Positions 1 through 64,000 of a DNA stretch of 64,000 nt are shown one piece after another. The stretch spans positions 434,001 through 498,000 of the forward strand of contig NW_026570287.1 in NCBI RefSeq assembly GCF_019649055.1. The letters run 5' to 3'. Position 1 is the first letter of the stretch, and each line of letters opens with the position of its first letter. This DNA is from Paramacrobiotus metropolitanus. Lineage: Eukaryota > Tardigrada > Eutardigrada > Parachela > Macrobiotidae. The notes under the pieces were generated by a model. It was not told the DNA's origin, did no database searches, and worked only from the letters and a program-made list of their open reading frames with translations. A program made the translations under genes and the position numbers.

Positions 1-161
1 CTTTTCTCAAACGTTGTAATGAAAATGAACTTGAAATTTTTGATATATATTAATTTATTTGATAAGCACAGTTCCCGTGTGCATAATGATGATGCTGTAG
101 GGTTTCGTGTCACTAAATTAAAAAATAATACGTATATATTAATTTTTATTGGTTTTTGTAG

Positions 162-1301
162 ATTTTCGTTCGGGGTTTCCAGCTCTTACCGGCACGATGG
201 TTATGGCGTTTTTCCTGCATAATACCGTGGTGGCCATGACCACGGCCAGTAATCCTAACACGCGCAGCAGAGATACCGGCATTGCCTACATTTTGGCGTG
301 CATTACGTATCTTTACATCGGAATCACCGTCTATGTTACATTCCCTGAAAATAAAGGCACAATTCAAGATGTAAGCGAGCACCACTGGGCTTTGGTATTA
401 GGTCTTATACCCGGGCAGAAATTAACTGACCTTTTCCGTACCGAATTTTTTAACCGGACATTTCGTTTTGTTTAACCCCGGCTGTTATTGCAGAATTTTT
501 TGAAGAATTTTGCCAGTAGTGACGTTTTGGGGCTTGTAGCGCGAGCGCTGCTCTTGCTGCAAATGATCTCCATTTTCCCTCTTTTGGTGTACGTTACGCG
601 TATCCAGCTGGTTCGTCAACTCCTGCGACGTGACCCACAAAAGTAAACGCGACCTTACTGGGCTTTCCTTAATTTATTGGTGGCAGTGTGGAACATGTTC
701 TGATTTCCAGTTTCAAATGGATTCTAATCACCAGTGTCACCCTCATCAGCGCTGGAACGTTAATGGCGATATTCTTCCCCAAAATTGGCACAGTGTTGAG
801 GTATCGTGCACTGATAAAACCGATAAAATGCATAAAAAACTGAAAATAAAGTAATTTTCCCAATGCATAAAATTTGTTTTGTAGCTTGAAATTTGCATGA
901 AATGAAACCCATACGCCGAAATGTTCTGGCGCCGATTATGTTAGTACAACTCAGATAACGACGTCGTTTTCATTAAGCACTTGAGAAATTTTTTGGATTA
1001 TTGTAGTTAATAAGGGATTTTTAATGCGAGCGCAAAGCGTCATAAAGCTCTGAATGCATATAAGAGAAATGTGCCGTTTTTTGATATTACGCACATAAAA
1101 TGTTTGTTTTAAAAAAATGAATGGCTGTTTTACAGAGTGACGGGATCTTTGGCAGGATTGGCATTCTCCTTCACTCTGCCCTGCATCGTCTATCTGACGT
1201 ATCTGCGGCAAGAAGGCAAAACCACGCACGCCATCGTATGGACGCACCTGCTGATAATTCTCCTCGGCTTAATCAATTTCATTTCGCAATTTCTAATTTA
1301 A
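162..1301 (+). CDS. SLC38A9: SLC38A9-like lysosomal amino acid transporter, 3' part
   Basis: Four exons can be joined in frame: 162-370, 494-642, 711-800 and 1136-1301 (TAA at 1299-1301). The junctions are canonical GT-AG. The product matches the C-terminal half of SLC38A9. FPALTGTMVMAFFLHN corresponds to the family's conserved transmembrane segment. It is followed by AYILACITYLYIG, then a helix with LLLLQMISIFPLLVYVTR, then FFPKIGTVLR, and last LIILLGLINFISQFLI at the C terminus. In the family this is an 11-helix AAVT-type transporter on the lysosome that exports amino acids and signals arginine to Rag GTPases and mTORC1. The cytosolic N-terminal Rag-binding region and early helices lie upstream of the window, so the gene is partial. 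Bases 1-161 look like intron. No frame breaks are seen. Confidence 0.85.
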
Positions 1302-4300
1302 TGCCCCGAACCGATCCGGCTGACGCGTATATGCCGCCGTTACGGTCGACATGTAGCCATTAATAAGCATTCCACTATTGTCAATATGCGGAACACGGTA
1401 ATTTCTCATTTTTACTTAATGGAAGATTTATGGCTGCTGCGACATGCTTCGCAAAACGGCTTCACAGCAGCTGGACGAGGCCAGTACGTGTAATGGTTGC
1501 GCAAACACATATATCTGCGCGACGGTAAATGTCGAATGATGGCATTTCCAGTGCACGTTTATTATCATTATCGTTATTTCGCTTTTGGCCCTAATCAGTT
1601 GGGTGCGCCAAAAATGTATCTTTTTTGTTTTTACTTGTGGATGTATAGTGATTGCAAGGGAATGGTTAATGATTTGGCGCCAGGTTTTGTCCGTTTTTTG
1701 ATAAATGTGCTTTCATGGTTTCTGCCATATTTTTATAGACTTCACGGAGATAAATCAAAAATAAAATGACAAGTCTGGAATTGTGTGCTTCCTCTCATGA
1801 AAAATGTTTGCGAGGAGTTAAACAATAGACCATGCTGAAACAATAGACCCGCGGGAGTTTTTTTGTAGTAGCACTCTGCGTAATTGTTAAGTTTGCTTTC
1901 TAAAAATGGCTTATTTTCGATTAAAACAGTTTCCTTAAAGAATTCACATATAATTATGTAGATGACAAACTGCATGGCGTACAGTATTCGTAACGTTATT
2001 GATACACCGCGGGAAATTGTTTTCAACCAGCTAGCGCAAAACCCACGACGTTTACGTTATTATTTTCAAAAAAATACTGAAGTTATATTTGTCCGTTGAC
2101 CGTTGCCAGAGTCAAAGAATAGTCTTTTATTTTAAAATGCGGGGATATTTTCAGAAAAATTTTGCATGGAATATTAACAATCATGTGCCATAGTTAAACA
2201 TGCAGATTTTATTTTATTACCACAATGTCTAGATGGAACTGGAAAGAAACTTTGGGTGAGCGCCTACAAGTCACAATCAGCTAAATGAGTAATGATGAAT
2301 AGTGGCGCTTGTGTCATGCGTACATTGAGTGCCCATAAGAATTCTATCGTTCACATTGCATTGTGCGGTGATTTGTAAGATTTATCGGCTATAAATCGTC
2401 TATTTATGGCAGTAATCAACCAAATGTTTTGCCAGAAGTTCCGGAGTACTTGAGTATGTCGGGTAAAAAGCGTAAATCTTCCTGTTTTATGCGACGTATG
2501 GCTCGAAGGGTCAATACGCGCTAATCACGGAGCGGGCTTTATGCACCATTATAATGCTTGTGTAAACATATCATTACCGTCCGATATGGAAATGATATCC
2601 GTAGTAAATTAAAATCTAGCGGTAATTAAAGCTGCACCCTTTTGAAAAAGCCTCGTCCGTACTGCAGGAAAATAATATGTTATTAGAAGCTATACACCCG
2701 GTATCTAATTTTTACCGGTAATAGTAAGCATAGGCTTACTCAACAACAAAAATTAATCAAGACTGGGTACGAGAATAATGTTAGAAATGCTATAATCAAA
2801 TAATTTTAAATAAGTTTATCATGTTTACAGCCAGACTTTCTTAAAATTTCGAATAGCGTTTTTATTATAGTATTATGATAGGACCCTTTGACCATGACAC
2901 AGTGATTCCTCCTGTTTGTGTATATATGTAGATATAAGCAAGTACAAGTACGAAAGGACGCAAGCGCACTGTAAAACTCGTGTACAGAGTATGGAATACC
3001 AGATAAATATATGCCGCAATCTCGATTTCATAGGGGTGTAAAGTTGATGGGAGATATATATCAGCAGCTCCTGTTAATAATGTCGCAGCTTGTTAACGCT
3101 CGACTTCCTTCTCCCAGTCGTCAGGGATGGTCTACAGAACGGAAGTGCGATTAGGTCGCTGCCGGCACATGTACAGTAGTGTGCATGTCAGACGCATTGA
3201 AACATGGCTGCCAGCCAAGACGCTGCATGCAGTGATAAAAGAGCGGCTGCGATTCTTAGCCGCGATATCTGTCCGTCTAACAGCATCCTCCATCATCCGT
3301 TGTCACTGCTGATTGTGTTAATGCGTGGAATGTTTGGTCTCAAAAAGCAATTTCCTATTTTGCTATGCTTCCGCCAGTTATCATTAATATCGGGCTAACC
3401 GGAAACAAGGTCTACTGCAGACACTGATGACCGGCCCCGTCAACATGCTCCCAAAATACCCGACAATCATCCATATCACGTTATGTTATCGTTTTTCTGC
3501 AAACAAAGATTTTATTTACGAGGCTAAATGATATTTGCTTAACATTATTTACCGCATGAGATGTGATGTGGTGCATAAAGTGTTTCTATCGGTAGAAATA
3601 CAGTTAAATCCCAAGGTTTTTGAAACTTAATAGTTTAGATTGATGAGATGACTTCATAGGTCAGGTACCAAATATGTTACAAGAAGGCACGCATAACTAT
3701 GTATTACATATCATTAAGTAAATGTCAAATCGTGATTTTACAGTGCATTGTCCTGACACATCGTATGAATACCATCGAGACAGCATCCTGGCAAGCATTA
3801 CGAATAAATTTAAGTGTTATTTTGTTTTTCCGATTTCTGAAACGTAATTCCGCTTTCAGTATTATACTGTCAGCGCTGTTGTAAGTATTTTAGAGTTCTG
3901 GTTTATCGATTTCGAGAAACTGTGCATTTTTATTTGAATTTAGACTATCTAATGCAAAGGTTTAATATTAAGTGCGAGATGCTGCGCCGCATGTCTTTAT
4001 TTGTGTTGTGTACCTTGTGCGCAGTCAGCGCTGTCCTCTTGAATAGAGGATGGATTTTTATTTTTGGGTTGTTACATTATTTTAAAATATCAAGGTTATA
4101 ATAGCTTTAGTGATAGTAACAGCACTGCATAGTGCCGTGCTGGGCAAGCCAACATACTCGCAGTATCGCATCATAATACTCGTATAAACCTCAAGAATCA
4201 TGGCTCATGACGATGGCTGCATTCGAGCCGTTACAAAAAAGCACGGCTGCGGAAATTCCTTCGTACAGTGTCAAGGTATACTTTATACAGTTCTTGCGGT

Positions 4301-6486
4301 TACTTGTTCTAAATGTGATGAAGCACGAAATCAGTGCACAGATAAGTAGACTGTGCTTCAATAAAAACAAAAATGAATTTGTGCACTTTTATTTGACTGT
4401 CGTACAAAAAATAGAGCAGCAAGACATTAAGAAAATTGGTAGAAGGAAAACTGCGCGCCACGTTCATTAAATAAAAGATGCGGCTCAGTATTGGGTATTG
4501 GTACGGTATATTGTTTTATTAATATTTTGTGAGCATTAAATTATTTATTGACAAGAAATCAGCTGAAAAATAACAGCAAGGTCACGACAAAATATCCACG
4601 GTCAACTTTACTGAGCTGTGGTCAGTTTTTTGCATGGTCGCAGTGGCGCATTGCAGACGTTCACAAGCTGCGCAATCCGCTGTGCATGAGAAACTGAAAA
4701 GACAATGATGACACAGTCGGAAAGGATATCGATGAGGGAAATATTGCCGCATCTACGGGAATTTTTGTTGCTTATAATGATCATGATGGATGATGTCATT
4801 CATGCGAGGTAATGATGCGAATATTCACAACACGCTGTTGACATCCATCATGCACAAGATCATATGCATGCTGCATGACTGAGCTACATATGCATGCGCA
4901 ATGTTGTAACTAAATTTCCTGTACAAATAAAATAAAATTGATGTTCAGAATCCTAACGTCGCCGGTAAGTGTAAAGGAAGAAGAAGTGCGTAAGCTTTAG
5001 CTACTTGCTTCTCAAGATTCTGTTGATTTACATACTTCCTGTACGGGTTAAAGTTATGTGCAACTGTTAAAGGATAAAAACACCGGCCCATAAAATATTT
5101 CCGCTAGAGTAGCCATTATGTTAGTCGTATATTTACGGATACAATATAGGGTCTATCTGAAGCTTTAAGCAATGCAAATGCTCGAAAAACCTTTTTTTAA
5201 ATTTCGTAGCAACATTCATGTTTGAAACCTTAGAATAAATAATTATTAAGATCCAAGGTGGTCAGAAACTTGCAGTTGCATATTTTGAACTACTCTTTCC
5301 AGTCATGTCACATTTTTGCTTTTCCCAGGCGAGATTTACTTTTAATTACTGTAAGTAGAACTCGTGATACGGTGCAGCTTAACAATTCTCGAATACGCTG
5401 AAAGCATTCCTTTTCGGTGCTAATTATGATTTATGATGATTACACCAATAAATTAAATCTAACAGCGTAAGCCTACGCAGAACACAAGCATTATGTAAGG
5501 CGGTATGATTACTATTTCTGTGGCACTAGCTTAACGAATCTCTTAATGAATGCAATTAACGTCGTTTCAAACGTCGTGTTGCAACAGAGGTACCGTATAC
5601 TGCTGCAAAAGTGACTGTGCTTCTGTTTTCTAAAGATAGCAAATGTTTTAAATAAAATTATACGCCGCGAACCGGCTTCGCAGCAAGTAGGCTTAGCAAT
5701 TACACCGTCAGATGCAATTGATTTAATTCTGTTATAGCCTATGGTCGAGAAACTATAGCGCCCATGAATAATTACATGAATTAATTTTTTCCTGTATCTC
5801 ATTCTGGCTTTTGTTTGCACGACCACAGGACAATGTTTTTTGAGCCTGCAGTTCTGTGTGACTTATACACGGTGGCGTTTACGGTAGTAAAATTATAGTG
5901 TCTAGTTGACTGTTTAATAACAGTATCCGATAATTACAGACGTCAAAAGCGAAATTATAGCTATATGATGACCGTAATTACGTAGTGGTCCAGCCAGCCG
6001 CGATGATTTGGCAGGCAACATAGTTGTCGAAGCGGAAAACGCAAAGGATGGATTATTATTCGGTGTGCTGTTACAAGCCGGCAATTATGCCAGTCAAGAG
6101 CCATCGGGTACCACATGCACTATGACATTATAGTCTGTATACCTCCTAATTACCACGCTCAACAAACCTACTGGTAACTTCAACCCGCCATCCTGTTTAC
6201 CGTGAAATGCTGATGGATTCGGGCGACAATTGTTTAGTCAGTTGTGTTTTTCTAAAATTACCAATCAGCACATAGAATCTTTGCGGAAATATCTTTCAGT
6301 TCCAAAATTTTTCAGTAGATCAAGTAGTACAGTAATCCAGTAAGTACGGAAATACTTCTCATCCAGAATGTATCTATATGATAAATGTAATACAGCTGTT
6401 TTTGTCTTTAATTTTAATCTTAGTGCTTTTAGGTACGTATGTATCACCTACAAAAAGTGAACAACAAAATTTGCCCAGCTTAAAAA

Positions 6487-6536
6487 GGTTTGAGCCAAGT
6501 GCTTCTAGATCTGTAGCAAGTGGTTTGAGCCAAGTG
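6487..6536. repeat. Short direct repeat, 15-bp unit, 35-bp spacing
   Basis: GGTTTGAGCCAAGTG occurs at 6487-6501 and again at 6522-6536. This is a minor local duplication in noncoding DNA with no known role. Confidence 0.6.
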
Positions 6537-8069
6537 ATTCGTACGTATAGCGGCGCTGTGATAACGCTGCCGGAAACAACTGCATGAAACAAACAGATTT
6601 TGCTTTCCGCGGTTCTAAATCAGTTAGAATTATTCAAATTAGACAAAAGCTGGTTAAATAATTTTGGATGTTAGCTACTCGTAGGTAGTTTAGCCAACAG
6701 TTGTTATTACTGCCTAACTATAAGACATAAGTTACTGTGTTACTCCCGTCTTGGTTAATTTGAAAGGACATTGTGGATGCATGGACTAAAAGGATAACGC
6801 TTTAGCATCATTGCTAAACAATTTGGTTTATTAATTCAGTATTTAGGAGAGCAAAACAGACTAGAATAGTATACTGTGCATATTCGTCTTTCACTACGGT
6901 TACAACTGCATGAAACAAACACGCACATGCGACTGCGATGCGCATTGTGAGCTTGGAATATTTTTTACTGCTAAAGTGATAATTATACGACGAAAAGGCC
7001 AAGCATATGATTTACGGCGTTCTGCAAAATATAATTGCGGCCAGGTATATCATTTCCTAGTGCACGTGCTGGAGGGTGTGGTGAGTCTGGCAAATAAACA
7101 GTGGCAAGTGAGAGTTTTATGGTGACAAACGCTTTGTGATTACTAAATGATAAATGGCTCCCTTCAGTTTTTAGATTATGACGGATCAGTGTTTTGGTGA
7201 AATTTAATGATAATTTATGTGGACATCCAACGTTGGTATTACAAGAAATGAGCGCACTGCAGTCTTATACGCGCATTATTTTACTATTTGCGCTTTCGGG
7301 CCTCTTTGTGCGGCATTATCGAACACAGTCATACAATCAATCAGCTCGCATTACTCCCGACCGGTCAATTTAGCCAACTATCGAAAATATTAAATACAGA
7401 GTGTATATGCACCAGTTATTATAGTGGAGCAAAAAAATGCAGCCACGACTGTACCGCTTATTGATTTAAATATTCGAACGCTATAGGACTGCATAAATAA
7501 CTATACTACAAGTCATGGTTAAATATCAATCATCGGTCTTGTGATAATTAAAATCTGTCGGATATTTCAGTTGTGAGAGGAGAAAAACAAAAGGATATAT
7601 CGATCAAATGTCAAAGCTGTCAGATGTAAACATGAAATTTATGCTGATTACAGGTAACAGTCTTCCAATTCAATCCAATATTGGCGCCGGCTCATGGCAG
7701 GCTTATTCAGTACAGTATATTTAATCTCGAATAGAGTAGGTCTATATCACTTATTTATGCATAAAAAGTTGCTGTGTTTTATCGTCACCAAGGGGATATC
7801 AAAGACAGTCTAAAAAGTGCAACTGGCATAGTTACACCATTCACAGCCACACATTAATAAAGTAAATTTTAAGGAAAATGCATTTCGTTTACATAAACAC
7901 AGAATTTCTATACGTGTTTAGTAATTATCTCTATTACGTGTTCATTAGTTTTACCAAAAATTTTAAAAGCACATGCTGGTCATACTAAATCCACACAAAA
8001 AATTAATCCAAAGTTCCGCAGACTGTAACACAAAGTGAAGTCCATGCACATACCTACCTCTACAACTCT

Positions 8070-8099
8070 AGATCTACTACAAACATATGTAGTAGATCT
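8070..8099. repeat. Perfect 12-bp inverted repeat (small hairpin)
   Basis: AGATCTACTACA at 8070-8081 is exactly complementary to TGTAGTAGATCT at 8088-8099, with a 6-base loop. The stem is too short for a typical miRNA precursor and no function is evident. Confidence 0.6.
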
Positions 8100-11000
8100 T
8101 TATGTATTGATGGTTCTTTATGTATTCCACAGAAAATTTCAGAATTATCGGTGTGATAATGGAAGCCACATTAAAAGCAGAAATTTTAACATCATTCTTA
8201 AATTTACATGTTTTTGATTTTCTGTATAGGTTTTGGCTTCGCCTGTATAAAGAGCTAATGAGTTCTTTCAACGCTGGAAAACAAAATCATGATCATTTAG
8301 TGTGTTTGTATAAACAAACATGAAACAGTTTGGAGAAAGTTAGCCTTGAAACAGAGGCATGGAATATAAAAAGTGAACGTGACCTTTTTCGAACCAGAAA
8401 CCAGAAACATACCGGCAACTCAAACAATGACAGCGTTCTATGCGTTTTTGCCGGCTGGACCCATCACATTTCAAATTAGAACTCAACACAAGCCGTGTCA
8501 AATTCTTAATGTGCTGTTGAAGACGTCATTGGCAGTGGTGCATGCAGCCGGCTGCCGGCGTTCGCAGCATCCCGATGCTTAGTGGCGACGGAAAAAAACA
8601 ACAGCCGACGGAAGATTTATGAGCATGGCTTTTATGGTTGCTGATGAGAATAGATGAGCGAAATGTCTATAATGTAATAAGCGGATGTATGCGACTGTTT
8701 TTCCTTTGACTGCTGCAGAAATCTGACTGATGATCGTAGTGCTGTGTCGATCGGCGCGTTGTCGATCGTGAGGAGGGGAAATTTAATATGAAACACACTG
8801 CCTGCCAGTCGGATGATGGCCGGCGTTCCTTGTGTGCCGGCTCGATGCTTTATGTGAGCGAGTCATTGTGAAAGAATTCATGATAAATTGATGCGACATT
8901 AAGGAGCGAAGAGCCGGATTTTTCTTGAACATATTGGCCATTTATTATTGTGAAAAGACAACTGAGCATCGTTTGTCATCTTACTGTAAACTTCTGCTCA
9001 TTTTTCCCAATCTCCATCCCCACAGGATGTTAGGCGAGATGACGGCGCTCGTGACAGTTTGAAAATGCTATCATGTCATGTTTCTTGGCCGTGAGCTTTG
9101 TTACTGGGACTTGTAACGCTATTAATGCCGGCGTACAAGTGAAAAATGAGCACGCACTCTGCATCTGGCTTCCACTTCCACATCCACAAGGGCACCAACC
9201 ACAAGTTCATCGGAAATATTCTGGAAACCTACATTAGTGTTATCAATTAAAGTTTATTTGGGATTCAATTTTAAATGCATGACTTTTTCTGCAACACCGA
9301 TTTTTGAATTATGGGTTCACAATCAGTAACCCGATTTGATAATTTATCTTTAATTTTTAGAATTGATTACAGTGTACATCTTACCAAAAGTTTTAACATT
9401 TATCCGTTACTACACTGTAATTATGAGTAAGAATGACATAAGCTGCCTTAAAAGTAAAGGCCGAAAACTCGTCGTGCGTGTTATACAGCAAATGTTATTT
9501 TTCCTTTGTAACATGCGATCGCATATATCATATCCTCTTATAAACATTACCTTACAACGTCTGTAAAAGTACAAATAGTCAGATTACCTATCCCGATATT
9601 TGTGGAATTTATTAAAAGTTTATTTCCAGTCATTAGAAGCACCATATTAGGCATCTACATGATAAGCGGCACGTTATAATAATAAAAGATTTGCTTGTCT
9701 GGGTTCGTCAGGTGACCGGAAGTGGCGCTTTCGTTTTCTGATGTGCAGAATCTTAAGTCACAAACGAACCACAATTAATTTAAATATTTATGTCTTAGTG
9801 TACAACACCCCAAAAAACTAATGGCATGTACAATATGTATACTTGCCTTGTTCCATTTTGCCAGATTGCATTTTTCTCCTGGTTTCTGTAAATTCGGAAT
9901 GATCGCTGCACTTGTTCAGTACTCTGTATGTCGAACGCGGTGTTTTAATTACGCTTTTGATATATTTTCTTTTAGCTGACTGGTGAGTGTTTACCGCAGG
10001 ACAGCGCAGGTTCACCTCTAACCCGCTTGCGCTTTTTGAAAAATTGACACACGGTTTACAATTAACGAAAGTGCATAATTATAATCCAATAGCGAAAATT
10101 ATCCTCGGCTTCTAATTTGATCCGTGTACAGCTGATTAACCAATTTCCTATTGACGTTCACGCAAGAACTAACGATACATCATTGCTAATTTGTTGATGC
10201 CGCGCATTCAGATATAAAAACGCTGGCCTCAGGAACGTTAAGACTATCTTAACTGGTCAGTGTAGATGCCGGCTAAATCGGATATTAATGAAATTTCTCA
10301 TTTAATTGATGGTATTTATCTAGGGTAAACTGGCTTAATGCAATGGGCACTAAAAGAGAATATTGATATGCTATTCCAGTGCACACGATGTCTTCAATCG
10401 ACATTAGTTGTTCAATGCGGAATGTCGAGTAAATTTGTTAAATGATTAATCTGTGTGGGTAACGGCTTGTTTTTAATTGCTAGATAAGCACAGTCGATAT
10501 TGGCCGGCCGCCGCCGACGGCAGCTCTCTCTTGATCGCTCGACAGTCTGTGCACCGCATGAATCGACTTATCAAGAAAAGTGTTACTTGTATTCTTGGAG
10601 AATCATACAATTTGTTCTAATCGACTGACTGTTAATGGATCAGAATTCCCTTGATTGAAAATCAATATTCCCAAGACTGGCGTGTTATGTTGATCCAGAA
10701 ATGTCAAGGGAATTAATGTCGACACTATCTCTCGTCGACCACGGCATGCAACACCGGTGCCGGGTGCAGTAACCGTCAACTACAGGCGGGAGGTTGAATT
10801 TAAAGATAAAATGGCTCGAAGAGTTCGAAGCTCTTTTTCTGAAACTATAATGTTCTGAATTTAATTTAATAGTTCAGCTTCTTGCCTTCGTAGTCTTTCT
10901 TATAATACTGCAGAAAGAAAAATAGAAATTCAAGCGAAGTGTCGTAATATTACAGAATAACAAACGGTCGCTATCGGCATCAAACGAACCGGAAGTAGTT

Positions 11001-11381
11001 TTCTCAACTGTTTATCTCGTTCTATATTGCATTTCTTATTCGATATCAACTGCAGCCTTTTCCACAACATTTGTACATAACTATAAGTTCCATAAAACAA
11101 ACAGCAACAAAAAAACAACATGTAAATTTTTGATTCGGCATTCACAGTCTTCAAGACAACAGTAAATTTAGTATAACAGTAGTAGTTTGTAGGTTGTACA
11201 AATCTCATACCGTGAGCCACATAAACACACAGCAATGCCGTTTAATGTGGCACAAACCATAAAAGCCTCATTTCCACTACGAAACTGTCATACTTCCTCC
11301 GGTCCATCTGGTGACCCCGAGAAAACCAGGCGTGAATTCCTTTACACACCAGTCCATAATTCCGGCAGATACCGAACCTCC

Positions 11382-14240
11382 TTAGAACGGAGGCCGGTAG
11401 TACGAGTACGGCGAAGGCGAGAAGAAGCCGGGTGTTGGTCCGTTGGCGGCGTTAGGCCACAGACTGGAGTAGGGTGAGCCCAGGCCGGGTACGGCGGTCG
11501 GCTTATAAGGATTGTAGCGGGAAGCGGCAGCCGCTGCCGCCGCGGCGGCGGTCGGGTTCAGACCCGCCAGGGAAGGGAACCGGCTAAGATAGGAGGCATA
11601 GGAGGCGTAGGCGCTCTGCAGGGGATCGGTAGCGCCGCTGGCCGCCGTGAGACTCGGGACTGAGAGATTCGTATGGGTGCGGAGATGAGCAAATAATTCT
11701 TCACTGGTCAGAAACTGCTTTCCGCAGCAACGCTCCGGCATGCCGGGCGTCACCCAGCCACACACGAGATTCTTGTTGGATGGGAGTCCATTGGCGAGGG
11801 ATGAATATGAACCTACGATATCAAAACGATTTGTCAGTTTGAAATTCTCGCTGACAAATACTGCAGCAAATTAAAGACTGCACGAGACACAATCGTAGTG
11901 GACAGACACACATACTTCTTTATCTCTGTTTTCATATGCTCTACGCCGCAATCCACATAGTCTATTATTAGCTGGAAAACAAACTTACGTTATTTACATT
12001 ATTACATTATTTAGGTATGTTCAAAAATCGCAAAAAATAAATTATGCATGGTGAAGTTGAGAGAACACAATTTTAAAACGTTGCTAATAAATTCGAAGCC
12101 CTGTGTGATAAATTTTAGTTGAAAAACTGTTGCAAATCTTAGTTAACAAGTAAGAAGAATGCACAGTAACTGCCCAGAACTTTTTCATTTCGATCGGTAC
12201 AATTTACAGCACTTGAGATCTTTCGTATAAAAGTATTACGACAACAATACTACGTATCGATAATATGGCAGTCCTTTAGTGTGGGATAACAATAGAAATA
12301 TTATTATTAGTAGCATAAAATACAACATTCATAAAGTGCAACATTTTTCGATGCGTTGAGCTAAGGTAGTTGTACACTGCTCACTAAAATTGACGTTTCT
12401 GTGGCTTTGCGGCGCGGCGTTCTTTACTTTGGCCCGTATACAGCGGCCATAAACATAAAACATAGTTATATCGACAGAGGCCTGCCAAAAAGATTTACAG
12501 CCGCTGCAAAGTCATCTGCATTTTTACGTCCTAATCAACCACTTTTTACGGGCACATAAAGATTAGACCAGTGGTAATATACCGGCCTAGCATGGAAACA
12601 AAAACCCGTTCCGCCACGAATCCAAGCCCATTAAGTGAGTGGAAAAATAGTCACTTAAAAAGATTTTGATTGGTAATGTATAACGAGTGGTCTGTACATC
12701 TTTCCCGGGCATTGGGTTTTTATATACAACGGTCAATAATAAAATCTCACAATTGCTGAAATGAGCATTCAGTTACGGTAGGCGCGTTCTCGACAAGACA
12801 CTTTGGTAGTTGTACACACAACCTTGTCGCTGGTGCAGAGAAGCGCATAAAGAGCAAATTATTTCCCCGGCGTTGATACATTATGACAGGGTAGTAATGA
12901 TGAGCATGGTGTGGTGATCATGAAAAGCGGCACTGCAGTACTTACTTAATGCGCTATAATCCATGGGAACAGTGGGATTAGTTCCGCAGTGCATCGACGG
13001 CGAACAGCCATAACAGAAGGGATCACGGCAAGCATACGGCAGCATGCCGGGCATGGGCAGGCCGGCGGGCGTTTTCAGTCGTGCCGCCGCGGCGAAGTTC
13101 AGTGGATCACTCAGCGGTGAACTCGAGCCCGGGATAGGGTGCCGGGATGGAGGCGGATAGTGGTAAATTACTGCTGGATTTAGCCGGTGAGGGGCTCTGC
13201 TTGGCCGATGGACTCTTGGATTTGCGATCATCGCGCTCGGGCGGCGGCTTGGTGTCGGCAGTGTCGACGGTGTCGGCTTTGGAGGATTTGTCTTTGTCTT
13301 TGCGGTCTTTGGTCGTAGTGTCGCGGTCGGGTTTGGACTCCTTCGGTGGCTCGTCGGACTTATCGCGAGATTCTTTTACTTTCTTCTCAGATTTTTCAAC
13401 GGCGTCCGGGCTACGGCGGGGCCGCTTGTTCTCACTACCGCCACTGGAGTTTGGTGGGGATTTTTTAGATGACGGCGGAAGTTCGACGGCTTTGATGCTC
13501 TTCGACATGTCCGGTGCGCCGATACTGTTGCAGGTGGCAGCCAGCATGGCTAATGGACTTTTTTGCGCATCGAGCTAAACGAGTACAGGAAATATTAACT
13601 TAAAAGTCAACAAAGTACTGTAATCAAATCAAAATTACGGATAGTACCGATAACTAAAGTTAGACAACTGCAATACCGAGCGTACGAGTATATTATGAGA
13701 CTGTGGTAATACTGAATAAAAAACTTCAAATATCTATATTAAATACTTGAGCTCTTATGCATCGAGAACAAATGCAAATATACAAATTAAAACACTTCAG
13801 TGCACTGCTTTCGTAAAAGAACAAATTCTTGTTAAGCAGGTGGTAAAGCACAATAACGCTTCGTGATAAAAATAAACAACTGTCAATTATTTAAGTTTGC
13901 TAAAATACCAGACAGTAGGCATTACTATGGTATTGATTGTATAAGTTGTACTATAACTGCTGAATGGGAATAAAGTACAGCATAGTTAACGGAACGTAAT
14001 CCAAGTGTACAGTACATAGAATAATCATAATTTACCATTTACAAATATAAATACTCCGCGGGATTTAAAGCGTGAAAACCTGAGTTTCGCATACATATAT
14101 AAATCAAATAGCAAAATTGTTTGCATAGCAGTAATTAGAGACTTTGCACTGTTAAAGATGCTTACAGGTGTTGGTAGGGGCGATATATAATCCGGTCTAA
14201 CATATTGATTAGCGGAAGTGGACGCCGTGTGGCTAATCAT
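11382..14240 (-). CDS. NocA/Elbow (ZNF503/ZNF703-like) NET-family zinc-finger protein
   Basis: Three - strand exons are supported: 14240-14166 (5' limit uncertain, ATG at 14240-14238), 13574-12946 and 11812-11382 (stop). Exon 1 encodes VRPDYISPLPTP, which joins LDAQKSPLAMLAATCNSIG. This matches the Sp motif ELDAKKSPLALLAQTC of ZNF703. A long Lys/Ser/Pro-rich stretch follows, then SSSPL and YACRDPFCYGC (the family's CRDPYC box). The single C2H2 finger is VCGWVTP...CCGKQFLTSEELFAHLRTH, followed by a poly-Ala run and a Tyr/Pro-rich tail (SRYNPYKP, YSYYRPPF). Family members are nuclear transcriptional co-repressors in limb, trachea and eye patterning. Exon 2 needs a one-base frame change near 13130-13230 (see findings). 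No FKPY-type Groucho motif is visible in the exons found. The upstream exon encoding the extreme N terminus was not found. Confidence 0.82.
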
Positions 14241-17200
14241 GATGACAATACAAAGTGTGCAAGACAAAAGCGATCTTCCACGGCGCAAAACAAAAGGTCA
14301 GATTATGGATTTTTCATGTACAAGATTCTCGGTGTGTACAAAATATCCGTTGCGCGGTGTGGAGTTAAAGTGTAAATGATACAAGTCAGTCAGTCGGTTA
14401 TGAATGCACACTTATGGATTGTGCATATACCGTACGGATTTGCGAACAGGCGCTGACAAGCGAAGGGGGCGGAACGGAAATGTATTTCGGCACCCAATGA
14501 TTGGTGCAGGGAGGCTGGGCCAACTGTCATATCAATTCGGCATCAGCTGTGGCTGTACTGTCCGATATATCAGTGTGCACATAAATATATCGCAACAGAG
14601 GAGGAGGCTGCCTATGCGAACCTTCAAAGCGGCTGTCAAAAGCGTCAGTCAAAATGTGATAAATGCCAACAATTGCCATTCTAAGACCCCTGCTTAGTGA
14701 TCAAAGCTGATGTACCGCATCGCCATTCCCCGGCCCCGAACAACAGTACATTGACTGGTGTTGGCTCTGATCGTGCCCTCTCCACCGGCTCGTTAAGGAC
14801 AAGGCATTGTGACATGCAATCAGACAATTCCCAGACAATAAACCCATAGAGTAACCGGAATATCCATCACGCACGCATTGACACTGCCCGGCATCGCGCA
14901 CGTCCCACAACCCGGCTCAGAGCAACTGCTTACCACGGTAATAAATAATAAATTTTAATTGTGTATTGCCTGTTGGCAGGTTAGGGTGCGCTCCACTGAC
15001 GCAAACGCCCGTGGAATGTGGAATGTTTGGCAGGTAACGGACGGTGAGGATATTAGGGCGGATAAATATATGGATTTGCGAGGGATTGAAGAAAAAATAT
15101 TTGTATGATATTTGACGCGCCAGTATGCCGGCTGATTGGAACAGCTGTGACATGTAGATCCGCCTTGGTAGCCGCCCTCTCGAAGCGACTGTCGATGGAT
15201 AATATCAGACGTCGGATAGCTTTTGTGTATCAAAGACAGAAGCGCTGTCGAGTTGCAGTCGGGGCGGGTTTATACCGGCGGAAACCGGCAGCCGGGCATA
15301 TATACACACAGAGTGCAGACTACAACTGCAAAAATGATTGTGTCAACCCGAAATATTAACGCTCCGCTTGACTGGAAGTCATTCATCATGTCAATCATTA
15401 GGAGATTTATGTCAAAGCAAAATGCCGTAATAGAATGACATACAGCACACACAGCAGCAGCAGCCATAGAGAATGCCCCCAACAGCATCATTGCTACACA
15501 GAACATTAATCGCCGATATATATGTCCGACAGGTCTTCCAGCTCTCCCACGTCCATCAATTCGCGCGCCCTTGTGCGATGTATTAACATGCACTGCACTG
15601 TTGTCTGTCCCAAGGCATCAATCGCTGCCAAGTTGACCGTTATGGATTGACCACGCGTATAACATTTCGGGCTTTCATTTAATTTCCAGATATTTTGCTA
15701 TAGTTTATCGCAGCGCTGGCGCAATACACCAAAATACATAAGCATTTCGATGGGTTGGATACGCGTTTTCAAGTTATTTTGCATAAGTAATTTCACATGA
15801 ACACTAATATGCGCCTCCAGTTTTTGGCGAGACAAATTCTGAATATTTATAAAAAAGTACGTAGTACGTACGTGATCGCCAAAAAATGCCCGCAAAGCTA
15901 TAACCAAATTGTTTCGCGTCCTGACCGGATGAAAAAAATATTCCATTTTGCCCCGCGACGTTGCGCATATCCATTTTGATAATTTAAATTCAAATTTGGA
16001 TAATAATAGACACTTGCCGAAGGTGTAAGCCGATATATAAATTAATATAGATACTGTAATGTAACCATTTACTTGTGCTATAGCAATGATCGCTGACCAC
16101 ATGCATGAAAATGCTCTCTTCATGGTTTGATAAAAGAAATATATTATCCAAAACTGACCTAATATGGCAATTTTTTTCCGGCACTAATTAAGTTAACTGC
16201 TTGGTTCTTTAAATAAATACTGCCTTAAAAACGCAGAATACTGCATTTACTCGGGTAGGCATTTATACCCGTACCGGCAACTGGCATCGACCCATCATCA
16301 CAAACACAATATTGCAAATTTAATCGCTATCGATAAAAAATTTAAAAAAATTAAAATTAAAATTATGTAATTTCGGAAAAAGGCTATATTAGTATCTGCT
16401 GTTAAAGAATTAGATAATCAGAATACTAATACAATATAAACGCATTCTTTTTTTCATCGGACTGTATATAGCAACCTTAATAAAATTAAGCATCGAAGTG
16501 CTACAAGCCTACAAGCACGTGCACCTAGCCTGTTACTGGAATTAATTGCCCAAGTCAGTTTGCATTGAATATTGGTACCACATTAGGACCTTGCCGTGTG
16601 GCGTGTGGCGTCAGTTTTGTGATGTCAAACTGTTCGAACAAATTCACTGAACAAAAAAGTTTAGAAAGAAAATTAAAAGGTTTATGACGTAAATTTCAAG
16701 AAAAACATTCATGTCACTATTGCCGGCAAAAACTTTTACTGTACTGAATAACTGAAATATTGTTTCACTGCCAGCGACAGTTTTTTGCAGACGTCGCATG
16801 CAAATAGAATTTAATGAGGTTGTTGTGCATGTCATGAGCAGATCTACATTATAGAAGAAATACTTTGGTTAATTCAGTTTGTCGACGTTTTGATGTCATG
16901 TTATAGAGTGTGTCCGGTATTTTTGACTGTCATTAGCCGTGCTGAGATAGATGCACATTTTACCACGCTCATCATAACTCATGTGATCCTTATTACCCCG
17001 ATGTGCCATACACACATCTCGCATCTTGGCTGGCTCATAAACGATAATGTATAATAAACCCAGAAATGTCCCCCACAAGTAGCCCATCAATCATGTCGCT
17101 ATCTGTTCACACAGCAATATTTTCTCCGAGAAATTATCAACTGGTTCCATTATTATTTATGGTATGCTATATCGGGGGTAGTCACAGCCGCACTATACCG

Positions 17201-17401
17201 CACAGAGTGTTATTATACAGATGAACATGCGCGATAAGGAAGCGCGTCCACTGGAATCTGGCAGTTTTTTTCCACGTCATTTACAAGGACAAAAAATAAG
17301 CTTCCGTTTACACGCGTTGTGAAATTAATTATGCAACATTTTTTCTCGCTCAGCGCGCTGCTCATATGGTGATAAATGCATAATTCACTGGAATTCACTG
17401 C

Positions 17402-17456
17402 ATTACCCGACAAAGCTCAACAAGCATATTATGGTTGTTGAGCTTTGTCGGGTAAT
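17402..17456. repeat. Perfect 22-bp inverted repeat with 11-base loop
   Basis: Bases 17402-17423 are exactly complementary to 17435-17456 (left arm begins ATTACCCGACAAAG, right arm ends CTTTGTCGGGTAAT). The loop is 17424-17434. The stem does not extend beyond the 22 bp on either side. It lies in a gene-poor region. It could be a small-RNA hairpin or the scar of a miniature transposon. No target duplication was seen. Confidence 0.75.
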
Positions 17457-20400
17457 TTCGTTTTAAGAAAATACGCGGGTCGTGTTTTTTGGGCTGTCTC
17501 AGTAGGGTAGAGTGCACAACGGGTCAGGCTCCTGATGCAATAAATCGACAGAGATGGTGCCATAAACATGCCAGGCTAATTTTGAATGTACCAACAGATT
17601 CCATAAATTTCACCGTGGCAGAGTCCACCAAACGCGCGCGTCAGAGTTCTTTAATTCTTTGCACTTCCGGCGCCGACCATGGCATTTAGTTCAAAATCCA
17701 GAGACAGTTCTTAATGAATGATAAGTTGATTATTAACTGTTGATAAAACTTAAACGATATTTCTTCACAAATACAGTACAATAAATACAGTACAATATAA
17801 GGCATAAAAAAAATTTTAAAAAAATATTTCACAAATAGTCTAAATTTTCGTTTAATGACAAAGTACGTTTTGATTAATAATTATCTATGAACACAATAAA
17901 TTTGCTTAGATTTTTCGATGCTGCAGTACGCATTTCAATATTGCAGACGTCGATAAATTTGAGTTCATTTCACAAAATTCTGCACAAAACAGTTTGATAA
18001 CCTCATGGCAAAACACTTTTGCCTAGCACACTAATTTAATTACCATACAATCGAACAAATAGATACAACTTTATACATGTAGGTGCAGTGATGCGAATTC
18101 TGCTCGCTTAATTAGAGTCAGAAAGCAATATTCAATTTATAGGTGTACGCATATTTTATCATGAATTATCGTTCCATCTACACAGAAGGTCAAAAACAAA
18201 ACTGACTAAAAGCAAAACATAATGTGTTCGGTGCCATTCATAAGCGTAATGAAACGATGCATTGGTTCTACGTCAATCTTCAGCATAGAAAAATTCGGAA
18301 TTATGCATCAGCTATTATGATGCGCCTTTGCGTACGGTTGTATAGTGATTTTCGTTAATCTCTGCATTGACTTGCGCACGCCAAAAGAGGTGCCATGCAA
18401 AGGTGGACACATAAAGCTTCATTATAATGATAATAATGAACTAGCCTGACAAACGTTTTAATTAGGTATGTTTAGGTTACGAACAATCACTTCATTGCAA
18501 ACCCATTCACATCCGCCAGAGTGATGTGACGCCGACTAGTTAAGTGCATGATTATATTAATAAAACTGAATACCGTTACGCCTGCACTGCGGCTAAGCAA
18601 TATTGTTTACTGCACCACGTTGTCACGGTTAAAGAAGAAAAATCATTAATACGCAACTAAACATTTAAAGTTACATTTTGAGTTTTCATAAAGTAAACCG
18701 AATTCGATACTGCATAAATAACGTAAGAGTTGCAGTATTTGTGCAACATTTTTTCAATGAAAATGCAGCTTTTTAAACAGTAATTTGCATAATGTTGTAT
18801 CTGTTACTTCGATGATCGGTTTTTTTGTGCATTTAATATTATTGCACTCTGCCGATAAATTTTATCACAGAGAAAACCAGATCTGTAGCAAGAAATAGCG
18901 TCGTAGATAGTTAAGTCAAAAATTACATAATATAATTTTGTGCTATCAATTAAAATCATCATCGTATATCAGACAGTAAAGCTGTCGAGTCAGGAAGGAT
19001 GTAGTGCCAGTTTTGAGTGTTTAATACACAGTGAACCATTTGTTCGGTGTACCGCTGTGCCGGCATTGAACCTGACTCTTGATATGGAAATCGTATTGGA
19101 CGAAAATGTACTTGATTATGATCGAGTGTTTCTGATGGAGGAAATTCTCAAACAATAACAAATCTTCGAAACAGGTCCCGGAGCTGTCGTCAGTGTATGT
19201 TGTGCACACCGTCGTCGCCGAATGCCGTCTCTATATGCAGCGGAATCCATTATATATGCACAACAACAATGCCAATACGTCGGCGCAATATATCGAGTAG
19301 GAAAGGATCGATTTATTACATTAGCTCATGTTATATCAAAAGATGAAATCGCATTAGCACGAGCTGATTAATGGTCAATCAAGAATGGTGGAGCCGATCG
19401 CCCTCACCTGCTGTTTACGCCGGTTGAAGTTTGAAGGGAAACTGTACGGTCACGACCTGTATGATTAACGATTTTGTTTATAATCGCCCATCGGTAGCGA
19501 ATCTCTGTAATTAAGTCAGCGAATCGCATTCCATTTTGTTGGCTACTGTTCCTCTGAAAGAGTGTTTCATCGGGAACGGTTTAATTAATTAAGAACTTCA
19601 ATTTGTGCTTGAAATCACACCTACCGTAGAATCAAACCACACAGCCCCATTTGGTTGTTTTTTTTTTATTTCTTAAGTGGATTTGCGCTATTATATTATG
19701 CATTGGGGCAGTGAAGTGTGTGCGTTTGTATTGTACAGTATATGTACATGCGTGCACTATACTGCAGTATTTATGTTGGAAATATAGTAAGCGGCTGAAA
19801 TATCCCTCTTGGCGCAAATGACGAGACGCGTGTCAATCCTAATTAGCCGGGGTATTCAGTCGTAAAAAAAGACTCGCAGCATGTGAAGGATACATTAAAA
19901 TCAATCATAATGGAATAGATCGTAAATCCATACCTTGTCTGACAAGCGTATCTGTTCCAGGTTTTTGTTGTCTTTGTACATTTCTCCACGAACCGGTAAA
20001 AGAGTACATTTTCTTGTCAATATATGCGGCCATATGGCGGGCATCATGCCGGCACATACTGTGTAAGATGATGGAATTTTCAAATTTTCATTACACACTT
20101 TGCGGTAAGTCGCAAACAAGAATTTTGTCCGCAAGGCACGCTGCCATGAAAGAGATACAAATTACACTGGGTGGGAACATTCACAAAAATTAACTCTACC
20201 TTTATTGTCAGTGCCTGCTTATCAAGCAGAATTGCCAAATTGCATTTAAACAGCATCACAAAGGAATGTTTTCTTGACGAGAGCACACTGGTTTCAAAGC
20301 ATTTTCATCAAGCAAAGTGCGTTCATTATACTGCACGTCAGCATCTGCAATAAAATCATAATTAGCGTTTCAAAAAATTTCCTGCGTGTATACCAATTTT

Positions 20401-23400
20401 ACTTTAACAAAAATTCGTGAAAAACGTCTATTCTTTTAATTGCATTAGTCATTAATGGATTTTTGCTTGCATATAAACAATAAGATACTTAAATTAATCG
20501 GTGTTTAGCAAACGCTCTTTGGACTTAACTTTGCTTTAAAGTTTAAAGTACCAAGTTACTGCATATCAATTTTTATAGCATCAAATCCAAATTAATTTCA
20601 GCATTGTGTGTATGGAATATGCAATTCCTCTCGTGGCGAAACGGGTGTTTGCGACCAATGGAGCATTTAGCACTGAGGCGCTGGTTCAGCATCTCCGGCT
20701 AATCCGGTCGTCATGTTTCAATTTAGCCTTATTAAATATTGTTATGAACGCGTAATCCGGGTATGGGGCGCTTCCTGTATATGACTTTACACCGTCAGCA
20801 TCACCCACTGGCCGACACTTTTGACAGGATGATGCCGGTATATATACAGTACGAGTATAGATTCTAGCGCAGGGTATACGCGGCGCAGACTATATGCGGC
20901 ACTGTACGCCAGCGCCTCCAATGCTACATTCACAAGAAACAAATTGACGGATGAGTGGTGCGTGGCGTATGTTCGTATGTTTGTGGGCGATCATAAGAGT
21001 CGGTGACAAGTAAAGTGTCATTGTCAATCTGTCCAACTGACAATGATGGATGATGGAAGCGTCTTTGATGTTGACCGGTTCAATTAAATTCCATTTGTGA
21101 AGGCACACACGGCTCAGATTGGACGATATGCACACCGTAAAAATGTATGCGTCCATCTGATAGCACTTAATTTGCAATGATAAAATTTCTCATAATGAAT
21201 ACCAGTTTTGCTACAATACAGCAGTGGCAGCAGCAGAACAGTACCATAATCTGGCGATAACAATCCTTACAGCAAAGGGTGATTCAGAAGAGCAGACAAT
21301 AATTATTTCGCCATAGTTAGTATTGAACATTAGTTCTGTAAAAAAGCTGTGGTTTTCGTACTTACAGTCATAATTATTTGAAAAACCATAGGAAGCTCAA
21401 ATATGAAGTCAGGTAATTAAGAAGCAGCCAGCTAAGGGTTTTGCGCAACCGAAAACAAAAGGTAAAGGATATGTTATAATGCCGGAAACTATAAATGACA
21501 ATATGTGCATTGTATAACTTGTTTATTGTTAAAGGACTTAAGCCTTAAGTCACGACGTACTGCGTTAACTTTTGATTTCTGATTGCTGTTGTTCTGCGTT
21601 CTCAATTTTATAATTTGCTAAATCAATTTTATTATCAGAGTAGTATGGTAATAATGGTACTACAATATTAGCTGCAGCTTATATCGAGCTGCAATTTTCC
21701 TCACTTCCAAATTAATTTACAGTGTAAAATAAATTTTGGTTTACCGTTTTTTGCCACACACTAAAAACTAGTTGATTATAGGATCACAGCATGTAGTTTA
21801 ACCTGAGTATGTGCAATAGTTCAAGAAATTCATAAAACTGAGTCAGATTTTACACGAACTTTTGGTCAACCTTACGAAATAATATTTTTTCAGCGTCGAC
21901 CATAATTAAACCCGCCAGATTTTAAACCAAGCTGCCTGAACGAAACGTATGTGCGATGGTTTATACTATATTGTTTACTGCTGTGCATCTGTTTAATGTA
22001 TTAAAGCCCACAATTTAGTAGTGCGTAGATAATTAATAGCCGGAAAGTCTGCATGTCTTTGCGCCAGATAAGCGCATCGGAGACGTCGCAGCTCCAAATT
22101 AGTTGTTTATTTTCAGGCATCTGAGTGGATAATCAGACCACAAACACTGGGGTAATGCTGGAAAATGATTGGCAAGCGGAGCTGTCTGTGTATCGCGACC
22201 GGGAGAGCCTTTGAACCGGCATCCCAAAATGGACTGTGAAGGAGGCCGGCAAGAGTACGGATGTACAGCGCAGTGATATCAGTGTGACACGTAGCTCTGT
22301 TGAAGTATCTGGGAGATTGGCACCGAGTGGACGAGTCAACATGCTAATGATGACAGAGTCGTGTGTGTGATTGATGACCTTTTTATACCATACAGGGCCC
22401 AGCTATCTTCCCCGCCTAATGGCGCGACACATAATGAAGCAGAAATGAGTCCTATGATGAAATGTGTGAAGCTGGCATATGCGGTGTAACGGCATGTGGC
22501 ACATCGTTGCATGCGCCGAAACAAACGAATTACACACTCATAATGGTCGCCGGTCAGCTGTATGTTGTCACGGTGCGCTTTTGCAGCCGAAAGTCAATGA
22601 CTTGCTGCAGGTAGAGTTGACTTTTCAGATGACAGCAAAAAACAGAATGCTTCTGCACTTTTATTATTTGCATATTTTGCGAGTTTCGTTTCTTGAATAT
22701 TTATTCACTCGCTTTATTTTATTGGTCTCGTCAGAGATGTATTACTAAATTATTTCAGAAATAAGTAAATCTGAATACAAATCCGCCCTTGCGATTCAAA
22801 ATATAAACCGGCACATATTCGTTGCGTATTGCATATGAAAACAACTAGAATATGTACACAATAATGCAAAATTAGGAGAAAATGGATACGCCGACATAAA
22901 ATTCGCCCGAATTTGCCAGTTACAGCGCCTATACTGTCCGCTACCCAATGGTCACGCCAAGCCACGAACGGCCATAAGCACGAAAAAGAACCGGTTCATG
23001 AAAAGGAGACAGTAATATGCCTTCCGGTTTTCTTCTGTAAATGGAGGAGTTTCTCTTTCGTCATTAATAAGATCCACAGCGGTAAATACAAAGTGAAGCG
23101 GATGCAACGATGCTTATCAAAGCAGCTTTGTGTACCAAATGCGCGCCTCAATAACTCCACTGTATGCAGGGATCATTTTCGCTTCGTCACATTTTCGCTA
23201 CGCCTAGGTCCGCCAAACTGCCACTTTACAAGATAAAACGATCTTCCACGGCACGTGAAAGGAAGCTCAAAGATGGATGGCATTTTAACGACAACTGGAG
23301 CACAGACCTGGAATTGTATCGTAAAGAGATATCGTAATGTGTACATGCATGTCGTACTGATTTCATTACTATAGTTGAATTTTTAAGACACAAATAAAAA

Positions 23401-26400
23401 ATTTTGCATTTGTTAATCATTATTGACTTTATTTAAAACTGTAATATAGTAGGTTTAATTTAGAAGCGAGTTTTTAAAAACTGCAATACACCTAATCACT
23501 TGGTTGAAATACTTACTCAGTTCAAGCCTGCATTTTAAGAACCGGCACCGCGTATAACTGTCAGCAGTCACTTCTTTCACATGTTTCGCTATATAACTCA
23601 TTAGCACGCTGCTGATTGAAATAAGTCCGACATTATTTCGTTAACGCTGTTCCGTGTATCTGGCACCCAAAATTCGAATTCGATTGACAACGTTATGAGC
23701 GTGCTATAGCAAGTATTTTATTTTTTATTTCATTGTAGCCATTTTACGTTTTCTGTGCAAGTGCAAGAAGTTTAGATACACTTTGTAACCGTAGAATTAT
23801 AGATCGCTTAATCATAACGCTATTTTTTTGCAGTTTTTGATGATTCCTACAGTTTGTAAGCGTATTCGCTTCGAATTTATTGTGATGAATGTTATAACTT
23901 GTACCGATCATATAAGCGAAGTTGGACGCTTCGATACGAGTAGGGCTTTAACGTGTTTGTGGTTGACTACAGCAAATACGCATAAATGATCTAATAAAAT
24001 CTAACGAGCGTTGACGAAAGTATATAATAGATTTTATTGAGGAAATTCCGTTTTTGCGAGCTTCACCAAACGGGCCATAAGACTTACAGTTGGCAAAGTG
24101 CACAGTCGGACAATAAGTAAAGATACCCGGTGTGAATATGTCAGTAAAAGTGGCCAGCATATTCAGATAGCCCGGACATAGATTTATAGCGACATAAAAC
24201 AGGCCAGAAAAACATGAGGATCGTGACTACGCTCATGAAAGGCGGTTTATGGTCTAATAAGTTTATGAATATTGAGAAATAAATCACGGACCAAACAAAG
24301 CCATACAGCTATACACAGCTAGCGTAGTTTCCCAAGTATAGGTTTATGGCTGGGAGCGGGCGTGGACGTAGTTTTGGAAAACGGGCCAGCGAGATGGCCC
24401 GCGCTGTGTTGCAACTCTCAAGAGAATCGTCAGCTATGGATTTAATTTAAAACTCACTCCCAGGGAGGAACTTAACGATATGCTGCAAAGTGGCGAAAGT
24501 TGATTTATGACCAGACATAAACTTCCCCGCGCATAACAACTGCATGTCCCATCAGGAATATCATAAATTTTAACTCATAATACGCGCACGCCACACACCG
24601 CTATCGATATATCTACGCCGTATGCCTCTGAAACCCCGTGTCTTCCTTCGATTTCGTACGACGATGTTCCGTCTGTATGTTAATTTTAAATTCAATAAAT
24701 GCACCGCTTTTGCAGAATTATAAATCGTAGGTAAAATGTATTTCTACGACTGGCACTGGCTTGAAGTATCATGTTAGGTACTTTAGTATATATGCACATT
24801 TCGAGTTTTTGATTTGAACATATATGCAAATAGCCGGATGGCACTCCTCCATCAGAACATAGCTTTATGGGCGCTATTTTACTTTTTTATCAGTAAATTT
24901 TAGAAAACTGACTGATAGTATTTTATACAAAATAAAATGTGCATTACCATTTCTTAGCAATTAGGTGACTGTGAATGGCCAATGCGCGCAGAAAGCTCTC
25001 GGATATAAGAAACATTCAGAATACCAGTAAAATTTTACTTTTCCAAAATCAGTTTTCAGATATTTAGAAACATCAGATGGCTTTACAGCTTACATCGCAA
25101 TAAAAACTCCATTACTGCACTCATGCACAGTACAAATCGGAATACAGTAGAATACTGGAACTTGTGATTACTGCGTACAATACTGCGATTTTATTAGGCA
25201 CCGACATGTGTTTTTTCCATTTTTGTCCCAATTTTTAAGCAAGAAGGACTCAAAAATTTGAAATGCGTTTGTAAACAACATGGAATTTAATGTTCCACTG
25301 CATTATGTCACGCCTTATAGTGTATTTAAAAAATCTGGCGGTAAACTGCAGTATTTTGTAAACGAGTTTTATCGTTATATATTTTTATTCCAGTAAACCT
25401 TAATCGAGAGCGCTAGTACAACAATGTTGTTGCCTCTACAATTTTGTTATACTGTCCACGCGAAGAGTGGTAGAAATAGTTTTCAAAAATGCTGTGTTAT
25501 GTGGAGATGCACTACATATCCGCAACGAATCGAGTACAAGATCTAACCATTACTAATTTCGCATGCGAATCATCAGTGAAGTACCTACAATATCTTTTCC
25601 GGCTAGGTAGTAGTACGTACATATCACAAAAGTATTTTTTAATATATTAAATTTGGCTTTTTTTTATTAACATCTGATTGTGGTAGCGCAAACCAATTTC
25701 GGATTTTCAGTTTTTTAGTATTATGAGTTTATTTGTACTGTAGAGTTAATAATAAGACTGGTATTGTTTAACCAGTGAAACCAGCGGTTCTCGTAAAACT
25801 ATTTCACATAATTATTATGAGTTGCATGACAGGAGTAAAAACAAAGAACGTGCTTGACCTTTGCCTGTTTTCGAAAGCTTGGTACAATATACGCTCAAGA
25901 TGTGTAGACTAGAGTAGTAGGTAGCAAATAACAAAAAAGTCGTTTTACACTGACATTCTGGCACTGCGGTAAGCGCACTTCCGGTTGAACATTTAGTTTT
26001 GGCTGCGGTATGTTACCGATACTAGAAAACTTTCCCTCTGCTACAAAAGAACTGGCGCCAGTGGGAGTGTATACCAAACGAGGTTCCACGAATATACGTA
26101 TACGGCTATGGTCATAGATGCAGTGCAATATTTTTCCGAACTGGGCAAGCAATACGTACATACAGCAATATGAAACGGAATAATAAGCGAAAAGAGTGGA
26201 ATGAAACGGCTGCAGGAAATGCTCACATGTGTCATCATAAATCATCTTTGGACATTTTACTCAAACTCATTACGTGTGATAAATTTCCAACGATGCATTT
26301 GTCAAATTGAACTTGACAGGACACAATAACCGCCTGTCGTTATTTCCACTCCTGTGGCAATCAACTTAATCATTCAACAACAGCATGCATCTTGTTCGGA

Positions 26401-28073
26401 GCTACGTAGGACGATGCGGCGATTCCGTTTTCGGAACCTACATAAGTTATGTATCACATAATCAGCTGTGCGGTACTGGCGGCGACTTGTTACGGCAACA
26501 TACAATAATAACATTTGATATAATGCAGCCACACGGATTCGCTGATTGCAATGAAAACCGGTTATTAGTGATACTGTGTATGTATGTCTTCCTCGTTTTG
26601 CGTGCCTGTTAAACAGAATTTTTATTTCTAACTCAAATCGGGATTGTTAATTACGACTACTTTAATGAAGTACTGAATTTAGCAACTGAAACGTTTGTAA
26701 AGCGTGTATCAGTACGTGTAATAAACGCGTCGCCTTTCAGGAAAATATCGGTTGTACGTTGTACAATGCAACTACCAAACTAACAGAAATAGAATGCATG
26801 ATGCAGTTCCAGTTTGTTTGTCATATAAGTAAGTATGCGCAGATAATACAGGAATTTATAAAGTTAACTATTACTACCGACGTTAGAAAAACATAAAAAA
26901 CTTAATTTAAGAAAAACTTCGAATTGAATGGTAGTTAAAGCGCAATTAAAATCAATTTAAAATTTGAAAAATTTTGAAAACTGGGATTCGCGATTGCAGA
27001 AAAGACTAATACCAAGTTATTGTACTCTGTAGTTTGAAGTAGTTTCTATGAACATACGAATAATCGAATATTACCCGACGCGCAGACATAATTTTGACAA
27101 TAAACCTTTTTCCACTAAAATTATTCACCTTGGCATTAATTATGCCGTTTGCAAGGTTGGAAATCAAAAGGTGATGGTGGCGGACGTCGCGGAACTTTTA
27201 TCGGAATCATATTTCAACCGGCACGTAAGGCATAATTAGACAAGCGTCAGACCTATGCCATTGATATTCATACTCGAGACACATCATTTTTCCTACATGT
27301 CAAAATGCGTACAATGGATAATTTTTGAATTCCTTTTGTGATTACGGGCCAAAAATCATGTAACACAATAGCCGATCTAGCAGTTTCGCATTGCCATCAC
27401 AAAATAGCAGTCAATTAATCAGTGACAGAAATGCCCAGCAGCTGTGTTAACTGTTAAGTAAAGTGATCGATCTGGCCATAGCGTATAGTGTATACCAGGC
27501 TGATTTTCTTTCTTACAAGCCACTATGACTAAGAGGCATGTTTTTTGACAGGTAGAAATTAAGATCAATTGATTGGTTGAGGGGAAAAGTATATAGTTCA
27601 ACAAACAAGCACTCTTTATTTGAATTTGTTCTAGCCGACTGTGCTCCGTTGTTGTGGTATGTTGTGGGCACACAACAAGGATCAATCCAAGTCGCTCAAA
27701 CTGCCACTTCTGCACTGACAGTCTGTCTCGGATAGTAACTTTTGTCAGCAAAATCTCAAACACAACAACACCGTTCTTAATTCTAAACACTCCAAAACTA
27801 TACTAAAACTAAAATTCTAAACTAAACTTTTTCATTATGAAATCTTCAAACTAGTATATAAACAAAATACTACCAATACATTCATTTTATACACTGAAAT
27901 TTCAGTCCGTACCGCGTATATACAGTATGTAGCTCTTAAAACAACAATTCCCGTGTAAAAACCCGAATTTCTGATAAGCTTTTCCAAAACTATTAAAATC
28001 AGTTACAGTTATTGCAACGATTAAATATGTAACAAAAGTATGAGTACCGAAAATAGCTGCAGCATAATATATC

Positions 28074-28079
28074 TTTATT
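28074..28079 (-). terminator. Possible poly(A) signal for ATP-citrate lyase
   Basis: TTTATT on the + strand reads AATAAA on the - strand, about 300 bp past the ATP-citrate lyase stop. The hexamer is common in AT-rich DNA, so the assignment is tentative. Confidence 0.3.
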
Positions 28080-28142
28080 ATTAAAATCTTCCTTTCAGCT
28101 TTCCTTCTGCACAAGAGACGACAGTTATAGCTTTCTCCTTAC

Positions 28143-28163
28143 TGAGTTCCCTCAGGGAACTCA
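28143..28163. repeat. Near-perfect 21-bp palindrome
   Basis: TGAGTTCCCT, a central C, then AGGGAACTCA: two 10-bp complementary arms with a single central base. It is in the presumed 3' untranslated region of ATP-citrate lyase. Function unknown. Confidence 0.5.
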
Positions 28164-28378
28164 CACATTCATAAACCGTTGAGAAAATAACACAAAGCAG
28201 ATTCAAAACGTAAAATATAAAATTAAAATAAATTAGAATTCCAGCAACCAACTGGAATCATAAAAGGGAAATTTATAAGTTATTAAAGATTACGTTTTAC
28301 AGCACACGGGAAAATCCGGAATGGGCTATTACGTTGATAACGATATCAGCACCGATATATTATTGCAAATCCCCAAAT

Positions 28379-31300
28379 TTAAATACCATCGGTTTTACCG
28401 GAGAAGCTAGCTTCAGGCATAACGTAGCTGATATCGTCCCACGGATGACGGTATAGGCCTTGTTTCAGTCTACGCTGGTCCAGATAGTGACCTAAAAACA
28501 ACAGATTTTTTAGTGATTTTTCAGCATCACTCTCCTGGACTATCACTGTTAAATCAATAAGTGACTGGGGCTATGACCAACATTTAAACATTTATTAAAC
28601 GATCCAACAATTTAGGGAAAACACCTAAACATCAGTATATATGTTTAAGTACACATCAGTATGTTCAAGTGTTTTGGTACAGACTTAGCACGTCTGAGAA
28701 AAGTGCCTGTTAACACACGCTTCAGATACCGAAATCCGAATATTTTTCGGAAAACGGGTTGTGACCACGATGGTTACCACTAACTTCGAATTTACTTGTA
28801 GCTAACAAGACCTTCCCACATTATTTACCTATGAAACCCATGCTGCGACCCAGAACGAAAATTCCGTTCAGGATGCCGATCTCCACGTATTCATTAGCCT
28901 CCTCCCGTGTAAAGCAGCCAGAAGAGCGAAACAGATCCAAAAACGACACCGCGATGAAGCCATCGACGTTCAGAATCAGATTCGGCTTCTTCTTGGTGGT
29001 AATCTTTTCCACTTCAAAGGCAAAATCCAAGACTGGAGTTGCCGGGAAGTGCTTCTTCACGTAGTCTCTCAACAGCACAATACGCATATCCGGATTGTTG
29101 ATCTGTATCAAAGTACAACAATACAATCAAACATTTAAGTTCGTATGGATCATAATGGATGACAATAACCGCAATCATTATTATGCGATACGCTAATTTT
29201 TAGTCCCTTTATAACAACAGGAGGGGCAAACGAAACATTGTCATCTTACAACTGTTGCAAAAAAATCAAAAACCCGTCATCAAGCTACGACATTTTCTAT
29301 GCCACACGAACTAGCCGGTGTCATAATCGTACCGATTTTACACGATGACCAATACCCATGATCGTCTGCCCTTTCTTCTTAGTTTCGTTCACGAAGTCCA
29401 TCGGTGATTGTCCGCTATCATAGGCTTCGCTGAACATCCTTGCGGCATCATCCAGAGCGCCACCGAAGCGATCACCCTATACAACAATTGTCCATGTGCA
29501 CCTTATAAAGTGTGCAAAACTTTATAATATTTTATAACTTTTCCTAAATTTAACAAGAAAATGCTACACAGAACCACTGTCGCAGGATGAAAGCCGTGGT
29601 GTTAAACAACAAAATTGTTTTCATAACATACAATGGTCAGCAGCCCCGAACACAAGCTGGACACCAGATCTTTGCCGGCGCGCGCGGTTACAATGGTGTT
29701 GTGAGCGCCACTGACAGCCGGACCGTGATCAGCCGTGACAATCAGGCACATTTCTAAGAACTTAGCAGCATACGGTGGTAGGCGGCGCTGGAACCACAGG
29801 AGACTCAGTACACCACCCACGCCCATGTCTTCCTTGAGAATGTCGGAAATCGGTATGCCAGCATACAACAACTCTTGGCCGCGTTCGTCACAAATACTGG
29901 TCATGAAGGAGGCCGGCTTGCGAATCAGACCCAGTTCTCGAGCCCAAGCGTAGTCCATCGGTACCGGCGGCGGTGGGGTATCTGGTGCGGGAACGATGGT
30001 GCCGTTGGCCACCAGGGAATTGTAGACTTCTCTGTCGGAACAATTCAAGCATGATACTTTCCATTTACTTAAATGTAAGTCTTTTTGTTCCTATGAAGTA
30101 ATTTTCAGGGTACTTTACCGGTTTTATCACACAAACCGATAATTCTGAGCCTTGGTACATAATACCGGTATATAAATACTGTCTTCGTTGTACAGTGGGT
30201 AACGACCGTAAGTTTCCATTTAAATTTTACTGTTGCGTAAAACTGACAACTACTACGCAGCTGTCAGTTTTACGCAACGTAACGGTGAGTTATCTCTTTT
30301 CTAATTATTAAATTTCTTAAATTGTTCAGTCAGTCTAACTATTTATCCTTTCCTGCACTTACATACATTTACATATGTTTGTCCAAAACAAATAGAACCT
30401 GTACTTAGTTTTCTGTAACATACCGAATATTTTCGCCAAGTTCGTCAAAGGACCGTGGGACCACAGCGCCGGCCTCGCGTAAGGCAGTATTCTTGGCCAC
30501 GGCGGTTTCTTTCTCTGCATTCGCACAGGCACCGGCATGCCCGAACTGCACTTCCGAGGAGAACATACTGGCGCATGTGCCAATACACCAGGCCACCACC
30601 GGCTTGGTAATCTTTCCGGTTTTGATGGCGTTGCAGATTTCGTACTCTTCCACACCACCCACTTCACCCAGAAGGACGATCATCTTGATCTCCGGATCCA
30701 GCTGATAGCGGAAGATGTGGTCGATGAAGGTCGTCCCGGGATACCGATCACCACCGATGGCGATACCCTCGTATACGCCATCTGACGCTCGACTGACGAT
30801 ATTATTCAGTTCGTTAGACATGCCACCGGATCTCGAAACGTATGCAACGCTGGAAAAAAGCAAGGGTATTAAGAAATGTGCACTATTACAGTATACTCAT
30901 GCCCTATGCCCAGTGTTAGGCGGACTTGATTAAGCCTTCTAAAATCTACCTCGACCGAAAAAAACAGATAATTATCTTAAAAAATTTATGGTCTCATACC
31001 TTCCAGGCCGATACAATTTGGAAGACAGGATATTGTCCAGCATGCCGCCCGTGTTGCCGATCTTAAAACAGCCAGGCTTAATGCCGCCCACTGTCGCCGG
31101 GCCGATAATGTTGATTCCCTTCTTTTTGGCAATGCGGTTCATTTCTCGCGTCAAGTTCTCCGGGATTCCCTCGGCAATGATCGCAATGGTGCGGATCTGT
31201 GGGTACTGCATGATTTCGAGAGTGGCGTCGTACGCCGAGCGCAACGACGCGAAGTTGACGACAACGTCCACTTCCGGGTGGTTTTTCATGGCCTCGCCCA

Positions 31301-34300
31301 AATTTCTCCACACTGCAAACGGTAACAAGAATTGTCAACATCTGTGGCAGAACCACGAAAAATGCATGCTTCTCAACTCACTGGGAAGAAGGATTTCCTT
31401 ATGTCCCCAGTAGAATTTCTGTTTGTGGTTGCCCACAAATGGATAGACCATGCAGGCCACCGAGGGTTCACGACGCGAACAAACAAAGTCAAAATCTAAC
31501 ATTTCTTGCACCGCTTTCGGTTGCATCCCCCAAATCATAGCTTTTGTTGTGCGCGAAAAAAGAGTATAATCTTTCACCGAAACGCCATCGCCATTGACTA
31601 ATCCCAAGGTTTTGCCAACAAAGGTTCCCACTTTCTGGAAGAACTGGTTCTCTTCTGGGCCTTTTGTGGAAGAACTGCTGCGCGACTTGGGTTCCGGTGT
31701 TTGATCACCGGTCTACAACGACAGCATGGTTTCATCACCTTGCTTGTAATGAGAACTTTTTCGAGCTCCCATTATTTTACTCTACATAGACTAATTCCCA
31801 GTCATACAAAATTCGAATGTTTCGAACAGCATAAACCTTCAATGCAAAAAATCGGCAATGTCCAGGAGTGCTGCCGAAAAATAACAAAAAGTTACCGATC
31901 GACGTCAGTCGTGCCTTATGGCTTCGTAATACCCAGTCTCTATTAGTAACGTAACGGCAATACTTTGTAAAAACTGTCACCAAAACATACGCCCCGTGAT
32001 CTTTAATAGTTTTGTTAAAGCAAAATAAAGCAGCTGCCCAAAGAGGCAAAGCCTCTCTTTATACCGGTTTTAAAACATGATTAAAATAAGGCAACGTCCT
32101 GATGTACTCCAGTAGGTAGAGAAGGGTGCCGAAGCAAAACCACAGCCAAGATTTTACCGATTTTCACCAAATAAATACAATCATTATTAGTTAACTAAAG
32201 CATAGATAAATATTACTTCATTAGGGCTTGAATATGTCTTATGTTTTAAAGCATACTATGTCGGATACCTACAGTATGGTGTATGAATAGCATTGGATAC
32301 CTTGTGTTATTAGCTAAATGATGGTGAGAAGGTGAACGTTTAAATTGTGGGAATAATGCCATAGAAGTCAAGTTTAACTCGGAAATTATCTGATGGTGAG
32401 TTTCTAAAAGAAATTTAATTTTAAGTTTGTAAACAGTCTATGTAATGGAAGAAATCAGCTATCCGCTGTGTGCGCACATCGTTGTTAAAAATCCTCTCAT
32501 TAGGTCAAAATCAGAATTTCAAACACTCACAATTCCTCCAGGAAGCAGAAAGTTCGCCGTCGAAAACGTTGGCGGTGCCGGAGCAGGGCTCGATTTGTAC
32601 TTCAACGCGTAGGCAACCACAGCCGTCATATGTGTCTCGGGGCCATAGACATGTATGGGGATGCCCAATTCTTGACCTAAAGATGCCAAACCGTCTCGAT
32701 ATTTTCTGGCAAACTGCCGTTTATTCTCTCACAGAAAACAGAAAGAAGCCAAGCTGATTCACTGACCGGTTTCGCGCATCACACGTAATCCTTCCTGGTA
32801 ATTTGGTCCACCGCGGCGCACATAGATGATTATGTTGTACTCGATTATAGGCACCTTGAATTCTTTCAGGGCTTGGACGATTCCCTACAGGGGATGATTC
32901 ACATGTTGCATAAGAGTAATAATGATTATTACCTAATAGCATAATTTATCAACAGTGAAAAGTCCATCCAAAAAATAAACGAAAACGGAGAAACTGGCTT
33001 AACGAAATTTATTTTCATTTAGTTTTTTTACAGTATTTATTTTTTTTATTCTAGCCCGCTTAATCGATAACATAATTTTCCAGTTCATTCGACAAGGAGA
33101 AACATCTTTTGCAAGAAAATTACCGAAAATGTCGCGGCAACGTTTGTGAAATTGGCGATGCCTCCACCGATAATCAATACTTTTCCCTCAGGATGGTGCT
33201 CCTTCGTCATGAGCGTCAGAATAGTTTTTGCATATTCATAAGTCTGGTGTTCGGTTGGCGCGCCGGAGTATTCACCATAGTTAGCCAGCTCTGCTGATCC
33301 GCCCAAGTCACAGATCGTGTCCGCATAGATAACGGACGCTCCGCCACCGGCTACCATCGTCCAGATGCGTCCCTTGGGATTGAGTACTGTCAGCTTAAGC
33401 GAGGCTCCGCTCTTCGCATCGAGATCAGCAATGAAAGCCTCCTCGGGATAGGCATCGCGACCGAACGGCGGCGGGAAGTCAACTTTTCCCCATTTGGAGT
33501 GGGCCATGAAGTCGGCAGTCGCATCCAGTTTCGCCGCCAAATCCAGAATGTAGACGCGGTTGCTGGATACCACTATAACGAGTCCACGTATTTTTATTAT
33601 ATTCATATAGGAATGCTGACAATTCGTACCCAGTGGATTGATTTCCAAGTAGGTGAAAAAGAGATCCACATACAAATTGTAGATGCCGAAAATAAATTCT
33701 GACAGAATTCTACAAACCAAATTCAGTCAATGCAACACAAAGCAAACAGGATAATCAGGTAAGTTTCCTTACGTCTGGACTCCGGCTGGGACATTGGATA
33801 ATAATTTCGCCTGGATGTCGGAAGCCGTGGGTTTTTCGCCGGTCGCCACTTCCACACGCAGCGCCTTGGAATCCACATCGCCCACATCGACTCCGCCTTC
33901 GGTGGTGAACATGATCGTATCGCCATTACGGTGTGAGAAAATCGCCAAATAGTATTCTTCGTTCTGTAATCAGATTGAACTTGAACTCTCGTATGATCGT
34001 TGACGAAAAGTCCTAACCGGTGGAAAGGAACGTTCAAATATTCAAATTCCAAATATTCAAGAATGTAAAATTCAAAATTTAATATCATAGCAGACTGTAT
34101 TTGCAGTTATTGCTTGCTCCTTAATCACCCGTGACCAATAACGTGTTTAGTAAACAAATTCAGTTTAATAATTATAAAATTTAGTGTTCAGTAATAAAGA
34201 AAATAATAAATTTAGGGAGAATGTGTGACAAAAGGACGAAACAGTAATATATTTTTTTCCAAAGAAATTATGAATGCAGAGTCATTAACTTCGAAAGGAG

Positions 34301-35484
34301 AATTTTTAAAAATTCTTAAAGAATGTTGTTTTTGCGTTTGATGAAACGAGCAAAATGCTAACAGCGAGCTTTTCGTTTGCAGTCATGAAGAAACTGCATA
34401 AAAAATGGCTTAGCATATGAAGAGCAACAAAAAGATTTCTTGCATCATCCGAACTTCATTTTTTTTCAACCCGTGCGTACCGGTTGATGCGGAACAAAGG
34501 GTTCGATAATGAAATTCCTCAGCTTCCCATGAGCTTTGCCCACCGCCACATCCTTCCCGCGGCGCGCCTCCACCCATTCCTTGACTCCCTGGTAATCGGA
34601 ATTAACGTGGATAAGCCCGAGTTTACCACGTCGCTTGATGAGCTGATCAGGCTTGACAACTAGTCTCTGTAACAAGACAAGCAGAAATCTTCACTAGTCA
34701 ATCAATAAGCGCAAGGAAAAAATTACCCGAATTGATCGCTTCAACAAGCAGCTAAAGAGCGAGAGAGAAAGAGCGGGAGCGGAAGAGGAGCAAATTTCTT
34801 AGATGACTGTCATGTTACGTCAAAACCGACAAGGGTCGGCTTAAATCATTAAACGAGTCCCTGCCTCCCTGGTTTGCGCTGGCTTCCGGTCTGCGGCCAG
34901 GGAATTGTGAGCACGATCTGTCGTTAGACTGACAAGACTGTACTGCACAATCAACGACTGAACCACTGGTTGCTCTTTCTGCCTCTCACTCTCTCTCTCT
35001 TCTCTCCCGTTTACCACTTTCCGCTGAAAAATCGTTAGGAAGCCTTACACACAAAGAAATACAACCGCAACTCTCTGCCTGTCATCACGGCGGCGGTTAT
35101 TTTTGCCTCCTTACGGGCATGCTCTCCAGAAAACGCAACATGAGACAAGCACGCGCCTAATCTACAAGTTTGTCCAGGCAATTTGCATCAGAAATCGATA
35201 AGACAATCGACATCCCTTTATGCTCGCGTAGGCAGTGCCGCCGCTACTGCTGCTGTCGTGCCAGTGTAATATAATGTCAAGTGGAACGCCATGCAAAAAG
35301 AAAAGATGAAACTGTTTTTACTTGCCTCCACGGATAACCACGGATGCTCGTCAGGTAATCGATGAAGATCTGTGTGCTCGTCGATGGTGACGAACTTGGG
35401 CTTGACGAGTGCATTGTTGGGGATCGATAAATGCTTGACCAAAAGGGATTTGCCCGTGGCTTCCGAAATGGCTTTAGCGCTCAT
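28379..35484 (-). CDS. ACLY: ATP-citrate lyase (ATP-citrate synthase), complete
   Basis: This enzyme converts citrate, CoA and ATP to cytosolic acetyl-CoA and oxaloacetate. Fourteen exons join in frame: 35484-35332, 34666-34481, 33963-33773, 33709-33630, 33572-33124, 32884-32767, 32676-32531, 31712-31382, 31312-31000, 30849-30424, 30031-29632, 29476-29333, 29102-28829 and 28491-28379. They give about 1,107 residues (human 1,101). The start [15 protein letters not shown] matches the family N terminus. The ATP-grasp and CoA-ligase parts carry [21 protein letters not shown] and [20 protein letters not shown]. The phosphorylated catalytic His is in [10 protein letters not shown]. The citrate-synthase-like C-terminal domain has [13 protein letters not shown] and GIGHRVKS. 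A variable Ser-rich linker (about 31630-31712) replaces the mammalian regulatory segment. Exon 1's donor is the uncertain point: GTGGAG at 35331 keeps frame, while the stronger-looking GTAAAA at 35321 does not. Confidence 0.96.
30232..30278. repeat. Perfect 17-bp inverted repeat in an ACLY intron
   Basis: GTTGCGTAAAACTGACA at 30232-30248 is exactly complementary to 30262-30278, with a 13-base loop. It lies in the intron between ACLY exons 9 and 10 (30032-30423). Confidence 0.7.
34985..35007. repeat. CT/GA microsatellite in ACLY intron 1
   Basis: A CT-dinucleotide run (CTCTCTCTCTCTTCTCTC) lies here, and a GA-rich tract (GAGAGAGAAAGAGCGGGAG) lies about 230 bp below it near 34758-34780. They sit in the first intron of ACLY and could act as GAGA-type elements. 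That role is inference only. Confidence 0.55.
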
Positions 35485-36793
35485 TGCCGCAAATGAAGGG
35501 AATTAATCGGGATGAAGGAGAGGGTTGGCTGGGGATCGTCTAATCACTCTAATGGTCCACAAGAGCAGATGAGCACGCTTTTCTGAACAGGTGGTTCGCG
35601 CCTGCAGTCTGTAATCAGCGAAAATGTAAGACGCCGAAATACGGATTGCTGGTCAATCGCTGCTTCGCATGGCCTGGCAGCACAAAAAATTTTTGAACTG
35701 TAACACATAAATCAGATGAGTAACGTAACCGCGAGTCAATTAGAACTTGATCTGTGCCGGCGCTGGCCAAACGATGTGAAAATACTGTAAATGTGTGCCA
35801 GGTGGCACAAAATTGTAGACTACTGCAAAGAGTGAAGAAAAATTCAAAACAAACTCGCGCATTCAGCCAGCAGCGTCAAGCGGACCGCTCAGGTTAATCA
35901 GTTACGTGTAAAGCCGCCGTTTAGACTGTGACCGACAAGTTTAACATCGTAGGTTCAGGTTGCAAGTAAGTACATGGCTTAAAAAAGGATTAAAAAGCCG
36001 ATAGAATAATAAGTAATATAAACCCAATTATAAATCTATAATCATTTAACCGAAACTAAAAATAAGCCCTCTTTAGGATTAATGAAATAAGTGCAACGGA
36101 TTACATCATCATTCATGGCAATCTCAGTTTGGGTCAGCATACAACACGTACGAAGTTTACCACCTGCCACCTTGGGCGGAAGTGGGAGCTAAAAATGTTT
36201 TAGCATCACACAAGCGCAAATCTGGAAACCGAATATCAATAATTGTTACCATTTTACTTTTTATATAAAATATGGTGAATCTGAACTGCATAGTAAACCA
36301 CCCTAATCAAACAGTGGTCACTTCATGAGCTACGTCGAAAATTTTAAATCGCTACCGAGCTATGCGTACGTTCCGTAGAAACGTGCGTCTTAAAGTGAGC
36401 ACGGGTCAAAATACGGCAGATGAATGCGCCAAATTTGTGAAACTGCACGCACGAAAGAAAACGTACGGTAAAAGTTGTTTAACGTTAACCATAAGGTCTA
36501 AGCCGAGTTACCGATGGTGTGACCCGTCTTCTGGCGTTAACGGCTGAAAAATACCTGAAAATGCGTGCGCAACTCAAGCAGGCAAACCGTAACTCACTGT
36601 TACCCACGTAGAGTACGTAGATCTTCAGCAAGGAAGCAAAAGTTATCGGCAAGCATACGACTGTGTACTGCAACACCGGCACCAGAAAGCATGAGAAAAT
36701 GTGACTGTCCACGGAAGCGCTTCAGTTTTATATCGCTCGTAGCCCTTGATCTACGAACGAAGAGGCGGAGTAAATTCGTATGTAGTCGCTATT
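35485..36793. other. Intergenic region upstream of ATP-citrate lyase
   Basis: About 1.3 kb between the ACLY start and the 3' end of the small - strand gene at 36794. It should contain the ACLY promoter. No TATA box was recognised at a suitable distance, and no exon with family resemblance was found. Confidence 0.5.
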
Positions 36794-37488
36794 TTACGTA
36801 TCCAATGAAAATCTTTCATCGTGCTCAACGGCAAATAGGCTCCATTCCGTAAAACTTTCGAAAATCCGATTCGGTTTAGCTCTCGCAGGAAAGGGGGTGT
36901 GAGCTGATAAGGCGTTACAAACCCCGCCTGATTTTGTATACGCACCGCATTGCTTTTCCGTAGTCCGTACGAGCACAACAGCACAACTCGTATCGAAATT
37001 TTCAAAATTTGTTGTGGTTTGAACTGCTTCATCGCATGCCCCGCGCAGATTCACAGCACTTTTCACACGAAGAAAGAGAACCACATTGCTGTGGAATTCC
37101 TTTAGCAGGTTTTAATTTCTTTTTATTTTTTTATCTGTTTTTATCCCCTTTTATTTTGTTTGTGGTTAGGAATTTTTAGCATCTCGGCTTCACTTTACTC
37201 ACCATTGAGGGCTCAGGGATTCCTCGAAACAAAAGGTAGGTTCACGAATCACGGCTCCAGAAGTGGAGTCGTTATCGGGTGGAATGATCAGGTTCTGTAA
37301 ACAGTAAATCAGTAAATTAACAACGAAACCACCTACCATTGTTAATTGACTGCAAGAGCTTAGAAACGCTTATTTTATGAAGCAGACAACACCAGAGTAA
37401 CATTAATCTGGTTGTCATTCTGTATCGTGTCAATAGGATCGTAGAACAGCTCTGTAACTGTATATTCTGCACTGTTTGCAGCAGTCAT
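36794..37488 (-). CDS. Unrecognised small protein, head-to-head with DET1
   Basis: I do not recognise this product. Three - strand exons join with matching phases: 37488-37402 (ATG start; donor GTTACT), 37294-37203 (TTACAG acceptor, GTGAGT donor) and 37088-36794 (CACAG acceptor, TAA stop). They give about 157 residues. The N terminus reads MTAANSAEYTVTELFYDP. Exon 2 contains NLIIPPDNDSTSGAVIREP and FCFEESLSPQ, and exon 3 starts CNVVLFLRVKSAVNLRG. No signal peptide, membrane segment or known motif is obvious. The support is the clean splice boundaries on exon 2, the phase agreement (0, then 2) and non-random amino-acid composition in exons 1 and 2. Exon 3's later part is less convincing and could be spliced further. 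Confidence 0.5.
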
Positions 37489-37512
37489 TGAGTGGTGTAT
37501 TCGCATTTGAAG
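37489..37512. promoter_or_regulatory. 24-bp interval between divergent start codons
   Basis: The - strand gene's ATG ends at 37488 and the DET1 ATG begins at 37513. The two 5' untranslated regions must therefore overlap or be spliced, and the pair would share a bidirectional promoter. No TATA box is present. This is inferred from gene positions only. Confidence 0.4.
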
Positions 37513-40500
37513 ATGGCGGACGGGAGCATGAACCACGAGAGCCCCCGAGCTTTCGTGTTAAGCCGAAGATTAGCTACTCCCTCCGTAGTGCGATCCAGCA
37601 TTCCTAGCACATCATCTAGCGCTTACAATGAGTTCGAGAACCTGTTCGCTCCCCCTCTACCTGCACGGGTCGTCATCAAGCAGTCGTCCTCGTCGCCTGT
37701 GCTGGCCCGATCCGAATCTGCATCGGCATTCAAATTCCCCATTCCCCCGGCAGTTATACCCAACGGACATGGAGTGTCATGTGGGTTTTATCAAAAAGAA
37801 TCTTACTGCTGGTTGTTGCGCAAAACTGTTCAGAAAATGGCTCGTTACGTCGGTTTTTTGTCGTTATGATGGCTTTACTGTGCCGTCTAAATGTGTTTAT
37901 GCGTGTATATATTTTGTATCACAAAGTGCGTTGTCTGGTTTGCTGAAAAAACGGTTGTCTGCAGCCTTGTCACATCGATCGGAGCAGCATCTGCCCGGGC
38001 CGTCCACGAGTGAATCGCTGAAGCGGGTGGCGTCGCTGGGTGCCGATCTGTCAGCGTACGAGGAGCCCGGGTCTTCCGATTATCCCAAGCGTTTCTGCCG
38101 CAATGTCAATGTCTCCAGCAACTGGCAGAGTATGGAGTCGCTGGCGGCGTCCACCCGGAAATCGGTGAATGAGCCGAATTTGGCGGCGGTGCTCTTGCGA
38201 CGGGAATTACCGGATGCATTTGGCAAGCACAGCATGGTGCCGATGAGAGTACGCTGTTCTTTCTTCCGCTGTAATTTTATCGATCACAAACGTTTACACG
38301 TGAATTGACTGGATTAATTTAATGAAAATTATACGTACTATCGTAGCTCTTTAAGAACTTGGTTCTCGTTTGCTTTCGCAGAATCTTGATCGCGAATTCT
38401 ACTCATGCATCACACCGAACATGACGGTTTTGGATGTTCAGCATCCGCCGCTGTTTATTCGCAAATTTTCCCCGGATGGGCGACACCTGTCCGCTTTCAG
38501 TAACGATCTCCGATTCCTCATCCTGTTCCGGTATCAGGGAGCCGGGGCGGTGGGCAAGTTCTTCCCGAATCCTGATGCTTTGATTAATCCAGAAGAAGAT
38601 CAGCAGCTGATGCAGCGGGAACTGTTTTCCACGTTATTCCGGGAAAAAGCCCGCATCCGTATCATTCCGGAGGCTAATGATCCGGCTCAAATTTGCCGGG
38701 ATTTCAGCCTGTACACTATGGACAGCAAGTTCCTTATCATAGGTACGAAACGCATCACTAGAATTACAGTTTGGTAGTAAAGCAAAATAACGTGCGTATA
38801 TTTGACATATTGCTGTTAAGTAAGTTCCCCGTTGTAATTATTAATTTCATTTTTCAAATGGTTCACGGATATTGTAGTTACTACTGGACCGTCTGTTTTC
38901 GACGAGGATAGCGGCCCGGAGATCCGCCAAACCAACGAATCTCTGACTAAACATGAACGTTCACCCTTGGAAGACTACCGATTTGTCATCGTCAATATTC
39001 AGACGTGTGCTATTTGGGATGAGTTGGAATTTCGATTTGATCGGATTACTGTATCCAACAGCGTGGGCGTCTATCTTTGTGGGAACATTTTGTCCATTCT
39101 GTCCATACAGCACCAGCGGATTAGCATGTACACTGTAAGTTTTGATGGTATTACTACGCTGTTAACCAACAGTTGCAGTCTATTTTAATCTGACTTTTCA
39201 GAGATTAGCTCGTACGAGTATTAACAACTGCGTCAATCTGTTTTTGGTGCTTGATATAAGTTTTGAAAACAGATAATTCCGGATGCAGTAGTTTTTTTTA
39301 TTTGGAAAAGATATACTTGTAGTAATAATGCAGATTAGCACATCTCCAGTTCATTGGTTTCTGCTCTCTTGTAAATTAGGTTGCTGATGGCAAACTGACC
39401 CCGTATCGCACCCTTGGCCAGTATTGCTACGGCGAGAATGATCCCGGTCAGACTTTATGGACCACTCTGTATCCCATCGTGGCACCATGCGAAGAAGCTT
39501 TTATGAGCACTATGAAGCAGAAGCTGTTTTTGACATTTTTCCGCATGGCCAAGAAAGATGCCAAAGACACGAAATCATATGGGCCGCTCATGGAATTCCA
39601 CAAACAGTATCCCTTCTATAAACGCTTGAAGATGTGGAAGTTTCAAATGCTGGATACCAACAACCTCCTCATTAAATGGGCACCGGAAGATGTTGTGCTT
39701 AGTCGCACAGCAGACCCATCCAACTATCCACAGTTCCTGAGTTTTTTCGATATTGAAGAATGCAGTTTTTATGCCGTGTACGAGCACCGTCAGGAAAGTA
39801 TGCTGAACTGGTACGAGAAGCACCGGGATGAATTTCGCAATGCAGCTGCACAACACCCGGATTTTCAAGTGGACCCTTTGCATTCTCGTATGGCATATGA
39901 ACGGGTGAAACGGCTAACGATGAACTCGAAGTAGGTTGTGTTGGCGGGAATGCTAAAAAATGGTTTGCGGTATCTAACCCTTTTGCCCTAAATTGCTCTT
40001 TAATTGCAATTACGATGTTGGATGCTTTACAGAGCTGGCGGAGGAATGCGAGACACGTGTGCGCGTTTGTTAGCTCAACTTCCGATTGCCTGCCAGAATT
40101 TCTCTCCCAGTCCTTACGTCGATATGTCATTGTTCCATTACGATACTTCGCTTATATCCAATGTCGAGCGAGCGAAGAGCAAGTCGGACGAGCCGATTCG
40201 GTAAGTTTTCTTGCAAGAATGCAAGATATATATTGTTGTCCAATTGAGTCTATTATGAACAACGAAATCAAATGCATTTATGTGTTTCAGTTATCAGAAA
40301 CGTTTCGGTTGTCAGAAACGTTTCGGTTGTCAGAAACAAACTCATTTGGAAAATGTACTGCTAGTTGGGTGTCTGCTTTCTGTTAACACCCATCGCTCGT
40401 TCATTAGCCAGAATTGTGATTAAGTTTAATTTTAGTTGTTTTTGTTGAATTTGGTTGTTGGCATTTTTAACCCCAGGAGCTGTTTTTCAGATTTTACACT

Positions 40501-40680
40501 CGGCAGTCTGGAACGCTGAAGTTTACGCTGAACGTGTCTCGAAACTCCGGTGGACGTCGTACTAAGCGGTTCGTTACGCATATTTTCCATCCAACCGATC
40601 CACTAATCATCACCTGTGAGAAGCCGGGTATTCAGATCTGCGATACGGAAGTGCATCTGCATATCCGCCGTCCAGCGTAA
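37513..40680 (+). CDS. DET1: DET1 homologue (CRL4 ubiquitin ligase subunit)
   Basis: DET1 works with DDB1 and DDA1 in CUL4-based ubiquitin ligases, with COP1 as substrate receptor, in the nucleus. Seven exons join in frame: 37513-37780, 37965-38248, 38382-38742, 38878-39134, 39380-39930, 40033-40200 and 40491-40680. They give about 692 residues. Family landmarks in order are PPLFIRKFSPDGRHLSAFS (human PPCFLRKFSPDGRYFIAFS), SPLEDYRFVIV, ILSILSIQHQ, RLKMWKFQMLD with IKWAPEDVVL, ARLLAQLPIACQNFSPSPY, YVDMSLFHYD and the C-terminal THIFHPTDPLIITCE. The N terminus is about 150 residues longer than in the human protein and is Ser/Pro-rich. The first in-frame ATG (AAGATGGCGG) was chosen as the start. 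No frame breaks are seen. Confidence 0.92.
40291..40337. repeat. 18-bp tandem repeat, about 2.6 copies, in a DET1 intron
   Basis: The unit TTGTCAGAAACGTTTCGG (first copy TTATCAG...) is repeated from 40291. Each full copy contains the palindrome GAAACGTTTC. It lies in the intron between DET1 exons 6 and 7. Confidence 0.8.
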
Positions 40681-41613
40681 TAGGGCAAAGAGCTCGTGGG
40701 AAACTGCACAAATTTTGACCGTTGGCGGCGTTGCAGTCGGTGATAGCTCATCTATTTTTGGTTGTGATAGATGGTATTGTGTCTGCTCTGTTCTCTTGTA
40801 ATTTTTAATATCGCATGCAAAAAGGGCTGACCATGGGCTTTCTGAATTTACTAGGAATATTTTTATCCTGTCTTACTGTTCTTACATTTTTTTATCGTTG
40901 ATTCCTGCTTGACTTGATTGTATCGCTGTTTTTACCCAGACCTGATGTGTTTTGGGTGATGCTGATCGGAAGTGATCGGAGTTGCAGCTGTAAAAGTTGA
41001 TAAAATAATTATTGCACGACAGATCCGAACAGGGGTTTGCTTTCTCTATCTCTCTCGCAGAATCAAAAACCGGCGGCAGAAACCACGGTATAATTGTCAT
41101 AAACACTTTGATTGATGCACATTTGCGGCATTTTGAAACGCAGCCATGTTCCGTGAATCCGGAAACGCCTGCTGCGTGTTCGAGCAGCGTGGAAGAACAA
41201 TTAACAGTCGGCCTAGGGGTCTTATTATAACGCTTAGTTCTTAAGCTTGAGGTATATGTAATAAATAATTTCATTGTTTACCAAGTGCGATCGATTACTG
41301 TGGAGGAAGATATACCTGTTTTGTGTGTATTAGGCCGTGCCTAGTGCCTATCTTTTGTATACTATCAGTATCAACTGCTTCACACTTTTGATTTATGGGT
41401 ATACGCCTATAAGGTAATATTCGCATACGTACAGTATACGTTGCATCTTATACTGTAGACCGGTATTAAGTGATTAGTTATCCGACGGTTGTTGATGCGC
41501 AGCTGTGATTCAGATAATGGCGAGCGCTAAACAACTGTCAACGCCAAAAAGGGAAAGTTGTTCCCTGCGGCGTGCTTGGCGTCGTGTAGCGCAGACGCTC
41601 CTCGGATAATGCA
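40681..41613. other. DET1 3' untranslated and intergenic sequence
   Basis: No convincing coding sequence. An AATAAA at 41260-41265 is a possible DET1 poly(A) signal, about 580 bp after its stop. The promoter of modular gene A begins at the right end. Confidence 0.4.
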
Positions 41614-41621
41614 TATAAAAG
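41614..41621 (+). promoter_or_regulatory. TATA box of modular gene A
   Basis: TATAAAAG lies 94 bp before the ATG. A TCAGTC/TCAGTT initiator-like sequence lies about 20-30 bp downstream. Genes B and D have the same TATAAAAG octamer. Confidence 0.7.
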
Positions 41622-41714
41622 GTGCGGTGCAGTCGTCAGTCAGTTCGGTACAAGGTCACGTTTCGGTGATATCGGGTAGTCACATAGTATAGTTCGGAGT
41701 CGACGCTATCCACA

Positions 41715-44700
41715 ATGGCGTCTTTCCTGTTCGCCCTCACGGCCGCTGTCCTGCTGGCCTCTACCTTCACTGCTGATGCAGCGGTCATGAAAGGTGTGTC
41801 AGTGTATCAAACATCCATTTTCCTTTACAGGAGAATGTGCGACAATATCAGTGTTTCTCACCGCCTGTGTATTCAGGTACCGTTACCTGGCAGATCGATG
41901 TTACCGCTTACTTCCAATACTCATCTACCACCCAACGTACCGGCCTGCTGAACCAAATCCTGCAACTGTGGAAATCCAGCTTCGATGGTAAAAATTTGTA
42001 TACTGACGCACTACGCTGGGATGCAGAAAGATATAGCAGAAATAAATTGTTTCAGCCTCTTCCCAACTGTCCAATGAAAAGGTCACTGTTGTCAGTGACA
42101 GCGCTGTCGCCGGTTTCCCCGGATACAAGCAGGTGTCCTTCCGCATTACCGGAAACAGCCCGGCTGGTATCAATGTCCAGAGTCTGGTTACCAAATTCAT
42201 GACCATTCTGAAAGGTGCCAATATTCCCGGCGTGCAGACCACGCTTAGCAGCTCAGGAAGTGGCAGCATGTCGAACGGTGGTAGCGGACAAATTAGCATG
42301 GGTGGTGGCGGTAAGTATTAAACTCCGTATTTATGATATATGCCATGCAACCGCAACCGAAGCACATTAATACTAATTTATCTGAGGAAAATTAATTGTA
42401 CAAAATTATATAAATATTACAAATATAACCTGCATTAATAAGATAATAAATTACAATTCTTTGCCGTTGTAAATACCGGTAACGCTTTATTGTGCAATTT
42501 TTTTCAAAATAACTTTTGCAACAAATATAAAATTATTTACTTTTTTAGTGAGGCAGAGAAGTTGAAAGAACTAACAAACGCTGCTAGAAGCTGGTGAATA
42601 AAATTATTGTTTTTAACAAAGGCACCATCAACTGGGAGATCCAAGTGAACGGCCTCTTCCAGTACGCCAACAGTGCTGCACGCGACAAGATTCTTCAGCA
42701 GATCTTGGCTCTGTGGACTAAGAACTTTGGTAAATATCTCCCACTTTTGGCCATATTAACAAAATGTGTTGGGGCTTCTGTATCTAACTGTGCCATCCAA
42801 ACAGCCGGCCAAAACGGATTCAAAAACCAAAAAGTTTCCGTCGTCTCCGAAAGCGCGGGTCCCACGGGCGGCAGCAAACAGTTGACCTTTAAGATTACCG
42901 GCTCCAGCAATGCCAATGTGAATGTGCAGTCGCTGATCCAGGCTTTCATTCCCATTGTGCAGAGCGCACACATCATCGGCGTGCAGAGCATTTCCACCGA
43001 CGGAGGGGATAATGGTGGAAATGGTGACAATGGCTCGTCTAACAATGGTACGTGGTGGCGGTAATGCGTATATACGCGATAAATTAATTGATTACTATAC
43101 ATAATATGGTAAATATGATTATAAGTAAAATAAATAATTCACACTAATTAGCATTCATTTGTGGTCTTTAGATTAATTCTATTTCTAGATGCCGATTAAC
43201 GGAAATACATTTTCTGATTTATCCTTTACAGGTGCCGGTGGTTCCTTCTCCTGGAGCGGTAACAGCGTCATCACCTTCAAGACCCAGGCTGATCTTGACA
43301 AGATCCTGAATCAGATTCTGCAGCTCTGGATCAAGACATACAGTGAGAATCTGCCGAACACACAAGCACGTTTTTGTATTTTTGGCAGGAATTGGAATCT
43401 GATTTTCCTTTTAATTGTAGCCATTAATTACCACATCTCACCCGGTGCCAAGATCACCGTCGTCAGCAAACAGCCCGCCGGAGGCGGCAAATTCACCATC
43501 ACTTACAAAATCACTTATTCCGGTGACAATTCTGTAACCGAGACTGACAGCGATTTCGACAGTGTTATCGGCAATAACAATATCAACGGTGTCATTAGTA
43601 ATGGCGATGGCGGTGATAACGGAAACGGAAATAATAATGGTAATGGCGGAGGTGGCGGTTCCTTTACCTGGAACGGTAATGTCGTCGTTACGTTCAAGAC
43701 CCAGACTGACCTCGACAAAATCCTCAACCAGATTCTGCAGCTCTGGATCAAGACTTACAGTAAGTATTTTATGGGAACCTAATTAATAATATTTCAGTAA
43801 TCAGTTTATGATATCAGTGCAGAAATCGGGGAAATGGTGCGATCATGTTGAAAATTTTTGCAGCCACCCAGTACCATATCGGGTCTGGCGCAAAGATCAC
43901 CATTGTTAGCAAGCAGCCGGGAGCCAATGGTCAGTTTACCATTAATTACAAGATCACTTATAGCGGCGATAGCTCCGTCACCGAGACGGACAGCGACTTT
44001 GACAGCGTTATTGGCACGGCTGGTATCATTGGAGTCGTTATTAATGGTAATGGTGGCGATAATGGTAGCGGCAACAACAACGGTGCCGGTGGCGGTCGCT
44101 TCTCGATCCAGAATACAGTTGTTATCAAGGTTAGCAGCGCCGGTCAGATCAGTGGCTACCTGCAGAAGATCCTGGCTCTGTGGATTCAAACATACAGTAA
44201 GCCACAATATCGTTGTGTACAGATATTAATGCAAGTGCTACTCGTATAATTTTATCTGCACCGACTGCACGTGCAAATGGTAACAAACGAGTCATGGTAT
44301 ACATTTATAATTAATAAATATATTGATCTCATAGCGCGGAAGTTACTAAGTTATTCTAATAAAACTTCCGCCTGCGTTTGTAAAATTACCCGCCAAAGTA
44401 AACGAATGAAAATTATTCCAACAGGCAAGCTGTACAAAATCAGCGGACAAAAGATTGTACAGATCAGCGCCTAGTCCACCACTCCTGGCTACTTCACTGT
44501 GACCTACCAAATTACCGGCTCCAGCTCGCAGTCCATTGATGCTGACCAAAACAATGCCGACTTCAACAAGCTCATTGCCGCCGGTAAAATCATTGGCGTT
44601 TCGATCACCATTACCACGAACGGTGGAAATAATGGCGGCGGAAACTTCGCTATCAGTGAAAATCAGCAGAACGGAAAGAACGTCGGTAAGACTCTGCATA

Positions 44701-45137
44701 CCGGTATTTGGTGCTTTCCCACAGAAACAATAGTGCCTGTTGCTTTCAGGGCCCGGTAACTTCGATGTGACCTTAACCGTTTACCTGTCCTACCGCTCGG
44801 CGGCTGAGCGAGAGAATTTCCTCCAACGTTTGAGGGTCATCTGGAACAATGCTCTGAGTAAATCATAATTATTTTCAGCAAGCCAAATCAAGGGTATCAT
44901 TGTTTTTGTCCATTTGTAGATGACTACCAAGTGACGAGCCTGGCTATCAAATTCGTCAAGGAGCAGCAGAATGTCGGCACCCTGCCGAAGGATCTGGGCG
45001 GTGGCCCCGTGAACAAAGTCTGGTACCGTCTGACCGGCAGCACGGTGATGACCTTCAACACTGCCGAAGTGTCCAAGGTCTTCGAACAGACTGTTGTGGA
45101 TGCCCATCTTGGCGGTGTGGAATTCACTCTCCAGTAA
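41715..45137 (+). CDS. Modular secreted protein A: signal peptide plus six novel modules
   Basis: I know no named family for this product. Eleven exons: 41715-41793, 41877-41987, 42056-42310, 42622-42729, 42805-43047, 43232-43342, 43421-43759, 43864-44196, 44425-44685, 44750-44857 and 44920-45137. They encode about 721 residues if one internal TAG is ignored. The start is MASFLFALTAAVLLAS, a clear signal peptide ending near TADA. Six modules follow. Each first half has a strand, then a helix such as QILQLWKSSF. Each second half has KVTVVSD, a strand with ITG, and a closing IPGV-type strand, then a Gly/Asn/Ser linker. The last module (WYRLTG...GGVEFTLQ) closes the protein. Exons 7 and 8 each fuse a second half to the next first half, where gene B keeps introns. 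A TAG at 44472-44474 interrupts module 5. Mature modules have no Cys. Role unknown; extracellular by inference. Confidence 0.8.
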
Positions 45138-45856
45138 AAGCGATGATGATATCGTGAGCTTGTGCCTTGCGCTTTTAGTATTAGTTTCTGAATCATAGTG
45201 ATGGGTGAAAAGGGTTGCTAATGCTTTAATTCGGTTAGCAAAATTAATTGTCTCGCTAGCTGCCTGAGACGTTGTACGTGGTTTCTGCAGCGGTAAAATA
45301 GAAAATAATAAATCAACAGAATAATCCCAGGAAATACAACTGTATCTGTATGTAATTGCAGGTAATAAACTGCTTTAGGCTAGATGTCGCTAGACTGTTT
45401 GTTGGTATCCGGCATTTCCGGATGCTCGAATTGAAACGATGATTTGATAGGATGCCAAAACATGCCAGTGTGATAAAGCAGTTTTTATATATATTTGCCT
45501 CAAATTTTCGTGTTAAATATAGCAAACAATTTCTGAAATTTCAAAAGCCCAGGTTTTAAAGCATTTAAATTCTACTTGCATATTTTTAACAGTTCTAATA
45601 GCTAATATATAACTGAACTGGGTTATACCCAAGTAATTACGCGAAAGTTCCCAGGCACCAAAGTAAATGTCATTCATCAAACACGACGCTGAAACGTGCA
45701 GAATGTTTGATAGTCTACGTCGCACGTACAAGGTGGTCGCAGTAATTATTTTCCCAATGGGTTCATTAAAAAGTTGTGTGTCAACTTTTCGCCAGCTACT
45801 TTTCCTTCAAGGCAAGATTGACACTATACGCTTCACAGGCGATCCCGAAACATCCG
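45138..45856. other. Intergenic region between modular genes A and B
   Basis: About 0.7 kb containing the gene A 3' end and the gene B promoter. No coding sequence is evident. Confidence 0.5.
45307..45312 (+). terminator. Poly(A) signal of modular gene A
   Basis: AATAAA about 170 bp after the gene A stop codon, in AT-rich sequence. The position is typical for a 3' end. Confidence 0.45.
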
Positions 45857-45864
45857 TATAAAAG
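45857..45864 (+). promoter_or_regulatory. TATA box of modular gene B
   Basis: TATAAAAG lies 92 bp before the ATG, nearly the same spacing as in gene A (94 bp). Confidence 0.65.
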
Positions 45865-45955
45865 GATACAACGGGCCGTATCATCGAATCGTTTTACGGG
45901 TGGTCGGGGTAGTAGTTCACTTTAGAGCCGGTATCTGTTGAGACGCTTTTTCACA

Positions 45956-48900
45956 ATGGCGTCTTTTATCCTCGCGTTGGTCGCTTCGGTCCTTTCTGTC
46001 CAGGTAAGGAAGTACATCTCCACGATTTTCTAAGCGGTGCTTTCGCCAAGTCTTGCACTTCTAATTTTGACTTTTTGAGAATATCTATTATCTATTTCCG
46101 AACTTGCATTGGCAAGATACCTGCACAATAAATTAATTGTAATTAATTTGCAAGCGCTTATTTCAAGCTTAAAGAATTTAGACTAGGAGGGAGCCACACT
46201 TGGCTGAAAAAAGTATCTACATACTCTATAAATTAGTGTATTGACCTTGAAATATTTTGCTGCGGTCTGTAACTTTGCTTTAAAAGAACAGCATGACCCG
46301 CCCTGAATTCTGCAGCTACAGTCTACGCACCTAAAATGTTCCGCAGCTGTTACACACCCAAGCGTGTAGATAATACTGCTTTACATGTACCAAAGTCTAC
46401 CGTGTACTACTATATATAGTACATAAACGCATGTAGATATTGCATTTCCACAATAGCTTCCGGCGGTCCATAATTAACAGGCTCGCTCATTTCGATTGCG
46501 AACACTTATGCCGACAAAGTTTGTTCCACAAGCGGATACCTACGTATATCTACAATGTGGATTTGGTGGTGCAAACACTTTTATCGTACATTATAAAAGT
46601 GACCAACCAAAAATATGATGATGGTAAATATTAGTATTCACGACTGTGTTATTGATATGTAACTTCTCCAGTGCCTGTATGAGATGTGCATGCAGCCCAG
46701 AGATGTTTTTTATACAGGAACAGGTTTTCTATAACAAATAAACCTGGCAGAAGATATATATGAGCGTTTTAAACTTACTAATTACTTTCGCATTTATGCT
46801 CGAAATTGCCAAACCGCGGTCAAGGATGTCAGACAACAATGGCATAAACCTCAATGGTGGGCGGTGATGCACGAGTACAAAAAATGTCTTCGCGATGGTA
46901 CAGAGACTTGTCTGGCAAGCTATGCAGAACAGTCGTTGCCAAATAAGCCACCAAGGTTTTCCGTGCCAAAACTAAAGTGAGCCAGTAATTATTCCACAGA
47001 AAGTATTGCCATATGCATAAAACCAGTTTGTAATGAACGTAAAACTCGCTATATCGTATAAAACAAAATACAGTATAGAGGCCGTATTTTTAGACCTGCA
47101 AGCGATTAGAACTCGAGAATATAGCAAACTCCGAAACGAATAACGTTTGATGATATTCCTGAAGACAGTCGACATGTTATCGACGGTCACTCTATCCCAA
47201 AACCGGCTAAAAAAAGCAATTTTGTTCGACTATTTTTTTTCCAGAAAGGCTCATAATCAGGATCCTACATCGATTAATAATAAGTGAATTTACAGCCCGT
47301 GTTTTACGGTTCTATGAAAAATTTTTTGACGTGCTAGACATCGTCGGAGTAACAACACGCCGTCTTTAACATGTTTCAATACTTATGGAGCCTCCTTTTT
47401 ATGTACATTTTCATCTAAAATACTTGGTCTACGGAACTATATTATGGCTTTTTGAAACTCAAAAAACACCCATCCAAAGGACATCTTTTGGATGAAGAAT
47501 ACATGGGCGCTTTTTTCGCGAATAGAACCGGGTTAGGACACCATTGCTGAAATCTCCAACTTTAAATCTCATACAAAAAGAAAAAGTCACTACAAAGCGA
47601 CCATGCATCTTATTCTGTACTGTCTGTAGTTCTTCAATGTAAAATAGGCTGTGCGGTATACATTCCTGTTATTTAATAGGCTTCAGAATGGCAGACTTTG
47701 TGCTATATGGAATCAAAGATTGTACAAATTTGCGTACCCGCAAATTAATAATTACCTCGTGACCTTTAGGCACTGTCCGCCAATGCTGCCATGCAGCAGA
47801 CAATGTCCTTCGGCGGCATGAGCCAGAACATGGGTGGAATGGGAGGATTTTCGGCAGGTAATAAATAACGTTAGGGTGTCCCACAAAGGTTAACAGTTAC
47901 AGAACCATAACTGTTCATGGATTTGATAAACGCATTCCTGAGCTGATCAATGTCTGTTACTGTTCGAGTCATGTTATCAGTGCCGTAATTTTTTTTATGG
48001 CACACACAGGCACCGTCAGTTGGCAGGTCGATATCACCGCCTTTTTCCAGTACACCAGCGTTGCACAACGTTCCAGCATTCTCCAGCAAATTCTCAACGT
48101 CTGGAAATCAAGCTTCGACGGTACGTGGTTATTTTCGATGAGAAAATGCAGAGGTGAACTTTGGTAAAGAGCAGCTCTTAAATCAAAACGTTTTATACAG
48201 TTTCCAGCAAGCTGTCCAACGAAAAGGTCACCTTTGTCGGTGAACAGGCTGTCCCCGGATTTCCTGGCTACAAGCAAGTCTCCTTCAGGATCACCGGCCA
48301 AAGTCCGGCTGGCATCGATGTCAACAGTCTTGTTTCCCAGTTTACCACCATTCTGCAAGGCGCTAACATTCCAGGTGTGCAGACTACACTCAGCGGCAGT
48401 ACTTCGGGACAATCCGGACAGCTTAATATTGGTGGAGGCGGTGCCGGTAAGCGTTAGTTGATACTCCACTTCGAACCCGAATTGTGGTTCGCTGTTACAT
48501 TTTTAACAAAATTAATGTGTGTCCGTTTTTAACAAAAATTCAGGTCCCTGCTGAATGATAAAAACTGATCGTAACAAGTTTGTGCATAATTGTGCACAAA
48601 TTATGCATAATTATTTTTTATAAAAAATACTACAAAGGTTGTTACAATATGTCGTAACAATACCAATAGTAACACATTACAAATAGATGCAAATGCATTT
48701 AGCAACTGAAAATTTTTAATTTAGACTTGCAACGCTTATTCATTTTCTTAGGAACCATCACCGTCAACATCGATGTCCAAGCTGACCTTCAATATTCCTC
48801 CAGTGCTCAACGCGACAGCATTCTTCAACAAGTTCTTGCCTTATTTCAGTCCAAGTTCGGTAAGAAACAATCTTATTAATTCAAGCCGGTTACAAGGGAG

Positions 48901-51900
48901 AACAGACTTTCTGTAAACTTAAAATTAATATTTTCGACTTGTCTTTTAGGCAGCCAAGGGTTTAAAAACCTGAAAGTCAGCGTTGTATCTGAAACTCCAT
49001 CCGTTAATATTCCTGGAGGCAAAACCCTGAGCTTCCGTATCACCGGTCAAGCATCCGGAAACATCGATATGAACTCTATCAGTCAGCAGTTTATCCAGGT
49101 TTTATCCAGTGCGAGCATTCCCGGTCTTACCCTGACCCAGCAAACCCAACAAATTGGAGGCGGTGTTATCAGTATCCCAATTGGCGGAGGAAGTGAGTTC
49201 TCATAAAAATTAAGGAAAAGCGTTTTGGCTTTCCATGTTACCTCACACTGTAACCAGCAACATACAATATGTCAAGGTCAATTACATTTATATATTGGTG
49301 ACCACTCCGTACACACCCTTTCACACCTTTTTACTCTGTACACAACCTTTTGCACTACTTTCTTTCCGTGCACAACCTTTTTGAGCACTACCTTCTACTC
49401 CGTACACAACCATTCGGCACTACCTTTATCTGCGTGCACTACCTTTTATTTTTTTAACTTTTTTCACAGCAAAGTTATTTCCGGAACTGCCGTTTTTTCG
49501 TCAACAGCAGTTATTGCTGCATATTTCAAAGCATCATCGGCAGTTACAAAATCGAATTCCCGGGACAAAATAATTCTTTGCGCCCTTATGTGCCGGTTTT
49601 TCTTCACAGGGTTTGGACAGTGCTTTCTGAGATTGACATAGTGCAAAAGTTTTAGAGAAAATACTCCAGATTACCATAAGTACATATACATAACAGTTAT
49701 CAAAGAGCTTAAAAGTACTTATTGCAGTAAACGTTTCATAAGACTTTTACGGATCGTGGGGCTGCATCTGGATAATTCTATTCCAATATACAGTATATAG
49801 TTGGAATCCGTGGAGACAGAAATCGATTTCTGCTTTTCTTTTGTAATATACTCGTAGATTACAAGTGCATATATATATAAAACTTTGCACCGAGTGAAAG
49901 GTAGCGTGGATTGGTAGTGTATCGAGTGAAAGGTAATGTCAAAGGTTGTGCACGGAATGAAAGGTAGTGCCCGAAAAGGATGTGCACGGAATGAAAGGTA
50001 GTGCAAAAGGTTGTGTACGGAGTAAAAGGGTGTGTACGGAGTGGTCACCTTATATATTTTGCATCATAAACAAAGTACACCTCTATAAGTAAGCGCAGCC
50101 AAATTAAAAAACAGTGCTATAAATATCTAGATTAAATCTTGGTCGTAAAATATAGGTTTACAACTCTTGTTGTAGCGTAATACAATAATTTATTTTAGTT
50201 GCCGGTAAAGGTGTTATCAACTGGGAGGTCGAAGTCAGCGGTGTTTTCCAGTATGCCAACAGCGCTGCGCGCGACAAGATCCTCCAACAAATTTTGGCAC
50301 TGTGGACCAAAAACTTTGGTACGTTAATAATTACGTACCAGCAATCACTACTGCGGCATTTTTCCTAACTGGTCATAACTACAGGCGGCCAAACTGGCTT
50401 CAAGGATCAGAAGGTCACCGTTGTTTCTGAGGGATCTGGTCCCATGCCCGGCACTTGGCAGCTGGTCTTCAAGATCACCGGATCCAGCAGCCCCAATGTC
50501 GACATTCAGTCCCTGATCCAGGCATTTTCATCCCCATCCTGCAAGGCGCACAGATTGTCGGCGTGCAGAGTCTGACCCCGGTTGGACCGGATAATGGTGG
50601 CAGCAGCAGCACCATTAACGGTGGCGGAAGCACGATTATCAACGGTGGTGGCAGTGTGAATATTAATGGCGGTGGAAATGGCTACAATGGAGGAGGTAAA
50701 AGGATGGAAATATATTTAGTTCAGATATTCTTGTAACGATGGCCATGGCCAGGAGCGATACCGCGATAATGCTGACCGGCGGTGATAAGTTTGTGAAATT
50801 TTAAGAAAGTGCTGCTGAGTACTAACAGCGGAACCTTTGCAGGCGGCCAAAATGTGTTCAACGGAAACGTGGTCATTACTTTCAAGACCCAGGCAGAGCT
50901 TGACAAGATTTTGAACCAAATCTTGCAGTTGTGGATTACGACCTACTGTAAGTCTGGTGGCCTTACTGGAATATAGTATAGCTAAAGAAATTTTGCTGGG
51001 CGTGGATTACTGAAATAATAATTTGGTAGATTACTGGAAAAAATACGTAATTTTATCATTGCAGCAATCCCTGGCGCCAAGATTACGGTCGACAGCAAAA
51101 AGCCTGTCGGAAATGGAAAATTTACCATCACGTATAAAGATCACCTACACGAGCGATACTCCTGTTACTACCACACAGACTGACTTCAACAGCATTATTG
51201 GAAACAACAACATCCCTAATGTTGAGGTCCCTAATAACGGCGGCAACGGTGGTGGCCAAATTAACGGCGGTGGAGGTAAAAAATATATGGACATATCTAT
51301 ATCTATGTATATTACAATTTGGTGACAATTTTGGCCGACCTAGCTGTCGCGTACAATACAAGCTATTCTTCTACTACTCAACGTATACAAGACACTGATT
51401 GTACATCAGTAGATGTATAAGAAAACATATCTACAATCATAATATTACCAAACCGTAATATTATAATAATTATTACGGTTTAATATTAAATATTATGGCA
51501 CAATATCATATACTAGTTGTAGTTGAACTTGCACGTATAGCTGATTACATACGCACGACACTGGTACAATATCGTATAAACGACACTGGTTGTACTTACA
51601 TATTGTGCGAGGAGCGAGTGTATAGCACTATATTATATGTTTTATTCAAAGAAAAGACAAAATAATTGTCCGTATAGCCCTCTAAATAATGGACTTATTT
51701 TTACTGTAGTTACCTACAGACATTAAATAATTTAGCTAACACTAGTGCAACATTTATAATGTCAGCAGGCAACCAGCCGTTCACCTTCAATGGCAAGTTG
51801 GTCATTTCCTTCAAGGTTCAGTCTGAACTAGATAGCATTTTGAATCAGATCCTGCAGCTCTGGATCCAGACCTACTGTAAGTCCCGATTTCGCTTTGTAA

Positions 51901-54559
51901 TAAATGTAATTACAAAGCAAAATATTGAATATTTGGATATTTAGTACGAGTATCAGGCAGTATCTCAAATGGTAAAAAACCACAATGACCTTTTATAGCC
52001 ACAACCTGGAATGTGTCTCCTGGTGCCAAGATCACGGTCGTCAGCAAACAGCCAGCCGGAAACGGAAAATTCACCATCACCTACAAGATTACCGGCACCA
52101 GCGGAACCCCGGTTGACACCACCGATAACAGCTTCAACAACGTCATCAGCAACAACGCCATCAATGGTGTCGAAATCCCCAATGGTGGTGGCTCTGGTGA
52201 ACGGTGGAGGTCAGGGTTCGTCGAATGAGGGCGGCAATGATGTTAATGGAGGAGGTAACGGTAGCCATGTTAGAATAACTTTAAGGTCAACATATCCGGA
52301 TTTGAATACTGATTTTCATATTCAGGTAGTGCCACCGGTAACGGCAAACCCTTCACCATTGAAAATACCGTTGTCATCAAGACTACCAACTTGGGTAGCA
52401 TTGATACATATCTGCAAAAGATCCTCGCCTTGTGGATTCAAACCTACAGTATGTCCCGTATTTCTCTTTTAGAATAATTAATCAGAATTATTAGCAATTA
52501 TTAGAATGATTCACGCAAAGAAATTAAATGCTTTTAACCAATTAGCAACACAACATCCAGCGATCTGTAGTAGGCACAACAATTAAAGTTGTTTGTTGAT
52601 CACAAGTTGACCACCTTAGGTAAGCTGTTCAGCATCAATGGCCAGAAGATCATCCAGGTCACCGCTAGCTCTGTCAACCCGGGATCCATCACGGTCACAT
52701 ACCGCATCACCGGTTTCAGTGTGCAGTCCATTGACGTCGACCAGAACAACTCCGAATTCAACCAGCTGATTGCCAATGGAAAGGTCACCGGTGTGTCTGT
52801 ATCTGGTGGCGGCAGTTCTAATTACAATGGAGGTAAAACCGTAAAAGTGATATAAGGCACGCCACATTATTCAGCACTCGTTATGTTAAAGGTGGTTCGG
52901 CATCTGGCAACGGCCAGCAATTTTCCATTGACAACACTGTAGTTATCAAAACATCCAACGTTGGTGACATCAACGGATATCTGCAGAAGATTCTGGCATT
53001 ATGGATCCAGACCTACAGTAAGAACTACAGCGACCTATTTGCTAACTGGTGGCCTTTACCCAAAAAATCAATATTTATCAGGCAAGCTGTTTACCGTCAG
53101 CGGTCAGAAGATTGTCCAGGTGACCTCCAGCTCCGTTAATCCTGGCTATATCACCGTTACCTACCGCATTACCGGCTCCAGTGTGCAGCCTATTGATGTC
53201 GATCAAAATAACGCCGAATTTAATAAACTCATTGCCGCTGGTAAAATTATCGGCGTTTCCCTGACGGTTGGCGGTGGTAGCACGGACAACAACGGCGGTA
53301 ACAACAGTGGCAACAACGGTGGCAATTTCGCCATTAGCGAAAACCAACAGAACGGAAAGGACATCCGTAAGTGACGCGCAAATGAAAATTAATTCAGTTA
53401 CTTGTAAGTTGTATAGCTGTGTAAATTTAATTCTCGCAATACAGCGCCCGGAAACTTCGATGTGACCTTAACCGTATACCTGTCCTACCGCTCGGCGGCT
53501 GAGCGAGACAATTTCCTCCAGCGATTACTAGTTATTTGGCGAAATACCTTGAGTAAGACTTTACATTCGAGACACCAACGTCAAAAACACACAATAATAT
53601 TATGTGAAAAATTCCTTCTTTCAGATGACTACCAAGTGACCGGTTTGAAGATCAGCTTTGTCAAGGACACGTTGAACGTCGGAACACTGCCGCTTGATCT
53701 GGGTGGTGGCCCAGTCAACAAAGTTTGGTATCGTCTTACAGGAGGCACTGTTCTGTCCTTCAACACCGCCGTTGTCTCCAAAATCTTCGAACAAACAGTC
53801 GTGGATGCGCATCTTGGCGGTGTTGAATTCACGCTTGGTGGTGGTAAGAGTGTCCAAAAGGTTATCTGTCTGGGTTTCTGTATATTCTTTTTTTATTTGT
53901 AGGATCATCTGTCGGTGGCGCTGGCGCTCAAGGCAATGCCAATGCTGGCGGATCCTCATCGCAATCTCAGACACCCGAAGGAAATGGTAAGGAAAATTAT
54001 TTCGCAACCAGTTATTTATTTTTATTGCTGTACGACTTTTTAAAAACTTTTCCTATGGCATATGTATTTAGCTCATATATGTCCGTATAAATCCAACGTT
54101 GCACCGTGAACTTTGAACTTTCAATTTCCTTTTCTTTTAGTCGGAACCATGCTCGGTGGCGGCGGTGGCGCATTCAGTATTCCCGGCACTGTCAAACTGA
54201 CCTATAAAACTACTCAACAGCGTGACACCTTCTTGAACCAGATCTTTGGTTCAGTGGCGTAATGCTATCTGTACGTATAGAGCAAACTTGAATTGAATTT
54301 TCAACCATGCAGCATGCAATACAACGACTTTTATATTAAAAGCTTACGTTGTACTAATCGATTTGGATGACCTTAGGGAGCTACCAAGTGTCGGATGTAA
54401 AGATCAAGATGACCGGCGAAAGTGGCAGCGCTCCCACTAAATTGGTGTCGTACGTCATCACCGGCATCAGTGCTCTTCCGATTAACCTGGACGGAAGCCC
54501 GTAATACCTTCAAAACCACCCTGATCGAATCCCATTTGACCGGCATTCAGTATGCTTAA
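45956..54559 (+). CDS. Modular secreted protein B: signal peptide plus nine modules, frame-broken
   Basis: Exons: 45956-46003, 47770-47857, 48010-48120, 48201-48446, 48752-48859, 48950-49192, 50199-50318, 50385-50695, 50843-50947, 51065-51275, 51769-51876, 51999-52254 (or 52196), 52326-52448, 52620-52832, 52892-53017, 53082-53366, 53445-53552, 53625-53843, 53903-53986, 54141-54270 and 54377-54559. The signal peptide MASFILALVASVLSVQ continues ALSANA. A short Met/Gly-rich mature N terminus follows, then nine modules of the same bipartite type as gene A. Module order is colinear with A, plus one extra early module, one extra middle module and a terminal module like gene C's. A Gly/Ser/Gln linker exon (53903-53986) precedes the last module. 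Single-base breaks occur near 50524 (base missing), 51137, 54255 and 54496 (base extra), and possibly 52197. The first leads to TGA at 50573-50575. The gene is either decaying or misassembled. Confidence 0.72.
46457..46980 (+). CDS. Possible nested small gene in intron 1 of gene B
   Basis: I do not recognise this product. Two exons, 46457-46623 and 46751-46980 (TGA stop), join in phase (donor GATG/GTAAAT, acceptor CTGGCAG/AAGAT). The joined frame is open for about 130 codons and contains FDCEHLCRQ, DIYERFKLTNYFRIYARNCQ, WHKPQWWAVMHEYKKC and GTETCLASYAEQ. Five Cys and several Trp suggest a folded, helical and possibly secreted domain. The first exon begins after an acceptor-like TTCCACAATAG, so an upstream exon with the start codon is missing. 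Candidates in 46004-46456 were not clear. It could be a decayed gene. Confidence 0.4.
49288..49296. repeat. Left 9-bp target site duplication
   Basis: TTATATATT directly precedes the foldback element and is repeated exactly at 50050-50058 after it. Confidence 0.8.
49297..50049. mobile_element. Foldback/MITE transposon, Mutator-like (9-bp TSD)
   Basis: A 753-bp element in a gene B intron. It starts GGTGACCACTCCGTACACAC and ends with the inverse complement GTGTGTACGGAGTGGTCACC. The terminal arms extend to roughly 49455 and from 49890. They are built from tandem units of about 30 bp of the type CACAACCTTTTGCACTACC, inverted in the right arm as GGTAGTGCAAAAGGTTGTG. It is flanked by perfect TTATATATT duplications. 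A 9-bp duplication and long terminal inverted repeats fit Mutator-like (MULE) nonautonomous elements. No transposase frame is inside. Confidence 0.85.
50050..50058. repeat. Right 9-bp target site duplication
   Basis: TTATATATT, identical to 49288-49296 on the other side of the element. Confidence 0.8.
51450..51481. repeat. 11-bp inverted repeat in a gene B intron
   Basis: AAACCGTAATA at 51450-51460 is complementary to TATTACGGTTT at 51471-51481 with a 10-base AT loop. It lies in the intron between 51275 and 51769. Confidence 0.6.
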
Positions 54560-55516
54560 TCTTCACAGTGTGTTTTACGCAGTGGTGTTTTCAATAGTTT
54601 GAACATGGCCTTTTTACGACTTTTCTGTCTCTTCTTTTCTTGCTATGCTTTTAAATTTTAATGAGACTCGTAGATCTTGAAATGCAGTTACTTGTGTAGG
54701 CAGTGTCGCTGGATGCCTACGGTAGATGGTGATGGTCTTGACTTTTCAAATCTAAATCGTATTCCAAAATTCTAATCCAAAATCCACTGCCATTGTTTTA
54801 TGAATTAAACAGAGCCGGTTAGTACTTTTGATGTCGTAAAGTGCCCCAACGATCAGCTAATGCCGCAATATACCCTAACATACAGCAAGCAGCAAGGTGT
54901 AAATTCTCGTTCATCTTCATTTGTCTCGAGAAGTCAATCGTTACTCTAATGCGCGGAATTGGATCAGCGCACAAACCGTTATAGGTGCTATTGTGGTATT
55001 ATTACGTTTGGCAAATTTTGAGTTTTAGTTTATTAGATACCGTTAGAATTACGATTATACATTTAGTTTGCAAGATATTAACGCATTCTTCATGATGCCA
55101 AATTGCACACGTGACCGGTTCCTAAATTAAAGAAGCGAGAACGAAGTCCTCGCACTAGTCACCACGCCCGCGTAATGTCAAATGAGAATTTTTTAAATGT
55201 ACGTAATGAACTTTACAGATTCATGGCAACGGACGGTCGAACGCGCTCTTGCAAGTCTATTATAAATCATACAATGAATGCGGGTGTGGTGAGAACAAAA
55301 TATTCATCAATTTTGAATGTGGTTTTACCGATACACAAATAATGTGCCGATCATTTTTGAACTTCCGCATTGAAAGTTTTAAATTTTCTTGCTTGATATG
55401 CAACGCTTCCACCTTAGAGTATTGTGGAAGTAAACACCTTTTGACTAGTTAAGCTGCCTGAATACCGACGGATTTCCCTGTCGTCAAAATATTTCACTCG
55501 AACAGAGTTCTTCACA
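54560..55516. other. Intergenic region between modular genes B and C
   Basis: About 1 kb. It contains a Cys-rich open frame at 55249-55452 (+) without a clear start context or splice partner. No TATAAAAG precedes gene C, unlike genes A, B and D. Confidence 0.4.
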
Positions 55517-56121
55517 ATGATGCTTCTTGTCCTCTTTATCACCCTAATGACCGGCACATATTGTACTTCTTATAGAATCTCCAGTACAGCGAAATTACTT
55601 TATGATTCGACTGGCGAACGGGATACGCTGCTCAATCAAATTCTGGCTGCATGGTTGTCCGCAATTTGTAAGTTCAAATATTTCGAAGATACTTATCTGC
55701 AGCGGTACCACATGGTGATACTCGTGTTACACGCAGTTTTCCACAATCACTCGGAAACTGCTGTGCCACTGTTGCATGGAAGTGACCTTTGTAAAAAGTT
55801 ATTCAGAACCAAAAGTAATGATGTTTTTTAATGTACTACGTCAGCACGCCTGCTTTCTCCTTCGATTTCAGCTAAATCACTATCTGCTGCTTGGGCTAGT
55901 CACACTTTATAGTGGTTTCTTAACGCTTGAAAATGTCAGGGCCATATAGGATATCCGACGGCAAACTGCACATTACTGGGGAACGCCAGGATGGATCAGC
56001 TAATCTGGTTTCGTACGATGTGGTCGGCAATAGTCAGGACACAATCGATATGGACGACGCACGGGACAACTTCAGAACAAATCTTTTCGAGGCCCATATC
56101 CCTGGTGTGATTTTTGCGTGA
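55517..56121 (+). CDS. Modular secreted protein C: signal peptide plus one module
   Basis: Two exons, 55517-55667 and 55940-56121 (TGA stop), give 110 residues. The start MMLLVLFITLMTGTYC is signal-peptide-like. The first-half helix is ERDTLLNQILAAWLSAI, with the family Trp. The second half begins at a phase-1 junction making Trp (T+GG), exactly as in the last exon of gene B. It reads YRISDGKLHITGE, LVSYDVVGN, ARDNF and IPGVIFA. It therefore corresponds to the terminal module of gene B standing alone. The frame is intact. It could be a solo-module paralogue or a remnant of a larger copy whose other modules were lost. Confidence 0.65.
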
Positions 56122-56264
56122 TCCTGGTTAATTTGGTAAAACATTGCCATTGAGTGCACTTCTTCCTTTTAACCGTATTACCGAGAGGTGCGCGCTTGTT
56201 TTACATGTACATTTATAATGTAACATATATATAGAAGCGCAATAATTGTATACCTGCTCTTTGT

Positions 56265-56270
56265 AATAAA
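56265..56270 (+). terminator. Poly(A) signal of modular gene C
   Basis: AATAAA 144 bp after the gene C stop, in AT-rich sequence. Confidence 0.4.
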
Positions 56271-58412
56271 AATTCGCCGTTCACCATTAATATAGCGTCA
56301 TAATATTTAAGGATACGCAGAAGATGAAGGAATCTAGCTTTTAGGATGGCAAAGCAGTTGATGTGCAAATAATAATAAAGGGTGAAATCCATTGTGAAGG
56401 ATGCATTACGAAGCAGTGTCAAATAGTAGTTTTCCAGACTCCGCGCTGTTGGACAAATGAGCGTCATCCTTTAGTGCTTATTCGAATTATTTGCTTTATT
56501 GCTTATACTGTAATACTCGAAAATTATAATTAACAGTAGTACTAGTTGCATATGTTAGAGACAGTCGCCAAACTTTTTAACCTTTCGTAACTTCTATATT
56601 TGGCATTATCAAGTAAATTGGACACGGCCATCCATTCTGGATCATATTCGTATAAATAAGTAGCTCCTGTATTGTACATGCAGATTTATGTACATATCTC
56701 TACTGTAACGTGTGCATGTCTGGCAGGCAGAATACATAGCTAGACATTTTTATTACTGCCTATATATTTACGGAAAAGGCGCAAGTCTCAGCTTTTTTCT
56801 TTACAGCTTTGCAGTGCAAATATTGTTTCGACGTAAGTACGATCTTGAAAACGATTTAGATTTTAAAATACTTTTGTTCGTGGAACATTATATCGAAGTA
56901 TAATGGTATTAATGTTTTGTAACATTACAATCTAAAGTTGCACCGGAAAAATGTGCACCAACTAAAAATGTTTTCTACGCATGTATCGTGTTTGTTTTGG
57001 TTCAGCATGTCCAGACAGTCCAGATGAGTACAGTAATATTTTTACTGCCGATCAAAGAAAGGGCTCCATTTTTATTGTCACCTTTCCCATATGCAAAATC
57101 ATCTGTTATTACATTTATGGACATCGATGTCTGGTCTTCAGACGATCAGCTGCACAGGTATAATACTTAGCCAGCAGTGAAAGCTTCTTGGGAAGCCACG
57201 CAGCTGATTAGCCACGTACACTAATGCTGTTTTTATTTGTGAATGATTGGTAGATTGATCGCTGTCGCTAGAAAAAACTCCTGAATGCAACTGTAGGTAA
57301 AAAAATAAGCCGAAAGAAGAATGCCAAAAAAACATGATTGATCTGCAACAGGTGTGGTTGCACAAAATTCAACGAATGACACGTCATAAGTAGCAAAGAA
57401 GCTTATAAGCTGTAGTCTGTAGTCTATACTACAGATATATAAATCTTAAAATTAATGTGCTAAAGTACATCGGCAGACTGCACAAAACATGTGTATTATT
57501 ATGCGATATTGATTTCAGATGTTTATACAAATACAATTACAGTACCTTCTGATCGATTTGAAGGATGCTGAAGTGGATGCCACATAATGATATTATTACA
57601 TTAGGCTTCGACAGCCACTTAAAACAGTTGACGCAAAAATGACATAATTTAATCGATAATTCATAGTATCTTTTTCGCTTATACCTACAATGCATTAATA
57701 AAACTGGGGAAAAAACAAGAGTCGGCAACTTATCAAATTCTGCAAACACGTTATATTAGGCCGAACTCGTATGTTTTTTGCAAAATACACATTTGCTCAC
57801 AGTTCACAGAAGTTGTGCAAAACATCTGCGGGTATAATCTTATGTTAGCGGACATAATTCTGTATACATACAAACTGCAGGAATAATATTTACTGTAAAG
57901 GAAGCCAGCAACAAAGTACGTCGCAGAGTCTCACCGTAATTATAAATCAAAACAAACGCAACAATAATATTTATGTTGTTGGCAATCTACTTGTACATAG
58001 ATTCTGGAGAGAAGTTTATACTCGCAACATGATAAATTTTCAGAACTGCACTCCGGATTAATAGAGTAACGATAAAATCACAGTTTGTGGTTTAGATAAT
58101 TGTGCATTATTCAAAATGAAATAAAATGAGGAGTATTACTCAGCAAAGTCTATAGCCCCAAGACAGATGGCGTAATTCAATGTATATACAATTTTAATTA
58201 GAGTTTTCAGAATACTAAGACTTTAGCCAACATCGGGATTTAACCAAGCCTATATTTTTTTATGTCCGTCAATAGGCCATTATAGGCTTTCTGAAAAAGT
58301 GCGTTATAATGCTCACAAAAGAAGCAAGTTGCACCAGCCACCAGGCACCTTCTTTACTGCGGCTGGCGACGAGTATATGGTCGGCGCCCGAGGCGGAAGA
58401 AGCGATCCACCC
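56271..58412. other. Intergenic region between modular genes C and D
   Basis: About 2.1 kb of AT-rich sequence. No splice-supported or family-like coding sequence on either strand. Confidence 0.5.
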
Positions 58413-58420
58413 TATAAAAG
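58413..58420 (+). promoter_or_regulatory. TATA box of modular gene D
   Basis: TATAAAAG in the context CCCTATAAAAGGGC, 167 bp before the ATG. The longer leader compared with genes A and B could contain a small 5' untranslated extension. Confidence 0.65.
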
Positions 58421-58586
58421 GGCTAACCAGCCGTATGGGTGGCGATTCTAGTGCTTGATTTCATGCTCAGCTGTTGTTTTCGTTGTCCTGTCAACGGAAC
58501 TCGGCGGTGGTGGAGGATCGACTGTGATTGTGGTGGTGCGCCTGACTCGTAGGAACGGAAGCTAAGAATTCCCGCTTGTGGTGACC

Positions 58587-61500
58587 ATGGTTTCCGTGCT
58601 CCTCGTCCTGTGTGCTGCGGCACTGTTCCAGGTGTGTTAAATAATTTTTACACTAGAGGCGTTCCGATTTCTGAAGAAACATTACGGTAGAACATGCTAT
58701 TTCACCCGGCGTATGTATATATATCGACAAAATAATTAGGAACTGAAAAGTTTTGCTGAATAGATATGTTATAAATAATCATATTTTAAAAAGAGAAACA
58801 TACGCTGTATTTTCTAAAGGGGATAAAGTTTAGATCACAGATTTGTCAAAACTTTAAAAAATTTTATCTATGCCAAAAAGCGATAGGTTTAATGTGAAAG
58901 CATAAAAGTTTTCAGTTACTGCACCGATGCTGATGCATATTCCAAATTTTCTGCGACATTATGCAGCGGTATTATTGTTAGACAGTTTCAGATGCGCAGT
59001 ACAGTAACGGTGACCTTACTATACAAATGGGTTGGGCAGAAAAAATGCTGAAAGCGAAAGGGTGGCAAACATATGTTTGACGGAAGGCTTTGTCAATCAA
59101 TGGCGGTAGCATTTCCCCGACACGTGAAAAATACAGCGTTGTCTACGGTAATATACAACATGTTCAAAGTGCTGTCTAGGTATTGTTCAGAGCTTATTAT
59201 TATCCAACAACGAAATACTTCTTGGGTCGTAAATTTTCTGACTCTTAATGGGCTAATAAAGCACCAGTCACTTAAAATCGCTAGTCAAGAGATGACTAAT
59301 GAACTGACCTTGAAACTGCGGTCACAAACAGTTTTTAACTTTTGGCAAGTCATTTCGGCTTTTGCTATTAAAATCTCAATGAATTATATTCATGCGGTTT
59401 GTCGGACAGCCAAAAATTCTGCAAGGCAGTTGGGTGTCTGGCAGAGTCACAAAAGTATTACTCTTGTGCATACGTTTGTGCTGTACAATAACAAACAATT
59501 TTTATTTTAGCTATCTACAGCTTTACCATCCAAGTCCAGGCTAATTTTGCGTATACATCCAACGCTGAGCGCGACAGCCTGTTGCAGCAGATACTCGCCC
59601 TCTTCCAGAAAACTTACTGTAATTGCCGATTAATAACTGAATTCTCATAAGAAAACAAAAGCTTTATATTTTAAATACTTATCGTGGCTTATGATAATTT
59701 TTCGTTAATTGTTAATTGTGCAGCTAGCCATGGACTGTCCAACCTGAAGATCGCTGTCGATTCCGAAGCCGGATCCGGTCTGCCCGGCATGAAACTATTG
59801 ACGTTCCACATCACCGGTGACAGTAGCGATCAGATCGACTCTAGCAGCATTTCCACCGAATTCATCACGACCATCCAGGGCGCCAACATTCCCGGCATTT
59901 CCTTCGAAACCACGTCCACGGATGCGTCCGTTGAAACGTCAACGGAAGTCACGGTCAACGGTGGCGATAATTCGAACGGTGGTGATAATACTAACACCAA
60001 CAACAACGTTAATATTAACGTCAACGGCGGTGGAGCTGGTATGCAGTGCAATTGCATGGCTTCTTCTTTTTATCTTAAGGCTTCTATCTCAATAATTCTG
60101 TTAATAATTTTAATAGTTCGCAATAATTCTTAATAACTCATTTCTTAATTCCAAATAGTAGAAAATAATAGTATAATATTAATTCTTACGATTCTTAATG
60201 ATATTTCTCCCTTCACACCCTGATTACTTTCTTCTGTATTCGGCGTATCCTTGTAGGAGGAAATCCTTTCACTATCCGCGGCACTGTTACCATCACTTTC
60301 ACTTCCGACAGCCAACTGAATCAGATTCTGCAGCAAATCCTGAGCCTCTGGATTAAGACATACGGTAATCGAAAATGATCGCCCACAACTGGAACGCACA
60401 TAATCGTAACAATTTGGTCGGCAGGCTCACAGTTTGGAGTGGACAGTGGAAAGGTCAAAATCAATGTTGCATCGAAAGTCCCCAATGGTAGCGGCGGCTA
60501 CACCGTTACCTTCACCATTACCGGCACCAGCACGTCAACGGTCGATGTCACATCCAACATCACCGACTTCTTGACAATTATTGCCAATGCACACATCAAC
60601 GGAGTTGTTACCGGCACCATTTCAGGTAATTGAATTGAAGATCTGGCGTGCTTCATTGGATCAAAAAATTTATTTAAACAACGTACTGGAACTATTGACA
60701 GCGAACTGCCGTTAGGGACTTCATTTTGGATTTAATATTAACTCATGTATTTTTTCGTTGAAGGTCGTCTGCAGTGGACCATTACCATTGACGGACTGTT
60801 CTCATATGGTTCTCCCAGCGAACGCGACAATCTGCTCCAGACCATCTTGAACCTGTGGATGTCTAACTTCGGTATGCAGAGCTTACAGTTTATGGAGTAA
60901 ATATTTTATTTTGTACTCATTTGACTGCTCATCCATACAGCTGTCGCAAAATTTGGTCAATGCAGCTCGTTCAAAAATGCCGCTTTGAAATTGCGTATTC
61001 TCTTATTGCCTTTTGCACCCGGACTGTGCTGTTATATCCATCGCCTCGACGCTTTTTTGATAACAGCCATATGCGATGAATTGTCTAACGTAGATATTTT
61101 TGTTCCAGGGTTCCCGAACAAATTCACCGATGAGAAATCCAGCGTTACCCGCGAAACCGACAGTGGCCGCGGTCCCCGTACTCACCACGTGACCTTCCAG
61201 ATCACCGGCATCACCGGCGCTGACATCGACATTCAGGCCATGATCAACGCTTTCATCTCACTTCTCCAGGGCGCACACATCCCCGGCATTGAACAGATTG
61301 AAGGTTCATCCGCTACCGGGCTTCTTCCCAACGGTGGAACTGGAATTGTCGGCGGTAAGAGCTGACTTCATCGCTTTTATCGAAATGCCGATACTCGTAT
61401 ACTAATAAAACTCTCATCTTGTAATGTCAAATTTGTTTAGGTCCTACTTCTTTCACAATTACGGCCATGTCACCGTTAAGTACAACGTGAAATCTGAGTT

Positions 61501-64000
61501 GGATCGAATTCTGCAGGCCATTCTTAAACTCTGGATCCAGAAATATGGTAAATTAAAAGAACTCCATCGTAACAATTATTACTTTGTGGTTAGAAGTCAT
61601 TTATTAATCAGCGAGAAATAAATACCGTACACGTGCTGGCACTTCATAACTCGATTTTTTTCGTAGCAGTAAATTATTTTGCTTACATAAGTTTAACTCT
61701 CACGCAGTCATTTCGGCAGTGGCAAATCCCTATAAATTAAAAAAATTAATGACAGCTGCTGATGATTAGGTTCTCGATACGGAGCAACCAATGTCAAGAT
61801 CGTGGTGAGCAGTTCTCGTCCTACCGGCAAAGGAACCTATGACGTCACATATACCATCACCGGCACCAGCAGCGTGACCATCAATATCAACGTAATCAGC
61901 AACGAATTCCAGACTACAGTTTCCAGTTCGAAAATCACCGGAATAGTTATTGGTGGTGGAAGCAGTGTTACCGACGGTGGTAATGGAAGTGGTGAAGGAA
62001 GCGGAGAAATTACAGTCACTGACAACGGCGGTGGACCAGGTAGAGTCAGAATTTGTCCAATGGCGATGTACAGATTCCCCAAGCTCATACAAATGTCGAT
62101 AGGCGGCAAAAACACGTTCACTTACACCGGTAAAGTTACCGTCACCGTAACGAGCGATAGCGACTTGAGAGGACTTATCCAAGCCATTCTGAAACTGTGG
62201 ATCCAGAAATACGGTAAATTTAATTTTATGCACTCGCATTTCAAAGCCAGTTTTTCTTACTTAAAAGAAGAAAATTACTGAATTCAAATCCCTATGCTAC
62301 CAGGATCAACCTACGGCATCGGTAACATTTCCATCAAGATCACATCCAAAGTCTCCAACGGCAGCGGTGGATGGATCATCACCTACGTCATCACCGGATC
62401 CAGCAGCAAAGTTGTCACCATTAACAAAATCCAGGGCGAATGGACCATTACCATCACAACTTCCCAGATTCCCGGAATAACGGTGGAAGGCGAAACCAGC
62501 ACCCCCGTATCCGGCGAAGACACCACCCCGGGAACCGGCGAAGACACGACAACACCGGCAACTCCAGGTGGCGAAGAGACTCCCGCCCCGGGCGGTGAAG
62601 ATACCACGACACCGGCAACTCCTGGTGGTGAGGAGACTCCCACCCCGGGTGGCGACGTAACCCCCGCCCCGGGCGGAGAAGACACCACAACCCCTGCCAC
62701 TCCTGGCGGCGAAGAGACCCCCGCCCCGGGCGGTGAAGACACCACTCCTGCTACTCCAGGTGGCGAAGAGACGCCCGCCCCGGGTGGCGAAGACACGACA
62801 ACACCGGCTACTCCTGGCGGCGAAGAGACTCCCGCCCCGGGCGGTGAAGACACCACGACACCGGCTACTCCAGGTGGTGAGGAGACCCCCGCTCCTGGAG
62901 GTGAAGACACCACAACTCCTGCTACTCCAGGTGGCGAAGAGACGCCCGCCCCGGGTGGCGAAGACACGACAACACCGGCTACTCCTGGCGGTGAAGAAAC
63001 TCCGGCCCCGGGTGGCGAAGACACCACTCCCGGAACAGATGCAGGCTCTCCGACTCCGCCTAACAGCAACGAAGAGGGTGGAAGCACTCCAGGCGGTGGT
63101 GGCGAAATTACTATTAACGGCAATGGTGGCGGCGAAGGTACATAAAAATTCGCATATAAAAATATATTTAAAACTTATGACGGTCATCATGGAATCTTTG
63201 CAGGTGGCGACAAGACATTCGATCTTACTGGTAAAATCACGGTCACCATTACCACTGATGCCGACTTGCGCGCTTTCCTCCAGGCCATTCTTAATTTATG
63301 GATCCAGAAATACGGTAATAGTTTAATCCTATTCCAGTTAAGTACCACATGTATTATTACATTCACAATTCTAGGTTCGATCTATGGTATCGGGAATATT
63401 TCCATTAAGATCACGTCCAAAGTACCAAATCCCACCGGATCGGGCTGGATTATCTCGTACGAAATTACCGGCAGCAGCAGCACCACCGTCACCATCGACA
63501 CCATTAAGGGAGAATGGAATGGCATCATCGATAACTCGGGCATTGATGGAGTGGTTATTGGTACCGGCACTATCACCATCGAGGGTGGCAACACAGGCGA
63601 AGGTGGCGGCGAAGGCGAAATTAGCATCGAAGGCAATGGTGGCGGTTCAGGTAATGATTACATATATATGTCCATAAATGTACATAAATTATATACCTGT
63701 ATATATTTATTTGTACCGACTGTACGTGGTTAAACATAACTGGTTATAATCGGCTGTTTCTGTAGGTGGTGACAATAAATTTGATCTCACTGGCAAAATC
63801 ACTGTCACGGTTACCACTGACGCTGATTTACGCACTCTTCTCCAAGCCATTCTGAATCTGTGGATCGAGAAATACGGTACATTTTGAATCGTTAATTAAA
63901 TCGAAACAAGCGAACCATCCGGCGTTTTGCATTCTCTGATTCTAGGATCAACCTACGGCATCGGAAGCATTACCATTAAGATCACATCCAAAGTACCAAA
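58587..64000 (+). CDS. Modular secreted protein D: at least seven modules, runs off the window
   Basis: Exons: 58587-58631 (MVSVLLVLCAAALFQ, signal peptide; ACCATGG start), 59511-59618, 59724-60038, 60257-60364, 60425-60625, 60764-60871, 61109-61354, 61441-61547, 61770-62039, 62103-62213, 62304-63137, 63204-63314, 63375-63650, 63766-63876 and 63946 to the window end. By phase and by comparison with gene B, a short exon is missing between 58632 and 59510. Modules have the same two-exon plan. First halves read like TFTYTGKVTVTVTSDSDL then AILKLWIQKYG. Second halves read like NVKIVVSS, VTYTITGTSS and ITGIVIGGG. Modules 5-7 share the GSxYGIGxxxIKITSKV opening. Exon 62304-63137 is enlarged by a Pro/Thr/Glu-rich repeat. 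Exon 61441-61547 is one base short, breaking the frame near 61464. Mature modules lack Cys. Confidence 0.75.
59073..59510 (+). other. Long open frame in gene D intron 1, status unclear
   Basis: A 145-codon open frame ending just before the first module exon. The translation (for example NMFKVLSRYCSEL, MNYIHAVCRTAKNSARQ) matches nothing I know. The segment VCRTAKNSARQLGVW loosely recalls NCQTAVKDVRQQWH in the possible nested gene of gene B's intron 1. It could be a decayed relative or chance. No splice pattern supports it. Confidence 0.2.
62537..63033 (+). repeat. 57-bp coding tandem repeat, Pro/Thr/Glu-rich
   Basis: Eight units of the type GGEDTTTPATPGGEETPAP lie in one exon of gene D. They include one 54-bp unit (one Thr fewer) and one unit with an inserted GGDVTPAP. 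Third-position differences between copies show that the array is not perfectly homogenised. The product is an acidic, Pro/Thr-rich linker between modules 5 and 6, a likely O-glycosylation target by composition. Confidence 0.9.

Follow-up and report, generated by a model that had tools for sequence, protein, structure and literature searches.

Organization of the module-bearing genes

The window, that is, the whole stretch of 64,000 nucleotides that was analysed, very probably comes from the tardigrade Paramacrobiotus metropolitanus and contains four neighbouring genes on the + strand (A, B, C and D) built from copies of one module of ~97 residues. A half-module HMM scan at ≥25 bits over positions 41001-64000 detected 23 first halves and 22 second halves, with 6 modules in A, 9 in B, 1 in C and 7 in D within the window, which agrees with the preliminary description of at least 23 copies in these four genes. 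A total of 50 dinucleotide shuffles of the same region yielded no half-module at ≥15 bits (highest score, 12.0), a control that tests chance only, as the HMMs were trained on these and related modules. Module D7 is truncated by the end of the window, and gene D comprises 10 modules once its contig (C67) is followed. The features considered were the following:

41614..41622, + strand: TATAAAAGG, ~100 nt 5′ of the gene A ATG
41715..45137, + strand: gene A; predicted signal peptide, 6 modules, Gly/Asn-rich linkers
41715..41793, + strand: first exon of A, MASFLFALTAAVLLASTFTADAAVMK, which starts MASFLFALTAAVLLAS; signal-peptide-like, phase-1 donor
41888, 42633, 43246, 43663, 44100 and 44761, + strand: first halves of gene A (half-module HMMs)
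42630..42998, + strand: module A2 read through its predicted intron (AlphaFold2 query)
45956..54559, + strand: gene B; 9 modules
45956..46003, + strand: putative first exon of B, MASFILALVASVLSVQ, phase-0 donor GTAAGG; TATAAAAGG ~100 nt upstream
47770..47857, + strand: putative second exon of B, linker-like, ALSANAAMQQTMSFGGMSQNMGGMGGFSAG
48021, 48769, 50222, 50860, 51780, 52352, 52921, 53456 and 54173, + strand: first halves of gene B (half-module HMMs)
55517..56121, + strand: gene C; predicted signal peptide MMLLVLFITLMTGTYC at 55517, one module
58587..64000, + strand: 5′ part of gene D; 7 first halves in the window
58587..58631, + strand: putative first exon of D, MVSVLLVLCAAALFQ, phase-0 donor; TATAAAAGG ~174 nt upstream
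59522, 60268, 60775, 61463, 62117, 63218 and 63780, + strand: first halves of gene D (half-module HMMs)
62492..63139, + strand: 216-residue mucin-like linker joining D5 to D6 (T 24%, P 19%, G 23%, E 14%)
C67:498001-500100, + strand: continuation of gene D past the window end; 3 further modules

Signal-peptide-like first exons were predicted for A, B, C and D, consistent with the earlier proposal that each gene has its own signal peptide; these exons were picked by a heuristic combining hydrophobicity and splice donors rather than by SignalP, and that of gene B is one of four candidates, chosen by its likeness to the first exon of gene A. The donor of the first exon of D is in phase 0 and the acceptor of D1 in phase 1, so an exon of D is missing from the model. 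Moreover, TATAAAAGG was found upstream of genes A, B and D. The stop codon of gene A directly follows module 6, and the single module of gene C resembles B9.

Module anatomy, linkers and copies elsewhere in the genome

The modules had been described as cysteine-free and as split between two exons, and both statements hold for most copies but not for all. Among 27 spliced modules, no Cys was found in 2640 residues, while two terminal-type modules on contig C23 have one Cys, located in strand 2. With phase 1 as the phase examined, helix 1 ends at a predicted donor-like GT in all but one of the 23 window copies (22; B9 is frame-broken at that point), and 21 of the 23 have a predicted acceptor of matching phase before the second half. 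However, single-exon relatives were present among the related modules carried by contigs C13, C52 and C53. The most conserved positions of the module are Leu, Trp, Phe, Gly and Thr, which do not look catalytic. As to composition, the linkers are Gly/Asn- or Gly/Ser-rich in genes A and B and Thr/Pro-rich in D, E and F, including on contig C23. The linker between modules 5 and 6 of gene D contains a 57-nt tandem repeat. Judging by composition alone, the linkers of D, E and F are probably O-glycosylated.

Furthermore, ~44 module copies were found in the genome, on three contigs, together with a second, distant branch, often single-exon, which matched the main module with an hhalign probability of 97.1%. 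In the module tree, module types recurred across genes, mostly holding the same place along the gene. On contig C85, an astacin protease exon is followed, ~0.6 kb downstream, by one terminal-type module of the same strand, and two SEA exons, both recognized by Pfam, were found elsewhere in the genome (C33 and C44).

Reading frames and selection

Several interruptions of the reading frames, absent from the preliminary description, were observed: an in-frame TAG at 44472 (module A5), five frame breaks in gene B (B3, B4, the linker of B5, and two in B9), and one in D4. Modules E7 and E10, on C23, also have frame breaks. Those of gene B would reflect either assembly error or recent decay, and, given the breaks in B and D and the TAG in A, some module copies may be dead. 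The dN/dS ratios, which are approximate since most dS values exceeded 1, ranged from 0.08 to 0.36 in 12 of 14 paralogue pairs, those with a computable dS, and were 0.14-0.15 for the between-gene pairs A6-B8 and A1-B1. The sequence itself shows a repeated and almost Cys-free ~97-residue module, joined by Gly/Asn- or Thr/Pro-rich linkers and kept under purifying selection.

Searches against named families

The earlier statement that no named family fits the module stands as far as sequence matches in Pfam-A, NCBIfam and the PDB are concerned, but the predicted fold is a known one, ferredoxin-like and close to that of SEA domains. A Pfam-A scan of the 23 modules (E ≤ 10), in which the HMMER filters drop most matches with E above about 0.1, gave no family above its curated cut-off. 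The best match was ParB_C (E 0.00017; 21.4 bits, the cut-off being 23.8), found in four of the 23 modules and limited to residues 6-25 (helix 1). MlaC matched three of the 23 (best E 0.01). No credible match was found among the same modules in NCBIfam, where nine families each appeared in one or two of them (best E 0.0018, PRK11627), nor for the module in PDB sequences. ParB_C, MlaC, Med20, thiol cytolysin, xylanase D and carnitine palmitoyltransferase gave weak and scattered matches, which were taken as chance. The 15 families matching any of the 23 modules included no cuticle-protein or chitin-binding family (RR, CPAP or others). Literature searches on the tardigrade secretome, cuticle, eggs, cuticular and eggshell proteins and SEA domains, covering mostly papers free of subscription, listed no account of this module family.

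The SEA domain (PF01390) was not matched by Pfam in any of the 23 scanned modules, and hhalign gave probabilities of 0.1-0.4% for the module against one SEA sequence and a small SEA alignment (six rows, three of them partial); the distant branch, compared with SEA, gave 0.4%. The GSxxV motif was present in two of 27 modules (GSITV in B6 and GSFVV in E4), and its strict form GS[VI][VI]V in none of the 27. A Gly at the turn between strands 2 and 3, the site of the SEA cleavage Gly, was present in 22 of 27. According to one study (PMC9478142), the GSxxV self-cleavage motif is confined to self-cleaving SEA domains.

Predicted fold

The AlphaFold2 model of module A2 had a mean pLDDT of 83.7, with 74 of 123 residues at ≥90, low values falling mainly within the intron-derived insert, which was mostly disordered. 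The module core, most of it at pLDDT ≥90, is predicted to be ferredoxin-like (beta-alpha-beta-beta-alpha-beta), with a four-stranded sheet and two helices. Among the solved structures nearest to this model were the SEA domains of MUC16 (Z 7.8-8.3, 90-95 aligned residues), and the TMPRSS SEA domain 2e7v aligned at Z 7.6 over 88 residues; alignments to MUC16 SEA were the longest in the 50 rows listed (94, 95 and 95 residues). However, the SEA rows were tied within 1 Z unit with unrelated ferredoxin-like folds (PheRS, 9.0; Nup54, 8.4; ribosomal S6, 8.0). A first model (query D6, mean pLDDT 69.8) showed the same core order, but its intron-derived insert formed an added hairpin that drew Bet v 1-like Foldseek matches, and no SEA domain appeared among the 50 VIA-align rows listed for it. 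The A2 model, with its mostly disordered insert, was preferred. Foldseek returned nothing at E ≤ 0.001 for either model. As the predicted fold is ferredoxin-like and close to SEA, the module may represent a variant form of an already known kind of extracellular bead.

Proposed role and alternative readings

The reading favoured here, with moderate confidence as to a role deduced from the above, is that the products of genes A-D are secreted, multi-module proteins with a structural function, of the SEA-like mucin or matrix kind. The predicted signal-peptide exons would send the proteins outside the cell, where each module would form a ferredoxin-like bead, SEA-like in shape and without disulphides, the self-cleavage motif of SEA being missing from most copies. 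The beads would act as rigid spacers on flexible linkers, probably O-glycosylated in D (and in E and F), and the proteins might build a mucin-like or matrix layer, such as a cuticle coat, an egg envelope or gland mucus. Such roles, and the adhesive one also suggested earlier, are tentative. Assembly or secretion may rely on the conserved modules of the first and last types as ends, leaving the middle modules free to expand.

A first alternative, which we regard as plausible though somewhat less likely than not, is that the ferredoxin-like fold was reached by convergence in a new family of extracellular domains. Such folds are common, no credible sequence link to Pfam, NCBIfam or PDB sequences was found, and the distant branch in the same genome argues for a history of the family's own. 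However, the absence of a link concerns these three libraries alone, and the SEA-like shape and the mucin-like context jointly favour a link with SEA. It is possible but rather doubtful that the modules share their ancestry with SEA domains, as true but highly divergent members, and that the proteins are strictly speaking tardigrade mucins: the identical order of elements, the long MUC16 alignments, the Gly at the strand 2-3 turn, the Thr/Pro linkers and the terminal-type module next to the astacin exon speak for it, while the missing Pfam matches, the very low hhalign probabilities of both branches and the scarcity of GSxxV speak against it, as does the fact that Pfam recognizes the two SEA exons of this very genome.

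It seems unlikely that the genes encode, instead of matrix components, soluble secreted proteins with binding or enzymatic activity, acting as immune, digestive or gland effectors. Immune families also show tandem expansion and sequence spread, and the astacin exon near the C85 module would suit such a role, but the top conserved positions do not look catalytic and the linkers are repetitive and of low complexity. Equally unlikely would be tardigrade-specific extracellular polymer-formers, largely without disulphides, combining rigid beads, silk-like conserved ends and an expandable middle with gel- or mucin-like linkers, that evolved apart from SEA mucins and might suit a coat able to withstand drying. 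Least likely of all, a cluster made up partly or entirely of pseudogenes would account for the five frame breaks in B, the one in D, the TAG in A and those in E7 and E10, but it is at odds with the low between-gene dN/dS ratios and with splice sites and TATA boxes being in place, and small indels in paralogous repeats would be expected of the published assembly, which was made from Nanopore reads with Canu and polished with nanopolish and Pilon (PMC8277472).

The ~44 copies, the distant and often single-exon branch, the largely position-keeping module types and the gene B frame breaks are new here. Tardigrade coat and egg-shell proteins appear to be poorly known, and a ~44-copy module with no credible match in the searched family libraries offers a testable candidate. 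Moreover, the module bears on the origin of SEA-like mucin beads, since the genome with two Pfam-recognized SEA exons also carries this multi-copy form, intron-split and almost devoid of Cys.

Comparison with known systems

The tardigrade module resembles the SEA domain (PF01390; MUC1, MUC16, agrin, TMPRSS11) in its predicted beta-alpha-beta-beta-alpha-beta fold of ~100 residues, in its occurrence in secreted-type proteins with Thr/Pro-rich stretches and in the Gly at the strand 2-3 turn (22/27). In contrast, it has no Pfam or profile match, GSxxV in only 2/27 copies, a link between strand 1 and helix 1 that reads as shorter in the sequences and a predicted internal phase-1 intron, with up to 10 copies in gene D. 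The ferredoxin-like domain of Nup54 (PDB 5c2u) is similar in fold (Z 8.4 over 85 residues), although it is intracellular, at the nuclear pore; Pei and Grishin (2017) reportedly linked Nup54 with divergent SEA domains. Likewise, the PheRS C-terminal domain and ribosomal protein S6 share the fold (best-row Z 9.0 and 8.0, respectively), but they are cytosolic or organellar and lack sequence likeness. Finally, spidroins have conserved end modules, which are helical bundles, and an amplified middle, and, according to the module tree, the tardigrade genes similarly combine conserved ends with an amplified middle.

Organisation of the module genes

The region 41001-64000 of the window was searched with HMMs of the two halves of the module, a repeated unit of about 97 residues whose first half ends with helix 1. 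First halves scoring at least 25 bits numbered 23 and second halves 22, while none of 50 dinucleotide shuffles gave a score above 12.0 bits, which bears out the 23 modules in four + strand genes of the preliminary description (six in A, nine in B, one in C and seven in D). Gene D comprised 10 modules once its contig (C67) was traced beyond the window. As had also been proposed for each gene, signal-peptide-like first exons were predicted in A, B, C and D by a simple heuristic; that of B was one of four candidates and was chosen by its likeness to A, and that of D was out of phase with D1, its first module, so the gene model of D lacks one exon. Moreover, TATAAAAGG appeared upstream of the start codons of A (about 100 nt), B (99 nt) and D (174 nt), and gene C had TATAAATCA alone, at -256. 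An intra-module intron of phase 1, the only phase considered in the scan, was predicted after helix 1 in 22 of the 23 window copies, B9 having a frame break at that position.

An intron of gene B contained a stretch of about 750 bp (window 49297-50049) with inverted repeats of roughly 120-150 bp at its borders, made up of 30-bp sub-repeats; it resembles a foldback or MITE-type element. The following features were also found in the window.

Other features of the window
11382-11870, - strand, ZIC-type zinc finger (match below the cut-off)
29602-33726, - strand, ATP-citrate lyase (PF16114, PF00549, PF00285)
39380-39934, + strand, DET1 homologue (PF09737)

Reading frames, cysteine content and constraint

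Several modules were interrupted, although past each break in the window the reading frame continued visibly.

Interruptions of the reading frame in the window
A5, in-frame TAG at 44472
B3, frame break near 50.53 kb
B4, frame break at 51.14 kb
B5 linker, frame break at 52.19 kb
B9, frame breaks at 54.25 and 54.50 kb
D4, frame break at 61.46 kb

Further frame breaks were found in E7 and E10, modules of a second cluster on contig C23. Since the published P. metropolitanus assembly is described as polished Nanopore (PMC8277472), the breaks could plausibly stem from indel errors in paralogous repeats, while recent decay of gene B is a possible explanation of the breaks in that gene.

A total of 27 modules were spliced and aligned (17 of the 23 in the window, 7 of 12 from C23 and the three of D past the window), omitting A5 (stop), B3, B4, B9 and D4 (frame breaks), D7 (cut at the window end) and, on C23, E5, E7 and E10-E12. 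Their mean pairwise identity was 31%, and their 2640 residues contained no Cys; however, two terminal-type modules on C23 carried one Cys, and thus the cysteine-free character initially described is a strong tendency rather than a rule. Among 14 chosen paralogous pairs, the 12 with computable dS showed dN/dS values of 0.08-0.36 (Nei-Gojobori), these being approximate as dS was above 1 in most pairs, and the two remaining pairs, with saturated dS, had pN/pS values of 0.32 and 0.16. Pairs involving gene B were within this range (A6-B8, 0.14; A1-B1, 0.15), and the ratios point to purifying selection on the protein sequence of the modules, those of gene B included.

Wider family and module history

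Genome-wide, 44 first halves were found, comprising the 23 in the window, three further ones in D, 12 plus 5 on C23 and one on C85, with the 17 on C23 forming two or three genes (named E and F). A branch more distantly related to these was detected on C13, C52, C53 and, just downstream of D, on C67 (open frames in C67:502000-509000; best E 3e-8, another weaker), which matched the 27-module alignment with an hhalign probability of 97.1% and a pairwise E of 6.2e-11. Several of its members were single-exon, so the two-exon structure attributed to the module, predicted in nearly all window copies, does not extend to the whole family; others stopped after helix 1 and continued in a different frame, as an intron at that point would produce. 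Two of the branch's long open frames were scanned against Pfam and had no match, and the C13 region showed Cys-rich EGF-like stretches, with an EGF model match below the cut-off.

On C85, an astacin protease exon lay about 0.6 kb upstream of the terminal-type module on the same strand (positions 5851-7201 within C85:463500-473400), and both may belong to one gene. Beside the C23 cluster there was an 897-residue open frame with a reverse-transcriptase domain (PF00078; positions 1636-4326 within C23:20000-26999), and a piece resembling its C-terminal part also appeared on C13. Of five DM-domain matches in the genome, two were on C5 at 2.135 and 2.163 Mb, in agreement with scaffold 5, 1.96-2.37 Mb, which the P. 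metropolitanus paper relates to its Dmrt3090/3093 pair (PMC11191345).

Maximum-likelihood analysis of 31 modules, four of them from F and the others the 27 aligned above, grouped module types across genes. The first modules A1, B1, E1 and F1 clustered together (support 86/89), as did B2, D1, E2 and F2 (84/76), both groups below the support mark of 95/80, and the last or next-to-last modules A6, B8, D10 and F4 formed a further group (100/99). Gene D had no first-type module and A2 paired with D3 (98/84), so module order was kept only in the main. Within-gene expansion of the middle was found for B6 and B7 (100/100), A3 and A4 (100/96), D5, D6 and D8 (100/98), and E3, E6, E8 and E9 (99/95). On the simplest reading, an ancestral multi-module gene would have been duplicated and spread to two contigs, its middle being amplified later.

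Predicted fold and relation to SEA

In line with the view that no named family fits, no module passed the cut-off of any Pfam family, the best being ParB_C (21.4 vs. 23.8 bits, helix 1 only), and searches of NCBIfam and PDB sequences gave only weak matches. The AlphaFold2 model of A2, whose open frame kept the predicted intron as an insert, had a mean pLDDT of 83.7; the value reached at least 90 in 74 of the 123 residues and averaged 50-67 in each ten-residue block between 31 and 60, where the insert lies. Its elements were strand 2-11, helix 15-34, a short helix 40-45 (insert), strands 65-76 and 82-92, helix 99-113 and strand 118-122. A first model, on D6 (mean pLDDT 69.8), had the same core order, with a hairpin within the insert. 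Foldseek matched neither model at E ≤ 0.001, the best rows for D6 being Bet v 1-like, and VIA-align of D6 gave mixed top rows, led by channel and PheRS domains, with no SEA (an extracellular domain of mucins, PF01390) among the best 50.

VIA-align matches of the A2 model (Z; aligned residues), rows at most 1 Z unit apart being counted as ties
Human mitochondrial PheRS, 9.0; 86
Nup54, 8.4; 85
MUC16 SEA5, 8.3; 94
Mouse MUC16-like SEA, 8.2; 95
Ribosomal S6, 8.0; 81
TMPRSS SEA, 7.6; 88

Among the best 50 rows for A2, the longest alignments were to SEA (94, 95 and 95 residues), the sole family there that we take to be extracellular. On the other hand, hhalign of the module against SEA gave probabilities of 0.1-0.4%, and the self-cleavage motif GSxxV was present in 2 of 27 modules. 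The module may work like an SEA-type spacer but is not classed as SEA.

The genes combine repeated, constrained modules with low-complexity linkers, which consist of Gly and either Asn or Ser in A and B, and of Thr/Pro/Glu in D and on C23. The proteins are predicted to be secreted, with modules that would form stable beads without disulphides; the whole could make a bead-on-string matrix or be mucin-like, in which the end modules might serve assembly. In contrast to the module, which had no match to Pfam SEA, two SEA exons elsewhere in the same genome were recognised over the Pfam cut-off (C33:119309-119584 and C44:516383-516658), their domains being 79% alike and carrying the cleavage site as GSVVV in one and GGVVV in the other.
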